64,000 bases of DNA from Membranipora membranacea. Taxonomy: Eukaryota; Bryozoa; Gymnolaemata; Cheilostomatida; Membraniporidae. The position numbers and the translations under genes are program-made. Each line of letters starts with the position of its first letter. Positions within the stretch are counted from its first letter, which is position 1. Below the pieces are notes generated by a model. That model searched no databases, was not told where the DNA came from, and saw only the letters and a list, made by a program, of their open reading frames with translations. Positions 1-64,000 of the stretch are shown piece by piece. Location: positions 9,736,001 through 9,800,000 of the forward strand of contig OU612067.1 in the NCBI GenBank assembly GCA_914767715.1. The letters are read 5' to 3'.

Positions 1-2243
1 GCATTGCCAAAAACGACAATAAAATAAATTAAACTGATGAGGATATATCGGGAATTGGTCAAACAGCTTGGAACCAGTTGAATATATATTTTAGAAATGG
101 TAAAGTGATTAAGCAGGATTATAGAATAGAACAGAGTAATGATTGTCTCTCTTATGATATATCAGGTTGTGCAGAGAAGGCCTGCACTCATTGATATGAA
201 TTCATGGATTAGTGGTAAAAAAAGTGCAGTACGGCTTTTTGTGGAGAAATTTCATCATTATATAATTATGTGGTAGTAATTGGATCTAGCTAAAAATCTA
301 GCAGCGTTAACGCTATGCATTGGCTGATGTCCCAATAACGATCCTCAAAACTCAGGCTAGCTATTTGACAAATGTTTGCAAGGGGTTGGCTGTAGCATTA
401 CTGAACTTTTGGACCAATTAACGATGAGAAATTGTTTCCAGCAATCATACATAAATTGCCATATGGTCAGATATGTTCCCCTAATCCATGAATATATATC
501 AGTGCCTGCACTGGTGCGTTGTACTCAAATCACTTTTACCTTCATATGACCTGCATCACACACACACTTGATTGATATGCATAGTTTTTGATTAACAATG
601 GCTACTTTGATTGAAAAGAAGCTACACATCATCACTCCTCCAAAGATGTTTTACATTTATGGTATGTTTCGGTGTCAATGTGATTCGGAGTGTCCTCACA
701 AAAATAGAAAATACAACTACATCCTCTTTCTAGGCTGGCAGATGGCACAATCGGTTGGCCTGCTTGCTATTCAGTGCCATGCAACCAAAGTTGTTAACTG
801 GTTATCTTCATCACATTGTCACAAACAGTTACCAAAGCGACTCAGGAAAACAAATACACAACTATCTGGTCTCAGCTCGCCATGAGTGGGCAATGGGACA
901 TTTGTAATGGTCTTACTTCCCAAGTGATCTAAATTCAAAATTGGAAGATTTCAATTTACAGCGGTGCTTCACTGCATTGCGGTGTTTCGATGGTGCAAAG
1001 CACCCAAGCGATCCACCTGGGGATCGGGGCGGTGTGAGCCCCCCAACGGGGACCGGAATAAAGCTCCGGCCGCTGATGCTCTCAGAGCGTTTCTAGCCAC
1101 TCGGAAGGGCTAAAAACGCATATTTGATCCCAAATAGTTTCATGTTTGTACTTTGTATTAAAATATCAAACTGAGGTGAAATACACTTTGAACATCAACC
1201 ATCTACACATGGGCCCCTGGGACCTACAAGCCCTTACTTTGCCAATGTCCAGTATCAGCCACCCCATTTGACAATAAAAGTCTGAATTTTAATACAACAA
1301 TAAATTTGTTAACATTATTAAATAGCTCAATTCCATTTAATATTGTGTGCAAAGACCTTACCAGTAAATTGCGATAGGGCTGTTTTCTCTCAAATCCAAT
1401 GGGAAATAGTGAGAATTACAAAAAGTGGGAAGTGGGAAGAAGTGGGTGTGGAAATCTGGAGGATCCCACCTAAATAGGGAGACTTAGCAAGTATGGTAAT
1501 GGTATGGATGGAAGTCTTATAATTATTGAGAATGAACCTGCCAATCCTATGGGGAAGACCAAACTACATAATCAGGAATACATGAATTCGTAATTATGAT
1601 TGAAATACTTTCTCTTTCGCTTTGATGAGTCTATAGAGCATCAATCTTTAACTTACAAATTAGTTATTTTTATATTATTCTATGATCATGGTTCATGTAT
1701 TTTAAAAAAAGACATTGATATGCATTAGTCATTAGTTGAATTAGTTAGATAGTATATGAATTTCTCATAAAATCATGCTAGAAAATTATTCAAAATATAT
1801 TAAAGAAAAGTAAAAAATAATATAATTAATGCTGTGCCTTAGAAATATGTTGAGGTCTAAATTTAAACTAATATTTAGCATGATATGAATATATTTATTG
1901 GCAAAGGCCAAAAAGTTGTTATCAATTGATAATTGTCTATCAACAGACTGGTAAACTTGGTTTTGTGGCGATGTAAGCAGGTGAAGGGCAGCCTCTAATA
2001 GCTTGGATGAAAATGTGCCCAATTGGAGTCAAATCCCTGTTGGGACTAAGAACGGCAACAATATTATGGCGCAATAATAATTTGCCGCTCATAAAACGGC
2101 GTTAATAATATACAAGTTAGAAGTTACTCATGATTGCTCCATGGAAAGGCTCGTTTATGCGTGTTTGATAGTCCTATGTAGATAACAAGCTTTGATTGTG
2201 GGTGACCTTTACATTCTTCATCTGGTGACTCTGCGTATTAGGT
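1..2243. other. Gene-free stretch
   Basis: No exon with recognisable protein similarity is seen on either strand. The DNA is AT-rich apart from a GC-rich patch at about 1000-1110. A short plus-strand reading frame at 598-885 resembles nothing I know. A single arm of a palindromic repeat lies at 1208-1270. Confidence 0.6.
1208..1270. repeat. Solo arm of a palindromic repeat
   Basis: This segment matches one arm of the hairpin element at 30650-30796. The shared core is GGGCCCCTGGGACCTACA followed by a stretch reading CTTTGCCAATGTCC. Only one arm is present, so this is a partial or decayed copy. Confidence 0.7.
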
Positions 2244-2494
2244 GAGTTGATTAAAGTCATGTTGTTGTATCACACGCCACATCCCGAAGCATAGGCGTTT
2301 AAATATTAGTTGGCTAATGGACAAGGCCACAATTACTGCGCCAGGTTGCTCTCTGTTTACAGGCAGGTCGGAGAACACCTGGGGGGGGGGGGGGCAGTAA
2401 TTGATGGACTGCAGTGGGATTCAAACCCACGGCCTTCAAAATTTCAATGCTAAGGGAACAGCGTTCTAACCTACTGAGCTACCTCTTTCTCCCT
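2244..2494 (-). mobile_element. tRNA-derived SINE, family 1, minus strand
   Basis: On the minus strand the element opens with a tRNA-like head: an A-box-like TAGCTCAGTAGGTTAGAACG and a B-box-like GGTTTGAATCCCACT. A body containing CTCCGACCTGCCTG, a segment ATGCTTCGGGATGTGGCGTG and a tail TTTAATCAACT follow. The same head, body and tail occur in the same order at 49832-50090, which shows a mobile family rather than a tRNA gene. A long C run (G on the plus strand) near 2381-2394 interrupts the body. Confidence 0.8.
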
Positions 2495-2784
2495 GTTGTT
2501 GAACACGTATGCATCATCACCTTTAAAGGCTCACCACCCACTTATAGAATATTTGCTGTCTCGGATTCTGTCCTTGGCTGGCGATGGTAAATATCTCATC
2601 TGGAAAAAGATAGAGGCATATAGACAATACATTTGGAGGCATTATACCAAATATCAAACGAGTTACATGAATGGAACAGAACAAACAACACAACAATTAC
2701 TGTGTCCCTGGATGTAACAAATAAATATCTACACCAATAACCATCACCAGTTGAAAAGAATATGCAACTGATTCTCACCGATTC

Positions 2785-2876
2785 CTAATCTTTGAGTATT
2801 TTTCCTGGCAGTGACAAGCAAAACTTGTGGTTGAGTTCCACAAGGAGATGATAAACACAAAGGTAAAAAGCTGAAC
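2785..2876 (-). CDS. Terminal exon, post-caspase tail
   Basis: The acceptor is TTTCCCCAG and the reading frame continues from the preceding phase-1 exon. It encodes 30 residues (GSAFYLCVYHLLVELNHKF and onward) and stops at TAG. It lies beyond the caspase fold and I recognise no domain. It is supported by exact phase agreement and a good acceptor rather than by homology. Confidence 0.65.
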
Positions 2877-5800
2877 CTGGGGAAATTAAAATATTGCATA
2901 CTCTTGTGAGCACCCAATTACTCATACTCACTACCCTTTGAGCAGTCATTACGGATTCTCATCTTACCAATTCCGCAACCAAGAGCTTCGTTTGTCAACC
3001 TCCATATGTTGTGATGATTCCTCAGATGTTATCAGACGCTATTTTAATTTTTATCGAAAAATCATGTAGTAGGCAATACTTGATGAGAACTTAATGAACC
3101 ACTCACCGTGCTTTCGTTCAATTATGGTACCAGTTGGATCTGGCAGAAGAGGATTTCTCAGAACATTAGGGTGATCTGTTCTCATATCTATACCAGGTTG
3201 TAGGTAGAGCTTCAACGACAGAAAAGTACACCTAGTCTGAGGCATCGAGGCCACATGAGATGTCACAGTATTTCTTCTGTAGGTGCGGAGAAGTTCTTCT
3301 GTTCTCTGTACACCTGTCGAGGCAACAATCTGCCTGATCTGAAACAATCAATTTCAGAGACATATAAACTCACTATCTTTCTCCATTGACATACATTTAC
3401 GTTTAGTGGTCTTATGATTGACGGTTTGATGTCTTTAGGGTTCAGGTTCTATTCAAGGGGCTGGCACTCATTATTGATTTGATACTTAAACACTATTCAT
3501 GCTTCATGGATCCCAGTACCTTTACTCAAGATTTTAATGTTCTGGCTATTTTTTGTGTGTTCTCGGTCAGTAAGTTCAAAAACACACCCTGCAGTGAAAT
3601 AACTAATTCTGGCGGATGTCGCTTATCAGGCAGTTAAATGATTACATAAAAAGAAATAGAATGTAGCTAACAACTTACTACTGCTGCTAGTTCTTCCATG
3701 TGAAGTAGGTGTGCATACTTATAGAAGACAGTGACCAGTGCTCTGATAAATGGTGAGCCTTTGCTTGGCCGTCTAGGTGAGGCAAATGCTGAAAAAAAGA
3801 TAAGCGTCAAAATGAACAGCCTCATATACTAGGTTAAACAATCTAACAAGTCCATATATAGGAAATTATGCAGGATTCTGAACTGAAGAGTCAAAAGCAA
3901 TAAAGTATGAGTTTATCTTCAATGCATGTTGCTCAAGGTGTTTGAGCTTCTTATGCTGACAAAGGCATAACAACAATTCTGTCAACATTGACGCTGAGTG
4001 AAACGGCAAACTGGCTTTAAATTATCAAAGCAAGGATCAAAGTAATGATCTTTTTAAGTCTGGGAATCTGGTAATTTGGTTTCTGTTACAAAGGAAAAGA
4101 ATGAGGTAACTGTAAATTGCTGAACAGGCTGAACGGACTGAACAGCTGGACAGAATTTCTCAAACTTAATTATTATTTGTATTCTTTTCTCTGACTGACT
4201 ATCACTTCTCAAACACATTCCTCCTAACTAAATGATTTAATGAGACAATAAGTTCCTGTTGGCACCTAATATAACCAATTTAGGCCAAGCAAATGAAGTT
4301 GTCAATTTGCCAATTCTGACAAAATCTGATGGTGTTCAGAATACCAGAACCATTATCCAGCTCAAATAGCCAGTCTTGACAAGCATTGTTGTAGGGGAAG
4401 GGGGGGGGCTGGGGGTTCCTCCCTTACGAAGACAAGCTACTTTCCATCCATTCACTAATGTAATGCCAAAAGATTTACTGTGAATAAAATGGGAAGAAAC
4501 CAAGGCAAATCCAAACTTAAAATGAATAAATTAATGAGCATAATATAAGGAATTGTCCACGCTTATGCAAAATTAGCCAATCATGTAAAGAATCAAACAA
4601 ATAGTAGTCTGAGAAATTCTGTTCAGCTGTTCAGTAATTTACAGTTACCAAAAATAATGAATGGTTTGAGAGATCCAACAGTCCCAATGAGGCATGCAGG
4701 ATGAAAACTTGAGACAAGGTAATTGATTACTTCACTCATGTCACGGTGGCTTGGAGAAAATTTGTTCCCTAATTGGGTTATGAAATTTATTGTCTCAGCA
4801 GCTTACATTCAAAACTAGACTGCATGATAATGAAGTCAGCAGTAGATATATCTTCTGGAGAAATATCATCAAAGTCATCATCAGCATCAGCTACAGGGGG
4901 CAGCTGGTTAGCATTTCCTTGGGGTGGATTCTGGTTGACTGCAGGCTCACGAGGAATGTTAGTGAGCATCATTTCTCTATTACCTTAAACATAGAAGTTA
5001 AACCATGACCTCTATGGAGACGCTCTGGTGAGGATACTCATTTCGCTGGAGCCATCAAACACTTGAAACTCATCAGAAAAAATGAGTTCATAGAGTCAGT
5101 AGAACTTATTATTTCTGGTATTTGATATCTAGAACTGCCTTTTATGAGTAGAATTTTGACTCGGCTGTTGTTGAAGGGCTGGCAACATTGCACGCAATCT
5201 TTAATGAACTTTTGACACCATCCCGAATACCCAGATTCTTCATGTTTGTTGGATTGAAACAGAAACAACTACTTACTACCAGAACAGGCTTGTATGATGA
5301 CTATCTTTGGTTTCCCCTTCATGGCAGGGAAGTTTTTAGGAGAGAGCAAATTGATCAAGTCCATGATCTTGATATATTTATGATCAGATCCGACCACAGA
5401 CCCTTCATGGCCATGACTGGTAATGACTAACACAAAGGACTTCAGCTCCTCATGGACAGAATCTCCCGTATCTTCGTTGACCAGATGCGTTTCTTTGTGG
5501 ATCTCAGCGACCATGTCCTAGGTTGATGAAAAAACAGCATTGATATAGTCTATTTCAGATAGGTCTAACACTCAGAAAGGGCTGACAGGTTAAAGAACTA
5601 TTCAAAACTTGTTCATGGAGCATGGAGCAGAAAGCGGTTCAAGAATTTATCTAAGTCGAGTTTCAAATCCAGCATAGAGCCTGTTCACTGTAAAAAGATA
5701 TGTTGACTCTCTTCTGTTCAATGGCAATTTAATCTGGTGGGTGATCCTGCCCATTCATTTGGAATAACGAGTATAACAGTCTCACATGTGCATGGAAGTT

Positions 5801-8800
5801 CCTGTGTGCTCCTACAGTGATAAACCCAAGTTTGTCCAGCATCCGTTTCATGTTAGCGTAGTCATGCTCTGAGCCTTGTCTCGTGCCATTGCAAGAGTTT
5901 GATAAGATAAGAGCTCTCCCGCGTGTCTCAGATATGTCGTATATCTGCTACAACATGCATTCAATAATAAACGTTCATCAAGCTATTAGGTAATTCAAAT
6001 TTGGCATGGACAGCGCAATTCACTCAAAGCTAAAACTTTCACAACTAGTTTCACACACCTGATCATTCTGGATGCGTACACCAAGTTCAGGCTCTAGATC
6101 AATCAGTGCATTTCCAGAGTTCACAATAGCCACAATGTCATCCAGTTGTGCTTGTTCTAGAGCAGCTGGGTTTCTCTCAATAGGGGCAGCGCCCCGAGCA
6201 CGATCATTCGGAGGTGAAGTTGCCTGTGATGAGGGGGCTGCAGCTACAAAAGGTGAAAGTTCTATTAAATCATGGTAAAAAGCTGTAACGCGTTACGCAA
6301 TTGATTTATTCACACCATGCAAGGTTGAACTAGCTAGGTCACATATTTAGGACTAGATACTACAGACCATACAGTAAAATGTGCATACAGTGTAATAATA
6401 TAGTAATGGGTTTTGGGTAGAAGATATGCCAGTACCACTTCATCATGATAAGCACACTACTCACATTGTGCATTCCTTTGTTGAATACCGAGTATGTACG
6501 TATCCAAAGCTTGGATTCCGTCGTTAGTGATACTGCCACCTTTGAAATTAAATAAAAAAGAGAGCAATAAATGAACTAACTCCATATCTCAGTTTTTTCA
6601 AAATAGGTTTTCTAAATCAATGAAATGGCACAAATTGCTATCCCAAAAATCGGAGATAAAAGGCTTGAAGCCATATGCCAGGAACGTTTTCAGTTCGGCA
6701 TGGAACGCCTGCGGAGGGAGGATCAATGGCATCTTCACATTTGTGGGCCTGGGACTCCCCACTAATAGCCAAAATTTGAGGTTGAGAACAAATATGTGTG
6801 CTCCAGTTGATTGAAGAATGTATGCAGAGCATTGTACTCACATGGATGAAAAAGGGGTAGTGGTACAGTCAGCAAGTCGTGAGCTGGTTGCCCCTTAGTA
6901 CATCTGCATGCCTCTTCACCAGTGTATACCAATGTGGACCCTACTCCCCAGTCTGGGTCAACTTTTATGGTTGGTTCCCACTGCTCGGTTAGCAGACAAT
7001 GTGAACAATAGAAGACTGTCTCGAAGTGCACACCTTTCCAGCGAAGCATAAGTTCTGATATAAGATGCTGCCAATCGGACAGCAAACTTTTCCAGGTTTT
7101 GGCAATGCTTTTCGATTTGGTCAATGCCTGAATTGTTATAATTCTCTCAGTATGGCTGTGGAATAGGTATTTAACAGTTCCATCATTGTTGGAGACACAA
7201 GCCCCATTTCTACCAGCATCAATACGGTTCAGCTCTGTCATGTTGCGATTTGCATAGATTGCAGTGAGCAGGTGGTACAGGTAGATTGGAAATGGCAGTC
7301 CAGTGAAGCAAATTTCTACCTTCATTGGAATCAAGTTGCCTGTCTCAGCAACAGTGATCAGTCGCTTGCTGAAGTAGGGAAGTATGTAGTGATGCTCATT
7401 TTCCTCACGGATTGGTCCACACACTAGATGGAAGACTTTAAGTACTTCTATGGAAATCTCAGGGTCCAAAGCGGATTCGTGTTCAATCAGGTTTGAGAGT
7501 AGAATAGAGTTCATCATCCCGGTTTCCTGGAAGTTGTGTACCATCTCTTGATATTTTCTTTTCTGAATTCCCCTACCATTGTGGTTGAATGGCACAAAGG
7601 CTTCTAAACGCTGTACCCACGATTCCTGTGCGGAATGATTGAAGAGTACCTGAACTAGTCCTGTGAGCAGTTCGATGCGGTGAAATACTATGTGAGCAAG
7701 TTTGTCCCTGTTCCTGTACCATATGATTTTTCCAATGTCATGAAGATACTGGAGGATGAATCGCTCTTTGTCCCCAGGAAACATCTCATCTATTTGTTCC
7801 AAGGTCAGAAAAGGTATTTCCTTTAGAATTTCTGTTTCGCATAGTTCCATCAGCTCGTACCAGCACTCAGGGATTTCTGTGAGAAGTGACAGACCAATCT
7901 TGTGGAGTGCAGCTTTGAGTTGGCGTATGTCATGCCTTGCACTGTCCTTATGAAACAGCATGGGCTTGTATTTTGTCAGGAGAGGCTGAGAGGTAGCAGA
8001 AAAACTTTTCATTGAGAAGAATGGACTAGAGTTTGGTGCCATAGCCAGTTCCTCTTTTCTTATCTTTGAACGCAAACTCTCGGTACCCTGAATTACATCA
8101 GTTTGCCTTTTTTCGAGAAGTTCAGGATTCTCGAATTTATCACAATGGGTTAGAACCAAAAGCGGGGAGTCTGCTTGAGGACAGGAGAGGTATAAGTGAG
8201 AAAGCCAGTCGAGGCATAGTTTCTCACAGGCAGCCTCTACTCCACTCTCAACAACAAGTTCATCAAACTTTGCAATGTCAATGACAAGCAGAGGTACGAA
8301 CTTTGACCGACAGGAAAGCTGATAACCAAACTGATATATCACCTGACCCCCAAAGTCATGAAATACCAGCCTTGATTTATCATCGACATCAGCCTCATGC
8401 ACTATGAATATTTTGGTAGCCTCATCTAGCTTGCTCACGGTTGATCGATAGGTCAGAACTCGTCTATCATGTTGCATAGACTTGACAAGACTAGTCTTCC
8501 CAGCCAAAGTCTCACCAATGACAGTCACAGGAATAAACTTCTTTGCAGTACCCTCTTCAAAATCTGTCAAGTATTTTTGTATCGCTTCTATCCCTTGTTC
8601 ACACACAGCGTTCGGAGGGAAAGTCAATGCGTCACACTCCTTGATCTGTAGAGTTTCCAGCTTAGAAAGTTTGTTGATGCCAACCGGAAGCCTGGTTAGT
8701 TCACGATTTCTACTGATATCTAGCACCTCCAAACTTGACAAACCTGAAACACTGCAAATGAAGTTACCTTACAGGGCGATGGTCAAATTGTGAGAAGCCA

Positions 8801-11800
8801 TATGACAAGTGGGAGTTGTTTAGAAATAACCAAGATAGTTCACATACATTTCTTCTTGGGATGGATGTTTAGCTATGTTTGAAAACTTTTGAGTAACTAG
8901 CTTGCTTTGCAAGAACCCATTACATAAGAATGTCAGGTTCATTCCACCTTCCACTACTTTAATCCTAACACATTGTAGACACAATCATACAAGTAGATGA
9001 TAAAAGAAAAATTACCTTTCAGGCAGCATAAGGAGTTGGCATCCTGATACATTGAGCTGCTTGAGACTTTTTAGTTCTGCAATGCTCTCATGTAATGTTC
9101 CCAGTTTCGGATTGTCAGCTAAATTCATCTTCTCTAGATTGGAAAGTGCCCCAATGCTGCAAAAAATTGATTCACTGGCTTAACATTGAGAGATAACCAT
9201 TGTGAAGTAAAGAAGAGTTTTGTCATTTCAGCTGCCATACGTACATGTAAATTGATCCAGATCTTTCGATCGATCAAATATGTGAGTTGAGTATTTATCT
9301 TATGTGGGGGGAAGTTAGTGGCATGAGACTGCACTCTCCAGAGAACAGGTGATTGACAACCCTAGTGCTCAAAGACCCCGGGACAATTTTGATTATTGCT
9401 GATAGAACACATCCTTGATGTTAGAAGGATGAGTAGCTCTGTCAATGGGTTTTGTGATTATGAGAGTTGTCTGAGTTTGAGATGTGTATGCTTTTTGAGA
9501 GTTGTTGGTTGAAGTTGATTTTGAGTTTTGTGGTGCGGGTAGGGAGAAACCAGGGTAAATCCCTTGAGACGAGAGCGGGATTGAACTCGGGACCTCCCGC
9601 ATTATGGCAAAGGATGTGATCATTTTCAACATCACAGCTTATGTCAAAAGTAGATCTGCTCTTTTTCTAATTCTCTCTTCTTTTTCATAAACATGGTATT
9701 CTAAGTACTTTTTAAAAAAAATTGAACTAGTGCCTTTTATTTGTAATCCTGATCTCCATTCAATACATATTCATGTTCAAGCTTCAAAGCTATGATTAAA
9801 ATCAAATATCAGTTTTTGCTCATTGGTTTATGGTTTCAGGTTAACCCCTTAGGTTAGGTCTCACCACCAGACCCATCCTGCAGCCGAATGCTCTAGCGCC
9901 CCTCCCGCACCCTCCCCGTGTGCCACGGGCTTGCTACCCTAAATCACTGCCAAGCCGTCTATGACCCCAACATTAGTTGGGTGCCCTGGGCATCAATGTT
10001 ACATATCACAACCAGACACCATAACCATTTATAACCAAGAAGTCATTTCACCTCTCCAATATTACATGCATTTTGTGTCGAGCTTCCGATCACTCATCCC
10101 TAATTTTCGACTGCATACATACTAAAATGTGTCATCTCCGGGATTTGAAGCAGTAGCCTATTTGTAAAAAGCAACGCACAGACCTATTGCACTATGAAAC
10201 CCTTTCACTTCATGCTTTGAAAATAGAATGTTAATTAGTTTGATGAGGAGTGCTGATACCACCACATAATAGAATACATAGCCTATATTCTAGACAGACA
10301 TGTTTCGGGGAGATTATGACATAAAAATGATCATGAGTGCACAAATTTAAAACTGAAGATGGGCAGCTGGAGAGGATAAACAATGTATCAAACAACTATC
10401 TCAGATGTTCCTTTCACACATAACAAAACCTGCTGGTTATAACATCTGTTAGGTCTTTCGGTAGTCTTTAAGAGACATTGTACAATAGTAGATAACTCCA
10501 TTCATTCAACCTTTACAGTTCCCATGAGTAAATAGAAGTGGTAGCTTATTGGGCAAGTACAGCACTAGGCATAAAAACCGCATAGATTAGGAGGGGGACA
10601 ATTTCTAACACTATTCGTAATTTTTCCTCTGAGGTGCTATTCCAGTGTTAAAATTTTGCACAACTACTGCATAACTAGTTGCCAGATTATATGTTGCTTT
10701 GTCTTTCTGAAGCCTTTTACCCAAGCAGAAAAACATCCAACACTTTATTACGGTGCATGAGCCCACGACTTCTGATGTACAGAGCTGATACGTTATAATT
10801 AGCACTATAGGGACAAATATCGACAGAGGTAATGTCAGTTGGAGCAATATATGAAAGCTTAAAACTTGTTGCAGCAGAGAGAAACAAGATGCGAATTCAG
10901 ACCTCACTTAGGTTTTCAGTATCATTATATCTACCGACAATAAAAAATACAAGATTTAAACAACAATATTTTGCATACCTGGGTGGCAATTCAGAGAGAC
11001 TGGAACCTGCCAAATCAAGCACTTTGAGACTCCTCAGCTCTTTGATCCAGTCGGGTAATGTACAGAGACCCTCATTGAAGGAAATCTTCAGTTTCTCCAG
11101 GCGGTGTAGTGATCCAATGCTGTAATAGAATCATTCATAGTAACAATGTACAAACAAATGGGAAACACTTTGAGCCTGCTTCATACAGCAAGATACCGAA
11201 AAGTCTTGTGTTGGCTTCACTAGAGGCAAAAAGACGATTCAATTTAAATCAAAACCTAGCCTAATTAGTGAGAGTAATTTGGTTATGAGTAATTCATTTG
11301 AGAGCCTTCCCTGATGTTGAGGATATTTAGAGCACAGGCTAAGATAGTCCAGTATCTCCAAAATATTCATTTACCTAGATATGAGATTGCTAGGCTAAGC
11401 GATAACATTATTATCTCATTAATGTACCTGTTAGGCAATCCAGTGAGGCCACATTCAGATATATGAAGTGCCTTGAGGCTCTTGAGTTCACCTATACAAT
11501 CTGGTAAGGTGTGCAGGCTCTTATTGGCGGACAGATCCAGTGTCTCCAGGCAGGACAGTACTCCAATGCTGTAAAGATAAGATAAGATTTAATTGAAACT
11601 CTCGTAGAAACCATGGGGGTTATAATGGAGTAGTTGTTAAATGAATAAAAGGAGAAATTTCAAAAATGTATTGTGACACAAAAACTACATTGCAAATTTG
11701 ACAAAAAAAGCTGTTGGCATACTTGGCGGTACGGCACTTAGGTACACAGCTCTGTCGATTGCTGCGCAGTGTTCGTGTGGAGCTGTTACGTTTGATTATA

Positions 11801-14800
11801 CTGTTTAGAGGATGTTTCTCATCCCTAAAAATCTTCTGCCTTTTTTTATTATTATTTCAACAGAAAGGAAAATCCTTATGAACAATTATGACCACATTTT
11901 GAGTCAAGAGAACATGTTTCATTTTGAGATATTTTATTCAATTATTATTAGTGGGTATTTGTCCAACACTCCTGAAGTGGTATTAGGTTACCTTTAATGC
12001 ATGTATGAGTCCTTTTCACCATTTTTCCAGAGAATATCACTCTTTTATTTCATGAAATATTGGTTTCTATATCTATGATCTCTCTCCAAGGCCAAAACAG
12101 CTTACAACTTTGCAGCTGATTCACGGAAACCCTCCAAAGGCACAAGGACCTGAAGACTAATTTTATATTCTAAGGTTTAGGAGGGAGTTTTCTTTTGTCG
12201 CACAAATGTTTCAGTTTCAATGGAAGTTTTGTCCTTGACTGGATGAGAAATCAATCTAGCCTGTGGGCTCCTCCCATAAATTAACAAAGTATGAGCCTGC
12301 AAACAACCGTTTCACAGAGTCAAAATTTGTGGTGAATTGTTTTGGAATAGATGCAATTGGAGTCATCCAATCAAATGAAGATGATTATTGAGAACAAAAG
12401 GACTCCTGTGAAAAACAGATTGTTTGTTCGAAATTGTTCTCCATTTGAGAGCCATACCTGCCTTCCCTGATGTTGAGGATATTTAGAGCACAGGCTAAGA
12501 TAGTCCAGTATCTCCATATTATTCATTTACCTAGATATGAGGTTGATAGGCTAAGCGATAACATTTATTATCTCATTAATGTACCTGTTAGGCAATCCAG
12601 TGAGGCCACAATGAGATATATTAAGTCCCTTGAGGTTCTTGAGTTCACCTATCCAATCTGGTAAGGTGTGCAGGCTCTCATTAAGAATTTATTGAAACTC
12701 TCGTAGAAACAATGGGGTTTATAATGGAGTAGTTGTTAAATGAATAACAGGAGAAATTTCAAAAATGTATTGTGACACAAAAACTACATTGCATATTTGA
12801 CAAAAAAAGCTGTTGGCATACTTGGCGGTAAAGCACTTAGGTACACAGCTCTGTCGATTGTTGCGCAGTGTTCGTGTGGAGCTGTTACGTTTGATTATAC
12901 TGTTTAGAGGATGTTTCTCATCCCTAAAAATCTTCTGCCTTTTTTTACTATTATTTCAACAGAAAGGAAAATCCTTATGAACAATTTTGACCACATTTTG
13001 AGTCAAGAGAACATGTTTCATTTTGAGATCTTTTATTTAATTATTATTAGTGGGTATTTGTCCAACACTCCTGAAGTGGTATTAGGTTGCCTTTAATGCA
13101 TGGAAGAGTCCTTCTCACCATTTTCCCAGAGAATATCACCCTTTTATTTCCTGAAATGTTTGTTTCTATATCTATGATCTCTCTCCAAGGCCAAAACAGC
13201 TTACAACTTTGCAGCTGATTCAGGGAAACCCTCCAAAGGCAAAAGGACCTGAAGACTAATTTTATATTCTAAGGTTTAGGAGGGACTTTTGTTTTGTCGC
13301 ACAATTGTGTCAGTTTCAATGGAAAGTTTTGTCCTTGACTGGATGAGAAATCAATCTAGCCTGTGGGCTCATCCCATAAATTAACAAAATATGAGCCTGC
13401 CAACAACCGTTTCACAAAGTCAAAATTCGTGGTGAATTGTTTTGGAATAGATGCAATTGGAGTCATCCAATCAAATGAAGATCATTATTGAGAACAAAAT
13501 GACTCCTGTGAAAAACAGATTGTTTGTTCGAAATTGTTCTCCATTTGAGAGCCATATATACCTGCCTTCCCTGATGTTGAGGATATTTAGAGCACAGGCT
13601 AAGAAAGTTCAGTATCTCCATATTATTCGTTTACCTAGATATGAGATTGATAGGCTAAGCGATAACATTATTATCTCATTAATGTACCTGTTAGGCAATC
13701 CAGTGAGGCCACATCCACATATATCAAGTTCCTTGAGGTTCTTGAGTTCACCTATCCAATCTGGTAATGTGTGCAGGCTCATATTCGCTCTCAGATTCAG
13801 CGTCTCCAGGCAGGACAGTGATCCAATGCTGTAAAGATAAGATAAGATTTTATTGAAACTCGTAGAAACCATGGGGTATATAATGGAGTAGTTGTTAAAT
13901 GAAAAAAAGGAGAAATTTCAAAAATGTATTGTGACACAAAAACTACATTGCATATTTGACAAAAAAAAGCTGTTGGCATACTTGGCGGTACAGCACTTAG
14001 GTACACAGCTCTGTCGATTGTTGCGCAGTGTTCGTGTGGAGCTGTTACGTTTGATTATACTGTTTAGAGGATGTTTCTCATCCCTAAAAAGCTTCTGCCT
14101 TTTTTTACTATTATTTCAACAGAAAGGTAAATCCTTATGAACAATTTTGACCACATTTTGAGTCAAGAGAACAAGTTTCATTTTGAGATCTTTTATTTAA
14201 TTATTGTTAGTGGGTATTTGTCCAACACTCCTGAAGTGGTATTAGGTTGCCTTTAATGCATGTAAGAGTCCTTCTCGCCATTTTTCCAGAGAATATCACT
14301 CTTTTATTCATGAAATGTTGGTTTCTATATCTATCTCTCTCCAAGGCCAAAACAGCTTACAACTTTGCAGCTGATTCACGGAAACCCTCCAAAGGCACAA
14401 GGACCTGAAGACTAATTTTATATTCTAAGGTTTAGGAGGGAGTTTTGTTTTGTCGCACAAATGTTTCAGTTTCAATGGAAGGTTTGTCCTTGACTGGATG
14501 AGAAATCAATCTAGCCTGTGGGCTCATCCCATAAATTAACAAAATATGAGCCATAATATTGGAAACGACCGTTTCACAGAGTCAAAATTTGTGGTGAATT
14601 GTTTTGGAATAGATGCAATCGGAGTCATCCAATCAAATGAAGATGATTATTGAGAACAAAATGACTCCTGTGAAAAACAGATTGTTTGTTCGAAATTGTT
14701 CTCCATTTGAGAGCCATACCTGCCTTCCCTGATGTTGAGGATATTTAGAGCACAGGCTAAGATAGTCCAGTATCTCCATATTATTCATTTACCTAGATAT

Positions 14801-17800
14801 GAGATTGATAGGCTAAGCGATAACATTTATTATCTCATTAATGTACCTGTTAGGCAATCCAGTGAGGCCACAATGAGATATATTAAGTTCCTTGAGGTTC
14901 TTGAGTTCACCTATCCAATCTGGTAAGGTGTGCAGGCTCTCATTCCCTCTCAGATTCAGCGTCTCCAGGCAGGACAGTGATAGTATGCTGTAAAGATAAG
15001 ATAAGAATTTATTGAAACTCTCGTAGAAACCATGGGGTATATAATGGAGTAGTTGTTAAATGAAAAAAAGGAGAAATTTCAAAAATGTATTGTGACACAA
15101 AAACTACATTGCATATTTGACAAAAAAAGCTGTTGGCATACTTGGCGGTACAGCACTTAGGTACACAGCTCTGTCGATTGTTGCGCAGTGTTCATGTGGA
15201 GCTGTTACGTTTGATTATACTGTTTAGAGGATGTTTCTCATCCCTAAAAATCTTCTGCCTTTTTTGATTATTTTTTCAACAGAAAGGAAAATCCTTATGA
15301 ACAATTTTGACCACATTTTGAGTCAAGAGAACATGTTTCAATTTGAGATATTTTATTTAATTATTATTAGTGGGTATTTGTCCAACACTCCTAAAGTGGT
15401 ATTAGGTTGCCTTTAATGCATGGAAGAGTCCTTCTCACCATTTTTCCAGAGAATATCACTCTTTTATTTCATGAAATGCTGGTTTCTATATCTATGATCT
15501 CTCTCCAAGGCCAAAACAGCTTACAACATTGCAGCTGATTCAGGGAAACCCTCTAAAGGCACAAGGACCTGAAGACTAATTTTATATTCTAAGGTTTAGG
15601 AGGGAGATTTGTTTCGTCGCACAAATGTTTCAGTTTCAATGGAAGTTTTGTCCTTGACTGGATGAGAAATCAAACTAGCCTGTAGGCTCATCCCATAAAT
15701 TAACAAAATATGAGCCTGCAAACAACCGTTTCACAGAGTCAAAATTTGTGGTGAATTGTTTTGGAATAGATGCAATTGGAGTCATCCAATCAAATGAAGA
15801 TGATTATTGAGAACAAAATGACTCCTGTGAAAAACATAATGTTTGTTCGAAATTGTTCTCCATTTGAGAGCCATACCTGCCTTCCCTGATGTTGAGAATA
15901 TTTAGAGCACAGGCTAAGATAGTCCAGTATCTCCAAATTATTCATTTACCTAGATATGAGATTGATAGGCTAAGCGATAACATTATTATCTCATTAATGT
16001 ACCTGTTAGGCAATCCAGTGAGGCCACATTCAGATATATGAAGTGCCTTGAGGCTCTTGAGTTCACCTATACAATCTGGTAAGGTGTGCAGGCTCTCATT
16101 GCTGTACAGGTTCAGTATCTTCAGGCAGGACAGTGATCGTATGCTGTAAAGATAAGATAAGAATTTATTGAAACTCTCGTAGAAACAATGGGGTTTATAA
16201 TGGAGTAGTTGTTAAATGAAAAAAAGGAGAAATTTCAAAAATGTATTGTGACACAAAAACTACATTGCATATTTGACAAAAAAAGCTGTTGGCATACTTG
16301 GCGGTACAGCACTTAGGTACACAGCTCTGTCGATTGTTGCGCAGTGTTCATGTGGAGCTGTTACGTTTGATTATACTGTTTAGAGGATGTTTCTCATCCC
16401 TAAAAATCTTCTGCCTTTTTTGATTATTTTTTCAACAGAAAGGAAAATCCTTACGAACAATTTTGACCACATTTTGAGTCAAGAGAACATGTTTCAATTT
16501 GAGATATTTTATTTAATTATTATTAGTGGGTATTTGTCCAACACTCCTGAAGTGGTATTAGGTTGCCTTTAATGCATGTAAGAGTCCTTCTCGCCATTTT
16601 TCCAGAGAATATCACTCTTTTATTCATGAAATGTTGGTTTCTATATCTATCTCTCTCCAAGACCAAAACAGCTTACAACTTTGCAGCTGATTCACGGAAA
16701 CCCTCCAAAGGCACAAGGACCTGAAGACTAATTTTATATTCTAAGGTTTAGGAGGGAGTTTTGTTTTGTCGCACAAATGTTTCAGTTTCAATGGAAGGTT
16801 TGTCCTTGACTGGATGAGAAATCAATCTAGCCTGTGGGCTCATGCCATAAATTAACAAAATATGAGCCATAATATTGGAAACGACCGTTTCACAGAGTCA
16901 AAATTTGTGGTGAATTGTTTTGGAATAGATGCAATCGGAGTCATCCAATCAAATGAAGATGATTATTGAGAACAAAATGACTCCTGTGAAAAACAGATTG
17001 TTTGTTCGAAATTGTTCTCCATTTGAGAGCCATACCTGCCTTCCCTGATGTTGAGGATATTTAGAGCACAGGCTAAGATAGTCCAGTATCTCCATATTAT
17101 TCATTTACCTAGATATGAGATTGATAGGCTGAGCGATAACATTTATTATCTCATTAATGTACCTGTTAGGCAATCCAGTGAGGCCACAATGAGATATATT
17201 AAGTTCCTTGAGGTTCTTGAGTTCACCTATCCAATCTGGTAAGGTGTGCAGGCTCTCATTCCCTCTCAGATTCAGCGTCTCCAGGCAGGACAGTGATCGT
17301 ATGCTGTAAAGATAAGATAAGAATTTATTGAAACTCTCGTAGAAACCATGGGGTATATAATGGAGTAGTTGTTAAATGAAAAAAAGGAGAAATTTCAAAA
17401 ATGTATTGTGACACAAAAACTACATTGCATATTTGACAAAAAAAGCTGTTGGCATACTTGGCGGTACAGCACTTAGGTACACAGCTCTGTCGATTGTTGC
17501 GCAGTGTTCATGTGGAGCTGTTATGTTTGATTATACTGTTTAGAGGATGTTTCTCATCCCTAAAAATCTTCTGCCTTTTTTGATTATTATTTCAACAGAA
17601 AGGAAAATCCTTATGAACAATTTTGACCACATTTTGAGTCAAGAGAACATGTTTCATTTTGAGATATTTTATTTAATTATTATTAGTGGGTATTTGTCCA
17701 ACACTCCTGAAGTGGTATTAGGTTGCCTTTAATGCATGGAAGAGTCCTTCTCACCATTTTTCCAGAGAATATCACCCTTTTATTTCATGAAATGTTAGTT

Positions 17801-20800
17801 TCTATATCTTGATCTCTCTCCAAGGCCAAAACAGCTTACAACTTTGCAGCTGATTCAGGGAAGCCCTCCAAAGGCACAAGGACCTGAAGACTAATTTTAT
17901 ATTCTAAGGTTTAGGAGGGAGTTTTGTTTTGTCGCAGAAATGTTTCAGTTTCAATGGAAGTTTTGTCCTTGATAGGATGAGAAATCAATCTAGCCTGTGG
18001 GCGCTCATCCCATAAATTAACAAAATATGAGCCTGCAAACAACCGTTTCACAGAGTTAAAATTCGTGGTGAAATGTTTTGGAATAGATGCAATTGGAGTC
18101 ATCCAATCAAATGAAGATGATTATTGAGAACAAAATGACTCCTGTGAAAAACAGATTGTTTGTTCGAAATTGTTCTCCATTTGAGAGCAATACCTGCCTT
18201 CCCTGATGTTGAGGATATTTAGAGCACAGGCTAAGATAGTCCAGTATCTCCAAATTATTCATTTACCTAGATATGAGATTGATAGGCTAAGCGATAACAT
18301 TATTATCTCAATAATGTACCTGTTAGGCAATCCAGTGAGGCCACAATGAGATATATCAAGTCCCTTGAGGCTCTTGAGTTCACCTATACAATCTGGTAAG
18401 GTGTGCAGGCTCTTATTCCCGCCCAGATCCAGCTTCTCCAGGCAGGACAGTGATCCAATGCTGTAAAGATAAGATAAGATTTTATTGAAACTCTCGTAGA
18501 AACCATGGGGTATATAATAGAGTAGTTGTTAAATGAATAAAAGGAGAAATTTCAAAAATGTATTGTGACACAAAAACTACATTGCATATTTGACAAAAAA
18601 AGCTGTTGGCATACTTGGCGGTACAGCACTTAGGTACACAGCTCTGTCGATTGTTGCGCAGTGTTCGTGTGGAGCTGTTACGTTTGATTATACTGTTTAG
18701 AGGATGTTTCTCATCCCTAAAAATCCTCTGCCTTTTTTTATTATTATTTCAACAGAAAGGAAAATCCTTATGAACAATTTTGACCACATTTTGAGTCAAG
18801 AGAACATGTTTCATTTTGAGATATTTTATTCAATTATTATTAGTGGGTATTTGTCCAACACTCCTGAAGTGGTATTAAGTTACCTTTAATGCATGGAAGA
18901 GTCCTTCTCACCATTTTTCCAGAGAATATCACCCTTTTATTTCATGAAATGTTGGTTTCTATATCTATGATCTCTCTCCAAGGCCAAAACAGCTTACAAC
19001 TTTGCAGCTGATTCAGGGACAAAGGCACAAGGACCTGAAGACTAATTTTATATTCTAAGGTTTAGGAGGGAGTTTTGTTTTGTCGCACAAATGTTTCAGT
19101 TTCAATGGAAGTTTTGTCCTTGACTGGATGAGAAATAAATCTAGCCTGTGGGCTCATCCCATAAATTAACAAAATATGAGCCTGCCAACAACCGTTTCAC
19201 AGAGTCAAAATTCGTGGTGAATTGTTTTGGAATAGATGCAATTGGAGTCATCCAATCAAATGAAGATGATTATTGAGAACAAATTGACTCCTGTAAAAAA
19301 CAGATTGTTTGTTCGAAATTGTTCTCCATTTGAGAGCCATACCTGCCTTCCCTGATGTTGAGGATATTTAGAGCACAGGCTAAGATAGTCCAGTATCTCC
19401 ATTTTATTCATCTACCTAGATTTGAGATTGATAGGCTAAGCGATAACATTATTATCTCATTAATGTACCTGTTAGGCAATCCAGTGAGGCCACAATGAGA
19501 TATATCAAGTCCCTTGAGGCTCTTGAGTTCACCTATACAATCTGGTAAGGTGTGCAGGCTCTTATTCCCGCCCAGATCCAGCTTCTCCAGGCAGGACAGT
19601 GATCCAATGCTGTAAAGATAAGATAAGATTTTATTGAAACTCTCGTAGAAACCATGGGGTATATAATAGAGTAGTTGTTAAATGAATAAAAGGAGAAATT
19701 TCAAAAATGTATTGTGACACAAAAACTACATTGCATATTTGACAAAAAAAGCTGTTGGCATACTTGGCGGTACGGCACTTAGGTACACAACTCTGTCGAT
19801 TGTTACGCAGTGTTCGTGTGGAGCTGTTACGTTTGATTATACTGTTTAGAGGATGTTTCTCATCCCTAAAAATCCTCTGCCTTTTTTTATTATTATTTCA
19901 ACAGAAAGGAAAATCCTTATGAACAATTTTGACCACATTTTGAGTCAAGAGAACATGTTTCATTTTGAGATATTTTATTCAATTATTATTAGTGGGTATT
20001 TGTCCAACACTCCTGAAGTGGTATTAAGTTACCTTTAATGCATGGAAGGGTCCTTCTCACCATTTTTCCAGAGAATATCACCCTTTTATTTCATGAAATG
20101 TTGGTTTCTATATCTATGATCTCTCTCCAAGGCCAAAACAGCTTACAACTTTGCAGCTGATTCAGGGACAAAGGCACAAGGACCTGAAGACTAATTTTAT
20201 ATTCTAAGGTTTAGGAGGGAGTTTTGTTTTGTCGCACAAATGTTTCAGTTTCAATGGAAGTTTTGTCCTTGACTGGATGAGAAATCAATCTAGCCTGTGG
20301 GCTCATCCCATAAATTAACAAAATATGAGCCTGCCAACAACCGTTTCACAGAGTCAAAATTCGTGGTGAATTGTTTTGGAATAGATGCAATTGGAGTCAT
20401 CCAATCAAATGAAGATGATTATTGAGAACAAATTGACTCCTGTAAAAAACAGATTGTTTGTTCGAAATTGTTCTCCATTTGAGAGCCATACCTGCCTTCC
20501 CTGATGTTGAGGATATTTAGAGCACAGGCTAAGATAGTCCAGTATCTCCATTTTATTCATCTACCTAGATTTGAGATTGATAGGCTAAGCGATAACATTA
20601 TTATCTCATTAATGTACCTGTTAGGCAATCCAGTGAGGCCACAATGAGATATATTAAGTTCCTTGAGGCTCTTGAGTTCACCTATACAATCTGGTAAGGT
20701 GTGCAGCCTCTTATTCCTTCTCCGATTCAGCGCCTCATATATGGACTGGGAGTGTATTCTGTGAATTAAGATAAGATTATATTGAAACTCTCGTAGAAAC

Positions 20801-23800
20801 CATGGGGTTTATAATGGAGTAGTTGTTAAATGAATAAAAGGAGAAATCTCAAAAATGTATTGTGACACAAAAACTACATTGCATATTTGACAAAAAAAGC
20901 TGTTGGCATACTTGGCGGTACGGCACTTAGGTACACAACTCTGTCGATTGTTGCGCAGTGTTCGTGTGGAGCTGTTACGTTTGATTATACTGTTTAGAGG
21001 ATGTTTCTCATCCCTAAAAATCTTCTGCCTTTTTTTATTATTATTTCAACAGAAAGGAAAATCCTTATGAACAATTTTGACCACATTTTGAGTCAAGAGA
21101 ACATGTTTCATTTTGAGATATTTTATTTAATTATTATTAGTGGGTATTTGTCCAACACTCCTGAAGTGGTATTAGGTTACCTTTAATGCATGAAAGAGTC
21201 CTTCTCACCATTTTTCCAGAGAATATCACTCTTTTATTTCATGAAATGTTGGTTTCTATATCTATCTCTCTCCAAGGCCAAAACAGCTTACAACTTTGCA
21301 GCTGATTCAGGGAAACCCTCCAAAGGCACAAGGACCTGAAGACTAATTTTATATTCTAAGGTTTAGGAGGGAGTTTTGCTTTGTCGCAGAAATGTTTCAG
21401 TTTCAATGGAAGTTTTGTCCTTGACTGGATGAGAAATCAATCTAGCCTGTGGGCTCCTCCCATAAATTAACAAAATATGAGCCTGCAAACAACCGTTTCA
21501 CAGAGTCAAAATTTGTGGTGAATTGTTTTGGAATAGATGCAATTGGAGTCATCCAATCAAATGAAGATGATTATTGAGAACAAAAGGACTCCTGTGAAAA
21601 ACAGATTGTTTGTCCGAAACTGTTCTCCATTTGAGAGCCATATATACCTGCCTTCCCTGATGTTGAGGATATTTAGACCACAGGCTAAGATAGTCCAGTA
21701 TCTCCATATTATTCATTTACCTAGATATGAGCTTGATAGGCTAAGCGATAACATTATTATCTCATTAATGTACCTGTCAGGCAATCCAGTGAGGCCACAA
21801 TAAGATATATCAAGTTCCTTGAGGCTCTTGAGTTCACCTATCCAATCTGGTAAGGTGTGCAGGCCCATATTCCATCCCAGATTCAGCGTCTCCAGGCAGG
21901 ACAGTGATCCAATGCTGTAAAGATAAGATAAGATTTTACTGAAACTCGTAGAAACCATGGGGTATATAATGGAGTAGTTGTTAAATGAATAAAAGGAGAA
22001 ATTTCAAAAATGTATTGTGACACAAAAACTACATTGCATATTTGACAAAAAAAAGCTGTTGGCATACTTGGCGGTACGGCACTTAAGTACACAGCACTGT
22101 CGATTGTTGCGCAGTGTTCGTGTGGAGCTGTTACGTTTGATTATGCTGTTTAGAGGATGTTTCTCATCCCTAAAAATCTTCTGCCTTTTTTGATTATTAT
22201 TTCAACAGAAAGGAAAATCCTTATGAACAATTTTGACCACATTTTGAGTCAAGAGAACATCTTTCATTTTGAGATATTTTATTTAATTATTATAAGTGGG
22301 TATTTGTCCAACACTCCTGAAGTGGTATTAGGTTGCCTTTTATGCATGGAAGAGTCCTTCTCACCATTTTTCCAGAGAATATCACCCTTTTATTTCCTGA
22401 AATGTTTGTTTCTATATCTATGATCTCTCTCCAAGGCCAAAACAGCTTACAACTTTGCAGCTGATTCAGGGAAACCCTCCAAAGGCACAAGGACCTGAAG
22501 ACTAATTTTATATTCTAAGGTTTAGGAGGGAGTTTTGTTTTGTCGCAGAAAATTTCAGTTTCAATGGAAGTTTTGTCCTTGATAGGATTATTCATTTATC
22601 TAGATTTGAGATTGATAGGATAAGCAACAACATAATTATCTCATTAATGTACCTGTCAGGCAATCCAGTGAGGTCACAATTAGTTATATCAAGTGCCTTG
22701 AGGCTCTTGAGTTCACCTATACAGTCTGGTAAGGTGTGCAGGCTCATATTCCTTCTCAGATTCAGCGTCTCCAGGCAGGACAGTGATCCAATGCTGTAAA
22801 GATAAGATAAGATTTTATTGAAACTCTTGTAGAAACCATGGGGTTTATAATGGAGTAGTTGTTAAATGAATAAAAGGAGAAATTTCAAAAATGTATTGTG
22901 ACACAAAAAACTACATTGCATATTTGACAAAAGAAGCTGTTGGCACGGCACTTAGGTACACGGCTCTGTCGATTGTTGCGCAGTGTTTGTGTGGAGCTGT
23001 TACGTTTGATTATACTGTTTAGAGGATGTTTCTCATCCCTAAACATCTTCTGCCTTTTTGATAATTATTTCAACAGAAAGGAAAATCCTTATGAACAATT
23101 TTGACCACATTTTGAGTCAAGAGAACATGTTTCATTTTGAGATATTTCATTTAATTATGGGGCTCTCCGTGTATTTTACTGAAGACTGAAGATTGACTGT
23201 TTTCAAGTTGAAGAAAAGATTTGGTCAGTTTAAATGAAAAATCAATAAAAGATTCTGTTGTTGAATTCAGTGCAACAGTTTGGAGTTAGCTATCCAAGTT
23301 AGGTGTTTTGGACAAACAACTCCAAACAATAACAAATTATAACTGATCAGCCAATCAAAACAAACCCACATGAGTCATTCTAAGCAGAAATGAGTAGATA
23401 ATACCACAGTCCAATTGTTTTGAAGAATTTATTTTGAAGATAAGATGAGAGTTTTAAAACTGAAGATTGCTCTATTTTGTCTGAAGAAATTGAGGACAGC
23501 TTTGTGTGCAGGGAGCCCCAATTATTATTAGTGGGTATTTGTCAAACGCTCCTGAAGTGGTATTAGGTGACCTTTAATGCATGAAAGAGTCCTTCTCACC
23601 ATTTTTCCAGAGAATATCACCCTTTTATTTCATGAAATGTTGGTTTCTATATCTATGATCTCTCTCCAAGGCCAAAACAGCTTACAACTTTGCAGCTGAT
23701 TCAGGGAAACCCTCTAAAGGCACAAGGACCTGAAGACTAATTTTATATTCTAAGGTTTAGGAGGGAGATTTGTTTCGTCGCACAAATGTTTCAGTTTCAA

Positions 23801-26800
23801 TGGAAGTTTTGTCCTTGACTGGATGAGAAATCAAACTAGCCTGTAGGCTCATCCCATAAATTAACAAAATATGAGCTTGCAAACAACCGTTTCACAGAGT
23901 CAAAATTCGTGGTGAATTGTTTTGGAATAGATGCAATTGGAGTCATCCAATCAAATGAAGATGATTATTGAGAACAAAATGACTCCTGTGAAAAACATAA
24001 TGTTTGTTCGAAATTGTTCTCCATTTGAGAGCCATACCTGCCTTCCCTGATGTTGAGAATATTTAGAGCACAGGCTAAGATAGTCCAGTATCTCCAAATT
24101 ATTCATTTACCTAGATATGAGATTGATAGGCTAAGCGATAACATTATTATCTCAATAATGTACCTGTTAGGCAATCCAGTGAGGCCACAAAGAGATATAT
24201 TAAGTTCCTTGAGGCTCTTGAGTTCACCTATACATTCTGGTAAGGTTTGCAGGCTCTCATTGCTGTACAGGTTCAGTATCTTCAGGCAGGACAGTGATCG
24301 TATGCTGTAAAGATAAGATAAGAATTTATTGAAACTCTCGTAGAAACAATGGGGTTTATAATGGAGTAGTTGTTAAATGAAAAAAAGGAGAAATTTCAAA
24401 AATGTATTGTGACACAAAAACTACATTGCATATTTGACAAAAAAAGCTGTTGGCATACTTGGCGGTACAGCACTTAGGTACACAGCTCTGTGGATTGTTG
24501 CGCAGTGTTCGTGTGGAGCTGTTACGTTTGATTATACTGTTTAGAGGATGTTTCTCATCCCTAAAAATCTTCTGCCTTTTTTGATAATTATTTCAACAGA
24601 AAGGAAAATCCTTATGAACAATTTTGACCACATTTTGAGTCAAGAGAACACTTTTCATTTTGAGATATTTTATTTAATTATTATTAGTGGGTATTTGTCC
24701 AACACTCCTGAAGTGGTATTAGGTTGCCTTTAATGCATGGAAGAGTCCTGCTCACCATTTTTCCAGAGAATATCACCCTTTTATTTCATTAAATGTTGGT
24801 TTCTATATCTATGATCTCTCTCTAAGGCGAAAACAGCTTACAACTTTGCAGCTGATTCAGGGAAACCCTCCAAAGGCACAAGGAACTGAAGACTAATTTT
24901 ATATTCTAAGGTTTAGGAGGGAATTTTGTTTTGCCGCAGAAATGTATCAGTTTCAATGGAAGTTTTGTCCTTGACTGGATGAGAAACCAATCTAGCCTGT
25001 GGGCTCATCCCATGAATTAACCAAATATGACCCTGCAGACAACCGTTTCACAGAGTCAAAATTCGTGGTGAATTGTTTTGGAATAGATGCAATTGGAGTC
25101 ATCCGATCAAATGAAGATGATTATTGAGAACAAAATGATTCCTGTGAAAAACAGAATGTTTGTTCGAAATTGTTCTCCATTTGAGAGCCATACCTGCCTT
25201 CCCTGATGTTGAGGATATTAAGAGCACAGGCTAAGATAGTCCAGTATCTCCAAATTATTCATTTACTTAGATTTGAGATTGATAGGCTAAGCGATAACAT
25301 TATTATCTCATTAATGTACCTGTTAGGCAATCCAGTGAGGCCACAAAGAGATATATCAAGTTCCTTGAGGCTCTTGAGTTCACCTATACAATCTGGTAAG
25401 GTGTGCAGGTTGCCATTCCCGATCAAACTCAGTGATTCCAGGCAGGACAGGGATCGTATGCTGTAAAGATAAAATAAGATTTTATTGAAACTCTCGTAGA
25501 AACCATGGGGTTTATTAGAAACCATGGGGTTTATAATGGAGTAGTTGGTAAATGAATAAAAGGAGAAATTTCAAAAATCAAAATTTAAAACAACTATATT
25601 TAGGTACATAGGAACTCTAGTGAAGCACCTCAAACTAAATCCAGCATCCACTAGATTAATCAGAATTGAATCAGTGGGATATAGGTATGCGCAATGCCAC
25701 TCTTTGCATGCTTCATCAGTTCAAGGGAGAGCATCTCCACATGCGGGTGACACCAATTAAAATAAAGAAAATAATTAATGCTGAGAAAAAATCGCGTTAT
25801 TAAGAAGATTAACTCGATTAAACACCATTAAGATCCAATTAACTTGTAAAAAATTTAATCTTTTTTTTCCCCTTTTCTGTACGCTTTATTGGTCGTTCAG
25901 GCCAATGAGAACGTGCAACATTGAGATGAAAAGTATAGGACTATGCTGATTGCAAGAAAAAGGATTAAAAGTCAGGTCAGGTTTTCCAAAAACAAAACCA
26001 AAGAAGGTCCTTACATTTACGTGTTGAAATGAATGAAATAATGATTTGCTGAGAAGAGCTGATCTGCCGTTTGCAACAGAAACGCAATAACTCAATGAAA
26101 GTTTCATATTTTAAGAGGAAAGCTCATCATAAGTCAATATCTATAAAATAGATATTTAATCGTCGTGGCTTGATTTTTTCTTCAGTGAGTGGTCCTGTGA
26201 ATAACTAGATTGGATTAATTACTAGTAATTGCAGATCAACTGAACATGTCAAGATTAAGATTAAGATCAATTATATTTAATCTTGCACAGTCCTAGAAAT
26301 TTTGTATTTTGCAGAGATGGTTTATAGTATTTAGTCGTAAATCAGTAAACGATATCTCATCAATTGAAAAAATTCTTGTATACAAAGAGTCAGCTAAATA
26401 ATGAGGAAGGGTAAAACACTGTATGGTGACAGCCGGTATAGAGTTGTTTGAGGGCCGCTCTGCTGTCTGTTATGTATCAGCTATAATAAGAACATTGTGG
26501 TATCTTTCCTCGTCCTCAACCATACAAAAGCTAGCTCAAGTTAAGCATGATGGGGGGGGGGGGGGGTTACCAGTTTAACTAATGTAGTGCTAAATCAAAC
26601 TCAAATAAAAAAGTAACAGTTTTGCATTTTACCGGGATTCTCACTAATAAAATTTGGATTGCAAGTGCAATATGTATAGGCTTTTAAAGTGTTTGACAGC
26701 CTGGTAGCAGCTTCAGATTTATAATGAGTTTTGCTGACGGATAGCATGTAGCATGTAGCAGCTGTACCATGAAAAAATTCATCTAACATATATCTATATA

Positions 26801-28218
26801 TATATATACCTCTCAGGCAGCACTGGAATCCCAGTATCTAACACTTCCAGGCTCTTAAGACTTTTTAACTTCCTCATCTCGTCGGGAAGAGAACAGAGGT
26901 TAGGACTCTCATCTATGGAAAGCTGCTCTAAACAGTTTAGTGATGTTATGCTGAAATAAACGGTAAGGTATAGATGTATATTAAGTATAATAATTGTTTG
27001 GATAGAACGAGAATAAATGGTTTAAAGAAATATATTTTAATAATGAAAATTGTGTTGCCTCATCTTTTGCTGTAAAGTCCGAAGGGTAAACATTTTAATT
27101 ACAGGTGATGAAACTGTAATTTCACAAGCCGATGACTTTTCAAGAAAAGCTATAAGGTTGAGTAGAAATAGACATGTATGGAACTGCAAACCTCTCTAAT
27201 TGTCCCTCGTGTTCTATATCTCTTAGCACAAGCTCTTTAAGTCCAGGAGCTATCTGGTTTAGTGGTGGAATATCTCCCGATATCGACATATGTGTCACGC
27301 TGTGACCTTCCATAGCTGATAGTAACTCATCCAGCCTAAGAGTCTTGTAGATAGGAATGTCAGGTATCCTGTCAATATCTGGCTGGCTGTCATCCCGGTA
27401 CCATACTTTATAAACTGTCAACACAACAACATAGTTAGTAACATATCTATATTTGATTCGATCAAGCTGATTTTACATTATCATGAAATGGGATGTGTGG
27501 GATGGTGAGAGACGGGAACACCAGCTGTCATAGTACGAGCAGTCAGTGGTCCATAATATGAAGCTTAGGGCAAGAACCATGAGGATTATGTCTCCAAACA
27601 CAAATTTGATACGTCCACCATTCAGTACGTTCCTCCAAAAAGAAGAACGCTTCAAGTGAGCCATAATTACTTGCCTAACCTGAAAACATGTTTTTTTCCT
27701 GCTCTAAACATTCTATACACCAAATATGCATGAATTCACATCTAGGAAACTCGGTCCACTGGGCGATCTTTTCTAAAGCTGGAGACAGCAAATGCATTAT
27801 ACATGTTGTCAAATGATATCTTCGATGCCATGAAAGAATGATAAACATAATTCTGAGTAAGAGGCTGAACAATTGATTTGTGCTCCAAATGGTTGCTTCG
27901 ACGTCGCTATATTGGTGTTTAGCCTTAGCATGATTCCATTTTACTACTTTTATTTCCTATGCCAAGCAACTTAATAGAAGAATATAAGAAAATAAATGTC
28001 AGATATGTTTATGTAAATCTCACCTTTCTGGTAACCAGAAGGTTCGCCTGAGCCTGCAGCTTGACCTCCATTATTTCTTTTGGTGTCTTTTTTTTGAGGA
28101 AAGGCTTGTAGAGGATCCATATCTAATGGGATGGACCTGCAGTGGAATGTCACTTCTCCAGCATAACAGGTTATAGGACTTCGTACTGTGTCAGAGGGAC
28201 ATAACAGTAGGCCTCGAT
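2785..28218 (-). CDS. LRR-Roc-COR-caspase fusion gene (5' end unresolved)
   Basis: Exons in transcript order: 28218-28024, 27414-27192, 26950-26810, twelve array LRR exons (25460-25320 down to 11568-11428), 11119-10979, 9156-9016, 8751-6842, 6539-6465, 6243-6059, 5944-5786, 5517-5277, 4983-4807, 3788-3679, 3338-3107 and 2876-2785 (TAG stop). All boundaries are GT-AG and every codon phase agrees across junctions, giving about 1,900 residues if all intact exons are used. Order of parts: unknown N-terminal region, about 32 LRRs, Roc GTPase, COR, linker, caspase p20, Asp-rich linker, p10, short tail. Closest known animal architecture is the MFHAS1-type Roco protein (LRR-Roc-COR); a caspase on its C-terminus is not an arrangement I know. 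No signal peptide or membrane helix is evident in the joined exons, so it is probably cytosolic. The first listed exon begins in phase 1, so at least one more 5' exon exists. Confidence 0.88.
3107..3338 (-). CDS. Caspase p10 exon, C-terminal half
   Basis: This 232-bp exon (phase 0 to 1) contains the typical end of the caspase small subunit: a helix IRQIVASTG, then MPQTRCTFLSLKLYLQPG, which matches the family pattern of a '..KLYFYPG' end strand. About 30 further residues follow the fold. Donor CACG|GTGAGT. Confidence 0.88.
3679..3788 (-). CDS. Caspase p10 exon with substrate-binding loop
   Basis: The 110-bp exon encodes FASPRRPSKGSPFIRALVTV, corresponding to the family's '..S.R....GSWFIQ.L..' segment that lines the S1 pocket. 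It continues with FYKYAHLLHMEELAAV, matching the amphipathic helix that follows. The acceptor has an eight-T tract before CAG, and the donor is GTA|GTAAGT. Confidence 0.92.
4104..4649. mobile_element. Inverted-repeat element in the p10 intron
   Basis: Inverted copies of a sequence starting GGTAACTGTAAATT and containing CTGAACAG and ACAGAATTTCTCA lie at about 4104-4165 and 4600-4649. They bracket roughly 430 bp without coding potential. The left arm has extra GCTGAACGGACTGAAC-like repetition. It looks like a non-autonomous TIR element (MITE). Confidence 0.6.
4807..4983 (-). CDS. Caspase inter-subunit linker and first p10 strand
   Basis: The 177-bp exon (phase 1 to 1) starts just after the QACSGS active-site segment. 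It encodes a Pro/Asn/Gln-rich stretch, then an acidic run (VADADDDFDDISPEDISTAD) and the first p10 strand FIIMQSSFE, which matches the family's 'DFL.aySt..' strand. The cluster of Asp residues is where caspases are normally cut into large and small subunits, so autoprocessing is plausible. Confidence 0.88.
5277..5517 (-). CDS. Caspase p20 exon with catalytic His and Cys
   Basis: Both catalytic residues are present: the His in LVITSHGHEG (family pattern SHG) and the Cys in KIVIIQACSG (family pattern QACxG). The QACxG form marks a true metazoan caspase; metacaspases and paracaspases carry different contexts. The 241-bp exon starts in phase 0 and ends GGT A|GTAAGT in phase 1. Confidence 0.95.
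5786..5944 (-). CDS. Caspase p20 exon, N-terminal strand and R-x-G motif
   Basis: The 159-bp phase 0-0 exon encodes ETRGRALILSN, then GTRQGSEHDYANMKRMLDKL, then GF. This matches the beginning of the p20 subunit, including the Arg of the 'R.G(T/S)..D' motif that helps form the S1 pocket. Confidence 0.93.
6059..6243 (-). CDS. COR-to-caspase linker exon
   Basis: The 185-bp exon encodes an Ala/Pro/Ser-rich start (AAPSSQATSPPNDRARGAAP) and then a helix-like segment that leads into p20 (PAALEQAQLDDIVAIVNSGN). I cannot assign the helix-like part to a CARD, DED or death domain by eye. It could be a short adaptor helix or part of a degenerate death fold. Confidence 0.75.
6465..6539 (-). CDS. Short linker exon after COR
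   Basis: The 75-bp exon encodes GSITNDGIQALDTYILGI and a few more residues. It has no recognised domain. It joins the COR exon (phase 1) to the next linker in frame without an intervening exon. Confidence 0.75.
6842..8751 (-). CDS. Roc GTPase and COR domain exon
   Basis: This 1,910-bp exon starts with two last LRRs (LEVLDISRNRELTRLP and LETLQIKECDALTFPP). The Roc domain shows a P-loop VIGETLAGKTSL, a switch-II motif HDFGGQV (DxxG) and a G4 motif THCDKF. The COR domain follows, with the characteristic FILQYLHDIGKIIWY segment and helical bundle. In Roco proteins Roc binds GTP and COR mediates dimerisation. The exon ends CCA T|GTGAGT and continues into the caspase linker. The continuous open frame and intact motifs argue for a functional gene, not a pseudogene. 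Confidence 0.94.
9016..9156 (-). CDS. LRR exon, diverged, next to Roc-COR
   Basis: It is 141 bp in phase 2-2 like the array exons but diverged in sequence (LEKMNLADNPKLGTL and LKQLNVSGCQLLMLPES). Its flanking introns are not related to the array introns, so it probably represents an older duplicate. Donor AAAG|GTAATT. Confidence 0.9.
9564..9620 (-). mobile_element. tRNA-like SINE remnant
   Basis: On the minus strand a B-box-like GAGTTCAATCCCGCTC sits in GGGAGGTCCC context, typical of the T-arm of a tRNA-derived SINE. No convincing A box or element end is visible, so the limits are only approximate. Confidence 0.45.
9845..9990. other. GC-rich patch in an LRR intron
   Basis: About 145 bp is much richer in G and C than its surroundings (contains CGCCCCTCCCGCACCCTCCC). 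It has no open frame of note. Its composition suggests a repeat-derived insert, but no partner copy is seen in the window. Confidence 0.35.
10131..10205 (-). mobile_element. tRNA-like SINE head
   Basis: On the minus strand it reads an A-box-like TAGTGCAATAGGTCTGTGCG and a B-box-like GCTTCAAATCCCGG at tRNA spacing. It belongs to a different family from the SINE at 2244-2494. The rest of the element is not delimited. Confidence 0.5.
10979..11119 (-). CDS. LRR exon, diverged, at the 3' end of the array
   Basis: 141 bp, phase 2-2, encoding two LRRs (LEKLKISFNEGLCTLP and LKVLDLAGSSLSELPPS). The exon is related to the array cassettes, but its introns are not. It marks the 3' boundary of the homogenised array. 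Confidence 0.92.
11428..11568 (-). CDS. LRR cassette, 3'-most array copy
   Basis: 141 bp, phase 2-2. Variable cores are TLDLSANKSL in the first LRR and ALHISECGL in the second. The second core is shared with the cassette at 16003-16143. Intact acceptor (TTTACAG) and donor (CAG|GTACAT). Confidence 0.92.
12585..12682 (-). pseudogene. Broken LRR cassette (acceptor half deleted)
   Basis: The second LRR (LNISHCGL) and the donor are intact. The first LRR, the acceptor and the adjoining intron end are missing: sequence jumps from the first-LRR codons directly into intron sequence (AAGAATTTATTG). About 55 bp is lost compared with the other units, matching the 1103-bp spacing. Without an acceptor the copy should be skipped, and the phase 2-2 design keeps the frame when it is. 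Confidence 0.88.
13688..13828 (-). CDS. LRR cassette
   Basis: 141 bp, phase 2-2. Variable cores are TLNLRANMSL and ELDICGCGL; it is the only cassette with Cys-Gly at the hypervariable second-LRR site. Intact splice sites. Confidence 0.92.
14847..14987 (-). CDS. LRR cassette
   Basis: 141 bp, phase 2-2. Variable cores are TLNLRGNESL and ELNISHCGL. The exon and the neighbouring intron (with the private motif ATAATATTGGAAACGACC at about 14552) match the cassette two units away at 17163-17303, apart from a first-LRR IL versus IR difference. Confidence 0.92.
16003..16143 (-). CDS. LRR cassette
   Basis: 141 bp, phase 2-2. Variable cores are ILNLYSNESL and ALHISECGL. The first LRR and upstream intron variants match the far cassette at 24164-24304 rather than its neighbours. 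Confidence 0.92.
17163..17303 (-). CDS. LRR cassette
   Basis: 141 bp, phase 2-2. Variable cores are TLNLRGNESL and ELNISHCGL, the same as the cassette at 14847-14987. Intact splice sites. Confidence 0.92.
18320..18460 (-). CDS. LRR cassette
   Basis: 141 bp, phase 2-2. Variable cores are KLDLGGNKSL and GLDISHCGL. The predicted protein is the same as that of the adjacent copy at 19469-19609, consistent with a very recent duplication. Confidence 0.92.
19469..19609 (-). CDS. LRR cassette
   Basis: 141 bp, phase 2-2. Its protein sequence matches the cassette at 18320-18460. Its unit shares a small intron deletion with the next unit (19014 and 20165). Confidence 0.92.
20618..20758 (-). CDS. LRR cassette with aberrant first repeat
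   Basis: The length stays exactly 141 bp and an AG acceptor remains. About 30 bases at the acceptor end (20735-20765) are unrelated to all other copies. They replace the conserved IGSLSCLE start with IHSQSIYE, and the first LRR core becomes ALNRRRNKRL, losing a consensus Leu. The second LRR (ELNISHCGL) is normal. It may be a decaying cassette or a patch copied from elsewhere. Confidence 0.75.
21774..21914 (-). CDS. LRR cassette
   Basis: 141 bp, phase 2-2. Variable cores are TLNLGWNMGL and ELDISYCGL, ending LPD before the shared Ser codon. Intact splice sites. Confidence 0.92.
22653..22793 (-). CDS. LRR cassette
   Basis: 141 bp, phase 2-2. Variable cores are TLNLRRNMSL and ALDITNCDL, the most divergent second LRR of the array. 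The intron on its 3' side carries a deletion of about 270 bp near 22585, explaining the 879-bp spacing. Confidence 0.92.
23159..23519. mobile_element. MITE inserted in one LRR unit
   Basis: A 361-bp block absent from all sister units begins GGGGCTCTCC and ends GGAGCCCC (imperfect terminal inverted repeats). It is flanked by a 6-bp duplication AATTAT (23153-23158 and 23520-23525), which occurs once in the empty units. It has no coding capacity. Confidence 0.88.
24164..24304 (-). CDS. LRR cassette
   Basis: 141 bp, phase 2-2. Variable cores are ILNLYSNESL and ELNISLCGL, with QTLPEC replacing the usual HTLPD. The first LRR is the same as in 16003-16143. Confidence 0.92.
25320..25460 (-). CDS. 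LRR cassette, 5'-most array copy
   Basis: 141 bp, phase 2-2. Variable cores are SLSLIGNGNL and ELDISLCGL. The upstream intron keeps array homology only to about 25580, with a short local duplication of ATTAGAAACCATGGGGTTTA near 25500-25530. Confidence 0.92.
26810..26950 (-). CDS. LRR exon, diverged, at the 5' side of the array
   Basis: 141 bp, phase 2-2. It encodes LEQLSIDESPNLCSLP and LEVLDTGIPVLPES. It is related in design to the array exons but its introns are unrelated. The donor opens a (TA)n tract. Confidence 0.9.
27192..27414 (-). CDS. N-terminal exon leading into the LRRs
   Basis: The 223-bp exon (phase 1 to 2) encodes YKVWYRDDSQPDIDRIPDIP, a segment HSVTHMSISGDIPPL and the LRR-like GLKELVLRDIEHEGQLE. 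It looks like an N-terminal cap or a degenerate first repeat of the LRR solenoid. The frame joins both neighbours exactly. Confidence 0.8.
28024..28218 (-). CDS. N-terminal exon of unknown function
   Basis: The 195-bp exon (phase 1 to 1) has a good acceptor (TGACTTCAG) and donor (AAAG|GTGAGA). It encodes LLLCPSDTVRSPITCYAGEV and then a polar, low-complexity Lys/Gly/Ser-rich linker. No domain is recognised. The preceding exon that must supply the start of its first codon was not identified. Confidence 0.65.
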
Positions 28219-28289
28219 CTGAAGTCAGAACAGAAAATGATGATGATGAATCATAGTTTCTATCATCATGCCACAATTCAGCTTAAGAC

Positions 28290-29474
28290 ACAGGGTGTCA
28301 CATGCTAAGTTCCGAATTTTTGTTATATTGCTTGAGCGTCTCTTTACAGAAAAGTCCAGTTTTTTATGGGCAGTACCTGCTTGCATGAAAATGTCATAGA
28401 AAAGTTTTATCAATGCAACCCATGTTATGTGGTGAGACATATAAGGGACTCTGTGCAATGCAACGCTCATATAACAGCCTGAGGTGCCCTGCAACACATA
28501 CAGAAATGTTGTAGAGCAATGGCAGGACACACTCATACAGACCCTGCAGCACCCACAACACTGCTGTGTGGGTCTTGCAATCCGTTAAAAACCCATCCTG
28601 GTGCCTATTTGACAACCGCCCGATGTCCGCATGGCATCGGGTGGTTGCCACATAGGTGTGGTTGCGCTCGGACAACTGCCGGATGCCAAATAGGCATCCA
28701 AGTGCAAAAACGGCAACTAGATATGGATTTGGCAGATAGACTTGTAACATGGGAGGATGGGTTGTAGACATTTAAAATCAGGGCGACAAACCCATCCAGA
28801 TGTCCGAATGCTAATCGGATGCCTTCTCTGGCAACCACCGGATGCCACATGGATATGACAGCCACACTTTGAGAGTCACAAGCGGGTGGCCATTTTTACA
28901 GAGGTGTGTGGAGGATGGCCCTTTACCGGATTTATTTTTGGCACAACCTCTTGAGTGCTGTAATAAGTCATGTGTGACACAGCAACTGCAACACATTTGT
29001 GGTGTTGTGAGGCGTTGTGTCGATTGGACAGCTGTGACATCATACAGCACCTTACAACATGTAAGACTACCATACAAAAGTCTTGCCAGACCTTAAGACA
29101 CATATCGCCAGCGCCTTTTGTGATAAGGCTACATGCTTGCATGAACGGTAATGGCAATGCCAGACCTACCATTCCTACACACAATCCTAGCTGAGGTAGG
29201 GTACAATAACAAATAATGTGGTCAGTAAACAACTGATGTGCTACAGGGACCTGATGAAATGACAAGATCTGAAAGCAGAATTTTAATGTTGAACAGAATT
29301 TCATATTAATCATGAAAATGAACGAAGAATGATCTATTGATATATATTTATGCATGACGAAAAAAGTCACAGGGCTGTCTGCCCAGCGGGCACATTGTAT
29401 GCAGCAACATGTTTCCAATGTCGCAATTGGATTGTTTCTGTGTTGCATGGTACACGTTTAACATTCAATATCTT
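28290..29474. other. Repeat-derived stretch with short inverted segments
   Basis: No credible gene. Several open frames overlap on both strands but none resembles a protein. The region is richer in CA/TG and GC than its surroundings. It contains local palindromes (for example GATGCCAAATAGGCATC at about 28683) and motifs such as GAGTGCTGTAA that recur in the TIR element at 35741-36420. It is probably one or more decayed DNA elements. Confidence 0.5.
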
Positions 29475-29986
29475 GTAGATGCATAAATGGTGCATAAAAA
29501 GCAACACAGTTTTTTCCAATATGGTAACTGCGCAGTAACTACAGCTACTTTACTAGAGAGCAATTTGCAAGAATACTGGCATCATATGGGATAAAATGCT
29601 TTGCAATTTGTTTGCTAACACTCTGTGTGGCTCCAAATTGTGTGCAATTCTATTTTGCACTGTTTTATTCCATTTTTTTATAAACAAATCTAGTCTCTAA
29701 ACTGCATGGGAATGATGTGTTTATGACTGCGTAGAGGCATAAATGGTGCATACAAAGCAACACAGTTTTCTCCAATATGGTAACTGCGCAGTAACTACAG
29801 CTACTTTACTAGAGAGCAATTTGCAAGAATACTGGCATCATATGGGATAAAATGCTTTGCAATTTGTTTGCTAACACTCTGTGTGGCTCCAAATTGTGTG
29901 CAATTCTATTTTGCACTGTTTTATTCCATTTTGTTAAAATCAAGTCTAGTCTCTAAACTGCATGGGAACAATGCGTTCATGACTGC
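29475..29986. repeat. Tandem duplication, 2 x 256 bp
   Basis: Two direct copies (29475-29730 and 29731-29986) differ at only a few positions. They begin GTAGATGCATAAATGG and GTAGAGGCATAAATGG. No coding potential. Confidence 0.9.
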
Positions 29987-30649
29987 GTAGCGGTTGAATT
30001 TGTATACATTACTTGTATTTATCTCCCCTGGTAAGCTGCTAACGTTTGGTAAGCCCTTGTGACAACCCAACAGTGCAATATAATTATTTATGTAAACCAT
30101 TATTCAATAACTTTGAAACATTAATACATGTCAGTATTTTAAAATAGGTTAATATACAGCCAGGGTTTAAATTACCTGCATTGAGCACCACTTAATGTTC
30201 TTTGCGAATAAAGTTGTATCAGATTGTAATCACCACTATATTGAAAGAGTCACACTGCGCACAACTCAATGACTAAACCCTACACCAGTGGAAGTCCAAT
30301 GGTCTAATGAGCCTACTACTCGCCATCTACTGTGGACTGAATCACCATGAGTAATGAACACCTTCCTAAATGCTAAGTGATAATAAATCTATTAAATCGT
30401 AAATGAAATATTCTGTATATATTTGCTATAGAAAAAACGCATGGTTACTATATATACAAGCCTCTAGTTAGATGTGTAGCAGAGGCAGTTTATATATCGT
30501 AACAATATCTACTAATATGCACCATTCCAACATATAATAGCGTGACAGATTGCCACATTAGGCAGACGTAGTTCAGCCTCTAAGGTAAACATCTTTCCAA
30601 CATAGTTTAGATACAGTTGTGCCGGCTGGGTGTCACACTCAGTACAGTG
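29987..30649. other. Gene-free stretch
   Basis: AT-rich sequence without a supported exon or repeat on either strand. Confidence 0.5.
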
Positions 30650-30796
30650 GTACCATGGACCCCTGGGGCTTACATGCCTTACTTTGCCAATGTCCAGTAT
30701 CAACCACCAAAAAAAGGTGTTTTTGGATGGTTGATAGTGGACATTGGCAAAGTAATGACATGTAAGTCCCAGGGGCCCATGGCCCATGGGTGGTAC
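30650..30796. repeat. Palindromic (fold-back) element
   Basis: GTACC at 30650 pairs with GGTAC at 30792-30796. The arms share TACTTTGCCAATGTCC and its complement, with a short A-rich centre. Total length is 147 bp and the arms are imperfect. A solo arm lies at 1208-1270. Confidence 0.85.
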
Positions 30797-31172
30797 CTGT
30801 ACTAGGAGTAAAATGGATCACAATGGTTATATATCTGCATACACTGCTTGCAAATTTCTCATCTCCAAGCTGGAAAGTGGTAGTTACTACCTGTTGATGT
30901 TTGTTGGTTGTGAGAGGCTTTGTCTACTGGAACAGAGAAGTCAAGTTCTATGAGAAGGTCTTTTGCCTTGATTGCCTACTATTTGGGGGAATCCCCAACC
31001 AGAAAGATGAGTCACACTAAGCTTGCTGATTGGTCTATGTGTTCTTGATCAGCCAATCAAAGCAACTTCCTCTTAGTGAATCCACTACACTCTTGTCTCC
31101 TTTTTTATGAAGGAAAGTTCATGTTTTCAACTACGAACTAAGGGCCCTTGTTTTTTCAATCTCATCTGCAAA

Positions 31173-31245
31173 GCACAGGTCTACTCCAAAACCTGGGACT
31201 TTGGGAAATATTTCCAAAGTCCCAGGTTTTGGAGTAGACCTGTGC
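31173..31245. repeat. Near-perfect 73-bp palindrome
   Basis: The left arm starts GCACAGGTCTACTCCAAAAC and the right arm is its complement, meeting at GGGAAATATTTCC with a single unpaired base. A half copy (ACAGGTCTACTCCAAAACCT) is at about 62182. Confidence 0.9.
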
Positions 31246-31417
31246 TGCAGACGCTGCAATGCTATCCAGCTGAACCACCATTGCTTCTACAGTAGCACTG
31301 TCAAATTGCCATAATAATAGTCTAGTGGGTTTTCTTAGCATATTTTTATTTATTATTATCAAGGTTTGCATAGCCTTATTATCTCTTGGATTACCCTCTT
31401 TCTGATTTTGTAGAGAC

Positions 31418-31482
31418 AAAGCCTGTCCTGACAAGCTTTGTTCGGTGGGTGGGGGAACCAACCGAACAAACCTAGCTAGGCC
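31418..31482. repeat. Short hairpin element, copy 1
   Basis: GCCTGTCCTGACAAGCTTTG followed by TTCGGT faces ACCGAACAAACCTAGCTAGGC. It is the same family as the hairpins at about 40431-40490 and 55528-55580. Confidence 0.65.
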
Positions 31483-31550
31483 TAGAGGCTAGTGTATCAA
31501 TGATCTTCAAAAAGTGATAATGACAGTAATCAATCACTACAGACAATACA

Positions 31551-31617
31551 TGGGTAGCAAATGTAGTAAATGTATGGGTAGTAAATGTATGGGTAGTAAA
31601 GGAATGGGTAGTAGAGT
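31551..31617. repeat. Short tandem repeat (about 16 bp)
   Basis: Four degenerate copies of a unit like ATGGGTAGTAAATGT. Confidence 0.7.
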
Positions 31618-31679
31618 AGGCAGTTTTATGAAAGAATTCGAGTAGAAGTGGTTTTCGGTGCAGTCCATATTGAGCTTAC

Positions 31680-31935
31680 CTTATCTTCAACTAGATCCAA
31701 GATGTCCACTGTCACAGGGTGTGAATGGACCGATAGATATGTAGGCCCTATATCTTCTTTAACTTGGTTGGGTTGTTTTCGTACGCATGGTGAGATGCTA
31801 CTTGGGTAGAAAATTTTCCGCAAAAAGACTGAATATCGGCCATGTTTTGATGGTACCGTTCTGGTTAAAGGACAACCAAGGTTTCGCAGCAATGCTTTAT
31901 GCGTTACGCGATGCAAAACCCAAAGTAGTTGCTGA
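31680..31935 (-). CDS. Orphan exon, unknown protein
   Basis: A 256-bp open exon has an acceptor (GCTTACAG) and a strong donor (GATAAG|GTAAGC). It encodes 85 residues including LLWVLHRVTHKALLRNLGC and GPTYLSVHSHPVTVDILDLV. I recognise no domain. It could be a 5' exon of the LRR-Roc-COR-caspase gene, but it ends in phase 0 while the exon at 28218 needs phase 1, so a linking exon would be required. It could equally belong to another gene. Confidence 0.45.
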
Positions 31936-32464
31936 CTGTAAGCTGGGTTACACTTCAGGTTAGGGGAGGTTTCAATACATTACTGTAATGATGAAAGAGC
32001 ACAGACTAAATAATAACAGGAACAGGAAACTGCTCTGTGGTATTCTATTTTAGCTGAGTTTGAGTACCTGATGGATGAAATATTTCACAAGAATTCTGGC
32101 TTAATAATCATCCGAACTAGATTTTGTCTTTTTCCCTATGCACAAGGTGCAATCTGCTATTAATCTATGAGAAGTTTTTTGAAACCCTGGTTGCCCTTTA
32201 AAGAGGTCTTTGACAGGTAAAAATATTCCTGGAAAGAGCAGGGGTGTTTGGCTGACCATTTTGGCGTTGGATTTTAAGTTCTATCAGCTGTTTAGTCTGG
32301 TGGTTTGAGCTGGTTTGTGTTATAAACTAAGCTTAATGAGTCTAATTATATGGCAGCATGGAATAGCAACATACAACAAGCGACACTGGTAAGATAACAG
32401 TGACTGCCAATATAAACACCCATTGTGAGTACTGTTGATGTTCACACTGTATTTGTTTTGAATT
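31936..32464. other. Gene-free stretch
   Basis: AT-rich sequence with no supported gene or repeat. Confidence 0.5.
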
Positions 32465-33660
32465 TTAGTCATCATCATCATCATAGCAGTCTGTCGATTC
32501 GGCAATGACTCTCTTCATTTCGGTCTGATCGAACATCTCCAGTCTCTATTTCTAGCATTCTTTTGCCAATTTGCTCTGTCGACGTCCAGCTTCTTCATAT
32601 TCCTCTTCACAGTATCTTTGAACCTTAACCTGGGCCTCCCTTGATTACATCTTCCCTCCTTCAGCGGGGAGTAGAGTAGTTGTCGAGGTAGGCGGTTATG
32701 GTCCATCCTTTCTACACGGCCAAGCCATCTTAGATTCATCTGAATGAGTATGGACTTTAGGGACGTTAACCCTGCTCTCTTTAATACCCTAACATTCGTG
32801 ATCTTGTCTCTCCATGAGATACTCATGATTGATCGTAGATGTCTCATCACATACGCTTGCAGCCGGTCAGTCTGCACACTGAATACAGTCCAAGTCTCAG
32901 CACCATAAGGCAGCTAGCACAGTAGCCCTATACACTTGACACTTAACTTTGAATGAGACATGGCGGTCGTTCCAGAGTCTTTCGCGCAAGTTTCCATACA
33001 CTGCACTAGCATTTCCTATTCTCAGGGAGATTTCATTATCTAGCTTTAAATTGTCAGCTACAGTGCTTCCAAGGTACTTGAAAGCTTTACATTGTTCCAA
33101 CGGCTCTTCATTGATATTTACATTGCTTGGTAAAGACACTTCGCTCAGGAACTTAGGGGGTTTATAGAGGCACTCAGTCTTCTTAATGTTGATTTTGAGA
33201 CTAAACATCCTTGCAGCATCAGCAAATCTGTCAACTAGAGTTTGGATGTCATCAGAGTCATGAGCTACCAGAGCGCTATCATCAGCAAATAGCAGATCTC
33301 TCACTAACTTTGTAGTTGTTATGTTTCGAGGTTTGAAGTGAGCTACATTAAACAGGTCTGCTTCTTTCCTAGTCTGGATATATACTCCTTCCGAGCTGTC
33401 TTTGAAGGCTACTTCAAGCATGGCTGAGAGGTACAAGGAGAAGAGTGTTGGGCAAGCACACACCCTTGCTTTACTCCATTGCTTACTGCAAAGTCACTAG
33501 AGTCGGATCCGCTCATAGCAACATTCGCTTGCATGCCTGTATGGCGAGCCTCGATAATGCTGATGAACTTGGCTGTGCAACCAAATTTTTGAAGAACCTG
33601 CCAAAGGCCCACTCTGGACACAGTGTCGAAGGCCTTACTGAAGTCAACAGTCTGTCTAGG
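32465..33660 (-). mobile_element. LINE 3' half (reverse transcriptase, degenerate)
   Basis: On the minus strand it encodes the RT from the VDFSKAFDTVSR motif onward, GVKQGCVL, the catalytic LLFADDSALV box and an RT C-terminus (LRWLGRVERMDHNRLP, GRPRLRFKD). It is broken by frame changes at about 33410-33460 and 32880-32900. It ends in a (GAT)n tail at about 32468-32482, as in RTE-like LINEs. The beginning of this half fits the end of the oppositely oriented half at 33660-35740. Confidence 0.88.
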
Positions 33661-35740
33661 CCTGTCCTTGCCAGTGTCCACCCCTCTTCCTGCCAAGTGT
33701 GTGCGACTAGTCCGACAAAAGCTAGTAGTACCTAAAACAACTTTGCAAGCAGTTTTCATGAAATGGTCTATCAGAAACAAACTCATGCCGGCTCGGATGT
33801 CACCCGGAATAACAAGATCCGCGCTGACCTGTTCTCACTCGGACAGTCAGCGAAAAGTATGCTAGGAGACAGAAGGAAGAAAAGAGATGTAGCTCTGAAT
33901 GTAGCAGAATGGAATGTACCCACATTGATGGATAGATCTGCGTCGCAGCGACCAGAGAGACAGACAGCATTTGTGGCCATGGAGATGGACAGATATGGAA
34001 TAGATGTAGCAGCACTTAGTGAAACACGTTTGCCAGGATATCATAGCTTGGAAGATCTTGGGTATGTTTTCTTCTGGAGTGGTAGCTCAGCTGGAGAGAG
34101 GCGGGAGTAGGTTTTGCGCTCAGGAAAGAGCTAGCTGCGACCTTGAATGAAGACCCCAAACCTGTCAATGATAGGATCATGACAATGAGGCTTCCTCTTC
34201 AGAAGAAACTATGCGCTACCTTCATTAGTGTATATGCCCCAACTTTGACCATCACCGAGGAGGTAAAGGAACAGTTCTACAGTGATCTGAGAGATACAAT
34301 CAATGATGTTTTTGCTGATGACAGGTTCATTTTGATCGGTGATTTCAATGCAAGAAAAGGCTCAGACTCTGAGAAGTGGAAGGGATTCCTCGGCAGGCAA
34401 GGAGTAGGCAAGTACAATGCAAACGGAGAGTTGCTTATGGCTCTCTGCTCAGAGTACAGCCTTGTGATAACCAGCACCATCTTTATACACAAGGAGGCAC
34501 ACAGGAACACGTGGATGCACCCAAGGTCCAAACACTGGCACTTGCTGGATTACATCATTGTCAGACAGAGAGATGTTGGTGAGGTGCTGGATACTCAAGC
34601 TTTAAGGGGAGCAGATTGTGGCACAGACCATGTTATGCTAAGATCTAAAATGGTGATTAAAAGGAAGATGCAGCACAAGAAGTCTGGTTCTCAACCACCA
34701 CGAAAACAAGACACAGGAGCATTGGAAGACCAGAATAAGAGAGAGCAACTAAAGAAAGATATGGATGTCAAACTAGAACACTGGGATTCAACAGATGGTG
34801 ATATGGAACAGTGATGGGAAGACTTGAAGGAAACTGTGTATTCAACTGCAAGTCAAGTGCTTGGGAAGCAGGGCCGAAAACATCAGGACTGGTTTGACGA
34901 GCACGATATGTCACTGCAGAAGTTGATTGAGGAGAGAGACAAGGCGAGGCAAGCTTCCTTTCAGTGTAACACCAGATCAAAGAGAAAGACTTACAGAAAA
35001 GCACAGAGCAGCCTTCAGATGTATACTAGAGAGATGAAGAGTAGATGGTGTGAAGAAAAGGCTAGAGAGCTCCAGGAAGCGGCAGACAGGAGGGACATGA
35101 AAGCAGTTTACACAGGTTTGAGGGAAACCTATGGCCCAAAACCACGAGGACTGGTTCAACTACGGGACCTTGATGGGACCACAGTCCTACAGGAGAAGGA
35201 TAAAATCTTGGAAAGATTTTCTCACCACTTTGACCAGCTGTTGAATATACCAGGAAACTTAGACGGGAGGGCTAAGATCAAGATAATGCAGAGGCCAGCT
35301 GTTCGACTATTCGACGATCCGCCTCTTATGAGTGAACTCGTATCGGCGATCGGTTCAATGCAAGACGGGAAAGCCCCTGGTAGAGATGGAATCCCATCTG
35401 AGGTATGGAAACATGGTGGTCAGAAGATGACAGAATGTGTATTCAAACTCATACAGAAGCTGTGGGTCACTGAGAAAGTACCACAAGACTGGAAGGATGC
35501 AAGTATGGTCCCACTGTTTAAGAAAGGCGACAGAAAAGACTGTGGAAATTATCGAGGTATATCCCTTCCATCCATAGTAGGCAAGATCCTCTCTCGTATA
35601 CTGCTGAATCGGCTGAATGCTCATATCACCCCTGGAGTATTACCGGAGTATCTGTGTGGGTTCAGAAGTGGAACGAGTACAATAGACATGGTTTTCTGCT
35701 TAAAACAAGTACAAAAGAAATGCACTGAACAAAACATTCC
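33660..35740 (+). mobile_element. LINE 5' half, inverted (endonuclease and RT start)
   Basis: Plus-strand frames encode an APE-type endonuclease (ALSETRLPGYHSLEDLGY, FILIGDFNARKGSD, LLDYIIVRQRDVGE, CGTDHVMLRSK), then a basic linker and the start of an RT (GKAPGRDGIPSEVWKHGG, PLFKKGDRKDCGNYRGISL, GFRSGTSTIDMVF). It stops at QNIP, just before the palm motif that opens the other half. A frameshift at about 34107 and an in-frame TGA at 34812 make it dead. It resembles the endonuclease-RT proteins often mis-annotated as craniofacial development protein 2. Confidence 0.9.
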
Positions 35741-36420
35741 GTAAGATCGTTTTAATCAGCAATTTACTTAGATTATCTCAGAATACCTTGCGAAGGTTAG
35801 AACAGAAGTGCATGGTATACATGAATATGAATAACACCCAAGAGCTAAGACATATTTGAGGTACTTAGTTCAATCCATCACTCGTGTGGTGTGAGATGTG
35901 TGGCAGGACTTGCTGTACGGGACATGTCGTGCAGCACTCATGTGGCTCCTACAGCACAAACAACAATGCTTCATAGGCTTTGAGTGCTGTAAGACATGTC
36001 GAGTCCCATACAGCGGTTCACACAATTGTCTTGCAACCATTGCAAAATTTTTTCAGTTCTGAATGGGCACTAAAAACCGTCCCTAACGACGGGTGTTGTA
36101 AGACATGTGGCAGGTGCTGTGTGGGACATGCCATCCAGCGCTCAAGGCCTCTACAGCATTGTTATTAAATACAATACAGCATTGTTTATACATCTATTGT
36201 TAAAAAGACATTGTTTTTGAGTATTGTTAGACATATCCCATACAGCACCTGCCACACATCTCAGAACACCAAAGTGTCGGATTGGATTAAGTACCTTAAA
36301 CATATCTTAGCTCTTGGGTGTTGTTCATATTCATATTCATGTATACCATGCACATCTGTTCTAACCTTCACGAAGTATTCTGAGATAATCTGAGTAAATT
36401 GCTGATTAAAACGATCCTAC
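35741..36420. mobile_element. Non-autonomous DNA element with about 180-bp TIRs
   Basis: The left end GTAAGATCGTTTTAATCAGC and the complement of the right end GTAGGATCGTTTTAATCAGC match, and homology continues for about 180 bp on each side. The 680-bp interior is non-coding and has repeated GACATGTC/CTGTAAGACATGT motifs. No clear target duplication is visible. Its left end coincides with the truncation point of the LINE fragment. Confidence 0.88.
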
Positions 36421-37036
36421 TTCATAATGGTCCATGTACTTGTACCGACACGAAAAGGTCACTGTGAGAACAAGTTTTATACATATCAGCATGATGTGAG
36501 GGGTATTTGTGATAAGAAAAAATACTGATCTCATGTAAAATCAAGGAGTAATGGTTAACTTATTTGCAGATTTTTCAATACGATTAGTGCCAAACCAAGT
36601 GATTTAATGGCTCGGTAGATGCAGAATATCTATTTGTATCATCTTATTACAGCAATATAGTGCTGGTCTGGATGTGTTTACTGAATGGTTTACACTATAT
36701 TATACTATCATATTGTCAATATTTTACATAATGGCTTCCATCTATCACCATGTTCAGCCTTAGAGCGCTATCAAGAAATCTCGTCAGATAATCAAGCTCA
36801 TTTACAAGTATACCATCCATAAATCTGCCTCTGAACTTGCAATGTCCTTGGTTGTTGCAATTTTCGTTGTCTTTGGACATTGGCAACATATTGCAGTGTA
36901 TGGTATTGTGAGCATCGAGCCACAAACATCATGTTTTAACATTTGAGATCATTACATTCCAAAGCTAATTATCAGTATATTATTATTCTCTGTTTTAGCC
37001 TCACCTGAATGGTGAATGAGGGCAGGAGTGGTTAGA
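36421..37036. other. Upstream region of the cyclotransferase gene
   Basis: No supported gene. A minus-strand open frame at 36716-36925 ends with a stop and encodes a Cys/Asn-rich start, but it matches nothing I recognise. The 5' UTR and promoter of the next gene presumably lie here; no clear core promoter element can be assigned. Confidence 0.45.
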
Positions 37037-39050
37037 ATGAGCACAGATATGTATAAAGTATTTGTGTATGGGACACTTCAGAGAGGAGAACCAAATTACC
37101 ATCTGCTGGAAGCATGCATTACTGGTCAACAACCTGGACATGCTAAATTTCTAGGTACTGTTCTTTGAGGCATTGACCAACATAAATGGTCATTTTCATC
37201 AATCAAGAGTTATAGCCAAGTAAGACCAATAGGTGACATATTCATGCAACCAGAATCATGCTGCATAACAACAGTATAATAGCAGTGATTTTGCTATAAA
37301 TGTAGGCATATTGTTTATCAATGCTTGATATGTAACGCCATTTTTTGTGTATTTATAATTTAACCTGCATGATTGTTTCCATCTGTAATTGCGAGATATT
37401 GAGTTTATTCAAGTTTGATTATAACACAGCTTCATTTTCTGTTCTAGGTGAAGGAACGACTGAAGAGAAATTTCCTCTTGTTGTCGCATCCTGCTACAAC
37501 ATCCCATTTTTGCTGGACACTGCAGGAACCGGTCAGGTATGTTATCCCCGTAAACCCCAGACTTAAACCTTCAAATGCATGTAATATGCACATTTGATGG
37601 TGTTAAGGAAACTTGCACAACTCCTTTCCTCCTCTATCCATATTAATAGTTGTGGGGTTTATCTCGGAGTCAATCCCCCATGGATGAAAGGAGGACAACT
37701 CCTGTGTAATACATACATCTTTGTGCGAAGTTCTCTCCCAAATAACGACTGATTGTAGCTCTAAATTGTTGGCTTCCCTCAGAATTCATGTAAAGCCGGA
37801 GCAAATAAATACCTCATGTTGTCCCTTTATTATATATATATATCCAAACCTTCTAATTCTTCTTTCTGCATGTAGAATGTGACAGGAGAACTGTTTGAAG
37901 TAGATAATGTCATGTTAGAGAAGTTAGATGACTTAGAATCACATCCTCATCTGTATGCTAGACGTGAGATAGATATAAACAGGGTATGTACCACATGACA
38001 GGGTATGTACCACATGACAGGGTATGTACCACATGACAGGGTATGTACCACATGACAGGGTATGTACCACATGACAGGGTATGTACCACATGACAGGGTA
38101 TGTACCACATGACAGGGTATGTACCACATGACAGGGTATGTACCACATGACAGGGTATGTACCACATGACAGGGTATGTACCACATGACAGGGTATGTAA
38201 CACATGACAGGGTATGTACCACATAACAGGGTATGTACCACATGACAGGGTATGTACCACTTGACAGGGTATGTACCACATGGCAGGGTATGTACCACAT
38301 GACAGGGTATGTACCACATGACAGGGTATGTACCACATGACGTCCTGACTAATAAAAATCATAAGCTCTACTATGTCTAGAGAGAACTTATTTGTGAGTT
38401 CTGGGCCAGGGTCGATCAAGGTTAGAACACAATCCCAAACGAAGGTGTATGTTGATGAAGTTTTTTAAGGCTGTAAACAGGGTTCTCTCTGGTTTGCAGC
38501 CCATGTGGGCGTCAATCTGTGATTCATCTGATATTTAATCAATAATGCTGATTTACAAATCGTTGCACAACTTGTCTATATGGTCATATCATATTGAAAA
38601 TTGGTCTCCTAGTTATAGGATACTAGGCTGCCCCTACTCTAACTGCCTACAAATTTTTTCAGAATGTTTGAATGCTGACAAAAAAATTCTACCTAGGTGT
38701 GCAGTATATATGACAGCCATATCAATTAGCGGGTCGCTGGTAGTGGTACTCCATTAGCAAATATCACTTCCTGGAACACGGACTGAGTTTGAGAACTTGA
38801 AGCCGGATAGTAAATTAAATCATATTCTCATCCAATTTCTTTTTAGATTAATGGAGATGGTGCAGAAACAGGGGAGACAATGAAAAGCTGGTGCTACTTG
38901 CTACCACAATTCCTCGAAAAGATGCTGGAGTACAAACCTTATATGACAAGATATAGAAGTGCTGATCTCGGTGATCGAGCATATGTGGCCAGGTATAACC
39001 GAGATCCAGATAGACCTTCTGTTATCGCACAAGTCAGAAATACTACCTAA
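37037..39050 (+). CDS. GGACT: Gamma-glutamylaminecyclotransferase
   Basis: Four exons: 37037-37154, 37448-37536, 37876-37983 and 38847-39050 (TAA). All are GT-AG with matching phases, giving 172 residues. The AIG2/GGCT-fold hallmark is the start VFVYGTLQRGEPNYHLL (YGTL substrate loop). The helix EKLDDLESHPHLYAR holds the acidic residue expected as catalytic, and YLLPQF and RYNRD are typical of the C-terminal part. The enzyme releases 5-oxoproline and lysine from gamma-glutamyl-epsilon-lysine, recycling transglutaminase crosslinks in the cytosol. The start ATG is the first in frame, five codons before the conserved strand. Intron 3 begins with a 19-bp minisatellite that repeats the donor. Confidence 0.92.
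37979..38339. repeat. Minisatellite, 19 copies of 19 bp, on a splice donor
   Basis: The unit is ACAGGGTATGTACCACATG; 361 bp is exactly 19 units, with a few single-base variants. The first unit starts inside exon 3 (last five exon bases ACAGG) and includes the donor GTATGT, so every unit carries a copy of the exon-end and donor sequence. Confidence 0.95.
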
Positions 39051-39889
39051 ACATCATGATGTTCAAATTCCCTCAGGTGAATTAATCTTCCAATACAACA
39101 CAATGTCTAGTCTGACACTACATGGGTATTATGCTAAACTTTGATGTTCCACCATTTGCCTGCTCTTTGATGTTTTACCATTTACCTCCTCTAAGTAGAG
39201 AATCCAGAAAACTGCTTTCTACACAATAAAGAATACCTCGATAGTCATCGGTCTATCCTCTTATGTGAATACAGGAAAACTGTATTTGAAATAATTAATT
39301 AATTCACTTTTTAGTGAGGAACTGGAAACAGCCCAAGATTTACTCGACAGCCTACTTACTGATAAGTGACTGATTTCTGGACCTCTGCCTGCAGTATATA
39401 TGACTCAGTATTAAAATATATACTCAATTTGAGTAACGATAACCAAGGATTAATCTGTTTGCTCCTTGATATAACCATGACAAGTTTTCCATCAAACTCC
39501 TTTCCTCCAATAATTTTTTCTATGCAGCTGAATTTATCAGGTATTATTCATCTTATACACTTTGCAACATGCGGTGCCATATAATTGGGAAAAAAAAAGT
39601 TTTTAATTCACATAAATTTGGTATCTGATTATTGACAATTTTGTGTTGAAGTTATAGCTTTTAGTCAAATTTAAACTCAAAAACTGATACCAACATTTTG
39701 ATGGAGTGAGTCTTCGCTATAAATTTAGGTTTTTGTCCTTTGAATTCTAGCACATATTTTTACGGGTTATTATAAAAGATATTGCAGTTATTAACCTACA
39801 TTTTGTGGAATTACACTTACCATCTATTAGTAAAAAACTCATGTCCATTTATAGTCTCGATACCCTGTGATACAGTGTGAGAAACCATG
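39051..39889. other. Gene-free stretch, 3' of the cyclotransferase gene
   Basis: AT-rich; no gene supported. It presumably includes the 3' UTR (an AATAAA lies at about 39224, 180 bp after the stop). Confidence 0.55.
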
Positions 39890-40075
39890 ATGTTGCTTGG
39901 TTTTTTTTGCCTCGGTATCAGTACGGGTCTACGGACTGGATTCTGATGGGGCACAGTAGCATTAGAGGTCGGATGCTCTTCCTGACACCACCGTGACACG
40001 CCGGGATTCGAACACATGACCTCTCGATGTAAAGACCCATGCCTTACCCATTGCGCCACGGCAGCTCCCTTCTAC
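39890..40075 (-). mobile_element. tRNA-derived SINE, family 2
   Basis: On the minus strand, an A-box-like TGGCGCAATGGGTAAGGC and a B-box-like GTGTTCGAATCCCGG are followed by a body with GGTGTCAGGAAGAGCATCC. It differs from the SINE family at 2244 and 49832. An A-rich tail (T run on the plus strand at about 39900) closes the element. Confidence 0.75.
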
Positions 40076-41092
40076 CATCTATTAATAACCTTTCTCCAAC
40101 CAAGTGGTGTAAAATCCGTACCAGAAATCATCTAAGCTTGCGCTGGTACAGAGGGTGGTTTTTTCCTTTACCAAATACAATTAGGAGTCAAATATTTGTC
40201 CTTTCAGTTTCATAATGGACTTACTAATACAGCGGATCTGGGTAGCTCTATTTTTTCCCTGTTTTAAAAGAGCGGTCATGTTTTTAGGCGGTAGGTCTAA
40301 TGCGGACAGTCTGCTAGCCTTGTGTAAGCACACCTAATAATAAATGATAATCTTAATAATGAATGTGATACCTTCATAGGGCTAGTGTGACATCTGTCAC
40401 ATCCATAAAAATTGAGAAAATCCCTTTTTTAAGACGTCCTGACAAGCTTTGTTGGGTGAACACCAAATAAAGCCTGTCGAGTCAGGCTAGTAGTTATCAT
40501 GTCGCGCATCTTGTCTGGCCCTAATTGTAACCCGAAAGCTGTTACTGCTACTGCTGTCAAGTGCTGCTTGGTTACAGAGAATGACAATGATAGCATGTAA
40601 CCAATAGCATGGTGCAAACCAGGAAGAAACAAGCCATGCCAGAATTGTCATCAGAAAACCTGTTTTTGCATGTTTCACGCAAGAGATATGCACGTACATG
40701 ATAAGAAGAAAAGTCATTTATAAACACATAGTCTGGGTGTGTACTTTCCATATCAGCCTGGATGGATTTCGTTTATCACTGCAAAGGTCTAAAGCTAGCT
40801 CATGGATCCTTTTGACAGCTGGTAATGCATGGAGATAGGGAAGTTCTTGCCTTCATGGTATTGTTGGAGTAGTTTTCTTCCCCTGATTAAGGGTAAAGCA
40901 ACTTCTAATAATTTCACTAACAATAGCAATCTACGGGAAACTTAACCGGATGTATGGAGTCTGATTGCAGATCACATCTACTTTTATTTTCCTGTGAGAA
41001 ATCTGAGAATCTCTGTTGTTTTGCTGAATTAAAGTCTTCAGAGCTTTTGCTCACAAATTTACAGGACAAATAGTGCCCTACAAGAAGCTGAT
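40076..41092. other. Intergenic and 5' UTR region of the PKA RI gene
   Basis: It contains a short hairpin-family copy at about 40431-40490 (CCTGACAAGCTTTGTTGGGT). An acceptor TTTACAG lies at 41058-41064, 28 bp before the start codon, so the initiator exon probably has an upstream non-coding first exon. Confidence 0.5.
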
Positions 41093-44000
41093 ATGGCTGA
41101 TAGGGAGGAGCAGAGTCTGAAGGAATGTGAAAATTATGTCCAGAAGCACAAGATTCAGCTAATGCTGAAAGACTGCATTGTACAGCTCTGCATAAACAAA
41201 CCAGACAATCCTATCAAATTTCTGAGAGAACACTTTGAGAAACTAGAAGCTGTAAGTTTACTGATTACAATTCCTTGCTTTCAACGTGTAATGATGAAGC
41301 ATATGACTCTTTGCCAGATGACTTGAGGATATTTACATAGGTACTAGATTATGAGGTGTACTTGGTCAAAGCAGCCATGTCATGCCAACAAAAAAAATGA
41401 CTTGTGTCAACTCAATCAGTCATCCATTGATTGGGTTTGTTGATGTTTATTGAGTTGTGGTGTCACAATCTCTACCAGAGCACTACATTCACCCTACATA
41501 AGGCCCACCTGTGAGCAGATTGCTATGATTATACATAGCCTACACTGGTGAGGTCCTTGAGCAGAGTGATACTGGTGGGCCTAACAAGAAAGGGGAAGGA
41601 GTGGAGTTACTTTCTATTAAGCCCATTTGGTCTATAAAATGCGGCTACTTCAAAGAGTCCTCTTTCTCAAGATTTGCTTAAAAATACCTGGACAGTGAGG
41701 AATATATGCTTTGGTATGGATTCCAAACCCAGGCTCTATCAAGCTTCAAGTAATACAGGGCCTGGTAAACATGGGGTTGATGGGTTCTGTAAAGAACTGC
41801 ATGGGAAGTTGATCTTGTTGTGGTTGCTTGCTCCCTAGACATATACCTTATATAGGTGAAACCTCTATTTCTTAGTTACACAGCAATATGAAATATCAGA
41901 AAACATAATGCCTAGGTCTAACTACTCTTCAGTGATCTAAATCAGGTTGAATTGGTGACACTGTTTGGTGGGACTCGTTCCTCCCACTCTAATATGATAA
42001 AAGACTGCCACTAACTCCGTTTGATTTGAAGTCTTGGTGCACAAGATTAAAGTTTATTTTATTTCTGATTCGGGAGACATCCATCTGCAGAAATAATTTC
42101 TGACTCTTAATAGGGCGCCAGTTGTGTAAATGTTTGTGACTACAAGGAGATTGTTCGGGTTATGCTGGCTAACCTTAGACTAGGCCCTATATAGTGACCC
42201 TCTACCTATAGACATGTGTATTGCTTTCGGGATTCCAAACTGGACAGTTACAATGTTATGTACAACTGACAAGGAGATTGATTTCCCAAAAAATAACTTC
42301 CCGTAGGCTAGACAGCTTGTGTTTGGACAACTGACCGAAAAATTTCCATTTAATAGTCTGCCCGATTCTTAGCGTTTTGTTTCGTGCAATCCTTGTTATC
42401 CTGTCATTGTGCAGTACATTACAGAGTTTTGAGCTGGTATTATGACCTCTGACCGATCGGAGATGACAGGGTGAAGCAAGTGCTGAATCGTTTTAAGAGA
42501 ACAAGCAGAGCCTCCAGTCTGTATGTGGCTGTTTGTGATTCGGATAACATATACATGAGGCTATATCCTGGTGTCTCTCATTGTCACCTCTGACATACTG
42601 ACTTGTTTAAAATATACCAGTCTTATTTGCTGCTGTCCTGTTTGATAGATGACCAAGAGCAAAAATGCTACCTTAGTGAATATATGTTCAGCAGATTCTA
42701 TGGGCACACTGTTTGGACTCATGAATGCAGATCTATCAGGATCAATAGATAAAAAAAGTTGAATTTTAAACTTACTATCACTCACAAGTCATCCGTTGTG
42801 TGGGCGCCTGAATTGTATACTTTAAATTATGGGGCAAATATTTTGATTTATATATATATACATAGGCCTGTAGTCCCTAGTTATATACAAATGCATTTGA
42901 ATTATTATTATATCGATCGTTCTACACATTTATTGCTGTACTAGGAAAAGCTCCTTCTAAGGTATATTGTAGTATCCGTTGTTACTCAATTTAATGTGAT
43001 ACACACTCAGCTTCTGATTTTAATCTTGAGGGCGTCTTGAGCAGCAATCAGTCTGTTTTGATATGATTATACCCTTTGTTTTGAATTTCTTATCAGTCAT
43101 ATCATGTCAATACTGGTAAGCCTGATTGATGTTGGTAAGCGGCTAGCTGCTGAGGTTTTATCTACAAATTGGTGTAACTTTGTTTGCTGTCCACGTTTAA
43201 TCTTTCCTATAAGTTACTCGTGCCATATACCAGCAGCTGTCAGCGACTTAATGTAGCTGAAATAGTGCTTGATATAAGCCTAGGCTGCTGACTGTGTCTT
43301 GTGCTCTGGGCGTTACTCAACTCTCACAGGAATCTGAATAACAGGGATTATCTCTTTATATCAATTACCCAGAGGAGAGGGATTGTTGTGTTGTACCTGA
43401 AAGCCCCATTGATGGTAAGCATTGTGATAGGATTGAGAACTGCCAGTCATTAACCTGTAATTATTTTCAGGTTTTATTGAAAATCAATCGGAATTCAAAA
43501 CCATTGGTGAAAAATTACGATATTTAATTGAGTAACTCTAAGTCAGAAGTTGTCCAGCGTATTATATTTGTGCTGAAATCATGTTGATTTATCTTACAAT
43601 CTGTCAGTCACCAAAGTTGATAAAGATTAGTTCTCTTAAAATTCAGAGGGGTGTTGCACCAATAAGTTACACCCCTTGGTGTGACTGCCAGTATTGACCA
43701 GTCCTTTGTAAGGCGTAGCAATGTTCCCTGGTACCGTCTGATTGCGTTCTCTGATTGTATCAGATAACCATTGTTGTTTCTGTTCACATGAATTGACAAA
43801 CGTTGTACCAGCAAAGAGTGCTGACGCCCTCCTGACTTTGCCCTCTTAACTATTTGCCATAAGCATGTAAATACTTATTTATATATTTATGGTATTTGCA
43901 GTTTCTCGCGTCTGTTCTATCTTCGGTATCAATGAATTGAATTTATGGGTTTCACGTATTTCTGGTTCTTTCTAGGGTTTAATCGTCAATAAAGGTTTGA

Positions 44001-47000
44001 GCGTCAATAGTTGAATTTTTGTAAATCTGGGTGTTTCATCTTGTGGTAGGGATGACGGCAGCAGCTACTTGAAACTTATCACTGCACAGTTATAAATTCT
44101 GGAAGAGTTTTTGACCCTCGCATGATGATCCTCATGAATTGTGTTACAAGATTAACAAAGTTGTCATCTCGTGTAGAAAAGAACCACTTATTTTAGAAGT
44201 TGTCTTGTCTTGTTCATCTCATATTCTATCATAAATTCCCCATACCAAGAAGTTTTATTGAACGAGGCATGTTGATGCTTGCTTTATGGTAAAGAGTTAT
44301 ATCAGCTAATTGAGGCTCTGCCTGGAGGATAATTGTACCTTTGTGAACACGTATTGAAACAGGGCGTCACAGGTATCCTGTCTGTACCAAGTGACCTGGG
44401 CTGACCGCGGTCATCTTAACTCTAGTTTAAGATTTAGTGAGATTGCAATGCATTAAAATTTGTACCAGGGAGGCCCTAGGGAAAACTGACCAAAAGCATT
44501 CTTATCTAATGAGTTAAATCCCCTGGTATAAATATGCTAAGATCATCCAACGGTTTTTTCCAGCAAAAGGTTGATTGATTTGAGATTTGCTGTCTATTCA
44601 CAATTAGAAATCTGACTGTTTTACTGCTGTTTCGAGTATAATAAACCTTTAGATCTTTTATTGACAGATGATAATAATTTGTGTTAGTTTTGTTTTTGTT
44701 GTTATCTAATGAAGCGCTAACCGGCTCTTTGAAAACCTGTTTTAGTATTGAACGATATCCCAGCAGCCAGCGTATCATAGTCAGTTATATAGATAGCCAA
44801 TGATGGTATACCAATAACTGGAAGATGACATCAGTAGACACTTGTACTATCTTATTGTCAGTTACACGGTGCTACTGTTATTGACCAGTTGTAAAGCTTT
44901 TGTAAAGATTCTAATATACCATTAAGTTTGTTCAAGTTTGCTTAATTTTACGTGTGTATTTTATCGCCCACTGGGACACAAGAGTGCATTAGAATCGCTT
45001 CCTATTTTTACACTTGATTAGTTTAACTAAAGCTCAGTCGCTGACATCACATCACCGAGGTACCGATCTACTTGTCAGTCGTGTACTTCCTACACAACAA
45101 GACATCCCGGAGAATGTTCAAAGTGTCTTTCTCTGTCAACTTTTGTACCATCTCCACGTCAGAGTAACTCATCTTGCCAGCGTGCAAGTCAACCATGGAT
45201 GTTGTAGCGGATAATTTAGAGGCAGTACATTTAGTAAGTGTCGAACGAACTTGTGTTCCTATATTTATCCTACTGTAACAGAACTTGTTGTAAGTTATAA
45301 GAGTGTTGGATGGACAAATTAGACAGTTCTGATGTTGAGAAGACAAAATGGATAGATTTTAGGAGCATAAGTGGAACAGAAACTCTCAATATGCTCCGAT
45401 ATCTGAGTTATTTCATATTGCTGATGTTGATTGACATACTGTTCTGTTCTGCGATACAAATTGATTCGGTGTGTCTAGTCGAAGGACAGAGCGATTTAGA
45501 TGCCAGCGGGTCACTCTTTAGCTTTTCATTTTTTGTTGGATTTGGACAGTAAATAATTGTTTGTGGGAGCTGGCACGGTTGGTCTGTAATTCGCTGTACG
45601 GTTATAACCCGTTGGCACCAGTTACCATGTGCAACAAAGACAAAATTAGCATCATAGTTATTTTTGATAACCAGGCAACTTTTTTGTGAATTTCAAGAGT
45701 TCTTAACTCATGACTATTTGAACACTTTCTTCATGCCACGCTCCTGTACATCCGAATTTCATATATCTGTGAATGTGTCAGAATATCTTCAGCCCTAAAT
45801 TTTGACTTCAAGCTCATTCAGTAAAGTTTTAGTTTGCTCATTATAGGTATTTGCCACTGTTGTTGTCAAACTTGCTAATTCTTTTTACTCATGGGGCTGG
45901 CTGCTAAAAGCTGGTATCATTCAACAGCTACTACTTTTCAGTGCTCATCTATATGAGGTTAGCCAAGACTGTTGTTATTATCAAATCCTCAAAACAAATT
46001 TAGCCTAATTAGACAATTAGTCAAATGACACTAGTACTCATTATGAAAGTGTACAGTCCCTTGTAACCACATGCATATTAGGTTTTGTGTAATGATAACA
46101 CATGTTTTGGGACACTTCAGTTCAGTTTTTTTCCAGTTACAACACATAAGTGTCTGTCAAAGCCATTTTCTGCTGGGCAGTGTCACAATAAAATGTGGAT
46201 TTTCAAGAGCTGCGGTTTAGGTCTCTGCTGCTCTTTACATATATGATATGTGGAGAGTAAATTCTTAGGCCTACGTAATAGAGTTTGTGACGCAGTGTAG
46301 CCCCAATAGGCTGTGTGAGAGTTCTCACGTGAATGGCAGCTATTCTCCTGAGTAATGGGATAAAAAATGGATTAAAATTACAATTCTTTGTAATCCTGCT
46401 TGTTTACTATGTCCTTAAACCAAGCAGAGAGTTACAGTAGCAAATTTCAACAGAGAACCCTGTTCTTAGGTGGGCGGCTATCAAGTTGTCCCCAATGTAT
46501 TAATGTTTTAGAGCAAAGCTCTACAACCACTTATAGCGTAACAACTTGGGAGTGACAGTCACCTGTAGACAGGTGCTCTCTATGTGCTGAAATGTCACAC
46601 TGTTAGCTGTAGCTCTCATGGCATGCTGGGACAGGGATTACTTCTACCCATAACTCTTAACTGGTGGTGATTATTAAGATTTATCTCCCTTGTGTGCACT
46701 CATAAGACTATATTCTCTCATTTATGTTGTCAGGAGGAGAACAGTAAGCCATCACAGACTGCGGTGTCGGCGCGTCTCAGCACAACGTCCATATCGAGCG
46801 ATGCTGACGGAGACGATATGCCACCTACTAAGATGACAAAGGGCAGAATGAGACGTGGCGCTGTCAGCGCTGAAGTTTGCACTGAGGCAGAGGCCACACA
46901 TTATATTAAAAAGGTGAGTAACGATAAACTCTACACACACTGATCTTTTTCATGTACCCACAATAAGTGGCTATATTTTCCTTGGGATGAAGGCCCAATG

Positions 47001-50000
47001 ATCAATAGTGCTTCGATACTGTCAACCTGAAAGCATCGCTGGTTACTGTTCACACAGATTTTTTTCAAGTACCCATAATAAGTACCCGAATTTTCCTTGG
47101 GCTGTAGGGCCCAATGGCCAAAACAACGTGGATACTGTGGAACTGAGAAGCATCTGGTGAATAATTCTAGAACTCCAAGGTGGGCTACTTAAAATCATAA
47201 TATGCTGACCTGTTAGTGACCAGAGTTTAATGTTAGGAATCTCCTCCCTAGGCTAGGTGCAGGCCCACACTTTCGCTCATAAGGTAGGGCAGTCACATTT
47301 TAAAATGGTAATCAAACATAATGATAGGTTTCAACCTAGCCATTATTCTATGATACCTAGATAATTATGATTTCTGATATTTTCTTGACATGGCCATTGG
47401 CATTAGTGCTCAAATGTTGAGTTGATCTGTGATATTGGCAGAGCCAGCTTTTTGAAAATCTAGCCAGCCTTCCAAGTAACTGACACGCCGCTAAATTAAG
47501 GAACTCTGTCTCATCAAATCTGCATACCATATTTTAACTTCTACTGTCTAAACACAGTGCAAGTAGTTTTAAAAAGTCTAGCCAAGCGTAGGACAAAAAA
47601 GGCAGTGCAGGTCTATCTCGCAGACCAAAAGCTCAGGCACTGATAACTGCCTGGTTAGTGCAGAGTTTTATGGCACTTTGGTGGTAATAAACATCTCACA
47701 TTGAACTCCTCGTGGGCTGGTCAAATGTAATAACACTTAGGCAGGCCGGACTGTAGGTGCCCTGTATGTGCCCTGTAGGCTATTCTCTCTGACGCCACAG
47801 TCATAAAAAGTAATCATATTACCGGACCTCAGAGTCCAATTAGGTAACTAGCTTAGCAAAGGTGCAGCTACACATGCCGTACTGAACAGGCCTATCTGGT
47901 AGAATGCACCTATCCGTATATACTACCGACTGTATAGCCACAGCTTTACTCTACATATGACACTTGATGTGTCTGTTGATTCCATGCTGTCGCTCAGTCA
48001 ATCGTGTCAGCGCAGCTGATCCATTGGTAAAGAGAGAGATGAGCATTTGGCTTTAGTACAAATAGTTGGATTAATGGTTCATATTGGCATTACTATGTAT
48101 TTTTAAAGTTGTTTAATGAAAAAGAATAATTTTTTCCTAAGTTGTGTCAGGTGTTTTTATTGATTTATTTATCTCTAACTGAGCTGGATAGTAGCTAGAT
48201 ATACAAACAGATACATTGCTATTTGTAGACATAACTTTGCCTGATACTCTTTATGAAATTATCAAGTGAATCTTCAGTGCAAATGTTGCCTGACAAACTC
48301 TCATCTGCGGCATCAGCTGTTGTTAAAAATCTTCAAAGTACACATATTAAGAACTGCTGTTCACTTGCAGACATTTTCGTCAATTATTTATCCCACTTGG
48401 CGGGTTAGACCAGAGTGATTGCTATCTAAGTTGTGATGCGAAATTCCAACAGCCTTAGGACATCACTACTGATAACAGTGACATAATACTTTACAATGTT
48501 TACTGAGAAAATAAACCTCCCACTCAATGACTGTCCTCTGTTTACTAGTTTACTGTTTGACTAGTTATTGACCTCGACAGGATTTCTAAACTTACAACGT
48601 TCATGGATACCCTTGGTCTTAGCGTTTTAACTGTGACATGGTAGCTCGTAGTAGCATTTCATTATCAACTACTCTCCCACCAAAAGGGGTTGATAATGAA
48701 ATACTCTTACAAGCTATCCTGACATAGTTTAAGTGCTTAAACTAGGTTACACGTAGACTAGGGGGATGAATACGTATGTTCGTACCATGTCAAAGTCTGG
48801 GCTTAGGGACTAAGCCTTCAATTGACTATATTTTTTACTTGCAGGTTGTGCCGAAAGATTACAAAACCATGGCAGCTCTCTCCAAGGCAATCTCAAGTAA
48901 CGTTCTCTTTTCACATCTCGACGAAAATGAGCGCAGGTTTGTCAGTTCTCTTATATGACACATTTAAACGGTGATGTATTTATTGTGGTCATGATAATTA
49001 TTTTGTAATTCACAGTCTTGAAACTACTCTTCAGATGTTTTGCATCTTTAGATCCATGGAAGAATGATTTTTGTGCTTACTATTATGATACAATTGGATG
49101 AGCTCATATACATCACCGTTTTCCTACACCTGGTCGATAGACTTTGGGGTGTGGATTGCCCCAACAGGTACAATAAGTTACCTGCTTAAGACGTATAGTC
49201 TGTGTGCTCAGAAATCCTCTCCTGCCCGTAAACCAGCTGTTTAGTTCCTCAGACTGACAGGCCTGAAAACCATAACAGTCATTCACTGATAAGAAAGAGG
49301 GCAGAGCACTTCCAGTTTCCTGCAATTGTCCTCTACACTCATCTTTTCAACTAGTTTTTCATCCATTTATTTATTTATTTGCAGTGACATATTTGATGCC
49401 ATGTTCCCAGTACATAGACACGCAGGGGAGATAATTATTAGACAGGGTAAGACGCAACACATAAATCTTCAAACGGGTTGTCTGGTCTGAGTTGTTGGCT
49501 CAAATTAAGCAAACCATTATAAATTACATTGTAACATGCAAAGAATGTGAATCTCGACTCTTGTATGGTCAACAAATTATCATTAACATTTATACTGATT
49601 CACTCAGGCACCATGTTATATTGTGGAAGAATCAAGCAAAGATTTGACTCTTTGACTCTATACATCTATGTAATAACAGCCATATCATGTACAGGCTCTC
49701 ATTGGTAGCATTATCCAACTCAATTCAGTATTTATAATCTTTGATTCAGGGATACTCTGTTATATATTATTTTTTCTCTGCAGTATGTCAGACACACTGT
49801 TGATAATATCTACAGCGTCTAGGAGTAGGAGTAGGAGGTGGCTCAGTTGGTTAGAGCGACGTCCCTTCAGCATGCAAATGTTGAAGGTCGTGGGTTCGAA
49901 TCCCACTGAAGTCTACTGACTGCTGGGGTATGGTTGGACCCCCAGGTGTGCTCCGACCTGCCTGCAAACTGAGAGCAAATGGGCGCAGATATTGCAGCCT

Positions 50001-53000
50001 AGCCCCTAAGGCAACCAGTATTTCGCCGCCCATGCTTCGGATGCGGCGTGTGATATGTCATCTGATTTTAATCAACTTTAATCAGTCTTGTGCCACACAA
50101 TGACAACATGGCATCACAGAGTAAGGTTCTCAGTCTGTGGTGTCATTGTTTGGTGCAGGACTGACAGCTGCCATTGAAGTAATTTAAGGTAGTGGTGGGA
50201 ATGTGGCATTCACCACGAATCAAAAGAATCCACATTTCCTCTGGTAACAACGCTAGCAATAACCTCCCATCTTGGTTTTCCGTTTGCCATTTAATATCTT
50301 TGATGTATTTCTCTCTAGTTCATTAAATATTTAGTATACATATATTTTATGTATTATATATAAATATATAATAAGTTATAATATAAATATATGATATATA
50401 AGTATATAATAAGTTGTAATTTAAATATAAAAGAAGTTATGATATAAATATATAAATATATAAAATATATAATAATATATAAATATATGATTACTTTCCA
50501 TACAGGTGACGAGGGAGACAACTTTTATGTAATTGATTCTGGCGAAGTAGAAGTCTACGTCAACAATCAGATAGTGCTGAATATCAGCGAAGGTGGGAGC
50601 TTTGGGGAGCTCGCTCTTATATACGGCACACCCAGAGCCGCCACTGTCAAGGCTAAAACAGACGTCAAGTTGTGGGGCATAGACAGACTCAGCTATAGAC
50701 GTATTCTTATGGTAAGGGTGCATACCATAGTGTAATCTCCCTGCTCTCATCATCAACCGAATCCCTACTGGTGGGGCGGTGGTTGATAATCGAATGCCAC
50801 AACCAGGAACCCATACAGCTTTGAAGGACATCAACTTTGCCTTTGTATTTGATAAACAAGACAATTAATGTTGGTTACTTACAGTCTTAAAATGTTCATA
50901 TGAAGGCTTATTCATAGACCATAAATGTGATCTGGCCCTAGACAAAATAATCCAACATGGATATTAAATACTACCCCTGTAAGCTCTGTTTGGAATGTTT
51001 ATCCATAATCATCATTGTTATATCTGGCCATTATTCCATAAAAACTTTGTTAAAATGTTGACACCCTTACTCAACTTATGATGTGATCTTAATTTGAAAG
51101 CCTAATGATGTCTTTTACAGGGAAGTACAATCAGAAAAAGAAAAATGTATGAAGAATTTTTATCCAAGGTAGCTATATTAGGTGAGTACATCAAGTATGG
51201 AGATAAGCTTGGTTTTATTGTACTGCAGATATTTATCTGATTAATCTTGATCTTTGATCACATGTAGTGACTGAGCTATCGTAGTCCCACTCCCACCCAC
51301 ACGCCCACCATGCAAGCCAAAGAATCCTCAAATACATTGGTGTTTGGCAGAGCTAAATGATTTCAATATACCGGGTTAAATGCTCATCTAGAGCTGGTTG
51401 CTAACGGGTCATGCTGACAGCATTATATCTACCATTGTGTAGTTGAATTTAGAACTGCAGCTTGTCAGAATGCATTCCACACCCATTGATATTTCAGCAC
51501 AGGAAACCTTATTATGACAAGGAAATTGAGGATGCAAATGTAATCTTATCTAAAACACTTTGGTGTTTCCTAACAAAACTAGCAGTTGTATTTTAATCTA
51601 GCCACTCTCTCTCTCTCTCTTCTTGGCCTCGTAACATTTGGGTGAACTGTGGGCAGATGTAATTCAAACTGTGCAGCATTTCGATTTGCATTGTTGTACT
51701 CTAAAATTAGATTTGAAAATGCTGGGACTGCCATTTTCCCATTGCGATCAATTTATAGCATGTTGGAAGGGGTATTTTAACGATAAATATCGGCGGGATA
51801 ACGTTTCTATGCGGAGAAACAAGCATGAAGCCATGCTAAAGATAACCTCTCACTCCAGCTTGTTATTCTGACTATGTTTTTTTTTCTCAAACACAACCGA
51901 ACAATCTTTAAGTTAGGGGAGACCTCTGCACAGTGATTGTCAATGGTTTTAGAATAGCTGGATGGTGAACTTCGTTGGTAGCAGGATGTCAAAGAGTCAT
52001 AGGGCCTGTGTACACGAACAATCAAGATTCCCAGAACGGTGTAAAATATATAATCTATCTGTTGATCAATCTCAAATTGAACGAAACAACTGCAGGATTT
52101 TAATGTTCACTGTTGCTGTGATTGACAGAGAATTTGGATAAGTGGGAGCGATGTACGATAGCTGATGCGTTAGAGCCCGTCTCATTCGAGGATCAAGAGG
52201 TTATTACTCGACAGGGTGAACAGGGCGATGATTTCTTCATGATTATCGAGGTAAGTGAGTGTGTAATAAAACAATAAACAGTATCCATGGCCTTGTCACG
52301 CTGTTACCAAAATTGGCGGCGTGACAAGGCCATTTAATGTATGTCTTAGTCCCAGTGAGATCTGGAGATGGTTCCACAAATGATGCAGCTGTATGACTGC
52401 TTAACCCTCTCCTTCCCTACCTGACCCATAAAATACCCCCACATATTCACTATGGTCCCATGCTTCGAATGGGTGGTCCACTACCATGTCGAATGATGAA
52501 TGCTAACGATTTCCATGATTGAAAAAACATCATATCCATTCATCTATGCCGCCTTATACCATAGATGCGAATCAAACGGTTTCTGGATTCGAAAGAAGAA
52601 ATGCGTACCGATGCGTACGGAAGTTAACATAAATGCTAACATTATGTATCGATTGGCCCCAAAACTGCTGTCAATATCATATGGAAACATAGTGAATGCG
52701 GAGAAGGATATTATCCATTTCTGGATAAATCGTAATAACTGGGCCTTGTACAGTCTTTGAGTGACCTTGTTATGAAGTTCTAAGGTCTTATATGTTGACC
52801 ACCTACAACACACACATGCTAATCACAAGTCACACATCCATACCTGGGCGGATCAATGGGCATTAGCTGGCTGAAGCTACGAGTGCCTGGTAGTACATAC
52901 TAACCCCAGACAGCACATAACTATAAAGCATCACGCAAAAAGTCAGATGGATTTAAGAGTAAACACTTAGAAAGCTGAGGGTAATTGGATTGATGTTATA

Positions 53001-54748
53001 AGCTTATTTTAGTCGACTAGCTGCAGTAATCCTGCCTCAATTCTGTGTAAGAGATTTAATTTTCTAAAGTCCCTTGTGATGTTCAATCACAGTCATTTCC
53101 ATTACAAAATATCCACAACCAAGACCTTACTTTTGAAAGGTATTGAATAAGTTTGGCGTAAGAGGTATTTTCGTTAATTGGTTGAGCTTATAAGTTTGCC
53201 ACAATTATGTGTACGGTGATTGGCCCTAGATGTTGTCAAGTAGAAGTCAACAATATAGCCTGAGGCCACTGTAAGTGTAATCGTTGCTATTGCAGCTCCA
53301 GGGCCATAGTTTAGAAAAAATGATAGGGGAGGCAAAAGTCCGAGGCGAGTCAGAAGTATCGCCGGTAAGCTCCTTCCCGTGTAATTTGAGACATATAATG
53401 AGCAAATAGAAATCCCAGAGGAGCTGATTCAAACATGTATTATTCAATTATAGTGTTTTTAGGCCACTGTATCAAGCTTTCTAGGGGAGGCAGTGCCTCC
53501 CTGCCTCCCCTAGAACTAAGGGTCTGAGCTCAAATCAATTAGACTGAAGTGAGCTACTTAGGCGTCGAGAGCACACACTTCCCAATTTATACCCAACGAA
53601 AAAAGCGGTGTTTAAGATTGGATCGACCACCCACATTAGTATCAGTACAAAAACTGGCTTGAATACTTGTCACTGTGTATTTGGAAATTGGTTTTCCTCC
53701 TTCGATCACTGCATTGCGGAAGTTTAAGTATAATTGCCTTCTTTCAAAGCGAATGAAGACAGTCTTGACAAGACAGTGTGCGACTCCCACACTGTGATGT
53801 GAAACCACTTTTGCACCACCTTTCTGAACTCATTCAATTTAGAATATTTTCACCATTCGAAATTTTCTACACATACGATTGTTTTGTAGATCATACATCA
53901 CATTGGCTCCTCATGTTTGTATTGATTGATGACCTTTAACCTTTGTCTTTTTTCAGGGCACAGCAGTGGTACAGCAGCAGCGACCTGAGGATGAACATCC
54001 TATAGAAGTAGGCAAGCTAGGCGCCTCCGACTACTTTGGTACGTGTGTCATGGTGTTTGGTAATATTTATAACCCGCTCTCCAAATAAAAAACTTTTTAC
54101 TGGGTGCATAAAGTTGCTAAAAAGAATCCCCCTTGAATAAGGTAGAAAGTATTAATGTGTCAAAGTGTTTGTTTGTTGTTTGTGATTACTTTAGTTTAGT
54201 TGATCCAGTTACATGAAAAAAAGTACAAATTAGATCTGACGGTACAGAAAAATATTTCGATGCAATATACCGTGTTATTAACATGATGTCGGGATAGAAA
54301 TATGAAAACATAAACCCACCAACTATGTTGGGAGAATACTGTGCTAGCTTAACAGTGTGTCTTAAAACTGTTGTCCCCTGCATTGAAAAATCAAATTGCC
54401 TTTATTAATAGAGTTGCTCCACCTTGCATATAGAGTGGATTACTCAAACAGTCAATCAGGGAGTTTGGGACATACTACCAAACTCCCCTATTCAATTGGT
54501 ATCGATCAAATCAATCGTCTATGTTTTTTTCCTTAAGCGCGAATGAGGAGTTATTATGATTTTTTTCTTTTACAGGAGAAATAGCACTGCTACTTGACAG
54601 ACCTAGAGCTGCGACAGTCATAGCAAAAGGCCCACTTAAGTGTGTACGTCTTGATCGCCAAAGATTTGAGCGTGTTCTAGGCCCTTGCGGTGACATACTC
54701 AAACGTAACATACAACAATACAACAGTTATGTCTCCTTGTCTGTTTAA
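41093..54748 (+). CDS. PRKAR1A: cAMP-dependent protein kinase type I regulatory subunit
   Basis: Nine coding exons: 41093-41251, 46734-46913, 48845-48936, 49385-49446, 50506-50711, 51121-51181, 52129-52250, 53957-54038 and 54576-54748 (TAA), all GT-AG and in phase. The 378 residues match the usual RI length of about 380. Exon 1 is the dimerisation/docking domain ([16 protein letters not shown]). Exon 2 carries the pseudosubstrate RRGAVSA, with Ala at the phosphoacceptor site, so it is type I. Two cyclic-nucleotide-binding domains follow, with phosphate-binding cassettes [18 protein letters not shown] and [18 protein letters not shown]. It holds PKA catalytic subunits inactive until cAMP binds. 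RI alpha versus beta cannot be fixed for an invertebrate; one RI gene is likely. The first two introns (5.5 and 1.9 kb) hold no other gene. Confidence 0.97.
46955..47165. repeat. Diverged two-copy direct repeat in intron 2 of PKA RI
   Basis: Two segments share GTACCCA(C/T)AATAAGT and TTTTCCTTGGG, followed by GGCCCAATG, spaced about 115 bp apart. Old and non-coding. Confidence 0.6.
48617..48740. repeat. Inverted-repeat element in intron 2 of PKA RI
   Basis: Arms of about 50 bp (the core CATTTCATTATCAAC faces GTTGATAATGAAATA) are separated by about 20 bp. Consistent with a small fold-back or MITE. Confidence 0.7.
49832..50090 (+). mobile_element. tRNA-derived SINE, family 1, plus strand
   Basis: A head with TGGCTCAGTTGGTTAGAGCG and GGTTCGAATCCCACT is followed by a body CTCCGACCTGCCTG, ATGCTTCGGATGCGGCGTG and a tail TTTAATCAACTTTAATCA. 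It is the second copy of the family at 2244-2494. Confidence 0.85.
50335..50490. repeat. AT-rich tandem tract
   Basis: Irregular ATATAAATATATA repeats sit directly upstream of a PKA RI exon acceptor. Confidence 0.8.
52287..52333. repeat. Short perfect hairpin in a PKA RI intron
   Basis: ATGGCCTTGTCACGC and its exact complement are separated by 17 bp. No family partner is seen in the window. Confidence 0.75.
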
Positions 54749-55856
54749 CTTATTTTTGTGTGTTTTGTTCAAAATCTCAGTTCATAATGATCAATTAATT
54801 ATAATCAATATGATTTTCGCTGTTTAATAGCTTTTGAAATTATTGCTAGACTAGTCCGGCACTCATTTTGTCGGTCTTTTTTTCTAAACCCACATGACTA
54901 TATGAGGAATATCTCATCTGTGGTCGTCAACTTCTCTACTGAACGGAACCAAGATACACCATGACATCATGATTGTGCCCTCCTAAAGACAACCTGCTAT
55001 AAGAAACAAGGTTTTCTGATTTATTTTCTACAACTGAATAGTCCATATAAATCATTATGATCAGATAATTTCAATGAATAATGTAAGCATGGCGTGGTTC
55101 CACGATTAAAACCCTAGAATGAATTTAGATTTACTGTTTTTTTTATCGGCTTGTTTCATCATAAAATAATGTCATTTTTAAGCTAGTCAATAATAGATTT
55201 AATTGTTTCCCACAGTTTTTTTCTGTATATATCTGTCAGTACCTAACTTAGTTGATGGGTACTATTACAAAGCTTATCTAGCCATGTAAAAATTGCTAGT
55301 TGAAGGAAATAGTTATTTTCAGATATTGATTGTATTTTTTGAAGCTGTGTTAATATTATTATTATGTTTGATGGTTGCTTGCCCTATTTTACTTTTTGTC
55401 ACACAATGCATGTGTCTGCTGATATGATATGATAATGAATTCATCTGAATGAAATTGAAGAGAAAATAAGATTTATATTCTGTTTTAATTGTTTCTAAAA
55501 ATCACCGCCAAGACATTGTGGCTTTCACTAGCCTGTCTTGACAAACTTTGTACCGAACAAAGCTTGTCAAGACAGGCTAGGCTTTCACCAACTACATGTG
55601 AAAAATCCAACATGGCACCACCAATGTATAAAAAAATCATAGATTTTTGATGTGCCAATTTGCAACACATCATGGAATGCTTAATGTTGTCCAAAAAGTA
55701 AGCCAAATTGACATGATTATGAAAAAAATGGCCTGATTGAGAATAAAATGGAGATCGTCTAAAGCTCAGGACCAAAGTAATATGGTACTACCCATAAACA
55801 TTAAATACCTATATATAATATATACATAAAATATAAGTATTAATATGTTCGTGGTA
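54749..55856. other. Convergent intergenic region
   Basis: It lies between the stop codons of the PKA RI gene (plus) and the SDR42E1-like gene (minus), so it holds both 3' UTRs. It contains a hairpin insertion at 55528-55580. No further gene is seen. Confidence 0.6.
55528..55580. mobile_element. Short hairpin element with target duplication
   Basis: CTAGCCTGTCTTGACAAACT and onward faces its near-exact complement around a centre ACCG, 53 bp in all. It is flanked by GGCTTTCAC on both sides (55520-55528 and 55580-55588), consistent with an 8-9-bp target duplication. Confidence 0.8.
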
Positions 55857-58800
55857 CTACCTCACAGACGGTAAACATGACATTATTAAACAAGCTATAA
55901 TAATAACTAGGAACAAATCCACCAGGAATCTGATGACCTTATTCTGCTGTTTTACAGTTTGATTATCAGGATGATAGAGTTTTCTGTAGTATTCAGCATT
56001 AGGAGACAAATCGTTCTGATAATCTGATGTATATCCTAAGTCTCTTCTAGCTTTGTCTATACTAAAGTAATGTGTCTGTCCAGTCTTATAGACCTGCAAC
56101 AGAAGACATAGGTTATATTGTATCATAGTATATAATATATATACGACTCTTCACATACTGTATTTCCATCGATGGAATTGTGGAGAGATGAAGCCCCATG
56201 TAGTAAAAGTGTCTTTTACCTATGCGGGCTGACCACTTTTAACTGCTTAATGCAAACAAACAGTGAATGAGAAGACAGACCAAGGCACAAGATGGTTCCC
56301 ACATAATCGCACTTAATTTTTAAATTGATATTTGATTTGGATGTGTGGTTTCTGAAAAGAGGGATCTCAATTGGAAGTTGTCTTCTTAATGTCAAAGATG
56401 AGATAACTACTGCCTTTATAAAACTGCACTTTTGTGTGGCCAGCAGGAAGGGCCATATATATGAATAGTAGGTATATAATGAAAGTAGGTATAAAAAACA
56501 CTAGAAAGTCACCCAATTCTCATCTGTAATACAAGGATTGGTTAGCGATAAAGTGTAGTTGAGTAAATGTATTAGTTATTTAAGTGACATTCAGATAGAC
56601 TGGTTCATCTTAAATATTTAAAGCTCGTACCCATAGATACTATGCTCGTTCCACAGGTCCTACATTGTACTAATTCATGTACATTTGTTTGAGAATTACG
56701 GATAGACAAAGCGCTCAGGATGTTGATTGGCTTAAAGCAAATAAAATGCTAAAACTCTGCCTGGTTGCCGGTAGTAGCATTACATTCTTCATCACAGTGT
56801 AGTACATAATCGAATGCCTCGACCAGCTACCTGGGCAGAGCTAACACAAAGTATAAGGTTTGTAATTTCTGTTAATAATGGTTTCAAATATCTTTTACAG
56901 CATAGACTAAAATTTATGCAAAAAATCTTGGTTCACTCACCTCTGCGCGACAGAGTAATGGCTGAAAATCGTAAACTCTGTGAAATATCCAGTAAAACAT
57001 CTCCACCATAAAAGCTAGAAAAGACAACGTCAATGAATTGCCGAATCTACATTTTCAGTTCTTATTATAGAGGTCAATGTTTGAAGGATATAATTCGTAA
57101 ACAGTCTGGTAAAAAGGTCTACCAGTGTTCTTTAATCCACTGCTGACACAGCTGGGCTTTGCCCAGCAGAGCCACCAACACTAATAAAAATGTTGGATCT
57201 CAGCTAGATTTTAAAGGCACCTGATTGGTCAACAACAACATTTGTCATCACTAATGGTGGATGGCTGGGGAAGAAGATACTCCCTACATTTTGAAAGCTC
57301 ATATGACTCTATTCAAAGCTACTGGCTATATGTTTTGATGCCACAACTATCTATTTAAATTTTTGACTGGTGGCTATGCTGGGCAAAGCCCAGCTGTGGC
57401 AGCAGTGGTTTAAGCATTGAGCAGTGTTTCTAAGCAGGCATATTTTGCAACCACACCGCAAGAAAGAAGAAAAGTGAACAGGTTGTATATGACGAATGAC
57501 AGACAGAAGATGTAGCTCACGAGTAGATTCATATATATTGTGATACTTACCAACATAGAAAATAAGCCACGTTGGAAACACTAATTGGGGGTATGATATA
57601 CCTAGGGCCTCAGTCTAAAACACGAGAAGACAGTAATAACAAATATAAACTTGTAGATACTTCAATTTTAGTAATTGATGTTTGACAGACAAATGACATG
57701 CACTCAACAACAAAAATAGTTATCTATTTATGTAAGGAGCCACTGTATCTTATTTTGCACACGCCAGAATATCCAGAGGCCCACTCTCACACACAAGTTA
57801 ACTTTTGTGTATGAAGCACTGAAATATTTGGCTGATGGAATCATTTCATAACTTGTAAATTTATGTTTATCAGCAAAAAAAGTAATATTTCCAAGTATTA
57901 CTTACCAAAGGCCTGAAAAACTCAAAGTTGTTGATTGGAGCACCATCAGATATGAAATATGCTTGACCAGCCTGCAAAAAGAGTAACTTATTTATAGTCA
58001 AGCAAATACCGAAGGTATTCCATAACAACAACAAAGGGAACCAATAAGAATGTTAAGAAGTCAAAGATAGTATGTCAGTTGTCCTATTTTTCACCGATTG
58101 CAAGCCCATCACTACGCTAGAAAGTATCTATAGATACTTCAGTCAGATGTTTTATCCTTCATTACTAAACCCACTGTAATAATTCATATCAATTTGCTTT
58201 TATTTTATTTATTTTTAGGTTATAGTTATTTATTTCCAGAAAGTCACTTCACCCGCAGTCAGCGAGTTTTCATAGTTGGTTAAAATTGCATGTCTGTCTC
58301 TGTCCGTATTCGGCGCCAAGCTGCACTCAGTTTGCAGTTCTCAGTTAGGACTTTTATTATGATATAATATGATACTATGTTCAGCCAAAGAGTTTTACTC
58401 CTTGGTCCAGCTCCTATTTCAAGTGTGATTATTCAATTCAACTCACTGAATATATTCACAACCTCAGGTATTAGAATAGTATAAAATTGCGACACTAGCC
58501 TGTAACAATACAAAGTTACAAATTGCGGGATAACATGTGACATACTCACAACAGGTGATGATTTATCTAGAAGTTTACTGGCTGTAAGAACGAGAGCTTT
58601 AGTTACATTCTCTGCGTGTATAAACTCAACTGTGGGGTTGTCTCCATACGTCATCTTAAACAATCCTTGTCTCATTATCCCAATTACCTGCAAGATAAAA
58701 AAATAATTCTTGATCATATCATTGCACACCAAACATTTTCAAAAGGTTGGTTGATTAAAATCAGGTGTTTTATCACTTATCTTGTCTCATCATGTGAAAT

Positions 58801-61351
58801 ATTATAGGTATGAAGGGTATGGCATCCGACAGATAGCTCTTGTCCATGCGCATGCTCAGGTTAGATACTCTTTAACAGAAACAATTTCTTGAGGATCTCA
58901 TATAACCATTCCAAAAGTAAAATATTTGGCTCATCAAAAGAATAAGTCAGCCGGGTCTCTATGGCTCCTTATTGAGAGTTCATAGAGAAAATAATAGCAA
59001 AGTTCTGTGCGATTCTATGAGCTAGAAACCCGTATAAGGTCCCACTTAAAGCTGCCAACCATATTCAGCCAAATATAAATAATACTTCAAATTGGCTGAA
59101 TATGGTGATATATTATATATCATTATAGTATATATTATCAGCAGCAGCGTCGACCATTGGTGCAGGACTCACTCTTGGGATGTGTCTTCTCTCACTAGGG
59201 CCGTATATACCAGGCAGCCTAAGTGCACATGTCCTCAGTACAGTCGACCCGTCTGCTGTGATAGTTCCGTTAGCTTGTAGTATACATCTCTCTGCTTCTG
59301 TCTTGCTGTTACCATAGTTATCCCATGCTCTCTTAGGAAAAGATAATAATGAGGGAAACTTCAGGCAAACATAATGTATGTTTGTATGCAATGTATGATG
59401 ACATTATGTATAACCTAAATATGAATCAAACTTTTCCATTGTCAATATCCGTCTGGTTTTTAAAACAAATTGGCCAATTACCAACTGTATGAGATGTGAG
59501 AAGATAATCCTACTTAGTATAAATTAATCTTTGTCTTAACCTACTTAGTATAAATTAATCTTTGTCTTAATATGGATTTCGTATGAATCAATTAATTGAC
59601 ACTATAATACATGGTTAAATGATGGAGTATGTTTAATCATTTGATTTTAAAACTACCACAATTTTAAAGTTTTAGGACTCTTACAGTTTTATCAGCCACT
59701 AAAGATATTAAAATAATATCATAATTGCGAAAAATATAAAGGATATGATAGTTATTTTTAGGAAAATTTGCTTGATGAAAACTTGTCTTTCGAGAGGGGT
59801 AGGGTAATAAAAATAGCACATCAGAGTGAAGTTGAAACTACATAGCCTACCTGCCTGGAGTCAAAGTAAGGAAGACTTTCATCTCCATTTTCTATTCTCT
59901 GTCCTCCAAACACCACATTAACAGTACTCGTGAATACTAGTGCCTGTACATTATTTGTCTTACACGCTAGAGAGGGTAAAAGAAACAGATTATTATCAGA
60001 TGACAAAAGTTTGATAACCATAATGCTTCCTTCGCAATAAATTAAACAGACCAACAGCATTTGTTAGGAGTTAGGTGAAACCTAAGGCTAAACCTCCCAT
60101 GAATAGTTTCTTTTTTGAGGCCTTAAAACTGACATAACCAAAATATCTGAGTCTCTGATGAGAGTGAGCCAGCTAGATGACAATATTCACAAAATAAATG
60201 TGATCGGCTTGGTCCTACCTAAGGTCTAGAATTCATGTATGTTATGCTAGCTAATATTCATTCTTGGAATATCTTAATATAAGCTACCATAGACTGTTGG
60301 GCAAAAATCAAATGATAAGTAGAATTTCTAACTGGATGAAATCTTCTTGTTTGATTCACCCACCTTCTACGACATTCCTAGTGCCTTCGACGTTCACCTT
60401 CCAAATAATATCTTGATGTAGCTGGAAACAGAATAAGAAACATAATAATGCAAGCAGTATTATTACTTACATCACATCAGAGATAATTCTTACTGGGATT
60501 CAACTTAATGCCAAACTCAACTTCATAGGTAGCTTAAGAAAAGTGTTATTGAATTATTTTGCAGCAAAGTTTCACGTAGTATTCATCGGAAGACTGAAAC
60601 TACTATCATATACCTGAGCAAGAGAGATTTTGACCAATAACATTTCCTCTTCACTTTTACTAGATACTGATGTGTTGCCGTGACAGTCAGTCAATGTTGT
60701 TTATTTATGATTACCTGCTCCCGCCCTGACATGCCATATGACGCTAAATGGAGAACAATATCCGCCCCCTTGAAAGCAGCATTCAGACTTTCCTTATCAC
60801 ACATATCAACCTGAAATGGAGAGTCACATATTTTATATGCAATGAAACGATGACTTGAGTTATCAGCACAATTTCATGAACAGCATCACTGGAGAAGACG
60901 CTAAGAAATATATGCTGCTAAGGCTAGCACTTCAATATCTGCATCTGGCTATCCAGTAGCGCTACTATCAACTAGTCCGTCCTACACAAGAGGACAGACA
61001 CACAAACAGCGTAACTGAAATGTGGATTATGTTGACAGAGTTCACATTACAAACCTGATGATAATCCAGAGGTATGGAAAGCTGTAGGTCATCTAGGGAA
61101 GGTGGTGCTCTGTCTAATAGCTTTATCCTGCTGATATTTATCTCTACAAGACTCCCTGAGGCTGTGTTAATTGCAATAGTTTGTTTTCCACGTTTGCCAG
61201 ACAGTTTTGTAGCCTCTGTGTCTACTGCAAATGAAGAACTTTCATTGTCCTGCTGTAGATTCTTCTCTTGATTAATTCCAAAATACTTTTCCAGAAAGAC
61301 ACTACTAACATAACCTGAACCTCCAGTGATCACAAGAGTATGTCCTTCCAT
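55857..61351 (-). CDS. SDR42E1: Short-chain dehydrogenase/reductase 42E1-like (3-beta-HSD family)
   Basis: Ten exons in transcript order: 61351-61055, 60810-60715, 60421-60364, 59966-59851, 59331-59173, 58687-58550, 57971-57906, 57608-57551, 57014-56941 and 56093-55857 (TAG). All are GT-AG and in phase, giving 432 residues. It is an extended SDR with a Rossmann start LVITGGSGYVSS, active-site YGNSK (Tyr-x-x-x-Lys), LPGIYGP, GQAYFISDGAPINNFEFFRP typical of the 42E group, and a C-terminal hydrophobic helix (VIRFLVDLFLVIIIACLIM) that should anchor it in a membrane. It probably oxidises or reduces a sterol or similar NAD(P)-linked substrate; the exact substrate is unknown. The third Gly of the usual TGGxGYxG motif is Ser here, and exon 1 contains an extra polar stretch of about 35 residues between the first strand and the next. 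Confidence 0.94.
57130..57414. mobile_element. MITE in an SDR42E1 intron
   Basis: Terminal inverted repeats of about 46 bp (TTAATCCACTGCTGACACAG and onward against its complement at the right end). Each contains the internal palindrome GCTGGGCTTTGCCCAGC. Total length is 285 bp, non-coding. Confidence 0.88.
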
Positions 61352-62639
61352 GATTTTGCCTCAAGTTAGAGTTTTAGAAACAACCTATATTATATATACC
61401 AGATAACTGTGATGAGACAAATGCCTTGATACTTGTGTAACAAGGCTTGACCGGAAGTGATTTGCAAATAATTATACTCCACTGGCTGTGAATTCTTTAA
61501 AAAAAATAGACCATAATCTTAAATATTTTTTAGGATCTCAATTATCTATATGACCTTGACCATCTTATAAGCTAGCAGAGGGAGCCAAGGAAACGAGATG
61601 AAACAAAATTTCCTGAAAGTTGTTATGTACCTAGTACTACCAAGGGCTTGGTACTACTCACTCTTTGATCAATGAGAGGGATTTCATTGCTGTGCTACAG
61701 TGTTGACTGATATTATTGCTTGCCATACACCAAGGAGTAACAGTACTCTTTGCTTACACTGACTATCAAAATGGATATTCTGAGTTCTCCAGTCAAAATT
61801 CTCCCTCAACAATGATGGTCAGTGTGGAGTAGTCCTATCATAAGGTTTGTTGTCATGTTGTTGTACATGTATTTTGTACATGTATCTTGGAGTTGTCTTC
61901 TCTGTTCATACTACTAAGGAGTTACCACCCTACCCTGGCCTATATATGACAGAGACTGACTTGACCGTGACCTTGAAGAGACTACACATGGGCACCTGTC
62001 TACTGACTTTCATGGTGAGTGGACTGCTTTATATCTTGCCATCTAGATTAGAACCCAACTTCGCCACAGTCAGGGCCAATAACAATGTTTGTGAGCAGGG
62101 AGAATTCAATTCTCCCTGATGTAAGTAATAAAGCAATGAGGTAGTTCATTGAATAAAGTGTTCACTGATTGACCTCAGGCCACAGGTCTACTCCAAAACC
62201 TGAGACTTAGGCAATGTCTGACTGCCCCCCCCTTGAGTTTTTTTTTGCTTTGTTGTTTGAGGGTAATTCATATTCATAGTTGAGAAGACACATCCAACAT
62301 TCATGTCTCCGGAGTCAAAAGAAATTTGGACAGCACTTCCCTGTGTATTCTGTTTGAAAGACTACCTCCTAAGCTGCTCATACACACCTCATTTGATGGA
62401 TTTAATCACCTGTAGATCTTTCAGCAATTAATTTCAGTTTAAAACTTTTACAATCATGCGCAGACGGGTTATTCTGAAAAAAGGCTGGGCTTATAAACAG
62501 TGGTTTTACTATTTCAGGTTTTTTCGTTATGCGTCCATAATATAAAAATTATAATTTTCCTTTCACCGCCATGTCCTGATCGGGTGGCGGGTTTTTGCCT
62601 GACTCCTTGTTCCACCAGACTTCTCCACCTTATTAGGTC
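61352..62639. other. Gene-free stretch upstream of the SDR42E1-like gene
   Basis: No supported gene. A short open frame at 61847-62119 is likely chance. A half copy of the 31173-31245 palindrome lies at about 62180-62215. The promoter of the minus-strand SDR gene should lie at its left end. Confidence 0.5.
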
Positions 62640-63340
62640 ACTCGTATCATAGTCTAAGTGCTCAGACTCCAAGGCGCAGGGAGTTACTTGCGCAAGCTAT
62701 CAAAGTTTGATAGCTTGCGCAAGTAACTCCCTGCGCCTTGGAGTCTGAGCACTTAGACTACTCGTATCACCTCGTTCTAGATCTAGCCAGCGAATGTCGG
62801 CATTGATTGTGTCACTCCAGCGCTGTTTTGGCTGTCCACGGCCTCTGCTTCCCTCTACCCTCACCTCGTACACTCTCCTGATATCTTCATCACTCTCACG
62901 TCGACAAACATGACCATACCATTCTAGTCTCTTTTTCCTCATGACAACCCTGATTGGCAATATATTTGCTTCGGCTGTTATCTCTTCATTCCTTCGATGT
63001 TCCTCCGAGCTTATCCCCATGCAGTACCTTAACATTCGCATTTCACAAGAGCTAACCCTGTCTATAAGGGTTCCTGTTACGGGCCAGGTCTCATTCCCAT
63101 ACGTTAGAGCTGGCCGTATAGCAGTCTTGTAGATGAGGATCTTCAAGTTGGCAGGCATCTTCCTGTCGCAGAGTACTCCACTCAGTTCCCGCCATTTGTT
63201 CCATGCCTTTGAAATATGCAGCTCAATCTCTTTCCTGATTGACAATGGTGCCCAGGTACTTAAACTGCATGCGCCTAGGTAGGATTTCCTTCTCTTCAGA
63301 GTTGTAATTCCTCATCATGATGTTGCCATCTTCACCTATT
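62640..63340 (-). mobile_element. LINE 3' fragment
   Basis: The minus strand encodes RT C-terminal sequence: RRMQFKYLGTIVN, then after a frameshift IYKTAIRPALTYGNETWPVT, RMLRYCMGISSEEHRRNEEI, RLEWYGHVCRRE and GRGQPKQRWSDTI. It lacks endonuclease and palm domains. It is a different LINE lineage from the copy at 32465-35740. Its 3' end runs into a fold-back palindrome. Confidence 0.88.
62650..62760. repeat. Perfect 111-bp palindrome at a LINE end
   Basis: Two 55-bp arms (62650-62704 and 62706-62760) are exact complements around a single G. The right arm carries the last codons of the LINE fragment. ACTCGTATCA lies on both outer sides (62640-62649 and 62760-62769). Confidence 0.93.
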
Positions 63341-63880
63341 GGTGGTAATTACTCTGTCTTTGCCAATGTATAAACCAATGAAATGTCTTGTAAACCAATT
63401 GGAACCAATCGGAAATCCTGACAATATTTTAAGCACTAAGCCCCAGAACTTGTTTATTGGTAATAATCCTACGGCCAGACCAGTGTTTATAAGCCTTGAC
63501 TATTTACAGATTAATCCGTCTGCGCATGATTGGTAGGGTAAGGCGGGACACGTTGATCCACCCCACTTTTTTCAAATGCCATTTTATGTTTTGAGTTTTC
63601 CCCTCCATCAGAGGTCATGTGACCAAAGGCACCCTTTTTGAGCAGACAAAAAGAAATATAGCTACTAAGGGAAGATAATTATTTAGCTTGTCATCGTTTT
63701 TAGCGTAAAAAGTAAATAATGCGCTCATTAGCGGAGATTTCATCTATTCCCAACAACGCGTGACTGAGAAGTTGCAACTTTCATTATTTGATACTAACAT
63801 ATTTAGCCTCAATTTCACATAATAATAACTAATCTCTGATGGAGAGATTTTGTTTAACTCGAGTTGAAAGTGAAAAACAG
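63341..63880. other. Gene-free stretch
   Basis: No supported gene or repeat family. Confidence 0.5.
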
Positions 63881-64000
63881 GCACGTTGAGCCATGCCCGT
63901 TGGGGCACGTTGAGCCATGCTTGTTGGGGCACGTTGAGCCATGCTTGTTGGGGCACGTTGAGCCATGCTTGTTGGGGCACGTTGAGCCATGCTTGTTGGG
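63881..64000. repeat. 24-bp tandem repeat running off the window edge
   Basis: Five copies of GCACGTTGAGCCATGCTTGT plus TGGG; the first copy has a CC variant. Being 24 bp, the unit keeps any frame open, and the minus strand reads a PQQAWLNV octapeptide. Its total extent is unknown. Confidence 0.93.

Follow-up and report, generated by a model that had tools for sequence, protein, structure and literature searches.

The question raised by this locus is whether an exon encoding a Roc GTPase and a COR domain is joined in one gene to a caspase and, if so, how the resulting protein might work. The window analysed here is a stretch of 64,000 nucleotides from the bryozoan Membranipora membranacea (contig OU612067.1, positions 9,736,001 to 9,800,000), in which a gene of 26 exons is predicted on the minus strand from 28120 to 2785, extending further upstream than 8751. 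We consider it likely that this is one gene encoding a single chain of N-terminal cap, LRR sensor, Roc-COR switch, linker and caspase, that it belongs to a large bryozoan Roco-caspase family, and that it acts by the mechanism outlined below. Its features, all on the minus strand, are as follows.

28024..28120, minus: exon 1, 32 codons from the predicted start ATG, without a known domain (in-frame ATG, GT donor)
27192..27414, minus: exon 2, N-terminal cap ahead of the LRRs (phase-matched; similar to the N-terminus of Watersipora P0022)
11428..26950, minus: exons 3-15, thirteen phase-2 LRR exons of 141 nt, mostly in tandem units of ~1.15 kb (Pfam LRR_8, 1.1e-75)
12585..12725, minus: damaged LRR exon copy lacking its acceptor and 5' half, excluded from the model
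10979..11119, minus: LRR exon 16
9016..9156, minus: LRR exon 17
6842..8751, minus: exon 18, final LRR, Roc GTPase and COR in a single exon (G1 GETLAGKT, G3 DFGGQ, G4 THCD)
6465..6539, minus: exon 19, linker (phase-matched; preceding donor recurs in paralogs)
6059..6243, minus: exon 20, linker
5786..5944, minus: exon 21, start of caspase p20 with pocket Arg (RQGSEHD)
5277..5517, minus: exon 22, continuation of p20 carrying the catalytic His (SHG) and Cys (QACSG) (acceptor recurs in paralogs)
4807..4983, minus: exon 23, Asp-rich linker between the subunits, where self-cleavage may occur
3679..3788, minus: exon 24, start of p10 (SPRRPSKGSPFI)
3107..3338, minus: exon 25, remaining p10 (KLYLQPG) and a tail of ~30 aa with similar sequence in paralogs
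2785..2876, minus: exon 26, predicted final exon with TAG stop (phase-matched)

The earlier note had read the Roc-COR exon as continuing in frame through two linker exons into the caspase, and this is borne out: the nine exons from 8751 to 2785 have GT-AG borders, their phases match and no internal stop interrupts the joined tail of 1059 aa. Exon 26 is the least certain part of the model, because paralog support reaches as far as the tail of exon 25. At the other end, residues 1-106 have no Pfam match, while the exon 2 cap is 30% identical to the P0022 N-terminus over 76 aligned positions (41.6 bits). Neither an Rfam match at gathering score nor a tRNA was found in the window, and a scan for bacterial-type promoters and terminators, a type ill-suited to an animal, gave counts no higher than in shuffles. 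The alternative that survives best, although unlikely, is that one gene yields two products through alternative 3' ends, a caspase-less form stopping near 6762 alongside the full form. The unspliced COR exon does remain open for 25 further codons, but these have no counterpart in the relatives, of which 13 of 17 end at PLxYPC; beyond the PC motif the relatives diverge among themselves.

The nucleotide switch of the single-chain protein is the Roc-COR region, whose fold supports this reading. Roc motifs G1, G3 and G4 are all present and COR follows Roc, as in the Roco family. The Pfam Roc profile scores 27.2 bits with the open frame of the exon alone (cut-off 27) and 26.1 bits, below the cut-off, within the joined tail; it matches 16 of the 18 members of alignment A1 at E 0.01, and the G1 motif was found in all 16 long paralog stretches. 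A profile of alignment A2 was swamped by LRRs when compared with the PDB, and the A1 profile used in its place reached the Roc domains of CtRoco and Roco2, not COR. No NACHT or NB-ARC ATPase, the switch of NLR inflammasome receptors, was matched by Pfam in residues 1-886 or in the 1059-aa tail.

The probably cytoplasmic protein would be held off by its LRRs, which would also be the ligand sensor, in keeping with the concentration of LRR differences on the predicted ligand face. Roc-COR would then alter self-association when its nucleotide state changes, bringing caspase domains together for activation by proximity; these might cut themselves in the Asp-rich linker, and the outcome would be cell death or an inflammatory cut. 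The earlier note had proposed that GTP drives dimerisation. In the available text of a review of Roco proteins, the coupling of nucleotide state and dimerisation is described as debated, the model put forward has monomers when GTP is bound, and CtRoco dimerises via the C-terminal COR (PMC6337361); the nucleotide effect may therefore run in the opposite direction.

MFHAS1-type Roco proteins share the LRR-Roc-COR core but, as the review text describes them, terminate after COR (PMC6337361), whereas here a complete caspase follows. The same domain order, compared by description from the accessible text, is seen in bacterial LRR-AP-GTPase-COR proteins, in which an LRR sensor and a Roc-type GTPase with COR precede a C-terminal effector, caspase being one of at least 24 domains at that position; that effector is highly varied, whereas the bryozoan family is animal and its caspase recurrent (PMC8195603). 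From what their sources describe, sea anemone NG1, an animal LRR-Roc-COR-TIR protein (PMC5094078), and the TIR-Roco proteins of Aplysia (PMC9334734) likewise join a Roco switch to an immune effector in a marine animal, the effector being TIR and not caspase. Amphioxus LRRs-caspase and TNFR-caspase hybrids place a sensor directly on a caspase with QACxG; they are set apart by description, the terms 'roco', 'gtpase' and 'roc domain' being absent from the paper's text as available (PMC2575513). Brown algal LRR-ROCO genes, proposed immune receptors in the portion of the source consulted, also have tandem phase-2 LRR exons, but these are of 72 bp with one LRR each, compared with 141 nt and two LRRs here, and the caspase is absent (PMC11378527).

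The architecture had been described earlier as unfamiliar from animals. It is not a lone fusion: there are dozens in the Membranipora genome and a relative in a second bryozoan. Roc-COR is followed by a caspase on the same strand at 57 loci in the 339,339,785 bases searched (18 contigs, against a published 339,374,674 in 21 scaffolds, a few small pieces being absent). Among 69 listed Roc-COR copies, 26 were not assigned to a caspase pairing; five copies examined because they had no listed caspase match all proved to have a caspase. Counted among the 31 unpaired copies only, there was no caspase on the wrong strand. Wherever a paralog alignment extends to the donor before exon 19, that donor recurs as T|GT in a single phase (18 of 18), and the exon 22 acceptor is present in all 18 copies tested, of which 17 are Roc-linked. 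Roc-COR and caspase halves also diverge together (20 units, r 0.82, 0 of 5000 permutations), although the Roco-linked caspases group in the tree with weak support (67). Roc-COR is fragmented in L025 and L032, and a stop lies inside the Roc-COR match in L020. L021 has a caspase of the Roco-linked type with Roc-COR absent from ~7.7 kb upstream. No relatives were found among the viral, bacterial and archaeal contigs scanned.

Since dozens of Membranipora relatives are built alike, they suggest a little-known type of defence receptor in animals, one that may set off an executioner of its own. To our knowledge, bryozoan immunity has been little studied, and animal caspases are normally recruited via adaptor domains. 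We tentatively propose, at somewhat less than an even chance, that in bryozoans a large and rapidly changing family of one-chain 'Roco-inflammasomes' has taken the place of NLR inflammasomes or been added to them, with LRR exon cassettes as variable recognition, Roc-COR as switch, caspase as executor and exchange between paralogs; the family may act in defence against microbes or in self-recognition of the colony. If so, an animal immune expansion would be built like the bacterial LRR-GTPase-effector proteins, and, with a sensor, an LRRK2/MFHAS1-type GTP switch and a caspase in one chain, protease activity would provide a read-out of Roco nucleotide cycling, the role of which is debated for LRRK2. 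That the family serves colony self/non-self recognition instead of anti-pathogen defence is improbable and ranks second among the alternatives; the animal is colonial, the copies are many, the paralogs are mosaic and LRR differences cluster on the predicted ligand face, but a cytoplasmic LRR sensor is equally compatible with pathogen sensing.

Turning to the caspase itself, the domain is complete, as claimed earlier (Pfam PF00656, 5.3e-30, profile positions 1-228 of 233), with the p20 and p10 of family C14A and with the SHG His and QACSG Cys aligned with caspase-1. The P1-Asp pocket of caspases comprises an Arg in p20, the Gln before AC and an Arg in p10, and the corresponding RQG, QAC and SPRR align with caspase-1 too; proteolysis is predicted. 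The residue before the p10 Arg, usually Trp in caspases and so in caspase-1 and CED-3, is Pro, and substrate choice or activity may therefore differ. This Trp is absent from all 15 p10 motifs listed (14 Roc-linked loci and L021), while caspase L001, which is not Roc-linked, keeps it. Its loss, the QACQ form in a divergent part of the family, QSC in L010 and GHG in L028 would suit a scaffold or decoy without proteolysis that signals via Roc-COR. We regard this third alternative as improbable, as 18 of 19 Roc-linked loci have SHG or THG, 18 of 19 have QAC[SA]G, and the median caspase dN/dS is 0.18 (17 pairs), with 0.31 for Roc-COR (7 pairs), the pairs not being mutually independent; the Roc-COR pair L009/L010 reaches 0.83. 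Architecture, recurrence and selection lend good support to the reading of one chain as sensor, switch and protease. The label 'executioner' given earlier to the protease goes beyond the comparison, in which caspase-1 scores best, followed by caspase-9 and CED-3. Pfam searches of residues 1-886 (at E 0.1) and of the 1059-aa tail matched no CARD, DED or death prodomain of a canonical initiator.

The second bryozoan is Watersipora subatra, in which the NCBI-predicted protein P0022 (1386 aa) has cap, LRR, Roc-COR, linker and caspase in the same order and is 31% identical over 1338 aligned positions in the main stretch (33% in Roc-COR). Because this colinear protein exists, paralogs have the same splice positions and dN/dS is low, chance joining is excluded. 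That two adjacent genes, LRR-Roc-COR and caspase, were united by the model alone is very improbable: the COR exon can be read onward to a stop at 6762-6764, but the first Met after it is residue 1567, past the pocket Arg, so that a complete caspase cannot begin within the downstream exons by themselves, the 302-bp intron that follows contains neither AATAAA nor ATTAAA, and the joined protein and the recurrent donor count against it as well. The P0022 caspase (Pfam C14, 8.3e-38) shares QACSG with the single-chain Membranipora protein and likewise lacks the p10 Trp; it scores best with CED-3, then caspase-6. The COR-caspase linkers show no significant similarity and the Membranipora C-terminal tail has no counterpart in P0022, which clusters with L003 and L024 and not with the window gene (support 85). 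When the caspase region of the 1059-aa tail was used as query, a protein search gave no match; the full-length query, which includes Roc-COR, recovered Watersipora. A second Watersipora protein, P0023, stops at the start of p20, and the name given to P0022, 'MFHAS1-like', omits its caspase.

Reconstructed one exon after another on the minus strand, the complete model of the window gene comprises 26 exons and 1871 aa, and runs from a predicted start ATG at 28120 to a TAG at 2785 in exon 26, which is likewise a prediction. The Roco-caspase part occupies nine of these exons (8751 to 2785; 1059 aa), and the in-frame passage from the Roc-COR exon through the linker exons into the caspase described in the earlier note was recovered: every intron is bounded by GT and AG, the phases agree, and no stop interrupts the frame. 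Upstream, two N-terminal exons precede 15 intact phase-2 LRR exons, every one 141 nt long. The model omits an additional LRR exon copy, which has lost its acceptor:

12585-12725, minus strand, damaged LRR exon copy with the acceptor gone

A tail of about 30 residues beyond the p10 end of the caspase is common to paralogs. The window maps to chromosome 3 of M. membranacea, 9,736,001-9,800,000.

Judged on its sequence, the Roc-COR and caspase regions of the window are one gene, not two. Two genes would call for a separate start ahead of the caspase exons; the first Met 3′ of the COR exon is residue 1567 of the model, already beyond the pocket Arg. No poly-A signal was found in the 302-bp intron after the COR exon, and the codons that would be read by continuing past that exon have no counterpart among the relatives compared. 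The donor at the end of COR is identical in position and phase in all 18 copies whose alignment reaches that site, and the p20 acceptor is likewise fixed in 18 of 18 copies, 17 of them Roc-linked.

In Watersipora subatra, also a cheilostome bryozoan, a predicted protein of 1386 aa (P0022) is colinear with the window protein, with 30% identity over 76 positions in the cap and 31% over 1338 aligned positions from the LRRs through the end of p10. However, its linker has no significant alignment to the COR-caspase linker of the window gene, and it lacks a counterpart of the last ~50 residues. A second Watersipora protein (P0023) continues through Roc-COR and breaks off where p20 begins.

Within the M. 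membranacea genome, Roc-COR and caspase occur together at no fewer than 57 loci when each place is counted once, and 30 of these besides the window were inspected at the sequence level. Caspase matches number at least 145 (140 of 515 candidates scored). A Roc-COR lies upstream on the same strand at 16 of 20 ten-kb stretches hand-picked from different clusters, the four without one being L018, L021, L023 and L027, and at three of eight search-returned loci, where the flanks are only 1.5 kb. A random draw of six gave an upstream Roc-COR at all six; its pool was 111 of the 145 matches, leaving out the 20 hand-picked stretches and 14 others (the window's own match, locus L001 and near neighbours of listed matches). 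In the genome search with Roc-COR, 69 out of 467 candidates were scored, and 68 of these are free of internal stops. For 38 of the 69, counting the window's own, a same-strand caspase match follows 0.9-3.0 kb downstream. For the remaining 31, no caspase match was found on the opposite strand within 8 kb. All five hand-picked from these carry a divergent SHG/THG...QAC domain directly downstream, and a Pfam scan of three of the five put each above the C14 cut-off, at 43-60 bits. The total of at least 57 thus combines the 38, these five and 14 outside the list of 69.

Among 19 Roc-linked loci, SHG or THG is present at 18 and QAC[SA]G at 18; L028 has GHG and L010 has QSC. The Roc-COR match is broken or interrupted in three of the inspected copies. 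At loci L035-L039, the caspase behind Roc-COR belongs to a divergent subfamily that has QACQ in place of QAC[SA]G. Two Roc-COR copies in the genome assembly G000 lie within open frames of 1634 aa (C1:30534585-30536486) and 1705 aa (C3:14198720-14200612), perhaps with LRR and Roc-COR in one exon. Near relatives of the window Roc-COR exon (P0001-P0017; 42-57%) were found on short contigs; a PC motif ends COR in 13 of these 17, is absent from P0006 and P0008, and P0009 and P0012 are cut short.

Distances in Roc-COR and caspase are correlated (r 0.82, 0 of 5000 permutations; 20 units, L003 excluded), as expected if the two halves duplicated together. Between close copies, dN/dS is low for the caspase (median 0.18, maximum 0.28; 17 pairs, not independent) and moderate for Roc-COR (median 0.31; seven pairs, not independent), with a highest Roc-COR value of 0.83 for L009/L010. 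The caspase tree, whose alignment was anchored on the window sequence, excluding L010 and L018 and with no match for L008, places the Roco-linked copies, L021 and Watersipora apart from the genome's other caspases, CED-3 and caspase-1; support for this separation is weak (67). Watersipora clusters with L003/L024 (support 85). L021, a Roco-type caspase nested among the Roco-linked copies, has no Roc-COR match in the ~7.7 kb upstream. L011 and L031 are 95% identical in the Roc-COR exon and flanks (2082 bp) but just 77-79% in the caspase exons; these mosaic paralogs probably arose through gene conversion or exchange of halves.

Most LRR exons of the window gene are carried by a tandem array of 12 near-copies of a 1.15-kb unit (11304-25600). 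Intron divergence among units has medians of 3.5-4.3% and means of 9.8-15.9%, with many stretches 95-98% alike and some near 70%. With the odd copy at 20618 excluded, the LRR exons give pN 0.113 and pS 0.084. The excess falls short of significance over all codons (bootstrap 0.15) and is borderline at ten positions predicted to be concave (0.048). Differences gather at these predicted ligand-facing positions, which make up ten of 47 codons and hold 72% of the non-synonymous differences (0 of 20000 permutations), in a test that is not blind because the ten were picked from the LRR consensus after variability was seen; synonymous differences are likewise higher there (0.225 vs 0.052).

We propose that the LRRs would sense a ligand, that Roc-COR would switch self-association of the protein, and that the caspase would be activated by proximity. 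The GTP-driven dimerisation put forward in the earlier note may be the reverse of what occurs, since excerpts of a Roco review describe dimerisation via the C-terminal COR and a proposed model in which the GTP-bound form is monomeric (PMC6337361).

The earlier note knew of no such architecture in animals, and no description of an animal LRR-Roc-COR-caspase was found in the open-licence PMC literature, covered mostly by title and abstract start; in bacteria, however, the combination is in print: LRR-AP-GTPase-COR proteins carry at least 24 different domains at the C-terminus, caspase being one of them (PMC8195603, in extract). The nearest published systems, as they appear in portions of the reports, also include LRRs-caspase hybrids in amphioxus (PMC2575513), LRR-Roc-COR-TIR in a sea anemone (PMC5094078), TIR-Roco proteins in Aplysia (PMC9334734), Roc-COR proteins in Trichoplax, where the same figure legend names CARD and TIR (PMC4104024), and LRR exon shuffling in brown algae (PMC11378527). 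In a figure legend for Dysidea avara, the NLR-related domains listed include COR as well as CASc (PMC12909245).

Elsewhere in the window, LINE-like retrotransposon pieces with endonuclease and reverse transcriptase frames (32518-35741, both strands), an exon like a PKA regulatory subunit (50448-50732, plus strand) and exons like a 3-beta-HSD-type short-chain dehydrogenase (58436-61360, minus strand) were recognised by eye. Tandem arrays of 19-bp and 24-bp units occupy 37979-38341 and 63880-64000, respectively.
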